From: Oryzias latipes
Taxonomy: Eukaryota > Chordata > Actinopteri > Beloniformes > Adrianichthyidae
Assembly (NCBI RefSeq): GCF_002234675.1
Contig: NC_019871.2
Coordinates: forward strand, 14,292,331-14,356,330
Direction of reading: 5' to 3'
Length of the DNA: 64,000 nt
How positions within the stretch are numbered: the stretch's first letter is position 1; each line of letters opens with the position of its first letter. The position numbers were made by a program, and so were the translations under genes. Below the pieces are notes generated by a model. The model had not been told where the DNA came from and did not search any database. It was given only the letters and a program-made list of their open reading frames with translations. Below, piece by piece: positions 1-64,000 of this stretch.

Positions 1-880
1 TGCAGTTTCTGATGGTGAGCACTGATTTTTTCAAAGTCAAATAATACAAATAGACAGTTATTTGTGGTGCGGAGGTAAAATTAGCTTTATTTTATTTTAT
101 ATATTCCATTTAGGAGACGCTCTTGTTAAAACTTCTTTTTGATTAATAAATCATCTGGCTTAATGACTACAGCAAGGTGTATCGGGTCAATCTACCTCAT
201 TGGCTCCATCTAGTGTACAAATGTGTTCAGAGCACCCACAAATATAGTGACGGTTTTTTAGGAAGTTCTTTTTTTTTAATTAGTTTTTTAAATTTTGTAT
301 TTATTTAAAAATTAAGATTAGAATAGATATATCTTCACTCTAAATTTGCCTCTTTGCTATTTCCCTACATCGTTTGTTTGTTGCCTTGAATTATTTCTTT
401 GCTTTAAGTAAATAAAAAATAAATATAGGAAAAAGTTTGTTTAACTTAAGTATTTCAAAAACAATGTAGGATTTAATTTTTGAACTATTTTTTCTTTTGC
501 TTGTCAGCTACATAAAAACTATGACAAAACACGGATTTTCCCTTTCAACTTTCAGGTCTTTAACGTATTCAGATAATCCGTATAAATGATGTGTGTGTGT
601 GTGTGTGTGTGTGTGTATAATATATATATATACCTGTTTATTGAGCAGACACATTTTTTACATAGAAAAAGGCTTAAATTATTTTTGTTTTGCATTTTTG
701 TTTTACATCAGTCTTAACATTACATTTGCAGTAAGGATATTGAAACGTTGCTAAAATAAATATGCACATGTTTTCCTGCTGCACTTCTGCCTTTGTGATG
801 CTCCCAGGTGTGAAGGAAAGCAGAAGTGGAGGAAGTGAGCTCTTTTACCACTGGAACAGATGTGAAGAAGCAAAGTCCTC
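1..880. other. AT-rich flank downstream of mrpl28
   Basis: No coding exon is recognised here. The stretch is AT-rich and contains a (GT)n microsatellite at about 591-616 running into an (AT)n tract at about 617-632. It lies beyond the probable mrpl28 polyadenylation signal, so it is probably intergenic. Confidence 0.6.
591..632. repeat. (GT)n/(AT)n microsatellite
   Basis: About 13 GT units are followed directly by an alternating AT tract, read from the sequence. A second short AT tract lies at about 1205-1222 inside the last mrpl28 intron. Confidence 0.9.
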
Positions 881-884
881 TGTC

Positions 885-890
885 TTTATT
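885..890 (-). terminator. mrpl28: Polyadenylation signal of mrpl28
   Basis: The minus strand reads AATAAA here, 66 bases past the mrpl28 stop codon, which is a normal short 3' UTR distance. Cleavage is expected 10-30 bases further toward lower coordinates. Confidence 0.65.
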
Positions 891-955
891 GCAGAATCCA
901 GGAGCTGAACCTACAGCATATTTCAGTCTCTGCACTGCTTCCGTTGCACAGAGGG

Positions 956-2389
956 TTACTTCTTCTCTGTAAGATGTGGCTCCAGTAGTTTTTTCATGCT
1001 TAACTCCTTCACCAGCTTGTCCACACAGACTTTGAACAGAGGCTCAGGCTCCTGAGAAGGTCAGACAAATGACATAAAGCTGAAAGCCTGGATACTGTCA
1101 ATTTAATCTTACAATGTTTTTTGGCATAGTCATTTTTTTGTTTAAGATTTTTTTCTACAGAAGTAATTTGGCTAACCTTTATTCAGTGTCTAAATGCTGC
1201 TTTATTTATATATATATATATAAAAAAAGATGGCAATAAGGCCTTCTCTAGTGGAAGATAAATATCAATTTAGCAATCTGCATAATAAGTAATGATAAAA
1301 AACATTTCTGTAAAAGTCTTTTCTTTTTTCCTTCGAGTTTTTTCTAGAAGGATTCGTAAAAACCTCCATAACCAAATGGTAACTGTAGGATGACGTGTTA
1401 CCTTGTGCTCCAGCTGCCTCTGTTTCTCCACAGCCTCTTCCAGACTCAGGCCCACCCACTCTGCCTCCTCTTCTGGGATCTGAAACTGCTGAAAGGCAGG
1501 GGAAGGAAATAGACTCAACATTTCCTTTATATACCTGACTACATTCTAGATAAAATGGCCTCAAAATATTTTTTTGCTAGCTTCAAACAGAACTCTTAGC
1601 ATTTTTTTCACCTACCATATATTTGCTATAGATGGATTCCCGTTTGGCAGGGTCATTGGGGTAAAGTTCTGTGTCTTTGCGTGCCAGTCGAAGCAGCATT
1701 GCTCTCTTCAAATCCATCCCCAGTTTGGAGTTCAGGTCCTCCTTTGGCGTCTGTCAGGGATTGGACGTTGGGAGTCAGATGAAGCGCTCAGTCCAAGAAG
1801 CTCCAGAAGACTTTCGACTTACCTTGAGGATATAAAAGTCAAAGCCGAATGCGGCGTCGATGAGGTCCAGAGTGCGTGGCGTGACTGTGATGGTGAATTT
1901 GTGATCAAGGATCTCGCTGTAGAGCTCTCTCTTGAACAGCTGAGGTTTCCAGGTCTTCTTCAGACGATTTGACATCTAAATGAAAGAGAACACCGTCAAC
2001 ATAACACAAAGACAACTCAATTAAAAAATGTCTCCAAGGTGATGCTGCAACACTAAAACTTTGTGTTATAGCAGTAGTAGAAAATCATATTCCTGAAAAC
2101 TTACCTTGTCATTGTTGGCGTACCTGAAGCCAGAAACCCAACCCTCGCCTCCCCACAGGCCGTCCTGGGACTCGGGAGGATAGTAGATGGGTATGGGGAC
2201 ATCCTGGACGCGCTCTTTCACTCCAGTCTTTGGGTTGGCTCGGTACTGGACTCCCAGAGGCCTCCAGTGGACAGGCGTGGGCTCTTTCTTCTCAAGGGAC
2301 TTGAGGTAGTGTTTAGGGAGGCGAGCGTAAATTCCTTGCTTCATCTTCATGGCCTCCCACAACTTGGGAGGGTATTTATGAAGCGGCAT
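956..2389 (-). CDS. mrpl28: Mitochondrial ribosomal protein L28 (bL28m), complete, five coding exons
   Basis: Component of the large subunit of the mitochondrial ribosome. Coding exons on the minus strand: 2105-2389, 1823-1975, 1616-1750, 1402-1488 and 956-1051. All junctions are GT-AG and every intron is phase 0. They join into an uninterrupted frame of 251 residues, close to the roughly 256 of the human protein. It starts [14 protein letters not shown] and has family blocks such as [58 protein letters not shown] and [16 protein letters not shown]. The first ATG of exon 2 fits the family start. A non-coding first exon probably ends at about 2835 with donor GTAAGT, and the acceptor before the coding exon is at about 2418. 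Nothing suggests damage. Identity is from recalled family sequence. Confidence 0.95.
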
Positions 2390-2834
2390 GGCACTTTTTT
2401 TTGTCTTCTATTGACAGCTAAATGTGAGGGAAAAACAAACGAACAAAAAAAAAAGAGAAAAAACAGTTTGGTGATCTGGAGAAATGAAAAATCCTGATAA
2501 TTAAAGCTTTTAAAAATATAGCAGCGATCTTTCCAGATTTAGCAATAATAGACTCACAAAAATAATATGTTTTGACAAGCTGAATGTTTTACGGCTTACT
2601 GCGCCACCACGCCATTTAAGCTTTAATACCGAGAAGAGCTTCCGTCAATAAAGCCACAATTTTACTTTTGTGGATCAAATTTGACGACTTGGATGTAAAA
2701 ATAATTAGTCATTAACGGAGAAACTAAAGGTACGCTTAGATGCTTGCTGACATCACTATAAATAAAAGGCCAGATCACATCATCATCAGATCATACATTA
2801 ATCCCACTTTGAAGAAATTACAGATAAAACTTAC

Positions 2835-2945
2835 ACGCCGGAAACTTTGTCGCACCAAATAATATTTTAAAACACCGTTTTATCCCAGAACCGAACACAC
2901 AAGGACGTCGTGAAAGCTTAACATGGCGCGTCTTCCGGGTGGGAT
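2835..2945 (-). promoter_or_regulatory. mrpl28: mrpl28 promoter and non-coding first exon
   Basis: A candidate 5' UTR exon on the minus strand ends at 2835 with donor GTAAGT. Just upstream lie an ETS core (CCGGAAG on the minus strand, 2932-2938) and a YY1-like AACATGGCG (2920-2928). ETS plus YY1 without a strong TATA box is a common arrangement for housekeeping and nuclear-encoded mitochondrial genes. The exact start site cannot be read from sequence. Confidence 0.55.
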
Positions 2946-3249
2946 GTACTAACCCGATTCTCCGTGATGATTGGACACCACAGCTGTCTGTCAAGCTCCA
3001 CTTCCTGGTGAACCGGATGTACTTGTGGCGAAAATAAAATTTCTTGAGAGAAAAAAAATCCTTTAAAAAATCATTAAAATGTTATGTACCAGCACAAGAT
3101 TTGCCATTAATTCTGGAATTATAACAGTAGGACGTTTTTACATATTTGCTTTAAAAACATTTTATGTTGAAGTTTATACATAATGCTACTTTGGTAGTTA
3201 CGTACAGAGAAAAAGTGAACAGAATACAGTATAAACAAGTTATGTCCAT

Positions 3250-3263
3250 AAAACAAAACAAAA
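3250..3263 (-). terminator. Pol III T-tract terminators of tRNA-Sec
   Basis: On the minus strand three TTTT runs separated by single G bases follow the tRNA 3' end, the first beginning about 10 bases downstream. RNA polymerase III terminates at runs of four or more T. Confidence 0.8.
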
Positions 3264-3272
3264 CAGCTAATC

Positions 3273-3359
3273 CGCCCGAAAGGTGGAATTGAACCACTCT
3301 GCCGCTAAGCAGCTACGGGTTTGAAGCCCGCACCCCGGACCACCGAAGCTCATCCGGGC
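3273..3359 (-). tRNA. tRNA-Sec (anticodon TCA), selenocysteine
   Basis: An 87-nt selenocysteine tRNA. The minus strand begins GCCCGGATGAGCTTCGG and ends TTCCACCTTTCGGGCG. The anticodon loop is CTTCAAA, giving TCA, which decodes UGA. The long acceptor stem (GCCCGGATG against the 3' CTTTCGGGC), the long variable arm around TAGCTGCTTAGCGGCAG and the T arm GTGGTTCAATTCCAC match the eukaryotic tRNA-Sec layout and its usual 87-nt length. It is charged with serine, converted through O-phosphoseryl-tRNA kinase and SEPSECS, and delivered to selenoprotein mRNAs carrying a SECIS element. Stem pairing is preserved, so it looks functional. The external Pol III promoter upstream, listed separately, supports a live gene. 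Confidence 0.97.
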
Positions 3360-3382
3360 ATTTCGTACAAAGCTGCGTCTCA

Positions 3383-3390
3383 TTATAAAA
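3383..3390 (-). promoter_or_regulatory. TATA box of tRNA-Sec (type 3 Pol III promoter)
   Basis: The minus strand reads TTTTATAA, 24-31 bases upstream of the tRNA first base. tRNA-Sec genes are transcribed from external snRNA-type promoters in which a TATA box at this distance sets Pol III choice. Confidence 0.8.
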
Positions 3391-3403
3391 CCTTAGCAAA
3401 AAG

Positions 3404-3424
3404 TAAACAAGTTAAAGTCATGGT
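3404..3424 (-). promoter_or_regulatory. Candidate proximal sequence element of tRNA-Sec
   Basis: About 45-65 bases upstream of the tRNA the minus strand reads CATGACTTTAACTTGTTTAC. Its position and rough content fit the SNAPc-bound PSE of snRNA-type promoters. The match is by spacing and loose similarity only. Confidence 0.45.
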
Positions 3425-3564
3425 CTCACTGGACACTTTTTCAGTGTGCCAGTTTTATGCATTATAGATTGGTTGTAAATAGTTTAACCGTATCGTAGAC
3501 ATTTAACAATGTTTTCAAGAGTGATAAACACAAAAAGATGATTATTAAGAGTGAACCGTGCGTC

Positions 3565-3572
3565 ATGCAAAT
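3565..3572. promoter_or_regulatory. Octamer (distal element) of tRNA-Sec
   Basis: A perfect ATGCAAAT octamer lies 206-213 bases upstream of the tRNA start, where the Oct-1-bound distal element of snRNA and tRNA-Sec promoters normally sits. A GC-box-like GGCGGGG follows at about 3611. Confidence 0.65.
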
Positions 3573-3784
3573 CGCGATCAATGTGATTGGTTGGATAAAA
3601 ACACATAGAGGCGGGGTCTCGCAGGTGAGACACGGTGGAGAAACGCTGCTTTCTTTCTTTATTCCTGTCGCTGGCACAGAAATCTGAACGAGCTAGCCAA
3701 AACTCATGTTCAGGCAATGAATTTATATTTTAATTTATTTTAGTTGCCAAATATCTTCCACGGTTTAACAGAGATGTAGCCGAA

Positions 3785-3895
3785 CATGCCACAAGGATGG
3801 TTGGTGTGAGTGAGGAGGATGCGGAAGAGAGGGAATTAGATGATTTGATTCGCTGGGGCGACCCCTAATGGACGCAGCCGAAAATCAAAGCAAAA
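3785..3895 (+). repeat. Fragment of a dispersed fish retroelement 3' tail
   Basis: The stretch reads like the widespread fish tail in which CGCTGGGGCGACCCCTAA is followed by a GCAGCCGAAA motif and an A-rich end. I recognise the motif as a common dispersed repeat but cannot name the family with certainty. Confidence 0.5.
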
Positions 3896-4077
3896 AATAA
3901 AACAAATAAAAATTACACTTGTATTTGACTGATTTTATCAAGCAGCAAAAAATCAAAATAAAACTAAATGATTGAGGGTAAAAATATTTCACAGTGCATA
4001 CAATTGTTACTGCTTGGCAACAGAACAGGCAGTTTATTTGATTATTTATGACAACTCAATTTCCCTTTTTAAAGTAA

Positions 4078-4096
4078 ATTTTATTGTATTTTATTT
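4078..4096 (-). terminator. Polyadenylation signals of the ZnT-like gene
   Basis: Two AATAAA hexamers about 11 bases apart lie on the minus strand, roughly 150-165 bases past the stop codon at 4243. This gives the gene a short 3' UTR and supports it being an expressed locus. Confidence 0.6.
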
Positions 4097-4242
4097 GAGT
4101 ACAGTTGTGCAGATAAAACTTGTAAATGAGGCTACATTCATACAAGCAAATATAGAATCTCAGATAATATAGCAAACACATCTTTGAAGTAGCACAAGAG
4201 AACCTTTTCACAGTATCTCAATGGAAAACATCATTCTCACAT

Positions 4243-7059
4243 TTAGAGGCATGTGTTCTCCAGAACCAGAGTTGAAGGCTCTTCATTTGTTTCTCCAGTT
4301 GGTGGTCTCAGCACACCCTGGACCTCCTCTTTAGGAGGAGAGCAACACATGCTCCCAGCACAGGCCTTTCCACAGGCAAGGCTGCAGGCGGGACGGGCGC
4401 GTGGGGATGGGTCCTCTCTGTGGATGATGGGGGAGGCGTCACCAAGGCTGTTGAAGGGGGCTGCAGGACAGGAAATGAACTCCGGCTGAACAGTGCAGCA
4501 GCTCACTCCTACACCCTTCAACACCTTTGAGACCCCTGACAAAAGGTCACCACACCTACACAAAGGAAACATCCTTTTAGGAGTGATGAAAACAGTTTTC
4601 TGGAAAGGTTTTTATTTCTGTTAACATAGACAATCTGGACTGTCTGATCTTTTTGAAAGATTTTTGGAAAAATGCTTTTTAGCTATATCATATAAAATCC
4701 CTATAAATGGAAAATAAATGGTAATGTTACTGAACTTAAAAAATAATCACCTTATTGAGCAGTTTAAATATGCCATACTCTAAAAGAAATGAGCATATTT
4801 TCAATATTAGTTCTCTAAAAATGTTTAAGTTGTGCCAGTTTTGTTCTACAATGCACTTTCATTTTTGTCATTTAGATGACAACAAACCTATTTTGATCAA
4901 AAACATATAACTTCTTACTATGCATTTCTTAACATATAAATAGTTTTAAGAATAAAAGGTATTTTTCCAGTTATTGAACAACTTTCGAGTTCAACAGACA
5001 GAAAAGTGAAACATGCACCACATTTATAGCAGTTTTGGTTCCGTTTTATTTATTGATATGTTTTAATTTATTTTATTATTTTTATTTTATAACTTAGAAC
5101 TCAAAGGGAACCTGGTCTGATGTGATGTAAGCAAACTCAAGGAGGAGCCACTAGGGAGTCTTCCAAACTATTGGCTTGAGTTTGTCCACAAAACTAAGCA
5201 GTGGTTTAATTTTCTGTGGCTATTAAAACAATGTTGTAAAAAATACATATTTTGAACTTTAATTTGAATTTTACAACAGAGCTACACTTCACCTATGAAC
5301 TCGAAAGCCAGAGGAGCAGTGCACATGGACTGAAGCCACCACAAGCCTTTCATTCAACTGCCAGATGTGCAGGTCGTGCACCGCCTGAACTCCTGGCACG
5401 CTCGCCAGCCTGCGAGCCAGGTCAGTCACAGAAATGTGTGGAGGGGAAGCCTGGAGCAGCAGGAGCCCCAACCTGTACAGCTGCACGGGAACATCAGCAG
5501 CTGTCACTTCAGGTTTCAAACAGACCTACATCAAGATTTTTAACAATCAAAGGCTATTATTAAGGTGGACCTGTGGCACAGCTGTGGCAATCATCGTGAT
5601 CACAGCCAGCAGGGAGAGGCTGGGGTCCAGGTACACCAGGACGTTGCAGGCGCCAGAACTGTGCAGGTGCTGTGGCAAGATCAGCAGAGTCACCAGGCTG
5701 TTGATCAAAGCCAGAAGAGATGTGAACAATCCCTCAGTCATGAAGATGAAGGACAGGTGGCAGACTGGCCACTGGCTTCTCGACACAGATGGCTCCAAAT
5801 ATGGAAATGATTTACAGGCTGATGTGGTTTGATGGCCTGAAAGAGAAAAATAAAACCAGAAAATTCTCTTTGAATAAAATCATCTATGCAGAAAAGTTTG
5901 AACAGGAGGTATCATGCAGGTGCTGCATTTAACACAATTCTCACTATTGTCTGCTGAAGGAATCTGCTCTTCACACATGTTTTCTAGTTGCTTCTGTGCA
6001 GTTTTACAGTCACTATCAGGAAGGCTGGAGGTCATTGGATTACAGAGGACCAGCGCTCCATCATGGAACGGCGCTTGGACAGCAAAACGATCTCCTGATG
6101 GGACACCCTCTTCAGACTTCTGTGTGTTTGTGGAGTCCCCCTCAGCCAAGACTGTGGGAGTTGAAGAAAGGAATGAAAAACAAGCATGAGCAGAGTTTTA
6201 TCTCAGTGTCTCGCCGCTGAATTTACACTGCAGCAACTGTCACTGCAAAGGCAACCCAAATTGTTTCTAAACATAATTTACATTTTTTTCCATCTAATGC
6301 AGTTTTTTAAGATGAACACTTTTTCCCACAAAAATTAAGGAATTAAACTACAAAAAGACAAAAAAAAAACAATTTCCATAAAGTGGATTTAGCATCCTTT
6401 TTACACAAATTACCGTTGTGATTTATTTCCAGGTGGGACTCAGTCTCTGCTTTCCTGTTTCTCTGGGCCCAGTGGTCCTGAGTCCAGTTCAGCACGAACA
6501 CCGTCAGCTTACAGAGCAGACTGACAGCCCCGATCACTACGGGCAGCAGGGGGTGCTGCACTGGGTGTGGTTCCAAAATAAAGCTGATGATTTCCATGAA
6601 GTAGGAAATGCACAGAGACACCAGGAGGAGAGAGGAAACAAACCTGCCCACAGCTTGTATCCTGCTGTTGGTGTAGGACAGACTGCAGTTTGTAGATGTC
6701 TGCAAAGCTTTGGGGGATCGGGATAGGTGTGTGTTGATAAAAGACGCTTTCTGGTTGCCCTGATCTGACAAAGATGACTCTGCGATCAGAGTATTGACAG
6801 GTGACTCTGCACATGATGTGTGAGCAATGGCAGTGAAAGAAAGGGGGATGGATGGTGGAGAGGTAGAAAAATCCAAAGGGGACAATGGAGGTTTAATGTT
6901 TGTATTTTGAGGAAGAGGAAGCACCATGTGAAGGAGGATAAAGAGTGTGTGGAACCCGTCCACCATGGTGATGAGGGACTTGCACAGCTGACTGATGGCA
7001 ATCTGGCACAATAGCAGCAGCAAGCTCGCTCCCAGCATGCAACAGTTCGGGACCCACAT
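4243..7059 (-). CDS. ZnT1/ZnT10-like (SLC30 family) membrane protein with degenerate zinc site
   Basis: Cation diffusion facilitator homologue. Minus-strand exons 6414-7059, 5945-6151, 5571-5836, 5293-5480 and 4243-4555 join with consistent phases (1, 1, 0, 2) into 539 uninterrupted codons. TM1-2 (CMLGASLLLLLCQ to VDGFHTLFI) aligns without gaps to ZnT1. Then come a roughly 70-residue Ser/Thr/Pro-rich insert (about 52-124), TM3-4 (with ILEPHPVQHPLLPVVIG), a loop without His runs, TM5 (313-337), TM6 (YLDPSLSLLAV), a cytoplasmic domain (VPGVQAVHDLHIWQLNERLV), TVQPEF and a Cys-rich tail. The family zinc site needs HxxxD in TM2 and in TM5. Here TM2 has His37 but Ile41, and TM5 has neither residue. 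Transport is therefore doubtful; a partner role like that of ZnT6 is possible. The start was chosen by ZnT1 alignment; the frame stays open upstream to 7176. Donors at 5944 and 5570 are weak. Confidence 0.82.
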
Positions 7060-7189
7060 GCCTACAACTATAAGCACAACACACATCAAGTTAGCTTTAT
7101 AAGACACACTTAAAAATGATCTTAAAAACACAATTTCTAAATGAACAGCAGAGATAATGTAAACAAAATTGTACAACTGAGCACTCCAG

Positions 7190-7703
7190 ATGACATTGGG
7201 ATCTGTAGTGAGAACAGGGAGCAGGCGGAGGAGCAGTTAGAGAGGTGAAGGTTTGATCTGGAATGGAGAGAAATGATAGTAAATCACAACAAGACAGAGT
7301 ATCTATGAGTAAACGAGAGGAAGTCGAGTGGAACAATGAGGCTACAGCCTACAGGGAGTAAAGGTGAAGAAGGTGGAGGACTTACTTTAGGTCAACAGTC
7401 CAGAGTGTGGAAAAAAAGGTGAAGAGGCATGGGCAACGAGGTTGGAGCAAATGGAGGAAGGTTTCAGGGGTGATGTGTGACAAATTAATAAAAGAATGTC
7501 AGCAAGAATGATATGAAAAGTGTCGAAGACTCTGGTGAGACAGTGCATGACTGAGAAAGAAACAGAAGGCAGAGGTAGCAGAGATGAAGTTGAGATTCTC
7601 TTTGGGAGAGTTAAGGATGGATGAGATCAGGAATAAATCCAGCAGATGAACAGGTCAATGTTAGATGTTTTGGAAATAAATGCAGGTAAGCAGACTGAGA
7701 GGG
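7190..7703 (+). mobile_element. LINE remnant, upstream part (reverse-transcriptase C-terminal region)
   Basis: The plus strand reads like the C-terminal coding part of a fish non-LTR retrotransposon: GCAGGCGGAGGAG, GTGAAGAAGGTGGAGGA, TTTCAGGGGTGATGTGTGACA, then TTGAGATTCTCTTTGGGAG and TTAGATGTTTTGGA. Translation gives fragments such as LRFSLGRVKDG broken by stops and frameshifts, so it is dead. I would guess an RTE-like clade, but this is not certain. It ends where the hAT element inserted. It starts only about 130 bases upstream of the ZnT-like start codon. Confidence 0.65.
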
Positions 7704-7711
7704 TTTGGACC

Positions 7712-8213
7712 ATATGTGTCTAACTCAGGCCCATTGACCCGCAGTGTAATTATAATTGGCCTGCAAATCTCATCAAATGTGCATTAGAGCTGGCCCGCGG
7801 TATATACTGTACTTCTAATACTACAAATTCCAAAATGCTTTGCTAGTACGTTGGCGTGCAGACGGAAAAGGGCAAGCACTCCTTTTTTTCTGTTGACGTC
7901 ATTGCTCCAGTCACATCTGGCAAATTAATTTCACTCTCCACAAAAATGGCCAAATAAAAGATGGACAACAGGAGCTTTCAAGACAGGGGAAGGCAGATTA
8001 CCTGTTCACGAATATAAAGACAGACCTGTTTGTCTTGTGTGCGGAGCTAACGTGATTGCAACAAAAGAATACAACATAAGAAGACACTAAATGAAAAGGT
8101 TAAACATTTCGTATCAGTTGGAGTTAATTTTTCAATAAATATTGTGTTTGGCCCGTGACTTTACTTCACTGCTTAATTTTGGCCCACTATGAATTTGAGT
8201 TTGACATCCCTGG
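7712..8213 (+). mobile_element. Non-autonomous hAT element with 8-bp target duplication
   Basis: TTTGGACC occurs at 7704-7711 and again at 8214-8221, the 8-bp duplication expected for hAT. The ends are imperfect inverted repeats: GTGTCTAACTCAGGCCC at the left and, read inverted from the right, CAGGGATGTCAAACTCAAATT. Inside, about 7950-8095, lies the decayed start of a transposase with a BED-type zinc finger (residues like RPVCLVCGANVIATK followed by EYNIRRH). The ORF stops soon after, so the copy is internally deleted. It sits within a LINE remnant, so it is the younger insertion. Confidence 0.85.
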
Positions 8214-8221
8214 TTTGGACC

Positions 8222-11150
8222 TGTAAAGACCCTGGGGCCTACATGCATGGACATCACATTTTGGGTTGTATAACCACAGTACTGTAGTTAATTCTGCTAT
8301 CAAAGCCCAAATAGGCAACAGTCGACATACAAAGATTATTTAGGAATATCTTTATTGGGTTTTGTTTGTGCCAACAATGTGTTTTTGTGTCCACTGTCCG
8401 TGTCTTTGGTCCATTGTTTCTGCCTGTGTTGTGCTGTCTATGTCTACTGAACATGTTAATCGAAAAATCATGTCTATTTTCTCACGCTCTGCAGCCTTTT
8501 GTTTGGGATTTAACTGGTATCTTCAGAGTAGGACTCAGTTGATGAGTTTAGAGCACAGAACATTGAAGATTGCAGCATTTTTCCAGCAGTGGTGGGTCTA
8601 TATGCACACAAGCTGACTGTGATGCAGGATTGCAGTGCATGTTTTGGCAGAAATTAACACATTTTCAGAATTTGGTGGCACAAGATCTCAGCACTGCCTC
8701 AAGTTTAGATTCGGCAAGAGTAATATGATAAAAAAAATAAGCTTTTTTTTAACTCAGTAACATATTTCAGAACATGTATTGTAGGGCACAAATGACAGTT
8801 CACCTTTTTATGGGAAGATATACTTCACATTTGTTTTAAATACTTTCAGAAATGACAATAAATGTTTTGAATCTATCATCGTTTTTTTCAAACTTAAGGT
8901 AAAACAAGAAAAAAGCTCTTTTGGCTTTTAAATTTGTCATTAAGAACTTATTAAAGTTACATTTTAATACCCTGAGGTTTGCTCAGAAAACCTGATATTC
9001 TCGTTTTGTAGTTTTTAAGAAACTAAACTGTTACAAATGGTTAAACTTTTTAAAAACCTTTTATCCTTATAGAGGTTCTTCTTACCAAATAAACACTCTA
9101 CTAAAATAATTGTAAGTTTTTATTAAAAATCTGGATTTTGAATAAAACTGTCAGTTATCCCCCTTACAAAGGTCAGGTTATTTTGGGTACTTTTTTAATC
9201 TTCTGTTCTACATCCTTTGCCTGATTTTTGTTTTTGGTTTGTTCTCTGTTGGAATTCTAAGTCTCGCATTCAGATCTTACAGTTAATTACAGTACATTCA
9301 GAAAAATAACAGTCTGTGTAGTTTAGATGTAGAACAAAGTTTAGTTACCGCAGAGAAGTGGACACCCCTCACACAGCGATCAAAGGGAAGCTGGAGCGCT
9401 GCGGCGTTATCAGAAAAATGAACTTCATGATGTTTCCCATCGCTGTCCCAGTGTCCCACACTCCTCCTCTGCTCTGCCCTCATCATGTGAGCAGCCAGGA
9501 GGGTTTCTGTTTGCATTCCCTCCTCAGCATGCTGGTGGGACAGAATCCAGCCTGATGCAGCTCACACACTTTTCATGAGCCGGCCTAGTGAAGCTAATGT
9601 GCACTAATTAAACCCTCCCTATGCTGTCAGGATTAAAATGGGATTACATTTCAGGATTACACTGAAAAGTGAGATCTAAGATTTCTGAGGCCCCTCCATA
9701 ATGCCATTGATTCCACCTTATAATACAATCTAAAAAAAAAAAGAGTGAAAGAAGACCATTTACACAGTGCATTAATGTAGATCACAGTTATGTAAGCAGT
9801 CGTTTTATGTTAAACACGTTCATAAATCTTATGTGATTCCTGGATTTGCTCCACAGCTCAGCAGAGGCATAAATGCCAAGTTTGTCTCTATCTTTTCAAA
9901 ATAAGAGACATTTTTAATGAAACCAAATTTTTTCAGAGATATACAAAAATGTTTCCCAAAAAGCAATGAAACTTTTTTAGATTCTGACTTCCTCGTGATT
10001 GTATTTGACTAATTTCAGTATCAAGTTATCATCTTTCATTCTTTCATTTTTGTCCATCTTGCAGTACTTACTTTAAATTTGAGTCATAATAAGTAATAAT
10101 CTTATAGATTTAGTCAATTTTCAAAAGGAAAACAGTTCAATTAGTTTTTCTTTTGCTCCATAGGATCTGAAAGTTAAACAGAAGAAAGGTCATAGGGGGC
10201 TTTGTTACCTTAACTGTTAACCATCTCCTCTCTGCTGCAGCCTTGCAGTAACTGCTGTCACTTGAAGTACTGTAAAACTCTGTGCTGTGGTGGACCCACA
10301 CTGCTGGCTGCTCATGATGCTGCAGTCCCTTGGCTCCCATGCGTGTTTCACTCCGCTGGGCTGTGAATCAACAGGTCAGATACGGGCTGACACCCCGGCG
10401 TAATCCCTGTTCCAACTTGGTGCCAGCACATTCCTGAACCACAGCTAAATCTGAGGAAAGACCCGGCGAGGAGGAGGCATTGAAATGCTGCTGCCGCCAA
10501 ACGAAAAGAACGGAAATCAATCTGAAACCTAAAGACTCTCTCTGTATAGTATTATACATGTAGATGTACGAACACATTGAGAGATCACAGAGAAATTTCG
10601 TTTGGTTTCTAAAGAAAACAAGCAGTATCCAATACAATTTCAATACCAACCTTTTGTTTTTTACCATAGACTTTGCCATGTAGTAAAATAATTTTCCAAT
10701 TTTTTAGCAGATAAATATAATGATTAGTAGTTTTAGTTGGTTGAGATTCTCTGCTTCTGTCATGGGTCAATATCACCATAAGGTGCCTTTGAGACTTCCC
10801 AATATCCCACCAAAAAATATGAGATTTCCCATTTAACTTCACATTTATTGTGTTAGGTGGATGCTGTGCTGTTAGAAATGCATGTTGGTCAAGATCCCAC
10901 ACCTTTTACAAATTAACTGCAAACAGACAATGCTTACACCAAAGAAATATAAACCCTGCCATGGACAATTTCAGAGTAGATTAAATACATTGTAATTAGA
11001 TCATGGATATAAAATTTATATTTTCAGAAAGCGATTTAGTCCCTTTGTCAAAACTGTGTATTAGCTAATAAGAAAAGTACTTTGATAGTAATGAAATTAA
11101 GCGCAAACAATTTTTTACTATACAAAATCAGCAAGAATTACACTTTCTTT
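8222..11150. other. Intergenic stretch, no gene recognised
   Basis: AT-rich sequence with two somewhat GC-richer patches (about 9350-9560 and 10340-10510). Open frames are short and show no family resemblance. The only notable structure is the homeodomain-type motif cluster at 9605-9660, listed separately. Confidence 0.5.
9605..9659. promoter_or_regulatory. Cluster of homeodomain-type motifs (three GGATTA plus TAATTA)
   Basis: GGATTA occurs at 9630-9635, 9641-9646 and 9654-9659, all in the same orientation and 11-13 bases apart. TAATTA lies at 9605-9610. GGATTA/TAATCC is the core bound by OTX, CRX, PITX and GSC proteins. A role as an enhancer is inference from motif density only. Confidence 0.3.
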
Positions 11151-11269
11151 TCTAAATAAAATCTAAGAACAAAGATATCTGGTGAAAATTTCAACCAAAA
11201 CCACTTGGCCCATATGTATTAATAAAGTAATCACACAGATAGTTTTGCTAACTGGTAGAAATAAATTGT

Positions 11270-12320
11270 TTATTTTTATTTGAATAGGAAAATAACAGGG
11301 TGGACAGTACCACGACAGGGTGGACCCTGGGCATGACAGGGTGGACACATTTTTAAAAGGGTCGTTAAACTACCTCATTTTGCAATCAATGAAAGAAAAT
11401 TACTACCTGAAGTCCCTTTCCCATGTAGTGTGAAATTATCAGGTGAACAGACTGGTTTTGATCCACTTCTCCTTTACATTGCAAAACACCAAAAATGAGC
11501 CATTAATGTGGCATTATTGAGATAACCTCTGAACATCAATGTGCACAGTGAAAGTCAAACATTCAACTGTAAAATGAAGAAAAATGTTGTTTGGTTTGAA
11601 GAAAAAACAACAACGATATCACTGAGACACATCTCCAAGCAGTCTTTTTTGGCAGCTATTGCAGGTACCTCAGTCTTTCAATTCAATATCACTCTCTGGG
11701 ACATAGAGCAGCTCAACAGATGTCTCCAGGCTTTTCAGCTTTTCATACCATCTGTGGGCATCAGGAATGTCTCCTCCATGGGCTACAATCCGGTCTGTTG
11801 ACCTCTTGAGGGCTCCATCCACACCATCTGGTGCACCCTTGCCATGACTAGCCTCAAAGAAATTCCATGTTATTTGTTTGAACCCACACTTGTAGGGTTC
11901 TGTTGAGACGTAGAAGAAATTTCCTTTTTGTCGACACTGTGTTGCAGGCCTATCACTGAAAAAATGAAGTATGCTAACTTGTGGGTGATGTTCTCTCAGT
12001 ATCTTCAGAACTGAATCAAGGTGGGCCCAGATGGCGACAGGGTCATGTCTTCTGGAGGTTGATATGAAGCAGAAGATGTGTGGTGCTTGTTCATCAGTGA
12101 TGTAGAGCACTCCAGTGTGCAGACTGGCCTGCTTATGTGAACCTCCAAAATGCACAGATTGTATTTCTTCACTGTATTTGCACAAGTAATTTTCTCTAAA
12201 ATCAATATGCAAGCAAAGCAAAGCAAGTAGACTGTGTACCATATAACTTGTATATTTTTAATTTAGGAAAGGCCTTTATATTAAATGATATTTCACCATG
12301 ACAGGGTGGACATGTTAAGC
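11270..12320 (-). mobile_element. Unclassified DNA-transposon-like element with CACCCTGTC repeats
   Basis: Three copies of ACAGGGTGGAC lie at about 11296-11345, on the left of a transposase-like ORF, and a fourth at about 12300-12310 on its right. A degraded fifth may lie near 12776. All have the same orientation, so they are not simple terminal inverted repeats. The true ends and any target duplication were not found. The region is bounded here only by the recognisable motif copies. Confidence 0.5.
11670..12242 (-). pseudogene. Fragment of a transposase-like ORF of a widespread uncharacterised family
   Basis: A 190-codon open frame with the string DFRENYLCKYSEEIQSVHFG, then FFSDRPATQCRQKGNFFYVS and TWNFFEASHGKGAPDGV. 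I recall similar proteins as uncharacterised repeats in fish and marine invertebrates. Regularly spaced acidic residues (DF, SDRPATQ, ASHGKGAPD) suggest an RNase-H-like (DDE/D) nuclease fold, but this is inference. The first Met is internal to the family pattern and the frame ends after ESDIELKD. Both N- and C-terminal parts appear missing, so it is treated as a dead fragment. Confidence 0.55.
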
Positions 12321-12329
12321 TTGACAACA

Positions 12330-15300
12330 TCTGACTACACACATAATATGATTAAAATTACTAAACAAAGGTGTAAATGTTTACTAGCCACAAATGTTTA
12401 CTAGCCACTGTTTCAGTCTCCAGTGAGACAAAATGCTGGTTGTGATGTCGGTTAAAAAATTATTTTTTTTAAAAGAGACAGTTACAGGCCACATAAGAAC
12501 CTGTCTTTCTTCTGCTTTCTTCACAAAGCATCAGCATGTTACACAATAAAATGAATAAAAAACAACAACCATTTAAAATGATTGTTCCCTTCTTGCCAGT
12601 TTGCAACATGCCATTAAATCCAACACTCCAGTTAATTTTCAATCACCTTGAGTGAAAAAAATAGATTTTTTGTATGTTTTGAAATAAAGTCAGACATGAA
12701 GGGGTTAAAAACTGAGACAATTGTCAGAGAAATATTTTTTTTCTTCAAATGACAATATAAAAAATACAGGGTCCACATTTTTCTTATGACAAGGATTGAG
12801 TTTTAAATAAACACGCCCCATAGAAAGGTCTATTTTAGCCTCTTAATGGGACTTTCTGTGTGGTATATTGGTTTTTAAAATGCCAGATATTTACCACAAA
12901 CCAAATTTTTATGCTTCATTATTTTTCATCACAACATTCTTGACTGGATCAGACTGAAAGGCAGTCTTCAGTTCAACTCTCTTTTCTTAAACTGGGCCAA
13001 AAGACGGCAATTTTGTGAGCATGTGTCAATGTTCAGAAAGCCACCTGTGGATCTTAATGCTTTGCAGAGTGGGAATTTTATCGTACTTTCATGTATGTTT
13101 TCCTTGATTTTTTTTGTGTGCTTTTAAAGGACATTCCCTTTTTTTGTTTGTTATAAAGATAAACTACATTTCTCATGACCCCACTGCACTATCAGAGGTC
13201 CACACCCTTCAAATATTTACCACCAGCATGCTGTACCTCATCCTGGTTATAGCCATTTCTGTTTTTTATTGCAGCAGGAGCTACCAGCTGATTTTCACCT
13301 TCTGTAATCTGTAATAAAAACACAGACTCTGGATTAAAACCATTTTTTTCTTCTTCTGCTAAATCCTCAAGTGCGCAGAGTAAGAAATGTTTCTGGTCAT
13401 AAGACGAGTTGTGAAAAAGCAGAACAGGAGGTCAGCGGGGAAAACATGAGAACATGTTTTACCCTGAGCACATCGCCCTCCTGACTCAACAGAGTAGCAG
13501 TTGTATGAAACCTAAAAAATAGAAACTCACAGATGAATAGATAGAAAGGAGAATAAACATTTGTCAGTAGGTAAACTCCAGTTTGACACTGCAAACATGC
13601 CAGAGAGACTGCTGAAGAACATGAACGGAGGTGAAGATGTCATGAAAAGAAAAGAATAAGGGGAGAGCTGGATGTATTTGTGTTCAAATGTGACATTGTG
13701 AAATGCAGGGCTAAATCTCACCAGATTAAAAGAATAATCTCACATTTTCTGATTAAAAAAAATATGCACAGATCATTAAAAAAAAATCCAATAATCAGAT
13801 TTTGTCACTGTGTGCTAATCATCAATTGTGTGCAATGAAACCCTTTCCACACAAGAGGCCTTTTTGTGACTTTGGATGAGACCAACGCTCTTATTTAATT
13901 ACAATTTCAGTGCTTTTTAGGGCATTTGCTATCAAAAGAAACACAATTATCCCAATTTTCTCAGAAAATTGACTTCAAAACATGTCACAGTTTTAGTTTA
14001 GGACCAGTATTTGGACTTTATCTTGTGTTCTTGTTCTCAAAATCAGTATGAGAACATTACTGGGTGCGGTAGATTAAGACACAGGGAAATTCTTACAGCA
14101 GCAGTTCTCAGTCTGAACTCCACACCCTCACCAGAGGAAAACTCCTCCACCCCACCTCGTGATGGGGTGACTGTGAGGAGACTCTTGAGAGGACAAAAGT
14201 GAAAGGTCTTTGTTCTTCATAGTTTTTTTTATTTAAAAAAAATTGAGAAACAAAAAGACACTGAAAACATTAAGACTTCACAAACTTTTTCAAAGAATCA
14301 TAGAACTCTGTGTGGATCATTTTTTCTCCAAATTCAAATATTTTCCCTTCAACTAAAAAGTTTTGCCCCTTATTAAAGAACGCAGGAACATCTAGGCCAA
14401 ACAGAAGAAGCAAAGCTGCAAACTCATTGCCTTTATTGCACAATCTGCTTTGCCTGAAACCCCTACAGGAAAAAAAAGAAACATCGTCATAACAGAAAAC
14501 AAATTCTCAACTGTTCACCTCCGGTTTGAAGCTCAAATGCGTTTAGTTTGCTTGTTCTCTCTAGCTAAAGCTAACTGATCGGTCTACTTTAGTGGTCCAG
14601 TTCATAATCAAAACTTTCTAGCAGCAGCAGTCACATCTCCTGCAGACTGGTAGAAAACATCAGTGCAAATGTTTGGAAACGGGCTCAAAATATGCTGCAA
14701 AATTCCAAGATTGCACAGAGAAACCCTTCAAACTCAGGAAAATTTCTGAGTCCCATCTCTCCTTCAAACAGGTCTGGTCCTCCTACTCTGGTGTGGGAAA
14801 AACTTTCCTCTCTTATCTCCATGTTTATAAGACATTTGAAGATATTTTTAACGTCTGGTTTAAACCAGACACGACCCTGTCTTTCTCTAACCTCAAATAA
14901 ATAAACCTTCCATGAACAAATGGGTTCAAATTAAGAATATCCAGAAAAATGAACTATCCTCCCTATGAGAGGCAGGATGTGCCACAAAAGTGGGAGTTAA
15001 AGTCCAACATATGTGTCATAGTAGGCAGTGTGCTTTACATACTGCATGAATTTGAACATTTGTATTTGATATTGACACGTTTTCAAAGCACAAGTCTTCA
15101 AGTCCCAACTAGACTTGGTCTAAAGATATTTTTCTTATGGAACTGCTTCCATCTTGGGGTCAGAATACACTTGGTGTGATTGAACACGGAGCCATCTCTT
15201 TCAGTTGCTACATGCATTTATTTGAGAGCAACAATTTCCGCCATACATATCTGTGATTACCAGCACATTTCAATAAAGTTAACAAATCATTAATAAAAAT

Positions 15301-16300
15301 TTCTAAAAATTAAAGCATTACAAAGAGCTGGGCAAACTATTTGTTGAGAGGGGGTAAAGATCAGAGGGGATGAAAAATGCTAAGGGTTGTATATATTTCT
15401 GTGGCGGGGGGGGGGGGGGGGGGTATTTTTCCTCTTTGCAGACTTGCAGGAATTAAATGCAACATTCTTTTGCTTAACGTTGAAAAAAAAATGCAGTTGA
15501 TATTTGGACTCTTCTTCAGGAAGGAGGAAAACAACCCAAATGCGCCCCCTTGTGGCCACAAACTCCTCTGGCAGTTTCAAAACAAGCAGTCCAGACATTT
15601 TCAAACACCTTAGTATTTGCTTTTATGACTGCACCCTAGTCAGTACAACGCAATTGCTCTCCCCATGAATTTCCCCAAAAAAGAAAAAAAAAATGCTCTA
15701 ATTTGAAAATGAAACACACATACATCAAAAAAGGAGGACAGTTTTAAAAGCAGCCCCTACACACAGATGAGAAATCAAATGGGGGAGGGAATAAAATCAA
15801 AGAAGGCTGCAGCAGGTTTACAAAAAAAATAGATCTTTCAAAGCAGCTAAGAGGGGATGAAGGAGAAACGAGAATGCTAAAGGCGGACTGAAGGCAACAA
15901 GCAGAGAGATGAAAGAAAGTTCCAGAAGAGGTAAAGGAGAGCAGGGGAAAGAGCATCAAGCCCTGACTGTTTCTTCCTTTACGTTTGTATACCAAAAACA
16001 GCTTTAGTTTGGGGATGAAGAAAAAAAATAGGCATACCTTAACCAAAATACAGTTTTTGTAGCAGCAAAGGGTCAACTCAAAACTGCTTTTTGGAATTGA
16101 ACTTCTTTATAATTTTTGTCAGAACTGAGACGGATGGGGGGCACACTGATTCCTGAGGGGCCAAAAGGAAACGGAGCAGGAGAAAGCAAACAGGGAGGAG
16201 GTCACTTTGGCAAAGGTCTCTTAAGAGTTTTATTTCCAGGGCGGAGAGAAAGAGTCCAGGAGAAGGTGGGAGACACACAGGGTTAACATTGAAAACAGAC
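12330..16300. other. Intergenic stretch, no gene recognised
   Basis: AT-rich DNA with no convincing exon. It includes a possible piggyBac-type MITE remnant ending near 12715 (CAGACATGAAGGGGTTAA) and a run of about 20 G at 15403-15423. Short open frames lack family resemblance and codon structure. Confidence 0.5.
15403..15423 (+). repeat. Homopolymer G tract
   Basis: An uninterrupted run of about 20 G bases, a potential G-quadruplex and a common place for assembly length errors. A similar tract lies at 45227-45243. Confidence 0.9.
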
Positions 16301-16316
16301 ACATCAACAACCTCAG

Positions 16317-16322
16317 CTTTAT
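16317..16322 (-). terminator. Possible distal polyadenylation signal
   Basis: The minus strand reads AATAAAG downstream of ppp1r37. Use by ppp1r37 would need a 2.2-kb 3' UTR running through a SINE and the inverted-repeat cluster, so this is only one option. Another AATAAA lies near 18336. Confidence 0.25.
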
Positions 16323-16934
16323 TGATAGAAAAACCTTTCAGGGTGACACACTCTCAACCTCAACCTCTGTGAGTCTGCAGGTTTGGTCAACAGGGTCCAG
16401 GAGCACAGACCTTTGTAGTCATCACCTGTACAGCTCTGAGTGAGGAACATTTTTTGATTGCTAGCTAACGGACTGCCGAGGATCTAAATGAGATTGTGTG
16501 TTCTGTCTTTGGTTAGTGTTTCATCCGGCCTTCCTCGTCTCTTCGGTCCTCTCACACAGGCATGTGTGCGTCTGTGGAGATCTTAGGCTGGAAAGATGTA
16601 GTGATACGAAGGGGATTTCTTCTCTCCGCCCTTTCACACAGAGGATGTAGTGTGGCTGTAAAGACTCCTTATGGGACAAAAGGTGAGCTCTTAAGGTCGA
16701 CTGTTCACCTTTCTGAACACAACGTTTGACTGCTGTAACACTTGGTCTTCGGTTGTTTAAGGAAAAAGATGTTGATGGTCCGGTCACAGAGATGACAAAA
16801 ACACTGTGGTCACATAGCTGAGGATCCATCGGAGATCTGTCTACACCTGTGGAGGAGAAACACGGATAACTGAACAATCAGTTTTAGAGCGCTGGATTGT
16901 TACTTAGGTGGTGATCTGATCTGATTCATGAATC

Positions 16935-17325
16935 CATTCATTCATCTTCTTAACCGTTTATTCCCTTTCGGGGTCACGGGGTTGCCGGAGCCTATCCCGG
17001 CCACTTGGGCGTAGGCAAGGGATACCCTGGACTGGTCGCCAGTCTGTCGCAGGGTGGAATATCCTTATCACACATCCATTCACTCTCACACTCACACCTA
17101 TGGACAATTTAGAGTTGCCAATCAACCTATGAAGCATGTTTTTGGACAGTGGGAGGAAGCCGGAGATCCCGGAGGAAACCCACGCATGCACGGGGACAAC
17201 ATGCAAACTCCACACAGAAAGGTCCCCCATTGATGTTGTGTTTTTCATGTCCCCCAGCCGGAACTTGAACCGGGGGCCTTCTTGCTGTGAGGCAAGAGCG
17301 CTAACCACTGCGCCACCGTGCAGCC
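16935..17325 (-). mobile_element. tRNA-derived SINE with L2-like tail, 14-bp target duplication
   Basis: Read on the minus strand, the element starts GGGCTGCACGGTGGCGCAGT with a tRNA-like A box (TGGCGCAGTGGTTAGCGC) and B box (GGTTCAAGTTCC). It ends with the fish L2-type tail: GACTGGCGACCAGTCCAGGG, GTGACCCCGAAAGGGAATAA and an ATGAATGA repeat. The 14-bp CTGATTCATGAATC flanks it exactly at 16921-16934 and 17326-17339. The intact duplication indicates LINE-driven insertion and a fairly young age. A close relative lies at 34740-35132. Confidence 0.92.
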
Positions 17326-17398
17326 CTGATTCATGAATCAAGATCAACAATTCACAGATCAAACCAGGATTTTTACTGTTTAATCAAAATATTTCTTA

Positions 17399-18425
17399 GG
17401 GCTGTGATAAATGAATAGCAAAACAACTGAGTACATCATTTCCATTTCACTGCAACAGTTTAATCTAAATAAGTCAACATAACTTAAATTATACTCCAAA
17501 TGACCCTAGTCTACATAAGAGGAAGTAGGCCTGCACAATAAATCACAAAATTATCGTTATTATAATGTCAAGCTGTGCAATAAGCATATCGCAAAAGTCT
17601 GCAAGAATTGCGATAAATGGTAACCCTAAATGTGCTAAAACCATCTTATGGCAGCTTGAAGTATTTCACGAATCAAATAAATCCCTTTATCCATTTGACC
17701 AATCGGATGGACTCCTTTTGTTAAATGGTCGCCTTCTATGTAGACGAGGGTCATTTGGAGTTTAATTTAAGTTATGGTGACTCTTATTTAGATTAAGCTG
17801 TTGCAGTGAAATAGAAATTATGTTTTTGGTTTCTTGCCATTTGTTCATGAATTGCAAGTCAAATCGTCATCGCAATATTGCTCACTAATATCGCAAATCG
17901 CATGTTTTCCTCATATGTGCAGCCCTAGGAGGTGAGCATGTAGCATAAAAGGGGTCCAACTGATTGGTCAAATGCATAAAGGGATTTATTTGATTCGTTA
18001 AATGGTAAATGGCGTATACTTGTATAGGTCTTTTTTACCTTCCGTAAAGGCCCAAGTCGCTTTACAGTCACAGTCCCATTCACCCATTCACACACACATT
18101 CACACATTGGTAAGGTGAGGTTCGGTCTCTTGCCCAAGGACACTTTGAGGCAGGAATTGAACCTGCAATCTTCCCATCAGAGGTCAACTGCCCTCCCTCT
18201 GTACCAAAGTAAAGCCCCCTTGGCAGCCTAAATAAGTTTTTTTTAGCACATTTAAGGTTACCATTTATTGCTATTTTCGCCGACTTTTGAGATATGCATA
18301 TTGCACAGTTTGACATTGCGAAAATGATAAATTTGCGATTTATTGTGAAGGCCTAATATTTGTACTTATAATTTCGGGAACAGATTGTGAATATCTGAGT
18401 AATTGGATACTCCTTACAGCCCTAA
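17399..18425. repeat. Nested hAT-type MITEs forming interleaved inverted repeats
   Basis: The outer ends read TTAGGGCTGTGATAA at 17399 and TTACAGCCCTAA at about 18414-18425, inverted. Inside, arm A (17430-17525) is inverted at A' (17727-17822), including ACTCCAAATGACCCT against AGGGTCATTTGGAGT. Arm B (17528-17715) is inverted at B' (17945-18353), including GGCCTGCACAATAAATCAC against GATTTATTGTGAAGGCC. Arm B' is split by a SINE. GGGCTGCAC-like ends are typical of fish hAT MITEs. The order is A-B-A'-B', so the arms interleave. Confidence 0.75.
18003..18222 (-). mobile_element. tRNA-like SINE (second family) inside an inverted-repeat arm
   Basis: On the minus strand this carries a tRNA-like head (GACCTCTGATGGGAAGATTG, then CAGGTTCAATTCCTGCC) and the tail GAATGGGACTGTGACTGTAA with TATACAAGTATACGCCATTT. 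The same order occurs on the plus strand at 45300-45515. It interrupts arm B' of the inverted-repeat cluster after TTCGTTAAATGG, so it inserted after that arm formed. Confidence 0.75.
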
Positions 18426-18503
18426 TCATTTCCAGCAATAAAGTTTTCTAGCAAAGCGTGATCATAAAGAGGTGAATGCATGTGAGGTTCTTACATGGAC
18501 AGT

Positions 18504-20191
18504 TCACACTGCGTCTCTTCCAGACTCCAAGCTGGCTTCTCGGAGCAGCTCCTCCAGTTCCTGTTCACCGTCAGCACTCGCTGCAGGAGTAACACCCGAC
18601 ATAACTTTGTTAACGATGTTCACCAACAGAAAGAGCTGTGCCTGTTCCAAATGATCTACGAGAACTCACCATGCTCCATCACGCAGTTACCAGGCTTTGG
18701 ACTTTCACTGCTTAGAAGGTGGACGGCAAACTCTGGCTTCAAACCATTAGGTAAAGCTGAGCTCGCCACGTTTTCCTCGAGAGCATCGGCAAAGCCCTCA
18801 TCTGCAGCGACCTCGTTAACGCACTTCCCTTGTTCGACCACTGAAACCGGACTCCCTTCAGCTTCAGATGGAGTCGAGGTGAGGTGGAGGTTCTGCGCTT
18901 CTTCGTGGGGGACAGACGCCTCAGACTCTCCTTCCTGTTCAGCAGCCTCTGCAGGCTTTGGCCATGACTCCTCGTTCTGTGTGGGTGAATGTGCTGGTGC
19001 TTCCTGCGTCTCTTCCTGCTGTGGAGGTTCCTGGTCGGCTTGGTTTGATGGGGAGGTCTCCTCTGATGCTTGATCATTCAGAAGAGCAGATGATAAAAGC
19101 TGCTGCTGCTGCAGATCCTGAGGTTGGTTCATTTCCTCCATTTTGCTCAGATCTTGTGCGTGACTCTCCTCTTCTTTAATGTCATCAGGTTGGGGGGTCA
19201 CAGACGTACCTGCACCTCCCTCTGCCAGCTGAGAGGTCGCAGACTGCACTGATGCAGAATCTGAAGGCAGAGCTTGTGTTTGGAGACTTGGCCCTAAAGT
19301 TCTGGCTGTCCCGTCCTCTGTGGGTCGGCTTGCTGGCTGGGATTCTAGTTTGCTGGTGAGTGTAGTGTTGGACTCTGATGTACTCTGCTTGGTGCAGAGC
19401 GCAGAAGCAGCAGCTGAGCCCTGGTTCACCTCCTCGCCCGTCAGCTGTGTTTGCTCAGATGTGGGAGAAGAAGCTGGAGGTGGCGTCTGCTGCGTCGCAC
19501 ACGAGGGTACGTCTGCAGCCTTCTGTGAGGCCGCTTTGGTCAGGATGGGAGCTGCAGGGTCATTTTTCTGTTGTGGCTCAGGAGGGCTTTCCACCCTGGT
19601 GACCATAAAAATCTTGTGACCTCTGCCCGGGCTAGAGACAGATATGCAGCGCCCAGGAGAGGGAGGGGTCCCAGTAGGAACTGTGGCTTCTGTGACAGTA
19701 ATGCCAGAAATGACACGTTGTCCTGCAGCAGGCGAAACAGCTGGGTGTGAAGAGGTACTTGAGGCACTGGGGGGAAACTTTGCAGCTCCTGAATTTGACT
19801 GAGGAGCAGTCTGACTCTGGGCAGTGGAGTTTGGAGCGGAAGAAGACTTTGTCACCTCCTCTCCGTCATCCTCGTCCTCAGTGTCTGAGTCAGACTCCAG
19901 ATTTGGTGCAGGAACGTTTTTCTCTGTGCTTCCTTCAGCCTGGCTGCTCGCCTGTCCCTCGTTTCCTGAGATTTCAGCCTCTTTATTTCTTTGCTCCCTT
20001 TCATCTGATGATGGCAACTCCTCCTCCTCTTCTTCTCTGGTCCCATCCTCTGTAGCGATTTCAGCCATAGAGGTAGACAGCCTCATCTTCTGATCGAGCT
20101 CCTCCTTCTCCTTGGCAAGGATGAAGTTTCTCTTGCAGCCATTTTGGATCTCAGCTAGCAGGGCGCGCTGTGTCTCTATGAAGCTCTTCAC
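18504..20191 (-). CDS. ppp1r37: ppp1r37 exons 11-12: acidic low-complexity tail and C-terminus
   Basis: Exon 11 (18670-20191, 507 codons) begins VKSFIETQRALLAEIQ and then turns into Glu/Ser/Pro/Gln-rich sequence with runs such as EEEEEELPSSDEREQ and LQQQQLLSS, predicted to be disordered. Its donor is GTGAGT right after codons for CVMEH. Exon 12 (18504-18580) adds a short helix-like end, GEQELEELLREASLE, and the stop. The open frame on the opposite strand across exon 11 is a shadow of this biased composition. Confidence 0.9.
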
Positions 20192-23100
20192 CTGACATTG
20201 GGACCAAAAAAAACAGTACATGAAAACTGTGGCAGCTGCTTTAGCCCAGATTTCACTTCTGTTTGTGCTTCATTGAAAAAAAACCCCAAAAACTTATTTT
20301 GTGATCCCTTAAAGTCCCACTCCAATCCTCTTTTGATCCATTTTAAAAGCATTCACAGTACAGTTTTGAGCCAGATCCCAGCTTGAAAAAGGAAGATGAA
20401 GATGTACATGGATGCACCGGAATGGAACGCAGCAGAGGCCGTAGTTTGCCCACCCTTGCTCTAAGCCCTACATTCAGTAATTAAAGGCTATAAATAATTA
20501 AGCAAAAAAAACTGATTGTAAATGTTCGTGTCTTTCTCACTTTGACATTTTCTCTGCTATCGTGAAAGTAGAGGCTGTACTGAGACAACCTCTAAACCGA
20601 CTTCTGCCTGAGCCAAGAGCACTTCAGCAGTTCTCAGTCTATTTCACGCCACTGACTGATTTCATTAAAAAGGACTTAGGGTAAAATGTAATAACCACAA
20701 CAACTGAGGGGATTCGGTGGACAAGGTGCATTGTGGGAGTTCACTTTTTGTTAACCTTTTTTTTTTAACTGTTCCAGTTAAACTATTTCCAAATATGTTG
20801 TTCTTTCTTTACATTACCTTTTCTTCTGTAATGACTTGTCTTTCATGGCTTCCTTCATTTTCACTGCTGTTGCTACAGCTGCTTTCAGAAAAGTAAAACA
20901 AATATATAAATAAAAAAACTCACAGTTTCCTTCTTGGGCTCTCTGTCTAAATCGAGACGCAGCAGAGACGTGTTGACTTTCAGGGCGAGTGACAAAGCCA
21001 TCAGGCCGCCAGTCTTTATCTCATTCTCGCGAAGGTCCAGACGCAGCAGCCTCGGGCTCTCTGCAATGAATTCTGCCACAGCCACGGCTCCTGCAGCACA
21101 GTAAACAGAGGCCAGAAACATTAAGAATCAGTCCAAGGGCAGCAAATGTACATGTGAACACACACACAGACACTACGTCCAACCTTCACAGGAGAGCTTG
21201 GTGGAGGCGAGGCCCAGTCTGAGCACAGAGCGGTTGGCAATCAGTCCGTCTTTCAGTTTGTGAACTCCTTCATTGCTCACAGAATTGTGGCCGAGGTTCA
21301 GCGTCTCCAAACTTTGGGTGCACGGCTGAGAGGACAGAAATTTATAATGAAGATAAACAACATAGTAATACATAAAAATCTTGCATAACGCATAGAGGTC
21401 ATTTAACAGTTTCCCAGTAGGAAGGCTCATGTAAAGCCTATCCAGAGGCAGAACAGACTTCTCTGTATTTAGATGCATCTGGGATTCCTCACACAGATAA
21501 AACATGATCCCTGAATATACAAATCAGTTTGCCAGATTTGCTTAAGAACAACCTGACAACAGGGAAAAAAACCAAAACCCTGATGGGTGATGGTATGAAG
21601 CCAATATCCATCTCCATAACAACATGTCTTCGAATAAAGGAAAACCGATTTTTGCCAGTTTTTTTTTTTTTTACGGAGACTGAGAGAACTCTGAAAAAGA
21701 AACTTTATAGAATGACTGTTAAGGTAAAGGAAATGCCTATATTTCCATGGAAGCAGTATAGTTCACGTGTGAAACAAAATTTCCACTTTATTTGGAAGGA
21801 AAAGTAAAATCTGCTCCCATATGTTCCAATGGAAGCACTGGGTTTTACATCTCAGAGTAAATGAGAGTTTTAGGGTCCTACACAAACATTTTCCAAAGTA
21901 TCCATCAGCCTTAATTCTGTTACAATAAGGTCATCCCATCAATAAGTAGGTGGTTAACTGAGGAAAAATAGGATGACAGATGGGTTGCATTTACACTGTA
22001 AGCTGTCCGGGAACCAAAACCAGATGTACTGTACTATCAGTTAAATCTACAGATAACATTCATCTTCCCCTGACAGAGCAGAGTTTAATTTACATGCTCA
22101 TCCACACTTTTAGTGTGTACGTACTACTTTAATATGCTTTCCAGTGTGTGAATGTAGAGACGCACTGTTCGACACAAATCAAAGCATGAAAACTAGTTTG
22201 TGCAAAAAGGGGGTAACAGGTCTGTGGGACAGTATTCTTGCTCGTTTGTAGCAGCTTCATTTCTGCACCATCATACAAAGCCATCATTTGAAAATCATGC
22301 AACATAATTTCCTGGTTTCTGTTTGAAGTGCATCGATGATGAACCAGACCTCTTTCGTCTTTTTAGTAGGAACAACTTGCAGAAATACTTTTTTGGAACC
22401 CTGTATTTGTATGCTGATGTTGATAGTGATAGCTCTGACTGACTGATACATCCGCCAAAAAATTATAAGGATAAGCAGAAGCTGCTTAAGAAGAGAAAAA
22501 ATAAGACATGGTACAAGTTGACAGCTGATCTTTACACAACCACATATAAAGTGAGGTTTTTCCTCTGAAGATTTCTGACAAGTTTGTGTTTTTCTGTGCT
22601 TGTCATCATTACAGAAACCTCCTGAGTGCGAGTGTGTGTGTAAATGAATACCAATGCAGCAGCCAGATAGCCCATGCCACTGTGTGTGAGCTGGTTGTTC
22701 CATAGCACCAGAGTGACGAGGCCTTTCCTTTGCTCTTTTAGTCCTTCACACAAGTAAGCGAGACCTGTGACAACAAACCAAAAGTTTGTGTCAATCATTA
22801 TTTATTAGAGGATGAATCTGCACTTTCCATTTCATTATTTTTTTCCCCCCCGTCAATAATTTCTACTCTACTTTTTAATAAACTACTTGACAAAACAAGA
22901 ACTGTTGCACATTAAATACGGCATCTCCCCAACTGAGCTGGTGGCTTATCACTGATACATACCAGAGTCTAAAATATGGTTATTGCGCAAGTCCAGAATC
23001 TGAATGTTGTAGTTGAACTTAAGCAGGTTGCCAAGCTGGGCTGAGTCCTGAAGGCCGTTGAGCTTGTTGTCTGCTAGATACAACTCTCGCAGATTCATGT

Positions 23101-26100
23101 TCATTTTAAGAGCAGTAGCTGAAAACAGAAAAACAATTAAAAGAAAAACAAAACAATAAAACGATTCAGTTTCCCTCGTGTTTCTTTAGCAGCACTTCAT
23201 TGCCTTTTTTCTAGACTCACCGAGCAGCATGAGCGGTCTGCCAGACAGACCAGCATTCTCCAGGTGAAGGACTGCCAGGCTGCCACTGATCCTGAGGGCC
23301 CGTGCTACAAACGGGGCAGAGTGGTCCAGCAGAGGAGTGTTACGGGCATCCAGGTACTGCAGGGAGCTTGTCTAAGGGGAGAACACGATTGTCTAAATGA
23401 GTGATGTTAATTAGGGCTCATTTATGTCGAATTATCTTCCATATGCTTCCTAAGTTTAGAGATTCACATAAAAAGTATATTTTGTACCAACCCCGCTAGG
23501 TTTGAGAACACAAACATACAGACTTACTATGAAAAAGAAAAAAAGAAAAAACTAAAACACTTAAATTACATAGACCAAATTTTGAAAAAAGTTTTCAAAA
23601 AATGTAAGCTAAAAAATTTGAGCATAAAACAGGCTTAATTCAGATTTTATTGCTGTTTCAGCTCTCAGCAAAGGTAGAAAGAGATAAAACATGGCAGAAA
23701 AAAGGTAAAAACTTTAAAAAGATTTAGCTGGGAGAACATCCAGAAACTAATGAAGTTAGTCAATAGCAGGCATGTAACATGATTAGCTACCGGGTATAAA
23801 AAGAATTTCTTAGAGAGACAAAGTCCCTCAAAAGTAAAGATGGGCAGTGTCTCTTCAGTCTGTGAAATAATTCGAAAACTGTGCCTTAACATCAAAACCC
23901 AATCCTTCACAGTTAATAACATCAAAAATGTCAAAGAAACTGTAAAAAACTGTGTGTTACGGGAGAGACAAAACATAATGTATGCAACGTAATAAGATGA
24001 TTTCTTCAAGACATCAGACTACAATACAAAAAAATCAGGCTTTGAGTGTTTCAGCTGGACAATAACAACCCACAGACTGCAGTTTTTAAAAGAGGGTTGT
24101 TTTGTCTGAGACGAGTTCAGATTCTGAAATGAACTACCTCAAGTTCTTGCTTCTACAGAGAACATCTGCAGCATCTTTAAAGGAAAAAATGCCTTCAAAA
24201 CACTACAAACTATGCAACACCTGAAAAGCTATCGGGCAACAATGGGACCAACTCCTGAAACTCCATTTTTATGCCCAATCTTCTTTAAAATACTTTGAAA
24301 AAGAAAAGAAGATGCTTTAAAAGGGTAAATGTGCCTCTGCTCCAAATATTTAGAGACTTTAAGCAGCCTATGATGAATGACTTGTTTTCACAGTCATTCA
24401 GTGAATATCAAGTATCTACACGTTTTTTGTTCCTTTTGTGAAGAAATGGGCTCACATAGTTAAAAAGAAAACAGTAGAAATGTCTATTTTAATAAAAAAG
24501 GTCAATTTTCCCCCCGGATTTGGGTTGTAAATCTTTTAGCTGTCTCTGAGTTAAATATCTTTTTAAAGTGAAAACAAAAGGTTATTGTGACAAAGGAAGA
24601 CATAAGTGCATTAAAAAAAACAAAGCTGGGACTTGGGGCATTATTATTATTATTAATTTTTTTTCTTTCATATCACTTTGGGCCACAGAAAATTGCCCAA
24701 AAGACGAGTTGATAAAGATCTATTTGATTTGTGGAAATCAAACGCAACATTGTATTGGCAAACTCTGACACTAGCAGTGAAAACAGCCTGTGTGAGTGTG
24801 TGTGATGTCTCCAAGCAGTTGTTCATTAATCATCTGATACCCAGAGCTTGTAGACAGCAGGGCTCCTTTTAGATGGGGAAAAAAATCCCAATTGGATGAC
24901 AAAGTAAAGCTAATAAGATCGTCCCAGTCAGTTAGACTGATGCTTACAACACATTGTTCATCATTTCACTTGTAGCTTTGATGAATATTGATTTTCTGCT
25001 GCGTTATGAATGCAAAGCCAAGGGGCATTAGGGATGCCTTACTGTGCTGATCAAAATGGATTTTAATAGAAGTTGTCAAGCAGTTCATTCAATCCATGGA
25101 TTTCATTTAAAGCAGTTTTGAGGGATTTTTAAAAATCTATAACAAATCTGGTTTTGGTAAAGAAATGCCGAAAATGGATGTCTAATGGATTCTGGAAAGA
25201 GCATATCGATATTTGAAGTCATGGAAAGTTGCATCAATCCAGCTGTGGGTGCACAAATGTAGACTGGGAGAGAGGGAGGTGGTGGGGTTTTGGTTCTCCA
25301 GCCCTGCTGTTCCTCCCAACCAGATTGATTTCCAATTAAGGCTTTCATTGATCGAGATTGGTGAGAGCCACATTTTTCTGCAAATAGTGTCCCCATTCAT
25401 TGTAAAGATGCTTAAGGCAGAACCTCTATTGTTTCTTCAACAAACACCTATCTTTTATAAGATTTGTTCTCTTTATTTTGTTATGGGTCATTGCATCAGG
25501 TTCAAACCAGGTTAAAGGCAGATACAATCCAGATTGATCACCAGTCTGACATGAGGAATGCACAGACATAACAATACAAGGTCAGTGCAGCATTAAAAAG
25601 CAACAAAAAAACATTTGTGTTCATGGATTTTCTAGCATGAACCTAGATTGGCTGGAGAACCTGCAGACAGACAAAAACTATGCTCACTTAACCAAGAAAT
25701 GCAAGCCAGAATTGAAACTTTGAACTTAATAATTCAAGTGATGCTGGCAGGAGCCAGATTTGTCCAAGTTAGAAGTAAAAAAAACCCACAAGTAATATAA
25801 TAAGTAACTAGTTCTATTGACGTTTGCTGATCATGCATTCCCCCCAACATTAATAAGCAAATCAAAACTTGTAGCTTAACTATAAGTATACTAGTCTGAA
25901 GCAATATTTCTGCGTGCGAGCAGCGAAAAGTATAAATCTGCAGCAAAAGTCAACAAAGTCTAATAAATGTAAAAAGGTTTGCAGATTAAAAAAAGCTCTA
26001 CAGTATTTTAAAGGGTTTACAGTTTGTGCTTATGTATAATATTGGCAGCTCCCTCCACAACCTACCAACATAAATAAAACCACTAATTTTAATCTATAAT

Positions 26101-29100
26101 ATAACTTAGTAATAACCACATTTGATAGATGTCCCACAGTTCAAAAAGACTAGTAGTAATACAGGGAAGACAGAAAAGAAGTCATGAATAGTTGTAACAA
26201 TTAAAAGTAGCAATCAATCAATACAAAAACACAAAAATATCAAAATTGTCATATCTGGTTGAGGATCAAAAGTTCAGTTAGTAATTTAGATGCAGACTTC
26301 TAGGAAAATCCAGAGTTTGCATAAAATGCAAAGCTTACAGCAGTAAATTCAGGAATAATTAAATGCCAACATGCAGGATGCAACATAAAACAGATCATTT
26401 TATGGATAAAAAGTCCAATATCAAACAACTGAAGCCTTATGTTGCTTAAAGTCGAAACTGGTGTCAAATGTCACATGAACATTTTTTACTGTGGACCTCA
26501 TATTCAGTATGAAATCAGCAGATGTCAGCATTGGCTTTGTCATTTGCTAACAGTGTATGATCAGCTTTGAAATTAACAAACAATTTCTATAAATAAGACA
26601 CCCAGGAGATAAAAAAAAGTCAAGAATAGTCAAGACACGACCAAGAGTAATCACTTGAGGGACATCACATTTACCAGGAGAGAATGAAGGCTTGAGGAGC
26701 CATGTCTGAGCACATCTCCCTAACAGTGGGAATTAAAAAGTTATCACACCAAGAACCAGCACATTGCGGTCATAGTAATAGTTCCAGACAATCTTTCCCC
26801 CTAAAGTTGCCGTTTGCTTTAGATACTGAAAGTTGAAGTGAGAAAACGTGTTTCTAAACAGGTTTCTTAAACATTAATGGTTCTTTGTTTAACCAGTTCT
26901 GCAATGACAGAAAGCAAGAGTGATCTTGGTTTGGAAGTGCTTCAACTGGACAGGAGGAAGGATCATATGGAGGACTGTTTCCAAAAGGACAAATGCATTT
27001 TAGGTGGTGAAGTGGCTGGTGAGTAACAGAAAGTGTGACAGTGGGGATGATTTATCTCTGACTAGTTTGACTTTATAAGTATAACAAGATTAAACTTTGC
27101 AGTTTTTGTCACAGCTGAAATGCTGCTAACCCATCTCAAAGAAGACCTACACAGTGGAATACTTGCTCTTCTATACCCACCTTTCTGACAATCTGATCGA
27201 AATGTAGAGATACTGCTTTTGATTAATGGTTGTTTTTCAGGACAAGGTGTCCATGCAGAGACACAGAAAGCTAAGGACATTTGTAAGTTTGCTGCTGACA
27301 AACAGGACTGGACTGGACTATGACCTTTGAACAGTGTACAGAACACAGGAATGCCTACCTCAGAGAAAATTTGGAAACAGGGGGCTGGGACTGTGATTAG
27401 GTTTTAATAATAGTGTGCAGATGACAAACAAACAATGCTGCTTAGCTCCAGAGTGGAGACTTCAACCAAGTAAGGCAAAGCCCAGAGAATATCTCAGGTC
27501 TGAGTGTGAGACAACAAATGTGAGAAGATGTGAGGTTTAAAAAAAGCTGGAAAATAAGATTGCTTTAAAAGCTACAAAACAGAATAAAATGGACTGCTTT
27601 GCACAAAAAACTATTTATAAAAGTACATTTTTTAGTGAATACAGATAAAAAGGGTTCAATGTTTTTTATGGCAGATAAGTGAACTGATGAATCTTTTTGC
27701 CTCTTACAACTTTAAGATGATTACAACTATTACAACTACTACTCATGACTTTATTGAAATAATTAGTCAAGAAAACAAGATCCATACTAGATGGAAAAGT
27801 TATTTAGGATGACATATTTGCGTAAATGCATCATTAGACCTTCTCATCTGATTAAAATAACTTTAAAGGGAGAAAAAACATTAAATGTGTTTAAGGAAAA
27901 CAATATGATGAGGTTAGTCATCGTTGTTGGAAGTTTGGGGCTTTGAGATGTTTGTATGCACTTTCCAGATGGAGTGTTGTGGCAAAATTAAGTAGTTAGT
28001 AACACAATGTAGAGTCTATTTGTCAGAACAGCATCAATATGGATAAAAATTAAAAGTAGCAATCAATCAATTCAAATACACACCCAAACAGTAGCACCAA
28101 TATGGATAAAACCACATACCATTTTGATTAGGAGGTGAGGTAAGGGCTAGAATATTTGGTTTGTCTTGTAAATGAGTTTACTCAGGATCGGGTTTAACCA
28201 CAACCACTGCGGCACTCAGGAAATACTCTGCAAGAAGACGTTTCTGCCCACAAATACTCCCCAGAGGATTGGACCCCTTGGCCAAAATTTAGGCAAAGGC
28301 AACCACATAGGAGAGGTGACAGAGTAAAACTCCCAGAATACAACTGGGGCTGTGAAAAGTATCGAGGGGGTGACAAAACCAGCTTCAGACCTCTAGATAC
28401 TTGCATGTGCAAAACATGCTTTGGATGATAACCTGTCATTGAAGTTTAGATTTTAAAGTGTCCTCAAAAACAAATGGTACCGGTACGTGTTAAAAAACAA
28501 AACAAAAATCCATTCCATTTTCAATGCCAGCTTGCGTATGGAAACATGACAAGGAAACATCACGCCTTACCTTTCTCATCATGTGAGCAGCAGCTTGCCA
28601 TCCTCGTGTGCCGATGTGCTTATTAAAGGATATGTTGAGATGGGTGGCCGATTCGTAGTACTCTATCATATCAAAGAGCGCTGAAGCACCCTGCAAGGGA
28701 TGTGAGGAAGAGAACGAATTTTAAGGAATGTAGAAAAACAATCTTACATTTATTAATTTAAACTTTTAAATTCAAATTTATTTTATTTCTATAGCATATT
28801 TCATGCTAAAAAGAGCAGCTCAAGGTGCAAAAAAAAAAAAAAAAAACAATCCCCACACATGCAATAAAATAATGAAATAAGCCCCTCTTAATAAAATACA
28901 CAAAAACAAAGACAAATAAAAGAGAAATTATTATAAAAGCTAAAGAGCTGTTGGCTGGGCATCCAAGCAACACGAGCACAACGCATCCCCAGCACCTCCT
29001 GCCCCACAGCCCCCCAACCCCCGGGTCCAGTGCCCTCGACTTAGGCACACCAGGCCAGACAGCTCGGAAGACCCAGAACAAGAGATGCCAAAGGTCAAGC

Positions 29101-32100
29101 AGGGGCAAAACTCTGGGAGCCCGAACACAAAGACCCCAGCCAAGGGTGAGAAGACACTGGTAAACAGTCTAAAATTAAATAAACAGTTAAGGTATAAACA
29201 GCTAAAATACCAAAATATAAATTAAAATAAGTGAATGCAAAAAAACGGCATAAAAAAGTCTAAAACACCTACAATCTAAATTAATATAAGTTAAGACGTA
29301 AAAAACCCAACCCAAGCAGTAAAATTCTCGGTCCCACCTACGAAATCGAATTAAAAGTCGAATTAAATAGATGTGTCTTTAGTTTCTTTTTAAAAACCTC
29401 GACAGTGGATTTCTCTTGGACTTAAACACAGAGAAGCTCTCAAGATTTCTATAAAGTTAACCCCTTGAAGTAGATTTGCATCAAACCAGTTTGGCTCCAA
29501 ATTAACCATAACACAGCATCTACTTGAAAGCAAAACACAAGTAAAGTTTTTTATATTTTTTTAAATTTTTTTTTTTTACAAATCTGGAAATAAATTCAGA
29601 CATCAAGAGGTTAGATTACTGGTGAGAACAGTCTGTTCTTTGTAGTAAGACTACAAACGGGCTGATACTATAAGTATTTACCGTATTTTCCGGACTATAA
29701 GTCGCCCTTTTTTTTCATAGTTTGGCAAGGGGTGCGACTTATACTCTGCAGCGACTTATATTAGAAATAAATTGAAATAAATACATTGTTAACCCTCCTG
29801 TTATGTTCATTTGTGAGGAACAGAGATGATGTTCCTGGGTCAATTTGATGTATGAGGTATGTTGAGTGTTAAGAGTATGTTAAGTGACTCAGAGAATACT
29901 ATCAAATACAACTAATACTATAAAAGGGAATAAATAAATAAATAAACATTTTACTATTGTTGACCATGAAGAGTCCAGGAAGCCATTTTTAAAACAGTTT
30001 AAACTGTTCATAAAGATGAATGGCAGCATGGGGGTATGAGTTGTGCTTTGTCTTATGCCAATCATAATCATTTCAGTTGTGGCTTCAAAACTTAGTAATT
30101 CCATTTTTTGTATTTTATGTTAAAGATGATTTGCTCATGTTTTTACCAAGCACTGGCATTTCTGAAAACACTCAAAAACAAAAAAGCTTTTTCTAAATTA
30201 TGAAAACACGCTCATTTGTTTGACTGCCTCATGCAAGCAACAACAAAAAAAATAAATGAATGTATGAAAGAAGTTGTGTGCATTAAAAAAGCCATTACCA
30301 CAAATTGTCTTTTAAGTAACAATTTAACAGCTGTTGTCCAAATAAAAGCAGTCGTCTTTGATGAAAAGAAGTTTGTAGGAAATTAATGAAACTGCAACAA
30401 AAGCAGGTGATCCTGTACAGTAAAAGAGTAAAGTGTGATTTAAGTGTTTAAATCATACATGTTACAGAATGTATAAGAGCAGTGTCAGTGTGGCTCTTTC
30501 CTTTGTTAATGTAGATAAAATATTATAAAATCCAATAAATCTATTAAGGTAATTTAGTAATATTTAACAACCTTTAAAAAATGCACATGGTCATAGCTCA
30601 CCATGAAAGCAAAGAACTGCTGTAAAATAATAATGGATGTTTGCTTTTGCGCACTAAGGTACAGGAAGTGATCTAGTTTTTTTTTTAAGTAAAAGCACAG
30701 TGGCGTCATCAGACATGCTGCCCCCTGTCTCAGATCTTTTAACATGTCCTATTTTTCTCAGTGTTAACGGAAAACACGACCGAAAATACACAGGCCTGTT
30801 TATTTAGCGGGCGTGTGGATGAGTCACACATAGTCCAATAAAAAGTGCATGTGATCGTTCTCTCAATGGCCGTCCCTCTCCTCAGGCTTCCCAAAAACCT
30901 TTTCTTCTCTTCTTGTTCAGAGATCGTTCCCAGTAAGATGCCACTGTTGCAGATTGGAGTCAAATCATTCTGCTGATCAAACTGGACGTGTGCTCTATAC
31001 CACAACCAGGTTTCAGTTGAAGTGCTGCTTTCTAGTGAGTCATGAAGTGACTCATTTGGCTGCTTGATTTCAAGGGAAACACTCCAAATTGGTTACAAAA
31101 CAAGAGTGCATCTGTCACCATTTGCTTTGATTTTGTCATGTCCGCTCACCTCTTCTGAAGTACTTAGTAAGAACTGGCAAGCTATCTTTTAGATATCTAG
31201 ATATCACGCCTGAAAGGCAATGTTTCTAAGTGAGTCTGCACTTCTGCCTACCCTGCAGGTTTTACTAGTTTTCATGCTCCAACATGCCTGATTTACCTCC
31301 GTAGACTTTGGAAATCTGCAGACACTAGAAGATTACCGTACATTCTGGTCTGCAGGTTGGGGAGGACCACATTTCTGGTCTGAGTGCATTTCCAAAAAAT
31401 GTTGAAGCTCATTTTTAAAGGATCCAAACATGTTGGAAAATCAAAAGCCATGTTACAGTGAGTTGCTGAGATGCAAAGATAAAATAAATAATCCTGTTTA
31501 ACCTGGTTCATAACAACCGTCAGTCTGTCAAATGCTAACCAATTATAACCTACTCTTGCAGCATTAAATACAGCAACTTCCAAGGGTAAGTTGGAAATTG
31601 TTATGATGGGCTTCACCAACAATATTCACAATTACCGGTACCAAGGAGCACTTCGAAATGGAGCTTAATTTAAAGCCAACATTTTTCCACTGCTCTCCAA
31701 AACCTTTGATCAGATTCTGGAGGGGGTTTGGACCACAAAAACCCCCCACAAAAAAAAACAACAAAATAAGCATTTTACTAACAGTCAGGAAAATAAGAAA
31801 ACAAGACAGAGACTCTAAGCAAGTGTCTGAGGACAGAAGAAACATTTTAGAAGTGCACGGAAAACAGCAGGAAACTGGAAGCATCATTTTAAAGTGTAAG
31901 GTTGAATGTATCACCAAATATCTTTTTACTGAGACATACCGTTATCAGTGAATATTTTCATTAACAAAAGGGATCCCATGGGACTTTATATGTCAGGGGG
32001 GGACATTTGTATACAGCATATCTGCAGTATGACAGGAAGTGTCCAGGACTGGTATCCGTACACACCACACTGCAGCTCTGTGTGTTTGCGTACAGCCAAA

Positions 32101-35100
32101 CAGCACCAGAAGTTGTTTACACAAGTTAAACTCTGGGGTAATTTAAGCAAACCCATGACAACACTCCACATCCTTCTAGAGAAGTAAACGGATCAGAGTA
32201 TGGCTGGAGGCAAAAATGAATTCTGGGAGAAATAAAACGTAGATAGCAATGAATAACTTACATCTTCATCCAGGTTGGTCTGCTCCAGGTCGACCGTTTT
32301 AAACTGGACTCTCTTCAAAATTTCCTCCAGAGACTCGCATGCTTTGTAGTCCAGTTTTTCACCTGCAGACAAACAGCAGGTCTGATGTCATATAAAAAAA
32401 AAGGCAGTTCAGGAAATTATTCCATTACAGAGGAAGAATGTGTGTGTACTGAATGACCCTAGTTTCAACAGGACTTACATTCTCTTGTAAAAAAACCTGT
32501 GGAAACATTTTGTATCTTTGACAAAAAATCTGTCCTTACTTTTTTCTGTTATTGCATTTCTATTTACTTACCTTTCAAATCCAAGCATTCATTTCGCAGG
32601 GTAAGGTCTTTAAGTTCCTACAAAGAAAAAAACGGGTTTCATTTTGTGAAAGTAATTTAAAAAAAAAAAAAAGTCCGTTTTCTATTATGAAAGTTTCAAG
32701 CGAAGTAAAAAAGGGAGAACAGTGGACAGACTCAAATGTTGCATAGTGGGACTAATCCGTTGGTTTTCTGGTTACTGTGAACATTTTTTGAACCTGGTAC
32801 ACTATGCAAACATGTAGTTGTAGTGTTAGATAAGGTAATTTTTCGTTAACAGTCCTGGTATATTGTCTGTCCATCCTGGGAGAGTTTCTCCTTATACAGA
32901 AAGAGGTTCTAAGGGTAGGGATGCCCAATTTAGTTTACTCTGTTTAGTTTAGTTTAGCACTTAGCTAATGTATTTTATAACTGATTTTATGTTCTGTACA
33001 ATTAGCGAAGCTCATTGAGACAACTGTGTTTTATTATTGGGGTGTATAAATAAAATGACTTGAATTAACCTCTTGATGACTATTACTAATGCAAGTATGC
33101 GTCAAATCACTTCGGCTCCAAAATCACCATAGCATCTACTTATAAGCTATAAATAAATTCAGGCGTCAAGGGGTCAATCAACTAAGGAGGAAAATAAAAT
33201 GCCTATCATTGATTGAAAAATATAATTTTTGGATAATTGAAGTTGCCCGTTTGTTACACCTCTAAAAAAAATAAAAAAAATAAATAACACCTCACCTCCA
33301 GAAGTGTCAAACAACACCCTGTGGTTTTGTGTGACCACACACTGGAAACATAAAGTGCATTAGAAGGCAAAATAGGATTTTATTTTCCTTAAACTTAGAC
33401 AGGGATGTCCAAGTAGTAATTTATCTTTGATAACATCAGAAAATTTACGTGATTCTCAGGCATCTTATCCCAGATAAAACCTCCACCCACATACACATGA
33501 ACAGTGTGTTGCCCTCTAAACTATACTAAAGCAAATTCCTGCCTGGTTCATTCAGCATGAACTCCATGACCTCTCCCTGACCACTTCACTGTTGCAGATG
33601 AATGTTCTGTAATGATGATGGATGCAGACTGAGTTGATGGCCACTGGTATGACTCAACAGATCCCAAGAACATTACGTGATCGGACAATTGCTGAGTCTG
33701 AAAAGGCTGACTATACTACCAATGAAAAAGGCTATAGTACTGCATGACAGAAGTAATAAATATGGAAGATTGAAAGATCTAATTGAACAAAAATGTAATT
33801 TACGTGCAGTTTTATGATTTCTTTTCTCAATCTACTTAATGCTTATCCCCTAATTATTATTTAGTAGAAGTAAGAGGGTTGAATGCACTGAAATATAATT
33901 TTTTGAAAGTTATTTTTGCTAGACTGTTTTTGTTCTTTCCAAAGCACACTTACAGGAACGCACATTTGACACTAATAATTCAAGACTTAAGAGCCTGTAA
34001 CAAATTAAAATATTTGTTGAGCTAGAAAAAAATATTTTTGGTTTTGGTTTTTGTGTTGAAAAGAGCAAGAATGTATTCTTTATTTTTCTCCTAAGGATAA
34101 ATGAACTTTTTGGAGCCAAGAAGTGCTATTTTCATCTTAAAATTATTGGAATATTAACTATATGCACATGTAGAAAGCAGCATCAAAAGGTGAATGATTA
34201 GCAAAACTCAATTATTGATGCCCAAAAAAGAAAGATAATAGACAAACAGAGTTACATAGCTTGCATCTCAATATATTGCAGTTACTTTAGAACAGGGGTG
34301 TCAAACTCATTTTCACCGAGGGTCACATCAGCATAGCGGCTGTCCTCAAAGGGCCAGATATAACTTATACCTGTAACTAAATGTAATGAAAAATAAATGT
34401 CCTTATTGTTAAATAACTCATTATTTATGTATTATAACTTTTTAAAGTGACAATTACAGTTACAAAGAAAACATGTTTGCTTGTTACTCTAGCATAAATC
34501 CTTTTAATTTTTTTCTGCATATATTATGGTGTAACATTTTACAAAAAAGGCTGCACACAGCCTTGCATCCAACTGATGGTTTGATGACAACAATTTCTCT
34601 GCATATACACATAAGAGTTGCAAACATTGAATAATCACAACTGCAGCTACACATAAATAATATGTTATCAACTAAAAAAACTTTTTATCTTAAGAAATTA
34701 AAAACTTTTATGCTCTTGCGGGCCTTGGGTTTGACACATTCATTCATTCATTTTCTTAACCGTTTATTCCCTTTCGGGGTCACGGGGTTGCCGGAGCCTA
34801 TCCCGGCCACTTGGGCGTAGGCAAGGGATACCCTGGACTGGTCGCCAGTCTGTCGCAGGGTGGAATATCCTCAATCACACATCCATTCACTCTCACACTC
34901 ACACCTGTGGACAATTTAGAGTTGCCAATCAACCTATGAAGCATGTTTTTGGAAGGTGGGAGGAAGCCGGAGATCCCGGAGAAAACCCACGCATACACGG
35001 GGAGAACATGCAAACTCCACACAGAAAGGTCCCCCATTGATGTTGTGTTTTTCATGTCCCCCAGCCGGGACTTGAACCGGGGGCCTTCTTGCTGTGAGGC

Positions 35101-38100
35101 AAGAGCGCTAAACACTGCGCCACCGTGCAGCCCACATGTGCTTTAGAACTACATTTGCCTCATGAAAAATGTTTTTAAGTGGGAACAAGCCGCTCTATAT
35201 TTTTAGGCGCTTTATCTCATCATGAAGACATGGCTGCTCAGAATAGTTTGAAGAAGATTTAAAACCTGGTGCCACATATGTAGGACTAAACTCCAGATAG
35301 AGCATTAAGCTTAGGTGCATACAAGGCGCAGATTGTTAATGACAACCTCCTGGCCAAAACAGAACTGCAGAAGCAGAAATGTTGCACAAGGTTGCCAAGT
35401 GTCCAAGTTTTACGACTTTTGATTGGAGTTATTGTAGAGCTGGCATTCAACACAATGCCGCTAAATAGTGCTCCTGCTAAGCAAAAAAAAGGTACCGGAA
35501 TATAGCTTTTCTGACCACTGGTAATTTAGAGTATGCGACATCTTTTTTGAATTGTTAAAGAATGCAATGGAGAGATAAACAGGGACAACAGCTCCTCAAT
35601 ACTCTTACTGCACATGTCCTGTAGTCAATTTAGATGGCTAGTTTTTCTAAGAATAACTACACCAATAGATTTCTCTACTTCTAAACAATGATGCTGATAA
35701 GTCAGGTTTTCAAGCACAGAGAATAGGATTAACCTATCTTAACCTCACTGCAGTTGAGGATGCAATCATGTTATCTGCTTCGGCAAGCCCATTTTCATCT
35801 AAGCCCATTTAAACTTTGTGCACATTTAACCTGATTCAGCTCTCTGTTTCTTTTAATCCTGTTCATAAGCTGTTACCACAGCTCATTCTGTTCTATGTGG
35901 TGATATAAAGAAAACTCCAGTTTTTAAGTTGAGTCAGAAGCGGACAGTACATGTTTTAGTACAATTCATTTGGATTCTGTATCAAGTATGTAAATAGGAC
36001 AAATGTTGGTTAAATAAAATTTAAAAAAGCTTTATATAAAATAAGATCAGAATAAAAATGTATTCAGAAAGACCTAGCCATAACCCAATTCACAGAGATT
36101 GTTGATGATTCTAGGACATTTTAAATAAAAAGGAACAAAGAATTTGGTGGAGAATCACAAGGAGTAAACTGCTGCTGTAATGTGAGCTTCAGCCACCAAC
36201 CACATGTTTCCAGAACACACTACAGACTTCAACTGTAGTTTTTGTTTCTGTGTTCTTCAACCAAACACAACATCAGTGGCATTTTAACTGAGCTACTGTT
36301 GATGAGTGGCTCTTTTCAGATTTAATAGGATTTTGCATTTATTTAAGAAACCAAGACTCTGCAATCTGGCAGGGGAGAGAACATGCCTAAATTTCAAGTT
36401 TGATATGGTTCAGTGCAGTTACTGAGAAGCCATGTCATTTGATATGAGGTGTGAGTGAGACATAAGATCCAGCAACACAAAAGAGATACATGCTCAGGGT
36501 AGCATGGACTTTGACATACTTCAGCACAACTCATTGCCCCATGCCATACTGCATTGATCAGCAGTTCAATTAATGCAAGCCCCATTCACATATTGAGTGT
36601 TACATTCATACAATAGTTATATTTTTCCATTGTCTAAAATGTAAATTTTGAAAATTATTTGAGTAAACCTTTACTTTTCTGAGGTATTGAATGTTGGATT
36701 TTTTTTTAGGCAGCAAATTATAATAAAAGACAAATTAAAACTTAAAATGCACAGTCTGTGTATAATAAATGTATTCTAGCAATCCTTTGTGAACTAAAAC
36801 ACTGAAGTAAATATTAATACATTATAATTTATCAATATCAATATTCTTTTTTGTCTCTTCCTAAAAAAAACAGTTTTTTAAACAATTTAAACACCAAATT
36901 TGTAAGATTTTCTTGCCTTGGATGCTGTCTGGCTTTAAGAATTTTTGCCATTAGTTCTGGCCCTTTTTGACAGGTGTTCTAATGGACTGCAATGACTTGG
37001 CGGCATTACCAAATTAAAATGATTGGTGCCAAAAATCATGAGTTTAATAATCCTTATTATTTTAAGCAGCTTTCCAATTAAAGCACATAATAACAGAAGA
37101 CAAGGCAAGGCAAGGTAAGCTTAAAATAGATTTAAATAAACAACAAAAAATTATATGAAGAGTTCAAACTAGCCTTATAATAATCTACCTGAAGATATGG
37201 TACAAAAGGCAGAGAATAATGGTGTCCTAAAGTGTCCTAACAGAGGAAAGTTCCCAAGATAAAAGAAAAACAAAAAGGAAACAAGACACAATAATAACTA
37301 GACCAAGATTTCAAAGTGCCTTATCTTCTGAGAAGTCAAAATTGGGAAAACATCTCTCTAGAAAAACCCAGGGTTCACTGTTCAAGTTAACTTTCCTTGT
37401 CTAGTAAAATTGGGCTACAAGTCAACAGATAAATAATAAAACAAGAATTAGCGCTTCTCCTTCCAAAGCTTGACATTTCTATTTCTACACCGTTTAAAAA
37501 ACACATCTGATATTCAGGGGAAAAAAGACAAAAAGGGTCAAATTTTCTATGTGTAGAGTGATAAACAAGGGACTACTGTACTAGAAATCTTCTGAGTGTG
37601 TGATTACATAAAGCACAAAATTTGCAAAACATACAAAAAGAACCCCAATAACTTCCCTCTTCAGTTAAAAAAATTGCTTAAGTCAAGGGATTACAGGGCA
37701 CATGACTGTCCTGGCCAGCCACAATAATGAGTTACATAAAAAGGTCAAACTCGTGATGAAGCTGAATCCCCTTTTTTATAACATTGCCTTCCATCTGATT
37801 AAGGAATTTTGGAATTAAAATGTAAAGATAGATAATTTGTTATGTGATAAACTTGAAACCCAGACACAATTTCAAAGATGATTTTTTGGTGGCATCATTG
37901 ACTTCCCTAATGAGTTTGTGAATGCTGTAGCGTCTCAGGTTTCAGACGTTGAATATTTTAGTTTTTTTTAAAATGCGTTTTTTATTTTTACCCAGAATAA
38001 TTGGAAATACAATTCAGAACACACATGCATCACTGAAGGATCCCCTTGTATAATTGTAAAAATTCCCATTCCCATTGATTATGAATTTCAAACTGATTCA

Positions 38101-41100
38101 GAAATTGACCTGATCCACATCAGACTGACAAAAAAAATTGAATCAGGAGTGTAAGAGATGAGAAAAGTGACAAAATCATTGATGAAAAATTACTGGAAGA
38201 CAGACTGAAAACTATAGCAAAATAAATGGAACAACTCAGACTTACCAAACAATTGCAATAAACAGATAGTTTGCAATTACATGGAATTTGGAAATGGGAT
38301 AATCAGAAAGTCTATATACAGTATGTTTTAGTCTGTTTTCTGATTTATTGAGGGCTTTTGTACTTAAAGACATAGGTATGAAACTTGCTGTTAGTTTCAA
38401 AACTGTCTCCAGTAAACATGATAGCGTTGATAGTTATAGCACAAACTTTGCTAATTAGGGGATTGATTTGTTGTACTCCACATCGAGGAAAAAGCAGTTG
38501 CCCCAGATACCCCACGCTACATTTGGCCTCACGTCTTGATTATATGATTTTAAATTCCTTTACACATGCATCGAAATACAGCTTTAATTTAAACCAATCA
38601 AAAAGGGAGACATGGCGGGAAACATCATCCTTTTTGGTAAATATCAATTTGTGTTAATCTGATTACTTATTTTGAGATAGCTGCTGATCATTTCTGTGAC
38701 AGACTGGCGACCTGTCCAGGGTGCCCCCTGCCTTCGACCACAAGTGTCTGGGATAGGCTCCGGCAGCCCCGTGACCCCGAAAGGTAATAAACGGAAGAAG
38801 ATGAATGAATGCTGATCATATGAAAAATCTCTTACCTCCTTGATGATTAAATTAATAAATGCATGCAAATGGCCATTCAGTTGAGAAATGAACACTCTGT
38901 CAAAAATGTGAATATGTTTCACCAAAGTTCTTTGAATTTGGAAAATTAATTCCTGAGTAGACCAAGATGTGCTTTCTTCATCTCCATAAATCTATGTGCC
39001 ATTTAAATACCTTTTTTACATTAGAATATCCTTACCTGTATCTGTTGGAGCACTTTGGGTATAGGTTTACAGTTGAGTTTCTGGCAGGCCTGTTTATAAC
39101 AAGTGAGGATCTCCTCCACCGTCACATTCTGAGCTGGAAAGCACAGGGGAAAAGGTTTGAAAGATTAAGGCTTTTTATTGTATAAACACATCAAGAGATT
39201 AACACGCAAACATACAAACAAATCAAAGCGACAGGAAAGCTCAGTGACTGCAGCACAGCAAAACTAGTAAAAAAAATTCATGAAATAAGTCAAAGATTTT
39301 TCTTGCCAGGGGACACATTTTACAGAACGCGTAGTCCCTAAACAACTTTGTGTTCATCCTTAGTGTGTCCACATGAGAGCAATTTAAAACCTCAGCATAA
39401 TTCAGCAATGTGTAGTGATAAAGATCAGCCCAGTCAAAGCACTTACCATGTAGCTAGCAAATACTTTTTGTAATCTTTATCCATCCAATTTATTTGGACT
39501 AAACACATTAGTATTCTCTATCTAAAATTCAAGAGTGCTTCCCAAGCTGCAACAGCTGCAATGCTGCTGAAGTTGGACACATCTGCTAATGTTACTCTAG
39601 ATTTGCAGCTATCTAAAGCCAGTGAGCATGTGACATTCAGCATAAAATGACTGAATTTCTCAACAAAGTTACTTATTGCTTTTTTGATATGGATGTGATG
39701 TTATGACATGTGTAGAGGCAAGAATTTCTATAGCTTTTGTAGCTTATACAGAATTTTATTTGATCCATTTCAGGGTTCCGCAAGTCAAAATATACAGTAA
39801 AATGAAAAGTTGCTCTAAAAACTTGGAAGTGCTACACGTGTTGGTTCAAAACTACACTGATCTTAAAATATGGACTGATAGCACACAGAGGATTTTTCTT
39901 TGTTTGTCATGTGTATTTTGCTTGAGGGAACACTACTGATAGTACAGCCATATCCATATATTGTAACCCTTTTAGAAGCTGCCCCACTGAGGTCTACAAA
40001 AAGGAGGTATTGTTCTTGGCTTTTGTGTGGTTTAACTGGCCTTGCCTTCCCAGATATTTTCAAAGGCTAACTCCAGTCAGCTGAGTGGGCAATGTTCAAA
40101 CCCCTCACTCTGCTGAACGACTGAAGGGGGGGAAAAGAGAGAAACTTCTGAAGCAAAAAAACAAACAAACAAAAACATAAATTTGCTAATATTATGGCAT
40201 TTAATACAACTTATGACTGACAAAAGAGTTCTAACTAATGAGACTTAAGCATTACTGCAACAGCTCAACTGTCTTTGTGGAAATTTGTTTCTGTGAGAGA
40301 TTTAAGATCTTTCACAACTCTTTGTTTCTTTTTTCCTTCACTGAATAGCTGAATCGATTACTGCAATCTTTTATGTTGTCTTGATGTAATTCACATTTGC
40401 CTATTTACTAATGACTTCTCAGCAGTGAAGGGATAAAAGAAAAAAATTAGGAATATATTCCAAAACATCACCAGCATGATCATTACAAAAATTGACCCCA
40501 TGTGTCAACGCTATGGTGGCTAGGTTTTTAGTGTGTTTGGAAGAAATGCTTGAGATAACATAATTCTCCTACAAAAGGCAACCTTTTTAATATTACATTA
40601 TATTCGATATTTGTTTGATGTACACATCAGTCAAAGATTTAAAACATCCCAAAGATTCAAGTATTTTTTTCCAAATCTAAGGGTTCAATGAATAATTTGA
40701 AATGGGACAGGGATAAAGTATAAACTGCCAAAGCTTCAATATAGTAAAGGCTATCTGAAATATTGTTACATTTGAAAATTAAACTACCGGTATTTCCATT
40801 GAACGCTTAAATTCAAAGCTGCTTATTTGCAATAGAAATGGATCAAGTCATTCTTACTCATGTTTCATATTTTTTGATTGCTTACAATCCTCTCTGCCTA
40901 TATAAAAGCAGTGTTAGTACCGTGGTACCATACCATTCCATTTTGAACTCTAATTGAACAATATCATACAGCTGAAAGTAGTGGGTCGTTTTAATGAGAA
41001 AAATGTAGCAGACTATCATGACACTGAACAATTTAAGCCTTTCTTACAGACATTGCATGAACAGCCAATGTGTTAGTGAGTAATGTTTGTTTTACCTTCT

Positions 41101-44100
41101 AAAGGCACTCAGAAACTAGGAGAAACTGACCGGCTTGTGGTCTTGGTAAGCCAGTCACAATTTTAACAGTAAAGACTTTGAGCAGTGGGGTTGGCAGGAC
41201 AAGTTGCAGCAAGAAAGGCATTGCTAAGATATTGAAATAAGCCAAAGAGGCTTGCCTGGGCTCAAGAACAACACCACTGAACTACTAAAGACTGAAAGAA
41301 GGTGTCACGGAGCGATGACTCAAAACTTTAAATCTTTGGTTCATTGTGCAGAACTTGTACTTTGTCAAAATGACTTGAATATCATGGAACCGTTTGGGAA
41401 TGAACTGGAAAGAAGAGTGAAGGAAATGCAACCAACAAGAGCCAAGCATTTATGAGAACTTCTGCAGGAGACTTGGAAAGAACTTTCTGATGAATCCTTC
41501 ATAGATGCTCAAAGAATAAAGTCACTATGTTAAACTGTTACGTGCACAATAGACTACTATAATAAATTAAAAATACAAGTGTATTTTACTCTACAATTTG
41601 ATTTAAAGACTTATTTGTCAGTCCAGTAGCTTCTTTGATTATTTAATTTCAGAGTAAAACAAGACAATACAGAGAATACTGGAAAACATTGCATTGTTTC
41701 CATATCAATGATGTTTGTTTTTAGACCATTAGACTTTTGTTTATGTGCTGAAAATAATTTGAATAAAAATTATAGCATGAACAAAGTTTATTATTATTTT
41801 AATTTGAGAAGTGTTTTGACAGACTAAAATTAAAAAAATAATATAACAAGAGATTTTTTGTGATGACTTCTTGAAATATGACATCAAAAAAATATATGGT
41901 GCTTTAATTATTGGAGGCCAATTTATTGTGCAAAAATGACTCTTATGATATTTTTGCTAAAATATTGCAGTCTTCACATTGGGACAACCTTTTCTTTAGT
42001 ATTCTACCAAACCTTTGTAGACAGAGCAAGAGGTTATATTTATATTACTCATTATTATTATTATAAAGTGTTACATTTATTTGCACCTTTTTGTTATAAT
42101 ACCTGATGTCTAACAAAATTACTAAATTGTAACAAATATATTAGTAGAAAAAAATTCAGTTCCACTTTTGTTTGAAAAAAAAAACAATACTTATGAAAAC
42201 AACCAAATGCATAAATGTCTGACAGAAAACTTAGTTAACCTTCCTATGGTGTTAGGGTCCCTACGGACCCGTTTTGAGTTTTAGCATGCATAAAAGTACT
42301 TCATACATTTGTTTTTTGCGCTGAAACTTTTTGACTTTGTCAGGGACTTCCATTTGAACAAAATAAAAGCTTTATTATTTTTTTTACGAAATTATAAAGT
42401 GCGCTGATGAAAAAAATGACTTTTGTGGTCTTCGGGTCATTTTTGACCCGGTTAAAATTTTCGATTATAAAACAATAAAAAATGACAAAAATGAAATCAT
42501 AAACACAGAATCAACCAACAGCCTCTTCCTCCAACCACTTGAGCTTCATTTAGGGGCTTTTCTCCTTGCCTTTTTGTGAGAACAAACAATGGGAGAGACT
42601 TGTCAAGTCATTTGAGTGTAGAGGTGGTGACTTGCAGAGTAAACATCTCCAATTCACAGGATGCAACAATAAGGAGAAAATTCAATGTAAATGAAGTTTT
42701 GGATCAAATATTTCTTGCAAATGAGGCAGAGGACACACAGGATTTTTGCGATGGAGATGAGCGGGCCGAGCTGAGAACGAAGATGATGTGGAGTACCAAT
42801 TGGAAGAAACAGACACAAGTGATCAGTCTGCAGAGGAGGTCACTGGTGCTGAAGCTACTCCTGCTGAATCATTCCAATCCAAACGTGGCAACATCCGTTG
42901 GAGCACAGTTCCTCCTGATGCACATGGAAGGACAGCTGCTGCAAACATCATCAAAATGACCCCTGGGGTCACGAAGTGACAAAAAGCCCATAATCATCCT
43001 GGACTACAACAAAAATAAAGGAGGAGTGGACAACCTGGACAAGCTTACTGCCACCTACACTTGCCGGCAAATGACCAGGAGATGGCCAATGGTTGTGTTT
43101 TACAACATCTTCAATGTGTCTACATACAATGCATTTGTGTTGTGGACCAATATTCACCAAGTGTGGAATTCAACCCAAAACACCAAGCGGAGAATGTTTC
43201 TTGAGGAGCTCGGGAATGCCCTTGTCAAGCCACACATTGAGCAACAGGAACGGGTGCCCCGAGCTCCGGCTGCTGCAGACTTGGTCAGACAGCTGCAGGG
43301 GTCCCAAACAAGCCATCCACATCCACAGCAACAAGAAGAGCATCAGCATCACCTTCCCCCTCAGAAGCCAGCCCTGCCTCAAGCACTCCAGCCACAGCCA
43401 CAATGCCAGTGAGACCACCTCGCTGAGAAAGAAAGAGGTGTCAGGTCTGCCCTAGCAATATGGACAGAAAAACCTACAAAGTGTGCTTCACCTGCAACAC
43501 TATGCAGTGTTGCAAGAACACACTAAAAGTGTAACTTTTTGCAACACGTGCATCTAAACACACACACAGGCATGTTGTTTGCACAGAGTTTTTATAGAAC
43601 AAGTACTTGATCTCTTTTGGTGTGATTTTCTTGATTGGTTGTTGTTTATTTGACTTTGCAAATCTTTGTTTTATTGTAATTTTTTATTTTTTACGACTGT
43701 TCTGTTTTTCATATTGTTAAATATTGTATTAAAGTTCTATTGTGTGGAAAAAAGACTTGTTTTTGCCCTTTTCTTGAAGTAAATATATACGGGTCAAAAA
43801 TGACCCGAACACCATAGATGTTACTATATTTGATAATATTAAAATTAAAATCTTTTTTTTGTTGAACATTTAAGAAATGTGTTTTAATTTCTCTTAGTAA
43901 CACTCAGGTAACAGAACAACTGATTATTTTGTTGCCTTCTTCTCTTAAGGTTCATTTGACCACTTTTTAGACATTGAAAACAAGGGGTATGCTGTTAAAA
44001 ACGAAGGCCCAGGGGGCCAAAAAAAATATTAAAACCAATCTTTTCATGGATAAGGGAGCCCAACCATCTAAACAAGAGTTAAGAAAAACTTTGGATGATA

Positions 44101-47100
44101 AAAAATTGTTTTTAGGGTATTTTATGGCTGATTTAATACACGGGTCCAAAATGACCCGCTAACACCACAGATGGCAGCAGAAAGCTAACACCAGAGGAAG
44201 GTTAAACAAAGAAAAGATTTATTAAAACAAATTCTTGCAAACTTCTCTAGGTTAATGCAATTTGCTTACAGAACATGCCTGAAAATTGTGGATTGCACTG
44301 TGGGTTTACAGCTCATGTGGGTATGCTGCAGAGCATATCAGAGAATAGTCTGTGCGTTTCAGTAAATTCGGTGTCCTTGGAAAAATGTTACGCAGAGCTG
44401 CTGTTCCACAAGTGTGTATGTAAACATTTCCTGAGGGAAAGGGAGGTTTGGGGTGGGGAGGGTGCCATACATAGAGCACAGTATTTTCACACAGACTATT
44501 AATTAGTGGGAAAACAGACCACAGAGCACTGACGACAGAATTGAAGAACAATGATGTGTTTCCTTTGTAATTAAAAAATAATCTATTACTTATTTGTCAA
44601 GGGGATTTACAATTGGCAACTTCAACAAATGAAAGCTAAAAGTGTTTAAAAACAAAAAGAGGAGCCAGTCTCGGTGTAGAACTATCAAATTTCATGTTTT
44701 TCTGTTACTTGTTTTCCTCTTGCTCTGTTTTTGTTTTAATAGGTTTTGTCCAAAACTGCTGCTACATGTAGGAATAATAAGGAGCCATGCGAAAGGAACA
44801 GAAGGAAAGGGGAAGTAGCAGCGTTAAAACACTTCTCTGAAATTCAGGTTAACTGTTGGCAATACACAGAATACACTGGCTCGAGGGACAAAACACACAC
44901 AAAAAGGACAATTATAAACATCACAGGAAATAAGTCCGGAAATGCAACACACAACAATCGTAACAGGAAAGGCAAACTCATTACTAGTAACACAATTCAT
45001 ATCCAGAAAGTAGGATTTCAGAATCAGAAGAGTATTTAAATTGGAAATAGAAATGCAAAAGAGGGTTCCCCGACTTTAGGGTACCATGCTAAACAACATC
45101 AGTATAAATTCAATGGTGAATGACATTTTTACCCATTTTAGTTCTACCAACTAAACAGGTTTGATCAAGCATGAAAGGAATTTTGAGAAGGTGTTAAAAA
45201 AACTTTGGTTTTAGAGTAAACTAAAGGGGGGGGGGGGGGGGGGTAGTGGACCTGGTCATTTTCCCCTTCACGGTTTTGGCTTGCTTTCACACATAACACC
45301 TAACGGGCAGCCGGGGTGCAGCAGTAGGGCGGTCGACCTCTGATCGGAAGGTTGCATGGAAAGACACAGAACCCCACACTACCACTGGTGGAAGGTCGGC
45401 AACTTCGACAAATTCGCCACCATCAGTGTGTGAATGTGTGAATGGGACTGTGACTGTAAAGCGCTTTGGGAAGGTAAAAAAAAAAAAAAGTACTATACAA
45501 ATATACGTCATTTACAATTTACTTTCATAAGCTAACCAAAGATTGGAGCAGAAGAAAAAAAAAACTCACTCTGTTCCAAATGCACGCTCTTGAAAGCAGG
45601 ATTGTCTCAGCAAGACATGGAGAGAAAAGCATGAAGACAAAAACCTGCTAGTCCAGCTAATATTTCACATTTTCATGTAATGTATGGTGTATGTACCTTC
45701 TCAATACATTACATTTACACTCTTAGACATTTTTATACTTTTTGTCTGATTCCTGCTTCTATTTATCTTGCAGTGTGAGCCGTTTTGTTTACCATAAGTT
45801 TACTTTATGGACTTTGGTTCTTTACTTCGTTTATTTAACAGGGACAGTGCACATTAAAAGCATCACTGCAATGCGCCAGAATTAGCCCAAAGGCTATTTT
45901 TCATCCGTAGTCCCCGGACAGGTGTTAAAAATTGTCAACCTAAAAACCTAAAAACATCAATACATTAATTAAAAATATACATTTACAATTAAATTATCAT
46001 CTAAAATACATATACTAATAAAAACATGCACATAGAGAAAAACATAGAAAACAAGTATAAAAAACACAAAGGTGAAAGAGGGGAGGAGGAAGGGCAGGTG
46101 TTAATCCAGTTCAATGTGAACATGTTTGCTGTGATATGAGCCAGTTTTTTTAGGTTCTTTTTAAACAGAGTGTATGTGGTGATGTGTCTTATGATGTGAG
46201 GGACAGAGTTCCATTCTTGTGCTGCTGTTACAGAGAAGGTGCTTTGGCTGAAGGCACTTCTCCTCAGAGGAACTATACAGTCTTGTTGACCCGACCCTCG
46301 AGTCACTCTTTGGGATGATCTTATTTTAACAAACTGACTGAGTGGAGGGGATGATAGACCGTTAATGATTTTATAGAATAGGCATAGTTTTGTATACTTA
46401 ATGAAATTCTCCCAGCTTAACAGTTTGTGTTTTTGTAAAATGTCACAGTGATGATGTCTTATTGGTTTTCTATCCAGTACTTTAATTGTTTGTTTGTAAA
46501 GTGACTCCAGAGGTTTTAATGCTGATTTGTTTGCCTGTGACCATGTAGTGAGACAGTATGTCATGTGGGATAAAATCATTGCATGCATGAACATTGTGGC
46601 AGCTTGCAGTGACAAATTTGCCCTAATAAATCTAAAATTGGACAGGTTATACCTCACACGGTTACAAACTTTTTGAATTTGTGATTTAAAATTGAATGTT
46701 GTATCAATTAAAATCCCAAGGTATTCAAACTTTTCAACAATGTCTATTTTCTTTCCTGCCACAAAAACATCAGCCAGAATATTTTTACGGTTTGTTTTGG
46801 AAAAGAACATTGCAACTGTTTTGTTTACATTGAGACATAGACTTGACTGCTCCAACCATTTTGCCACATGTCCCATCGTTTCAGTGAGCTTCTCTGCCAC
46901 ATCAGATGTGTTATTGCCATGTGAATAAATGACAGTATCATCAGCATACATCTGAGTGTAGACATTTGAACAAACAGAGGGCAGATCATTGATGTATAGT
47001 GAAAAAAGTAAAGGCCCTAGAATAGAACCTTGCGGGACACCTGTAGAGATAGGGAGAGGCGAGGAATGACAGTGATTTATCCTAACTGACTGGGATCTAT

Positions 47101-50100
47101 TTGACAAATATGATTCTATCCATTTTATGGTACTTTATGGTTTACCCTCAAGTAGAAAAAAAACCCAAACTCTATTTCCCAAGGGGACCAGGGTTTGCAT
47201 GTTTGGTCTGCACCAGAGTTGAGGAGAGGTTTCACAATTGCTAAATGAAGCAAACTATCTGAGGAAACAAACCGTGGAGCGAATTAAACCTGCCAGTGTA
47301 AATATGCTCTTAAACACCAACCCTAACATGCTTCAAAGCAAAGAAGCCAGTGTTGACAAAAGACTTGTTTCAAGAGGAAATCCTTCCCAAGCTGTAGTTC
47401 TGCAGAACACGGCTACAACGATGACTGGACACAGGGCATGCAAAATAGGGGCCAAGTGTCTCCACTGAGGCTCTTTTGAGTTAAATCCAAAATGTTTTAG
47501 AAGTTATGCAACCTGTTTCCAGGTTAATTAATTTAAAATGTGAATAAATATATGACAAGTAAAAATATAATGATACAGGAACACAAATCTGTTGTCAACT
47601 CTAACTTAACATTACAATATAACGGCCCTCTCTAGTGATATTTGCTGCTATTTCACATTGCAGAGCTGTGCTATGGCTGAGACATCATTCACATGACAGC
47701 TGGTTGCCTGATTTGTTTAAGGCATGGCAACGGAGACCCTGTTAGACTGCTTTTAAGCACACAAACTTGAGCGACAACATAAAAACACATGTACAAAAAC
47801 AAAAAAGAAAACAAGTAATACCTGTCTTGGTTTTAGAGGAGTCGAGCCTTTTGCTTCTAAAAAGAATATCTCAACCTTCAAACTAAGTGAAATGTCAAGA
47901 AGTGATAATGTAGGTCATTTAGCAAAAACCAAGGTTTTCAATCCCAACTTACTGCAATCAGATCAATAACTAAGAAACTGTTTTGTCAAAATAAAAATTA
48001 AAAAGGAGATTATTTCAACCTAAAACATTGCCTTTTCTAAGAGAAAGCGGTTGGACTAAACAGTGACAAAAGAGTGTACAGTTGAATTGGGGAAAACTAT
48101 CATTAACTGTGGTTGCAGCTTTTATTTTAGAAAAACCTGATTTAACAAAACACATATTTTTCAATAATGGAGTAATAAAACGCGTCCAGTCCTCATGACT
48201 GAATTAATAAATGTATTATGTCTACGATTAAAAGAAAACCTGGCCTTATTGGATCCTGAAGTTCAGCACTAGTCAGCCAGTTGTGAATACAGAGCCAGCC
48301 AACTTCTAGGTTTTTAGAAGCTTTGTCCATACATAACACTAAAGCTTTGCTAATCAGTTTGTAACCTGGTCCACAGTGACAGCATAGGTCACAAGGCCAC
48401 TAACAACCTGGTGCCAAGTGCACTCTGGGTCTGATGAAATTGCAGCACAGAGTCGCACGTAGGCCACAGAGTTTGAGTTCTTTTAGTACAAATGGCCTTA
48501 AAAAGTTACAGGCTTCGCAAATTACAATAATTAAAGTACACCATTCAATTTATGTTTTAAAATATGGAAATGCAACATGTTGGAAAGGCTAAAAATATGA
48601 GATGGTGTTTGTCCTAATCTGGAGACGAAGTACATCTCTACACAATAAAGAAAAAAAGACGTAAAAACTTAGATGGACACAACATTAAGGAATTATACAA
48701 CTACCTTTTTCTGTTATGCTATACAGCAGTCACCCGTTATAACACCTATCAGATGCTGCCTCTTGATCAGGGATCGGATGTTGATTCTACTATTATTTAT
48801 ATCGGCACTTCAAGCTTATTATTACAGATAAATACTCTACAAGACCTCTGCATATCACGAATGGATCATGCAGATTATGACACCAATTTGAGCAGGAGGT
48901 GCACAAAAACAGTTTGTTAAAGTTAGTGACACTTTCAAAGATTCTGACTTCTGGGTTCAATAACTCTTAATAAATACTTTAAACTGACAGCAAGTGTCTG
49001 TTACGTTTTGTCTTAACTCTAAGAATGACTAACAAAAGCATTTCAAAAGAAAAACAATTATGTTTTTAATTCTTTATAATGAGGATCGCAGTCTCTGTGC
49101 TGCAGACAGAGATGGTAGTAAGATGGCTGCTAGGGAAAAAGTGATTTAAAAAAAATCTATAATTCCGTAAAAAACAAGCAAAACTAAAAAATGGTTCCAT
49201 TGATATGAGCTAGGTTCCATTGATACTCATCATCATCATGCTCAAACAACAATTTTAAACGAGTTCTTTTTTTGTTCAATAGTTCTGAAGATACTGAAGC
49301 TACAATCACTAAACTTTCTCACATGACTAATTATCACCCATTTTTACCAGTTAATAATTAACTATTTTTTCTAGTTGATAGTTGCACTATTTTAGTTGTA
49401 TTGCTCAAGCTACGTCAAAGAGGTGCTTAGTTTAAGAGTTAAATGATAAAAGAAGGTTAATAAAATAAAAATCAGGGACAACTTGGCTCTGTTGATTAAA
49501 TCTGTTGATTTTCTAAATGAGTTACCAAAGTATTAAACCCGGACTCGGTATTGGCAGATACTCAAAATCAAATGACTTTTAATTGGATTAGGGCCAAAAA
49601 CCTGATCAGGACATCCCCAGTAGTAATACTATATAATGTTTTGGATCACCAACTGTCAGATGATGAAGGTTGGTGGGCATCAATCATGTAAAAACTTCCT
49701 TTTCAGTCTAAATATATGCATTCAGAAATTCTACTCATACTCTTGAGAAGAATCTGTACATTAATGGCACATGGGATGCTAAAAAGCCTCACAACCCCAC
49801 TTTCAGATAAATGTCATCTAACCATAATGACAAACAATCACTCTTACACAACTTTTATTTCAGAAGAGTTGTGAAAAACACACCCAAACAGCTCTCCAAA
49901 ACATTAAAATGCCATTAAGTAGCATTTTGTTCAGACTGCATAGGAAATGAAGTCTATAAAGAGGAGCAGGTAATTTGACCAAGCACGTTTGGTAGTAGAG
50001 TTTTCAGCAGTGAAATGAACAAGGAGTAGCAAAACAGTTAATATAGTTAGCATAAAGGAGAATGCGAGAAAACTATTTTTGCCTCCGATATGAATACACG

Positions 50101-53100
50101 AGAAAATCTTGATATTAATAGTACGGTTGATATGAAAGTTAAATTTCAAAGCAAATTAGTGAACATGGCAATGATTTAATTACAGTTATCTCTATCCAGA
50201 TTGCAGAAATATAAGGATATTCCCTTTATCGTAAATTACTTTGTAACTATTAGCAGCCTAAATGCCCCCAAACATAAGAATGAGACCTTTAAAACTTACA
50301 TAACATACACTTTAAACACGCTTACTTTTGGAATAATTTAAGTCACTCAGACAAGCATTTCAGTTTGTCTCGTGTTTTACAAGGCCCTGGACTTTGCTTC
50401 TATTGAATTTATTCACAGAGAATGAATGGACCTACAGACTGAAATCAGTTCAGCTTCTTATTTTTTTAATTACGTTAATTTAAAATAACACAGTGGACTA
50501 TGTAGTGAAGGAATTCAGACGTGCCTTCTAAGTGCATGTCGTCACAGTGTTTTGTTAACAAAAAGAGTGGAAAACAGTGAGAAATCTGGCGATGTAAAGG
50601 GTGTAGGTTGTGGTTCAAACAGATAGATGGCTGTAAGAAGACAGTCACCATTGCTGAGTCATCAAAGAAGTTAATCAGCAAAACCTATCAGCAACAATTT
50701 TATTAATCCTTGTTACCAATACTGTGCTTTAACACATGCACCCCCAATTCTTTTAATCAATTGAATAAATTTCCTTTATATAGAAAAAACAAATGTTTAT
50801 CAACTTACACTTTTCCTTGCAACTAATCTCATCCAAAGTAAATTCACAATTAATTTTAAATTCATTGAATATTTTTAGCTGTGTATCAATGCAATTATAA
50901 AAGCCGATTTAAGTTTTATTTACATACCAAAAAAGGGTAAAATAAATAAATAAATAAAACTACTGTTTTTAATAAAACACTTTTTTGTGGCACTATTTGG
51001 TGATTGGAATAAAAACAAGCTAAACACCTTAAAATGAACAACTCTGACCATGATATCGTAAATGCAACAATGCATATTAAAATTAACAACTCCAGACTGA
51101 AAGGTGAACTGCTTAAAAACAATATACCCTAACCAGTGCTGACCTTTTAACATCACACTCACTAAACTAAAATAATTTCTATTTTTAGATTCATTGCAAG
51201 AAATTAAATTGTACTCAATTTATATTTTAAAAATGAAAAAACAAAAAAAACAACAACATAAGAATACTTTAATATTGTATATAAAATATACAGAAAAAAG
51301 TGGCTAAAGTTGAAGTGCTGCTTTGGAAAAAGGTTGCAAGCATGTTCCGTCTCAGGTTGTTTCACAGGACCCCCAGGAGCCGTAACTGTCCTGCCTATCT
51401 GTGCTCATAGTGTCACACAGAAAAAACAGAAGGGGAGGGGTTCTCGAATGCAAAAGGCTGAACGACTGAATTACATACAGGCTGTGTGAAAATGTATAGA
51501 TCATATTTGCTCAACTCTTCAGACCAGCAGAGCTTTGTCTGATTCAAGATGGTTCAATGCTTTTATTACCTGTGGTTATTTCAAAGGAGGGTATGAAGAT
51601 GAACAAAGCTGTATGTGAGCAGATTTGAGCACGGAGACATGAACCTGAGCCTATTTTGAAGAAAACAACTGGAGAAAAAGTGTGAAACTTGATCAGATCA
51701 GCTTCATGTTTCTGCTACACCAAAGGAAAACTCTTTTTTTGACGGTGTCTTTGACGTCTTGATCAAGAAGTCATGTTGTTTAGATGTCAACATTTTCTTT
51801 TCCGTAAAAAAGAAAGTTTATCTTCCTGACTATTTGAGTTAATGGTTGTGAGATGAAAGCGAATCTGCAGCAAGACTGAAGGAGAACAGGAAATTGGAGT
51901 TGTCCTTAACATTCAATTTAGTTTTAATATTCTTCTCCCCCTTAGTATGATCTGTGTTATTATATATTTTATGATTATTTTAATGTTTTGTGATGTATGT
52001 AACCTTTTTTTAATGAATTGGTATTTTAAATTATTTTAATTAATCAATCCACTACAAAAACCATCAGGACACATGTCCCATAATGCATTGTTTTGTAGTC
52101 TGTAGGGCAGCTTTCAGTCAGTTCAGTTTCCAGCTGTGTCCGGGTAGGTTTGCCCCTTGCTCCCACCCCTTTCTCGCGATATTTTTGTGATGATTGACAG
52201 TTGATGTTGGAGCAAAAACAAAAATATATGTCACACACCAGGTGATCTGCGCAGCGTTGAGTTCACCTGGGTGATCTCAAACACGCTTATTGTGCATCTT
52301 GGCTGCACCTATTTGGTGTCACAAAGATAAATTTCCATCCGTTTTCTTTACTTATTTGTACTGTCATGACAGCGATGGTGCTGTCAGTTTACCTTCTTGT
52401 TGCATCTTCAAAAGTGCAGAATAAAATGTGACACTGAATTTGAAACAGCACATTGTAATTTCTGCATCTATTATTAAAGTATTTATTAGTAACACAGTGG
52501 AAATTAGTAGATTTGGTTAGAATGTTGATTTACGGTATGCGCCCCTAAATTTTCTGGTTGTGCCCCTAAAATTTTCAGTTAGGGGCCACTGTGCTCCTAG
52601 TGAAAAAAGTTAGTCTGGAGCCCTGGGTTCAAAAAAAAAAACAGTACAGTTAACAATCATAACCAATAGAAACTACATTTAAATGTATGGTATGGTCAAA
52701 AAAAATACGAATCAGTTGTGTCTTTTATTAAAAAATATACATAAGAAGTAAAAGTAAGGAAGTGAAATTAATAGCCCATTTACGTTCATTAACAGTTCAA
52801 TGTGGAAGGTTGACAATACTGTAACTTAAAATAAAGGACTCCCAATAATAAAGTTAAAGCAGTGCCACATCCCCCATCTGCTTCCTCAGACATGTTTTCG
52901 TTGAACAAACAGGAACCTACTCTGTTAAAATGGCACACCTTAAGGAGGAGTGGAATTCACTCACAATACTGCCTACAGGACTGGTTTGGGTCTAATTTTT
53001 TTGGATATACTCTTGTACTTCAGCAGTTAGGGCGTCGGTGTCCTATTATCCTATTTCCTTTAACTACCACAACGTGTTTGTCAAGGGGTCACAGGTGCTG

Positions 53101-54163
53101 ACTTGCTAAGTAAAGAGAAGTATGACTGACCACTAGCGGATGACAAGGTCAAAAGAGAAACAAAGAAAATTTCCACTAAATAACATTTACTTGAATGTTA
53201 CCACCCAAACGCATACCTAATTTGCTGGCAGGTGATAAAAATAAAAGGATGTGTAATAAAAATCGGACTAGTTTTTGGATCTTTAAGTTATATAACCTTT
53301 TCATGTATTTTATTCTAGAAAACCCTAATTATCCAACATGTTCACACAGGCGCAGTAGACATTTTGAATGAGCAGAAGATTATAAACTCAAACAGGCACT
53401 GGAAAAACAAAAAGGTATTACCATGTCTCCAGGGGTCCTTTGGCTCCACTGCTCCAGAAACTATATCCTCGTCTGAGGGAAATGTCACCCTTTTGCCACT
53501 TGGTTTGTGTTTACCGTCTCCATCCTCGTTTGACAGACACACTCTAGCTTGATCAGAGGAAGAAGATTCTGTCTGTTTAGCATCCGACTGACTTTCTGCA
53601 GTTTCATCAGCTGGGAAATCCTGAAGAGTGGACTCCAAGTCCAAAAAAGCATCGGATAATGAACTAAGATCTGCAGATTCAGCCTGCAAAAGCTCACTCT
53701 CACCCAGAGTCAGATCCACACCTATGTCCATGTCCCCACCATCATCCCCTACTTCCACAACAGGACTTTCAGGTTTGCAACACTTATCATCCTTCATCTT
53801 CTCCTTTTCAGTGTCATCTTTGTACTGTCCGTCAATAGGAAAGATTAGCCCAGTGACATTAACTACAGCAGGCGTATCTTGGACACAGTTCTTTCGATTT
53901 CCATTAACTTCATCAATTTCCAGTGTGTCTTGCGCCTTCTGGTTATCCTCCTCAGCACCCTGAAGGTTGTCAGTAAGTTGTGGCATCAGGCAAGTCTCCG
54001 AAGCCTCTGTGGGAACAATGTTTGGTTTCTCTGCCTCACTGTCCGTCATGAGCTCAGAGATGAGAGTGACCCCTTCTGTGATGCTTGTAGGATTGAAGTC
54101 ATTGTCGACATTGCTTTTTGTCTTGACATTACACAGATCTAGACACTGCTCTTGGATATTCAT
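18504..54163 (-). CDS. ppp1r37: Protein phosphatase 1 regulatory subunit 37, complete, 12 coding exons
   Basis: Leucine-rich-repeat inhibitor/targeting subunit of protein phosphatase 1. Minus-strand exons: 53422-54163, 39036-39133, 32572-32617, 32262-32362, 28571-28690, 23221-23371, 22963-23118, 22652-22764, 21184-21325, 20924-21090, 18670-20191 and 18504-18580. All junctions are GT-AG with consistent phases, giving 1144 codons without a stop. The PP1-docking motif is KRVTF (about 224-228). About eight ribonuclease-inhibitor-type LRRs follow in the middle, for example LRELYLADNKLNGL, LETLNLGHNSVSNEG and LLRLDLRENEIKTGG, ending at the conserved VKSFIETQRALLAEIQNGCK. The C-terminal half is a long acidic, Gln/Ser/Pro-rich low-complexity region. 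The protein is well above the roughly 690 residues of human PPP1R37, through an acidic N-terminal extension and the long tail. Donor GTATTC after exon 8 is weak. Confidence 0.95.
20425..20470 (-). repeat. hAT terminal-end remnant in ppp1r37 intron 10
   Basis: On the minus strand the sequence AGCAAGGGTGGGCAAACTAC followed by GGCC resembles the terminal repeat of hAT/Charlie-type elements. The partner end was not found, so this is a fragment. Confidence 0.45.
20924..23371 (-). CDS. ppp1r37: ppp1r37 exons 6-10: leucine-rich-repeat block
   Basis: Five exons packed in 2.4 kb encode most of the LRR solenoid: 23221-23371 (LQYLDARNTPLLDHSAPFVA), 22963-23118 (LRELYLADNKL, ILDLRNNHILDS), 22652-22764 (LVTLVLWNNQLTHSGM), 21184-21325 (LETLNLGHNSVSNEG, VLRLGLASTKLSCEG) and 20924-21090 (LLRLDLRENEIKTGG, LLRLDLDREPKKET). 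Most exons carry about one to two repeats, as is common for ribonuclease-inhibitor-like LRR proteins. Confidence 0.93.
23372..28570. other. ppp1r37 intron 5 (5.2 kb)
   Basis: No exon or full mobile element recognised. A 22-base string ATTAAAAGTAGCAATCAATC plus AA occurs near 26199 and again near 28048, and the CAATATGGATAAAA motif repeats at about 28036 and 28095, pointing to short unclassified dispersed repeats. Confidence 0.5.
28571..28690 (-). CDS. ppp1r37: ppp1r37 exon 5
   Basis: Forty codons in phase 0, GASALFDMIEYYESATHLNI onward to HMMRK, nearly identical to the recalled vertebrate sequence. It is isolated by a 5.2-kb intron downstream and a 3.6-kb intron upstream. Confidence 0.95.
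28780..29420. repeat. Composite dispersed repeat with poly(A) and GC-rich core
   Basis: It begins TTTATTTCTATAGCATATTT, a motif of a common fish repeat, then a poly(A) run near 28829-28847. An unusually C-rich core at about 28960-29150 follows, then A-rich DNA. Short open frames across the core are low-complexity and not genes. The family is not identified. Confidence 0.45.
29457..29615. mobile_element. Short MITE with TTAACCCCTTGA-type ends, copy 1
   Basis: It starts TTAACCCCTTGAAG and ends TCAAGAGGTTAG, imperfect inverted ends. Shared interior motifs are TTTGGCTCCAAATTA, AGCATCTACTT and AAATAAATTCAGACATCA. The same order occurs at 33064-33178. TTAA-like ends suggest a piggyBac-type origin, which is inference. 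Confidence 0.55.
29683..29762 (+). repeat. Fragment of a widespread repeat (CCGGACTATAAGTCGC)
   Basis: The string CGTATTTTCCGGACTATAAG followed by TCGCCC, then GGGTGCGACTTATACTC, is a repeat I recall as common in fish and other vertebrate genomes. Its arms are inverted (TATAAGTCGC and GCGACTTATA), consistent with a foldback DNA-element end. Confidence 0.55.
32262..32617 (-). CDS. ppp1r37: ppp1r37 exons 3-4
   Basis: Exon 3 (32572-32617) is only 46 bases and encodes ELKDLTLRNECLDLK. Exon 4 (32262-32362) encodes GEKLDYKACESLEEILKRVQ, then VDLEQTNLDED. The phases (1 then 0) join perfectly. They form the start of the LRR domain. Confidence 0.93.
33064..33178. mobile_element. Short MITE with TTAACC..CTTGA-type ends, copy 2
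   Basis: It begins TTAACCTCTTGATGAC and ends CAGGCGTCAAGGGGTCAA. The interior CGGCTCCAAAATCACCATAG and AAATAAATTCAGGCGTCA match copy 1 in order. The copy is shorter and diverged. Confidence 0.55.
34293..35140. mobile_element. Non-autonomous hAT element, interrupted by a SINE
   Basis: CTTTAGAA at 34285-34292 and 35141-35148 is an exact 8-bp target duplication. The left end is CAGGGGTGTCAAACTCATTT. The right end reads GGGCCTTGGGTTTGACAC, then the SINE, then ACATGTG. Removing the SINE restores a hAT-like terminus, so the SINE inserted only a few bases from the right end. Confidence 0.85.
34740..35132 (-). mobile_element. tRNA-derived SINE with L2-like tail, inserted in a hAT
   Basis: Nearly the same sequence as the SINE at 16935-17325: the same tRNA-like A and B boxes at the minus-strand start and the same GACCCCGAAAGGGAATAAAC and ATGAATGA tail. 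CACAT at 34735-34739 and 35133-35137 is a plausible short target duplication. Low divergence from the other copy suggests recent activity. Confidence 0.88.
38692..38809 (+). mobile_element. 5'-truncated SINE/L2 tail with 10-bp target duplication
   Basis: The tail GACAGACTGGCGACCTGTCC to CCCCGAAAGGTAATAAACGG and ATGAATGA is present without the tRNA-like head. TGCTGATCAT flanks it at 38682-38691 and 38810-38819. Truncation at the 5' end with an intact duplication is the hallmark of target-primed reverse transcription. Confidence 0.85.
39036..39133 (-). CDS. ppp1r37: ppp1r37 exon 2
   Basis: Encodes AQNVTVEEILTCYKQACQKL, then NCKPIPKVLQQIQ, the conserved segment just after the PP1-binding motif. 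It is phase 1 at its start and phase 0 at its end. A 14.3-kb intron separates it from exon 1. Confidence 0.95.
42239..44201 (+). mobile_element. piggyBac-type transposon, internally deleted, with TTAA target sites
   Basis: TTAA lies at 42235-42238 and 44202-44205. The 17-bp terminal inverted repeats, CCTTCCTATGGTGTTAG and CCTTCCTCTGGTGTTAG (inverted), differ at one base. Subterminal palindromes of the CGGGTCATTTTTGACCCG type occur near 42433, 43797 and 44145. The transposase inside is broken and lacks its middle part. TTAA duplication is diagnostic of piggyBac. Confidence 0.93.
42576..43545 (+). pseudogene. Broken piggyBac transposase (PGBD-like)
   Basis: The N-terminal part (FNVNEVLDQIFLANEAED, then, after a frameshift near 42780, VEYQLEETDTSDQSAEE to RTAAANIIKMTPG) runs to a stop near 42977. 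It is followed directly by a C-terminal part (PIIILDYNKNKGGVDNLDKL, RRWPMVVFYNIFNVSTYNAF). The last fragment has the Cys-rich finger (RCQVCPSN, VCFTCNTMQCC). Most of the central catalytic domain, with at least two of its Asp residues, is missing, and the frames do not join. It cannot make active transposase. Confidence 0.88.
45300..45515 (+). mobile_element. tRNA-like SINE, second family, plus-strand copy
   Basis: The head GGGCGGTCGACCTCTGATCG and the tail GAATGGGACTGTGACTGTAA, AGCGCTTTGGGAAGG and ACTATACAAATATACGTCAT match the copy at 18003-18222. A run of about 14 A sits within the tail. No clear target duplication was found. Confidence 0.75.
45838..47135 (-). mobile_element. 5'-truncated LINE (Jockey-superfamily type), 3' half
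   Basis: The minus-strand fragment begins in the reverse transcriptase before SYLSNRSQSVRIN and continues to a 3' tail ending near AACAGGGACAGTGCACATTA (inverse orientation). Upstream RT domains, endonuclease and ORF1 are missing. The clade could be CR1, L2 or Rex1; I cannot decide from the sequence. Confidence 0.8.
46001..47107 (-). pseudogene. Partial LINE reverse transcriptase, open for 368 codons
   Basis: It contains STGVPQGSILGPLLFSLYIN (RT domain 4) and QMYADDTVIY with the catalytic YADD box, followed by thumb sequence (FEYLGILIDTTFNF) and a C-terminal FSVTAAQEWNSVPHII. The frame has no stop over 1.1 kb, so decay is slight. The missing 5' half makes it non-functional for movement. Confidence 0.88.
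52535..52625 (-). repeat. hAT-type terminal fragment
   Basis: On the minus strand it reads CAGGGCTCCAGACTAACTTT, then CACTAGGAGCACAGTGGCCC and repeated AAATTTTAGGGGC units. I recall this end from fish hAT elements. The other end was not located. Confidence 0.5.
53422..54163 (-). CDS. ppp1r37: ppp1r37 exon 1: acidic N-terminal extension and PP1-binding motif
   Basis: It encodes 247 residues from MNIQEQCLDLCNVKTKSNVD to the conserved GKRVTFPSDEDIVSGAVEP, DPWRH. The RVxF-class motif (RVTF at about 225-228) is the PP1 docking site. The roughly 220 residues before it are rich in Glu, Asp and Ser and have no recognised domain. They are much longer than I recall for mammals. An in-frame start nearer the motif is not obvious, so the first ATG was kept. 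Confidence 0.88.
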
Positions 54164-54779
54164 GTTTACATCTCTGGTGACTAAGCCTCTACTACCATGT
54201 CACAAAGGCAGGACAGTAGATAACACGGTCACTGGGAAAAATGTGACATATGGTTGTCTATGCTCCCTGTCTAACGACAATGTACTCAAATGAGCAGCAA
54301 CTTTGCTGTTGTTTTAACTGGAAAAATACATTAAATTGTATGACAAAAAAAATCTAGTTGTAGTTTAAATTGTTTTCCGATTTTAATCAATGGATTCAAT
54401 CCACCCCCACGTCACAAGTGACTTTGGTGCATCCTGTTCAATTAAATAAAGTGCTAGTTCTTAGAAACATCAATTTCACAAAATACGTGAAATACGTGCA
54501 AATTAGAAGGTATGTCAGTGATTTCTCATACACCAAAATATATAACTTAACTTTATAACTTTATGCCGATCTGATAAACTCCACTTAATATTTCTTTACT
54601 AGCTTGGTTGTATTGCTTTAATGGGAACCATTCAATTGCTCCCAAGTCGTCAGCACATTGCCAGCCGTATAAAAAGAGAAATACGATTATCCACTAAAAC
54701 AAATAAGTCAATAAACTCTGGTCGCCTACAAAAGAATGTTGAACTCCGACATTCAAACAACCCAACAGGAATTAAAGTG

Positions 54780-55320
54780 TGCTAACGTTGGTTAGCTTGC
54801 TAAAGTTGTCCTACGGTGACGCACAGGCCCCAGATAGGTTGCGTGTCTCTGCTTCTTTACGCGAGCCCATCCGTTTCTCCCCAACACAGTTCATTTTCCC
54901 AGGCGAAGAAATATTTAGTACCAGTGCAGGTCTGCTCGCTCACTCGTGCTGCAACTACGCTCGCAACACACACCACAAGGAGCAACTGCGGCGAAAAAAA
55001 CAAGCGTCACACTCTGTAGGCATTTTTCCGGCCGTTATCCCTATGCGCTACATAACTGTATCAGGGCTACACATGCTACCCTCGATATTAATTATATATA
55101 TAAAAAAGATTATAGCTGTGACATGCCCACCGCTGAGGTCTGATGGTAATCTTTGTCTCCAGGAGATGTCAGCTGTGCCTGTTTTTGTTCAGCGCTACCC
55201 TCCGCTAGCTTGTTGAAGTCGAGTCCAACAACTGTTTGTTGTTCATACGTCTTACGTCAGCACGTCGTTGGGCACTTGTTAGGAAGCACGTTAGACGGAC
55301 GCAAAGTTACGTTGACCTAA
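54780..55320 (-). promoter_or_regulatory. ppp1r37: Probable ppp1r37 promoter and 5' UTR region
   Basis: A locally GC- and CpG-richer stretch upstream of exon 1. It includes a CRE-like TGACGTAA on the minus strand (52-59 of the 552xx block, at 55252-55259) and no convincing TATA box. A 5' UTR intron is likely because the region is 0.6-1.1 kb from the start codon. The start site is not determined. Confidence 0.4.
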
Positions 55321-55977
55321 ACATGCAACCTTCCCAATAAAAAAAAAAATTATTCGAATTAAGGGAATTTGTCGGTTCCCTATTAAAATGTATAAGCTAT
55401 TACCTCAAAATCTTAAGAGATTTTTTAAAATAGAGTGACACAACAAAGAACTCTTAATCAATGCCCTTGCATGTTTAGAGTAAAGACTAATATTCAAAAT
55501 AAACCAATTCAGCTTTGTAAAATATTCAGTTTTTAATAGCCAACCTTAACACTGAAATCCTTAAAGAAAATCAGAAGTTGCAAGTTCTAAACTTAAAGTT
55601 ACCAAGGATTTTATTGTAATCATTTTAATTGGGTTTTATTACTCATTTAACAAATAACCTTTAGTTTTAGACCATCACATTGAAAGCACTTTGAAGCTGC
55701 ACAGACCTATAACATTGTGCCTGAGAAGTTTGTATATTTGTAATAAAACCAAAGTCTATTAACCTTTGATTGCGCTTTAATCTTGACAGTTTAGTGTTAA
55801 AATCCATAAGGGATTTGATTCAGCAAAGGTCAGTTATAAACAAAGAGTTCTTTCCTTACATTTAACTTGTGCATTTTAATATTTCCCACCCAGAGGTAGT
55901 GGTGGAGCCTTTATTTTATTTTTGCAAAGACCTAAACACAAACTATCAAAGGACAGCTCTGGTAATTTAGAAACATT

Positions 55978-55983
55978 TTTATT
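55978..55983 (-). terminator. Polyadenylation signal of the H2A.X-like gene
   Basis: AATAAA on the minus strand 28 bases past the stop codon. No histone stem-loop was seen at the 3' end, so the mRNA is probably polyadenylated and replication-independent. Confidence 0.6.
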
Positions 55984-56010
55984 AAACTTGAATTAAAAAC
56001 AAAAAGGCAG

Positions 56011-56427
56011 TTAAAACTCTTGAGACTGGACATCTTTGGCAGCGCCGTCTTCTTTCGAACTGTTGGTCTTCTTTGGGAGTAGGCTTGCATGGATGTTGGG
56101 AATTACACCACCATCTGAGATTGTGACTCCTACAAGTAGTTGACTTAGTTCCTCATCATTCTTTACAGCCAGCAAGATGTGGCGTGGCGCTATACGCAGC
56201 TTTTTGTTATCACGGCTTGCATTTCCAGACAGTTCCAGAATTTCGGCACAAAGGTACTCAAGGACAGCGGCGAGGTACACTGCAGCTCCATTGCCAATTC
56301 GCTCTGCATAGTTTCCTCTTCTTAACAGCCTATGGATACGGCCTACTGGGAATGAGACCCCTGCTCTGGAGGAACGGGACACTGTAGGTTTTTGTTTAGG
56401 GGCTGCTTTTTTTCCTCTGCCAGACAT
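56011..56427 (-). CDS. Divergent H2A.X-type histone ending in SQEF
   Basis: A core histone H2A variant of 138 residues, single coding exon. [10 protein letters not shown] leads into [20 protein letters not shown], the fold helices ([35 protein letters not shown]) and the acidic patch (Glu in [15 protein letters not shown]). The C-terminus is SQEF, the SQ(E/D)-aromatic motif phosphorylated by ATM/ATR/DNA-PK in H2A.X. A Phe end matches the H2A.X-F form described from frog eggs and fish. It is more diverged than usual: [20 protein letters not shown] against canonical [20 protein letters not shown]. A 5' UTR intron (56441-56534) has an acceptor TTTCTACTCAG before GTTTTAAGAATG and a donor GTGAGT. 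Confidence 0.9.
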
Positions 56428-56440
56428 TCTTAAAACCTGA

Positions 56441-56700
56441 GTAGAAACAAACAAACAAAAAAAAATGCATATGGCGGTCATGAAATTTATCATTTAAAGC
56501 AAAAGACCAAATGAGCCAACCCATTTGTAGACTCACCAGCACTCCCCACTTTCACTGAAAACCATATCTATGCACTGAGCAGACAACTGTTTTTGTATGG
56601 ATCACATGCTAATGTTGATTAAGGACACCTGGTCTTACTGCTGCACCTATGAATGCTGATTGGAACAATAAAGGAAAATTAAACACATTTGAGTTTCAAA
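56441..56700 (-). promoter_or_regulatory. 5' UTR intron, first exon and promoter of the H2A.X-like gene
   Basis: The minus strand has donor GTGAGTC ending at 56534 and an upstream first exon. Further up lie an octamer-like ATTAGCAT, an overlapping E-box CATGTG (about 56606) and a CCAAT box (about 56659-56664). Octamer and CCAAT elements are normal for H2A promoters. E-box plus CCAAT would also fit oocyte expression, which is inference. Confidence 0.4.
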
Positions 56701-58894
56701 ACTTTATTGTAATTTTTCTTAACTGTTGCTTATCTAGTGTTGTTTTTTTTTTTGGAAGTAAGTTTAAGTTCACATAATTGAATTGATGTAAAAGCAAATT
56801 CATACATGACTGTGTTCTCTGTCCTTTGAGCTCTATTTAGACTTCTGCTTTTTAGACAGTTCTGGATATCACAAGGCAGACCCTACACGTTCACACCAAC
56901 AGTTACCTGACAATTGTTAAAAAATTAGTTTGCAGGGCCTGAGTCTAAGCTGCAGTCCAGATGAAAAACAACAAAAAAACAACAGCAGATGGCAGCACAT
57001 ACCATCTGTTGTGCTGCACACTGTGCCTTTTTCTCACATCCTGACCCCGTTTGGTGTTTAATGGCAGTACATATATAAATGCACACACCGAAATGTTGCA
57101 AGCCTTTACTTTGTGATTAGCTGGTTTATGGATCTGTTTCCAGAAGCCCCTAATGTTCAAGCTTTGGACCATGTTGACTCATCTTCAGTTATAAAACACA
57201 GCATTTCAAGTGTTTTTTTATAGGACCAATGGAAACAGAGAGTAATAACTAGCAATTATTATAGCTTAAATGTTTTACAGGTTATGATCTGAAACTGAGG
57301 TTTTGGGTTGCAACAAGAGTTTTGGCATCCATGACCGCTTGCTTCATGGCTATCGGTTTTCCTCTTCAAAAGCAAGTCACAGTTTTTGATGAACATTTGA
57401 AGCAAATAAGGATTAATCAATCCTATTTCAAATCATAATTGTGCCACATTATTGAACTTTATCTCACAGGGAGAAATTAACTCACTATGGCACTATTTAC
57501 TATGTCTAGTCTGGCCAAAACGATGCAGTGGAAGCACATTGTCTTCACCAATGTGAACTATGCAAATAACTAACAACAGTTAGTTATTTGTTGCTGAACA
57601 GTTGCTCTCTGTTCAGACCTCTTAAGTCAAACTGTGTTATTTGTGATCAGTGTTGCTTCATTTTCACTAGCATCCTCACTACTAAATGCACCAGTTCTGT
57701 TCTGTGTTCTGTCTGTTATCGTTGCTTGTACTGATGGAGAGAGATAAAAAAAGTGAACAGGAGAGATGGTCTGACTCTTCAGGTTCACTTTAAAGGTGTG
57801 GCAAAGAGCCAAACACAGAGCAGTGGGAAGACAAATTAAGCAGAGACCTTCCCAGCAGGTTGTCCTTGGACACATTGAATGTGATTCTGCTTAACCTTTC
57901 AACATCCTTTTCATATGAGGGGAACAGGATGCACCACAAGCTGCTGGTTACTACTGCATTTCTGTGCAGCTTGGCTTTCAAGCCTGTTAAATGTTAAAAC
58001 CAGTACACAAAGTGTTTTCCTGAGAACTGATTAACTCTAAAAAGAGACCAGAATCCTGTATAAAACCTTAAGTTGTAGCTTCTCATCGCATCAGATGCTA
58101 TAAAGAGCAAGACAGTTGTTTTTTGTGCTGTACTCTTGGGGATATATGTTTGGATAAAAGATGAAGGCCCCAATATTTATTAGCAACAGTCTCTGCTAAC
58201 GCTGACGTTTGTGATTTCCTGTGGAAAAAAGCTACCAAAGAAAACAAAAAAGGAGCCAAACACTGTTGAAATCTGATTTTGAAGGTCCAGTAAAAAGAAA
58301 ATCGTTGCCAAAGATGATAGTTTTAGGAAACATTGCATTTTCATTACAGGGATTTCAAATTTTGACAATCAAGGTTAATTTTTCTCTAGCAAAAGGCACC
58401 TGGACAGGTAAAAATCTGAAGGGGGTCCCTTTTAATTTAGCTGTCAGATCTCCTACTGCTATTTTTCCAACAAAGTAATAAATCTGTAGATGTAGCTTTT
58501 AGAAGAATCGTGCTGTTCCTTTGACATCTCGTTTTCCCCACTTTTCTTAACTTTACGCAGATGTCAGCGACAACCTTGAGGCAATATAGTCTGATCTTCA
58601 GAAAGCAGTTAATCTTCCAAAGAAACCTCCAACAGTCAATAACTTCTTCACATGGGTAGTCACAGTCATCTAATTCTAAACATGTTTACTCATGTGCAAC
58701 GAGTGGCGAGGATAGGTCAGTTATAACCAATTCTATTGAAACTTATAGAAAATAATTGCAAAACCATTGTCAGCCTGTAGATTGTCCTCATTGAGAACCT
58801 GGAAGCTTCTGCGGAGATTCTTAAATGGTCCTAAATTTTATTCTTCAGCGGATTCTATGATTTTTTTTATTTTCACGGTTTTTGTTTGTTTGTT

Positions 58895-58980
58895 TGTTTT
58901 TTTGTGTGTATAGGTCCAAGTGACTCTTGGCCAGGGACTTCCTGGTAAAATAAAGGTTAAATTAAGTCAATGAATAAAAA
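58895..58980 (+). repeat. LINE 3'-tail remnant
   Basis: The string TTGGCCAGGGACTTCCTGGT followed by AAAATAAAGGTTAAATTAA resembles the common fish LINE 3' end built of TAAATAAAGGTTAAATAAA-like units. No coding part remains. Confidence 0.5.
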
Positions 58981-59604
58981 TGGAAGCTAATAATCTATTT
59001 TTCTAGTCTTTAGCTGATGTAGTAGATTTGATTTAAAATTAATTATTTTAGTAATTTAATTATTTTACTTGGTGTTTTTTAAATATTGACATTTCTAACT
59101 TCTATTTTGTGTTCATTTATTAAATGAACCTACTTCTTTTTTAAGATGCACATTTTTAAACTCCAGTGTAATAATTTCATTCCATACATTTGTAACCTGT
59201 TGTTTCTTTGTTTATACATCTTATTTCAAAGTACATTTCTAATTGTTATCATTGCATTTTAATGTCAGGGTAGATCATTCATCAATGTTGATTCCTTCAA
59301 AAGAATAGATGAAGAAGCAACCTTTGTTTGTCTTGGTTTCACCTCTTGTCTAGGAGGTTTGTTTTTAAGGTTTTCACCATTTTAGTCATTGATCTTAATC
59401 CCTTAATCGCTTGTGTTACCTTGTTCTATGAGGATTTCATTTAAAAGCAATAGTGACATTTACAAATATTTCAAACTAATTGTTTCTCTTTCACTCATTG
59501 TATAACAGTTTTTGTTTTACATTTTTATACCCTGTTTGCATGTTTAATGTACTTGGGACCTAATAAGTACTTTGTGCAATATATGTTTACATGATGGCCC
59601 CGTG

Positions 59605-59700
59605 ACAGATTGGCGACCTGCCTAGGGTAGCTAGGATTGGCCCCAGAAGCCCAGTGACCCTGAAAGGCATCTAACAGGTTTAGAAGATGGATGTTTACAT
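59605..59700 (+). repeat. Degenerate L2-like SINE tail
   Basis: GACAGATTGGCGACCTGCCT, GCCCAGTGACCCTGAAAGG and AGATGGATG match the tail of the SINEs at 16935 and 38692 with many changes. It is an old, truncated copy. Confidence 0.65.
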
Positions 59701-60599
59701 GATTCGCTTGAATTTAAACCGTAAGTCACATTTAGAACTATCTATCATTTTCTACAATGTTTTAACAATAAAAAGAAATACCATGGTCTTCTTGGCTCTT
59801 CACAAAGCAAGAAAGTTGCAAAGAAAGTGTGTCTGATCCATGTTGTAAGTCAAAGTATATAGAGCTGGTTTAAAATGAGAAATGAGCACTGAGTTAAACA
59901 GTAAACCTTTTCACTTTTTACGGGAATGAGGAAACGTTATGTTTTAGTAGTGAACCAGGGTGTCCTGACGTCCCAGGTGCTTGAAGTGTTCATTCATGGA
60001 GCACTTTAATTGATGTGAAATAGATTTAGAAAAAAATCACTGTTAACATTAAACAGGATTTATAGTTTAGGTCACTTTGGAATAGCTCATCTACTTTTAT
60101 GAATCACAATGTTAAACAGATTGTTCTGTGTAAATTTTCTGTGTTAAAACTCCAGAAGCCCCAGATTGGATCAATGCAAACCAAACCAAAGGGAAACTCT
60201 TTTTGTTCTAAATTCTAACATTAAATTCTGTCATTTAAACAAGAAAATACAAACAAACCTTTTTTATCCTTTGTGTTCTGAAGTCAGTTCTGTAGTCTTC
60301 ATAAGCTTCATTGATGGTCAGTCAGTACATTTATATCTTCTATTAAGTTGAGCTATTGCCTTGACAAAGTCATTTAATTTGACTGCTGTCTTCGATCTAG
60401 CTTTAAGGAACAAGAGGGGAATCATTCATTGATCAAAATATGTCAGATTGATAAAGTGAAGCTATGCTTAGCCTCAGTTTTTCATCCTATAAAGAGACCA
60501 GTTAAAATTTTTATGATTTTGAGATGAAAAAATCTCTGCCTTTTTTTCCTTTTAATTAGTACATGGACCTTGAGCAGGGTTTAAAGGTTGCAACTGTTC

Positions 60600-60905
60600 T
60601 AATTAGGACGTTACAGCAGTGGTATATTGGTTAGCACAGTGAAGAGTCCCTGCTTCAAAATCCAACTTCTTCAAGTTCTCCCTGAGTATGTGCGGGTTTT
60701 TTCAGGAACTCCAGCTTCCTCCCACAGTTCAAAAATTTGCTTAATAAGTTAATTGGTGACTTTAAATTGTGGCTAAGATGTGATTGTGTGTTTTTCTGTC
60801 TTTGTGTTGCCTTTTAATGGACTGGCAATATGTTTAGACTGTACTCCATCTTTGCAAAACAGTATCTGGATAGGCTCCAGTAACCCCGTGACCTAGAACA
60901 GAAAT
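60600..60905 (+). repeat. Old full-length SINE copy
   Basis: It retains the order of the SINE at 16935-17325 on the plus strand: a tRNA-like start (AGTGGTATATTGGTTAGCAC), CTCCAGCTTCCTCCCACAG, TAAGTTAATTGGTGAC, ACTGGCAATA and GATAGGCTCCAGTAACCCCG. The match is strongly diverged. Confidence 0.65.
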
Positions 60906-61806
60906 TAAGAACAAAATTGAGAGCATCCAGCTCACAGGGTCCAGTTCATTTTGCAATGATGCAGCTGTAAAGTTTTCCCCATTAATATGATTTCATAAAG
61001 GGCAGCTTAATGAATGAAACCTATTATCCAGGTAGATGCGATGCTGTGCTGCCACCGAAATTTACCAAGATTCTGCTGAACAACTAGTTAAACTACAAGT
61101 GTTATGTCTCTATTTGCAACTAAGTAATCATCCGTTTTTGTGTAGTTGTATTTCAGTGTTATATTGTTCTAAATTTCCTTCAGACTAAATATTTACAAAC
61201 TTAACAAAAAATAAGTTATCTGAGTAAATATAGTACAAAATGTTATTCCAAACTGAGTCTTTTTTCTCTATGGCAAAACACTTATTTACACTAAAGGAAG
61301 ATAAATGTAAACCACATACTGATGCACATTCAAATGCTTGTTTGTGTTTCTGTGCATAAATATTTAACTAATTAATTTGTTTAAGTTGTAATTGCAGCTT
61401 AAGTGAGTCTTAACTTAATTCACAATGATGTCAACAAAGAAATCCACAGAGAAGCATGTTGAAGCTTAACTTTTTTATCTGTGTCCTCCATCATGATAAA
61501 AATGCCAGAAGAACATGTTAAAACATTAAAAACACTATTTTCACAGAGCGTGTCTTTAAAATGTATTTAAAAAGTAACGAGCTGCAATCAGATAAACTTG
61601 CTGGTGTCACAAAGGCTAGAAAACAAGAACTGAGAAATACCTTTTTTAAACATCTTTACTTTCCTACATCCTTAAATTATTTACATATTCCTTCACTTGT
61701 CCTAAAACAGCTGTGATGACCATCATATGTCCACACTTTTTTCCCATCGGAAAAAACAGTTCCATTTTTTAAAAGTAAAATGAAAGCCTGGGGTAAACCT
61801 TGGGGG

Positions 61807-61816
61807 ATATAAAAAG
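61807..61816 (+). promoter_or_regulatory. Candidate TATA box, no gene attached
   Basis: GATATAAAAAGGGCAGG is followed about 25-30 bases later by TCAAGCACCAGACACA, which would suit a start site. No coding exon could be linked to it on the plus strand inside the window. Confidence 0.2.
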
Positions 61817-62699
61817 GGCAGGATTTCATCAAGCACCAGACACATGTGTGTGAGAAGATTGACTAGAAAGAAGATTGTCACTGCAAATCATGTGCCACGT
61901 CATTAGAGGAAGAGGGAAGAACGAAGGACAAAAGATTTTCCAGCATCCACCCAGCTATCCATTCGTCCATCCCACCTGTACAAAACTCCCATTCCTTCCT
62001 ACTCTTGATTCCTCCATCTGTTTTTCCTCTTTCCTTTCTGTCCCCTTTTTTAAACGTTCTGCTATAACTTGTTTTGGCTCCATGTCACACTATATCCCCC
62101 TCTGTTAAACTCTTTTGAAAATGTATTTCATTCTCCTTCTCCGCTCTTTGAACCCTTGGTGCCTCATCATCCATTACATATACATACGTGGAGAGAAAGA
62201 GAAGGAGACATTAATTTACCCAGTTTCTTTAAATATTCATTTCCGTCTGTCTGTGAAGTGTTTAGAAGGGTTTCCTGTTCCCAGCCCTCCAGCTTCCTTT
62301 AGAACCACCATGTAGGAAGTGGCAAACCTGTCAATAGTTCCTGTGACTGACTAAATTGCCTCCTTATGAAAAATGGTACAAAAAAAGTTGTAAAAAAATG
62401 AAGGTTGGTTTATTTCTGGATTTAGTTAAAAGTTAGATAAAATGGAAACTATTACCACACACTGTACATTATTTTAGACAATCTGCACGTTAGTTTGTCC
62501 AAACATTTCAACAAAAAAAACACAAAGACACACTTAAGTCACATTTGATTAATTATAACAGAGTGATTATGAACTAAAGTTGAGTAGAGCTTGATTTATT
62601 GCCTGAAAAGGAGCAGAAAGAAGCAAACCTATATAATCCTACCCTACTGAGTAAATTCGTTTTGTAGTTTTGCATAGTTTTCATGAAAGCTGTTCTGAT

Positions 62700-63020
62700 C
62701 AGATCAAGTGCAGAATTTTTTTCAATTAACAAAATCAAGTGCTTCTTGATTATCTTCAGAAAACATTCTTTCATTACCTCAGTAAACAGTAACATAAATC
62801 ACACATCATGTAACAGACATGTAATACTCATTTATAATAGTCAGAATATGATTTCATATTCATCCATAAATCATCCCTAAACATTGGAGATCAAGTTCTC
62901 AAGTAACAAAATTGAGTGCCTACTGATTATCCCTTGAAAGAATTCTTATATCTTTTCAGTAAACACTAATGACTCACACTTTAGGTAACCAATATCTAAT
63001 AATCATTGATTAGACAATTA
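62700..63020 (+). repeat. Diverged tandem duplication, period about 180 bp
   Basis: AGATCAAGTGCAG..AATTAACAAAATCAAGTGC at about 62700-62743 recurs as AGATCAAGTTCTC..AAGTAACAAAATTGAGTGC at about 62889-62920. CTGATTATC, CAGTAAACA and CATGTAATACTC-like segments keep the same order in both units. Confidence 0.6.
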
Positions 63021-64000
63021 TAATTAGATAGTCAATGGGCATGTTGGAACTTCACAACATCTCTTGGCAAGCAGCTTTTAGCAATTTTATCCTAGCATGT
63101 CAACAGATTAGACTAATAGATCAACTTTACATAAAATAAAAACAGAGATTCGGAAAAAAACTTTTTTTTCCCACAGATTGCATCTTAGGTCAACATTTAG
63201 TTCATTGTGTTTTTATTCAGCGTCAGTTTTTTTTACATAGGTGCTTCAATCGCCGAGCCACAAGCTCCCAGCTCTGCTCCATTCCAGTGCATCCACTTGC
63301 AGACAACTAGATCAATGTTCTGACATCGCTCGCCTTTTTTGTTGCACCAGTAATGTCATGTGGGGTAGTTAGGGGGGTGTAAGCTAGTGGGAGAGAGTGT
63401 AAACAGAAGGAAGATGGGGGCGAGCTTTCTAATGAAGTACTGCAGAATATGTACAAGAAAACAACACAGGTTTTTGATTTCAGCATAGTCATAATTAAAA
63501 GACCACTGGGACAATAGATAAAAAAAAGGTTTAGAGTGGGACTTTAAGGTTGTAAAATGATCTAAAATTCATTGATATGACTGACTCATTGCCAGAAAAT
63601 ATAATTGTATCTCTCTGTTCATAATTCACCTGTATTAGGTCAATTACCTTGTTGAAATAGAATCTGTGTCTACCTCAGATTGCAGTTTCCCACGATAAAG
63701 CCTGCAGTGAGTAAAATAAATAAAGCTAACAAAAGCTGGATGCTCTCTAACAATGAAGCTTATACTACGAAACAGGGCTTGGTTTAACTTTTTTTTCTTT
63801 TGAGGGGGTGATATGAGGTTCAATGCATTTTTTTTGTACAAAGAAAACCTTTTAATGACTGCCACTGACATGTCCTCCTGAGTGGGTCATTTTGACACCA
63901 CACACAGGCTACCTGTGTGCAAAAAAGTGAACCACCAAAAATTGAAACTCAAACCAATGGCAGTAAATGACAAAATAAAAAATAAAAAAAATAAATTTAT

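Follow-up and report, generated by a model that had tools for sequence, protein, structure and literature searches.

A medaka gene of the ZnT1/ZnT10 group with an intact frame and a dismantled zinc site

A 64,000-nucleotide stretch of the medaka (Oryzias latipes) genome, hereafter the window (contig C13, NC_019871.2, positions 14,292,331-14,356,330), carries a five-exon gene of the ZnT1/ZnT10 group whose reading frame is open throughout and whose predicted product retains one of the four intramembrane zinc ligands. This ZnT1/10-like protein still has six predicted hydrophobic segments and a cytoplasmic domain. We lean, tentatively, towards its being a working non-transporter, which would have lost the zinc site together with zinc/proton antiport and would act through its retained domain. 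Both the loss of transport and the expression of the gene are inferred.

Gene model and zinc site

The five coding exons join with consistent phases into 1620 nt, corresponding to 539 codons and a stop (Table 1). The earlier note on this DNA, made from the letters alone, had described an intact five-exon frame of that length over exactly the same interval, and the model confirms it. No stop or frameshift marks the gene as a pseudogene, and the chance of 539 stop-free codons at the local base composition is about 9e-10. On a home-made scoring matrix, introns 1, 2 and 4 have donors of 3.0, 1.4 and 1.5, and the intron 3 donor reaches -4.2. The exon 3/4 junction is credible because it is gapless in the alignment with ZnT1 and because retention of intron 3 brings in a stop. 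With a score trained on 1261 codons, codon usage is higher in the exons read in frame (0.06 to 0.40) than in the introns and upstream flank (-0.48 to -1.07), but this score mostly reflects composition, since the reverse strand is equally high in some exons.

Table 1. Features of the ZnT1/10-like gene and of the remainder of the window (positions are those of the window)
Feature	Position	Strand	Remarks
ZnT1/10-like gene	4243..7059	-	five coding exons
Coding exon 1	6414..7059	-	start codon, TM1, TM2 (DGFHTLFI), long TM2-TM3 loop, TM3, TM4
Coding exon 2	5945..6151	-	hydrophilic TM4-TM5 loop without His-rich run
Coding exon 3	5571..5836	-	last part of TM4-TM5 loop, TM5 (SFIFMTEGLFTSLL) lacking HxxxD, short TM5-TM6 loop, TM6
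Intron 3	5481..5570	-	90 nt, weak donor CAG/GTCCAC (slash, exon/intron boundary); in-frame stop if retained
Coding exon 4	5293..5480	-	initial portion of the cytoplasmic dimerisation domain, with HDLHIWQL
Coding exon 5	4243..4555	-	remaining cytoplasmic domain with TVQPEF, then Cys motif CSLACGKACAGSMCC and stop
Selenocysteine tRNA gene	3273..3359	-	anticodon TCA; lies downstream of the ZnT1/10-like gene, at a distance of about 0.9 kb
Transposase fragment	42960-43412	+	Pfam DDE_Tnp_1_7, E 2.4e-8
Reverse transcriptase fragment	46001-47134	-	377-codon frame; Pfam RVT_1, E 3.7e-19
Histone H2A frame	56011-56493	-	Pfam Histone_H2A_C, E 1.7e-17

Six Kyte-Doolittle peaks of at least 1.79 (residues 8, 29, 144, 172, 320 and 350) predict the six-segment membrane topology; a seventh, weak peak (1.33) lies at residue 440. 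The loops differ markedly in length from those of Slc30a1a, the product of the canonical medaka slc30a1 gene. The earlier note had the His-rich TM4-TM5 loop as missing. The His-rich run is indeed gone, but the loop itself is present and long, with 121 residues and 6 His compared with 91 residues and 10 His in Slc30a1a. Two differences absent from that note are a TM2-TM3 loop of 82 residues (19 in Slc30a1a) and a TM5-TM6 loop of 16 residues (45 in Slc30a1a). Within the stretch coding for the TM2-TM3 loop, exon 1 may harbour an optional 225-nt intron that preserves the frame, with candidate donor and acceptor in phase at nt 135 and 360 of the exon; its removal would yield a shorter protein with unchanged ligands. 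Among the eight GT sites of this stretch, the best donor score is -0.6 and the others are at or below -3.3, using the same home-made matrix, on which the accepted donor of intron 3 is itself no higher than -4.2.

According to passages of PMC11549101, the intramembrane zinc ligands of ZnT1 are His43, Asp47, His251 and Asp255, one passage printing His252. We mapped these positions in a MAFFT alignment of the ZnT1/10-like protein with medaka Slc30a1a, human ZnT1 and human ZnT10. His43 is kept, whereas Asp47 is replaced by Ile, His251 by Phe and Asp255 by Gly. The HxxxD motif of zinc-transporting ZnT proteins thus reads HxxxI in TM2 and FxxxG in TM5, and a one-residue slip of the TM5 alignment brings a Glu to the Asp255 position but still no His. 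Reading the letters alone had suggested an Ile as second TM2 ligand, a TM5 devoid of both the His and the Asp of HxxxD, and a single remaining ligand of the four, all of which the alignment bears out. With three of the four ligands gone, the protein should not carry zinc, and zinc export by it is very unlikely.

In the first 14 kb of the window, low-stringency tblastn searches with ZnT1 and ZnT10 detected no spare TM2- or TM5-like exon. By eye, none of the five HxxxD matches in the three minus-strand frames of positions 4000-10500 is in a TM2- or TM5-like context. Cryptic TM2 or TM5 exons bearing HxxxD were thus rejected for the stretches searched. Seven further SLC30 loci from the medaka genome were examined, and a motif scan revealed HxxxD in both TM2 and TM5 at six of them; at the seventh, on contig C10, the exon coding for TM2 was read and harbours the motif. 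No ZnT6 locus was identified among the medaka SLC30 loci examined.

Relatives, lineage and genetic environment

The relationship to ZnT1 and ZnT10 proposed in the earlier note was corroborated by several searches. The best matches among solved structures are SLC30A1 (E = 4.3e-22) and the manganese exporter SLC30A10 (7.4e-21), with SLC30A3 well behind (4.6e-8); the SLC30A1 match is just 4 bits above that of ZnT10. The Pfam families Cation_efflux (30.3 vs 26.6 bits) and ZT_dimer (30.6 vs 26.7 bits) score above their gathering thresholds. The CDF superfamily signature TIGR01297 stays below its cut-off (59.9 vs 82.35 bits; E 2.4e-16), and the NCBIfam models added nothing specific. Among viral contigs, 270 pattern matches gave no confirmed relative.

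In the genome assembly searched (734,051,031 bases in 25 contigs), the closest relative of the ZnT1/10-like gene is the canonical slc30a1 gene, slc30a1a, on contig C24 (E 2.6e-14), which adjoins a kinase gene that we take to be nek2. It has two coding exons and codes for a protein of 475 residues with all four ligands, and therefore zinc export is presumably covered. A human ZnT10 query found slc30a1a first (E 2.2e-30) and then the ZnT1/10-like gene (E 6.8e-5); weaker matches on contigs C12, C3, C11 and C4 were taken for other SLC30 members. No separate slc30a10 was detected with this query among the best candidates, which were those scored. This agrees with a table in PMC4281218 that lists one SLC30A1 and no SLC30A10 for medaka.

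Identity of the ZnT1/10-like gene with a separate slc30a10 was rejected, on the order of the ZnT10 matches and on the introns. Those of human SLC30A10 lie near codons 252 and 319, as inferred from variants reported in PMC6517356 (a deletion of exons 3 and 4 starting at c.757, and the splice variant c.957+1). Those of the ZnT1/10-like gene are elsewhere, upstream of TM5 and at the equivalents of about 298 and 360. They do not match slc30a1a either, which has one coding intron compared with four here. The ZnT10 signature, an Asn in TM2 together with Asp, His and Asp, is absent from the protein, and the SLC30A1 features, namely the best relative and a ZnT1-type tail, are present. In a four-taxon tree, a basal or ZnT10-side placement is best (AU p 0.86), compared with 0.089 for a grouping with slc30a1a and 0.20 for one with human ZnT1, neither of which is rejected; this is weak evidence because the branch is so long.

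Our preferred assignment is that the gene possibly belongs to the slc30a1b lineage, since carp SLC30A1b-1, as described in PMC4281218, also has five exons. PMC3944790 gives zebrafish Slc30a1b an identity of 54% with human ZnT1 across the protein; for the core of the ZnT1/10-like protein the figure is 25-32%, which is a different measure. If the two are orthologous, the erosion would therefore be younger than the zebrafish-medaka split. Among the matches listed in searches of the open-access literature on teleost or medaka SLC30, slc30a1b and ZnT6-like or pseudo-transporting SLC30 proteins (titles and abstract openings), none describes the ZnT1/10-like gene.

As for the genetic environment, Pfam assigned no family to a neighbouring frame that we take to be MRPL28-like, nor to the frame at 18656-20269, and gave a sub-threshold leucine-rich repeat at 21173-21523. 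Another neighbouring frame is presumably PPP1R37-like. As a whole, these surroundings presumably resemble human 19q13.32 and not the region around NEK2 in which SLC30A1 lies. A Rel homology dimerisation exon begins at position 1001 of the 6-kb segment that adjoins the window on its left (C13:14286331-14292330; Pfam RHD_dimer, E 2.5e-24), with RelB and RelA about equally close. The distribution of zinc-response element cores is uninformative: two occur in 3200-10500, at 7854 and at 8603, each of them upstream of the start codon, 25 occur window-wide, and four occur within 2 kb ahead of the slc30a1a start codon. Elsewhere in the window, the transposase fragment is presumably piggyBac-like, and the very similar translated stretches at 16958-17383 and 34798-35142 (-) appear to be copies of a dispersed repeat.

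Pattern of erosion and neutral simulations

The branch leading to the ZnT1/10-like gene is about ten times longer than that of slc30a1a (1.46 vs 0.14 substitutions per site). Worked out by hand from the branch lengths, the speed-up relative to the ZnT1 pair is about 6.9-fold for the TMD (columns before residue 335) and 3.5-fold for the linker and CTD. For a finer view, we defined as invariant the sites identical in slc30a1a, human ZnT1 and human ZnT10; the Fisher p values below are uncorrected for several comparisons. TM5 is the most eroded part of the protein. It keeps 1 of its 17 invariant sites, whereas the other helices together retain 22 of 61 (p 0.016), and its invariant sites are kept less often than its variable ones (p 0.034). 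The pattern is the reverse in TM1, 3, 4 and 6 pooled, where invariant sites are kept above variable sites (p 0.019), and in the cytoplasmic domain (14/28 invariant sites kept; p 0.022), which is itself strongly diverged, being identical to slc30a1a at 28 of 78 positions. Invariant and variable sites do not differ significantly for TM2 and TM5 combined (p 0.17) or for the whole TMD (p 0.26), and neither do the invariant sites kept in the whole TMD (23/78) and in the linker and CTD (18/37; p 0.061). Thus, TM5 has lost the old map of constraint, which the rest of the protein has partly kept.

We then simulated neutral evolution starting from a single living paralogue, slc30a1a, without selection and to target identities fixed beforehand, 0.27 for TM1-4 and 0.35 for TM5-CTD; the former is slightly lenient, since the observed TM1-4 identity is 0.24. 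The simulated sequences acquired on average 3.5 stops in TM1-4 and 4.5 in TM5-CTD, about eight over the core, whereas the gene has none. Only 31 of 1000 runs for TM1-4 and 13 of 1000 for TM5-CTD were free of stops. The mean hydropathy of TM1-4 and of TM5-6 exceeds that of all 400 neutral runs. Replacements are also more conservative than under neutrality, with none of 400 runs as high for TM1-4, and P values of 0.0075 for TM5-6 and 0.0175 for the cytoplasmic domain. The fall in polar residues is weaker evidence (P 0.05 for TM1-4, 0.015 for TM5-6 and 0.10 for the CTD).

The zero stops, the hydropathy and the conservative replacements led us to reject a purely neutral decay of a ZnT1-like ancestor. 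It is therefore probable that the greater part of the divergence accumulated while frame and membrane character were under selection; a late relaxation of selection may have followed. Of the view in the earlier note that selection kept the fold and the cytoplasmic domain, the retention of a membrane-like hydrophobic profile and of the domain is borne out; that selection kept the fold is suggested by these neutral simulations.

A slowly decaying redundant duplicate is a somewhat unlikely alternative, but the strongest one. Constraint would have been relaxed chiefly at the metal site, and the frame would be open owing to recency or weak residual selection, with no dedicated new function. The long branch, the erosion of every domain, the weak donor of intron 3 and the presence of canonical slc30a1a are consistent with this. 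So are the runs of partial neutral divergence, which are often stop-free: 210 of 1000 for TM1-4 at 0.6 identity, 513 of 1000 at 0.8, and 102 of 1000 for TM5-CTD at 0.65. According to passages of PMC8706747, zebrafish slc30a1b single knockouts are viable and reach adulthood, whereas in the severe slc30a1a and slc30a1b double knockout the pharyngeal arches fail to differentiate. A duplicate that is dispensable alone may simply decay. Nevertheless, 539 codons without stop or frameshift, together with hydropathy and replacements beyond neutral expectation, make a wholly neutral decay unlikely.

Possible roles and comparison with known transporters

In the working non-transporter that we tentatively prefer, six hydrophobic segments, a cysteine tail of the ZnT1 type and the cytoplasmic dimerisation domain of CDF proteins are still encoded, and this domain would provide the means of action. 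The protein could be a non-transporting partner, for instance pairing with Slc30a1a, whose export would be lowered or relocated; the identity of this partner is speculative. Alternatively, it might perform a transport-independent function of ZnT1 through its cytoplasmic domain. The ZnT6-like heterodimer role suggested in the earlier note may be envisaged by analogy. The more specific proposal that a dedicated non-transporter arose in the fish ZnT1/ZnT10 group independently of ZnT6, with its CTD under selection, and tunes Slc30a1a or signals independently of transport, is in our view rather unlikely. The sequence features are compatible with a partner, a scaffold or a decaying duplicate alike.

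It is improbable that the protein is a transporter with an altered site or substrate, using other residues such as the TM5 Glu or His and Asp elsewhere. The TM2 His is kept, the TM5 Glu is one residue away from the Asp255 position, and ZnT10 illustrates that a change of ligand can alter the metal (passages of PMC10932157). However, the ligands have become Ile, Phe and Gly in a protein whose TM5 has hardly any of its invariant sites left, and replacement of His43 alone by Ala is reported in PMC11549101 to have cut ZnT1 activity by 70%, Asp or Asn being tolerated there. Least probable is an error in the gene model, with other exons restoring the zinc site in the true transcript: the model is built on splice consensus and homology and includes one weak donor, but the TM2 and TM5 codons are interior to exons, the exon 3/4 junction aligns without gap, and the searches described above yielded no alternative exon.

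If the ZnT1/10-like gene is expressed and constrained, it would represent a natural separation-of-function ZnT1, with which the roles of ZnT1 besides zinc movement could be tested in a laboratory fish, and a second SLC30 pseudo-transporter besides ZnT6, in a different subgroup. Should it be a decaying duplicate, it would exemplify a transporter whose metal-site helix erodes faster than the remainder. As to the former possibility, the title of a paper cited in PMC11549101 describes transport and inhibition of the L-type calcium channel by ZnT1 as separable.

With ZnT1, the new protein shares the CDF domains, the cytoplasmic HDLHIWQL and TVQPEF motifs, EPHxxQxPL after TM3 as in human ZnT1, and a Cys tail of identical spacing (CELACRTQCALKQCC in human ZnT1, CSLACGKACAGSMCC here). 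In contrast with ZnT1 and slc30a1a, the zinc site and the His-rich run are gone, the TM5-TM6 loop is shorter, the TM2-TM3 loop is longer and the neighbouring genes differ. The short TM5-TM6 loop is reminiscent of ZnT10, which has no His-rich loop either (passages of PMC10932157), but the ZnT1/10-like protein has His43 where ZnT10 has Asn, and the other three ligands are missing. ZnT6, described in passages of PMC7949119 and PMC10932157 as devoid of zinc-coordinating residues and serving as partner of ZnT5, is likewise a CDF protein that has lost its site and kept its cytoplasmic domain. Nevertheless, ZnT6 belongs to another SLC30 subgroup and its partnership is established, whereas the partner of the ZnT1/10-like protein is hypothetical.
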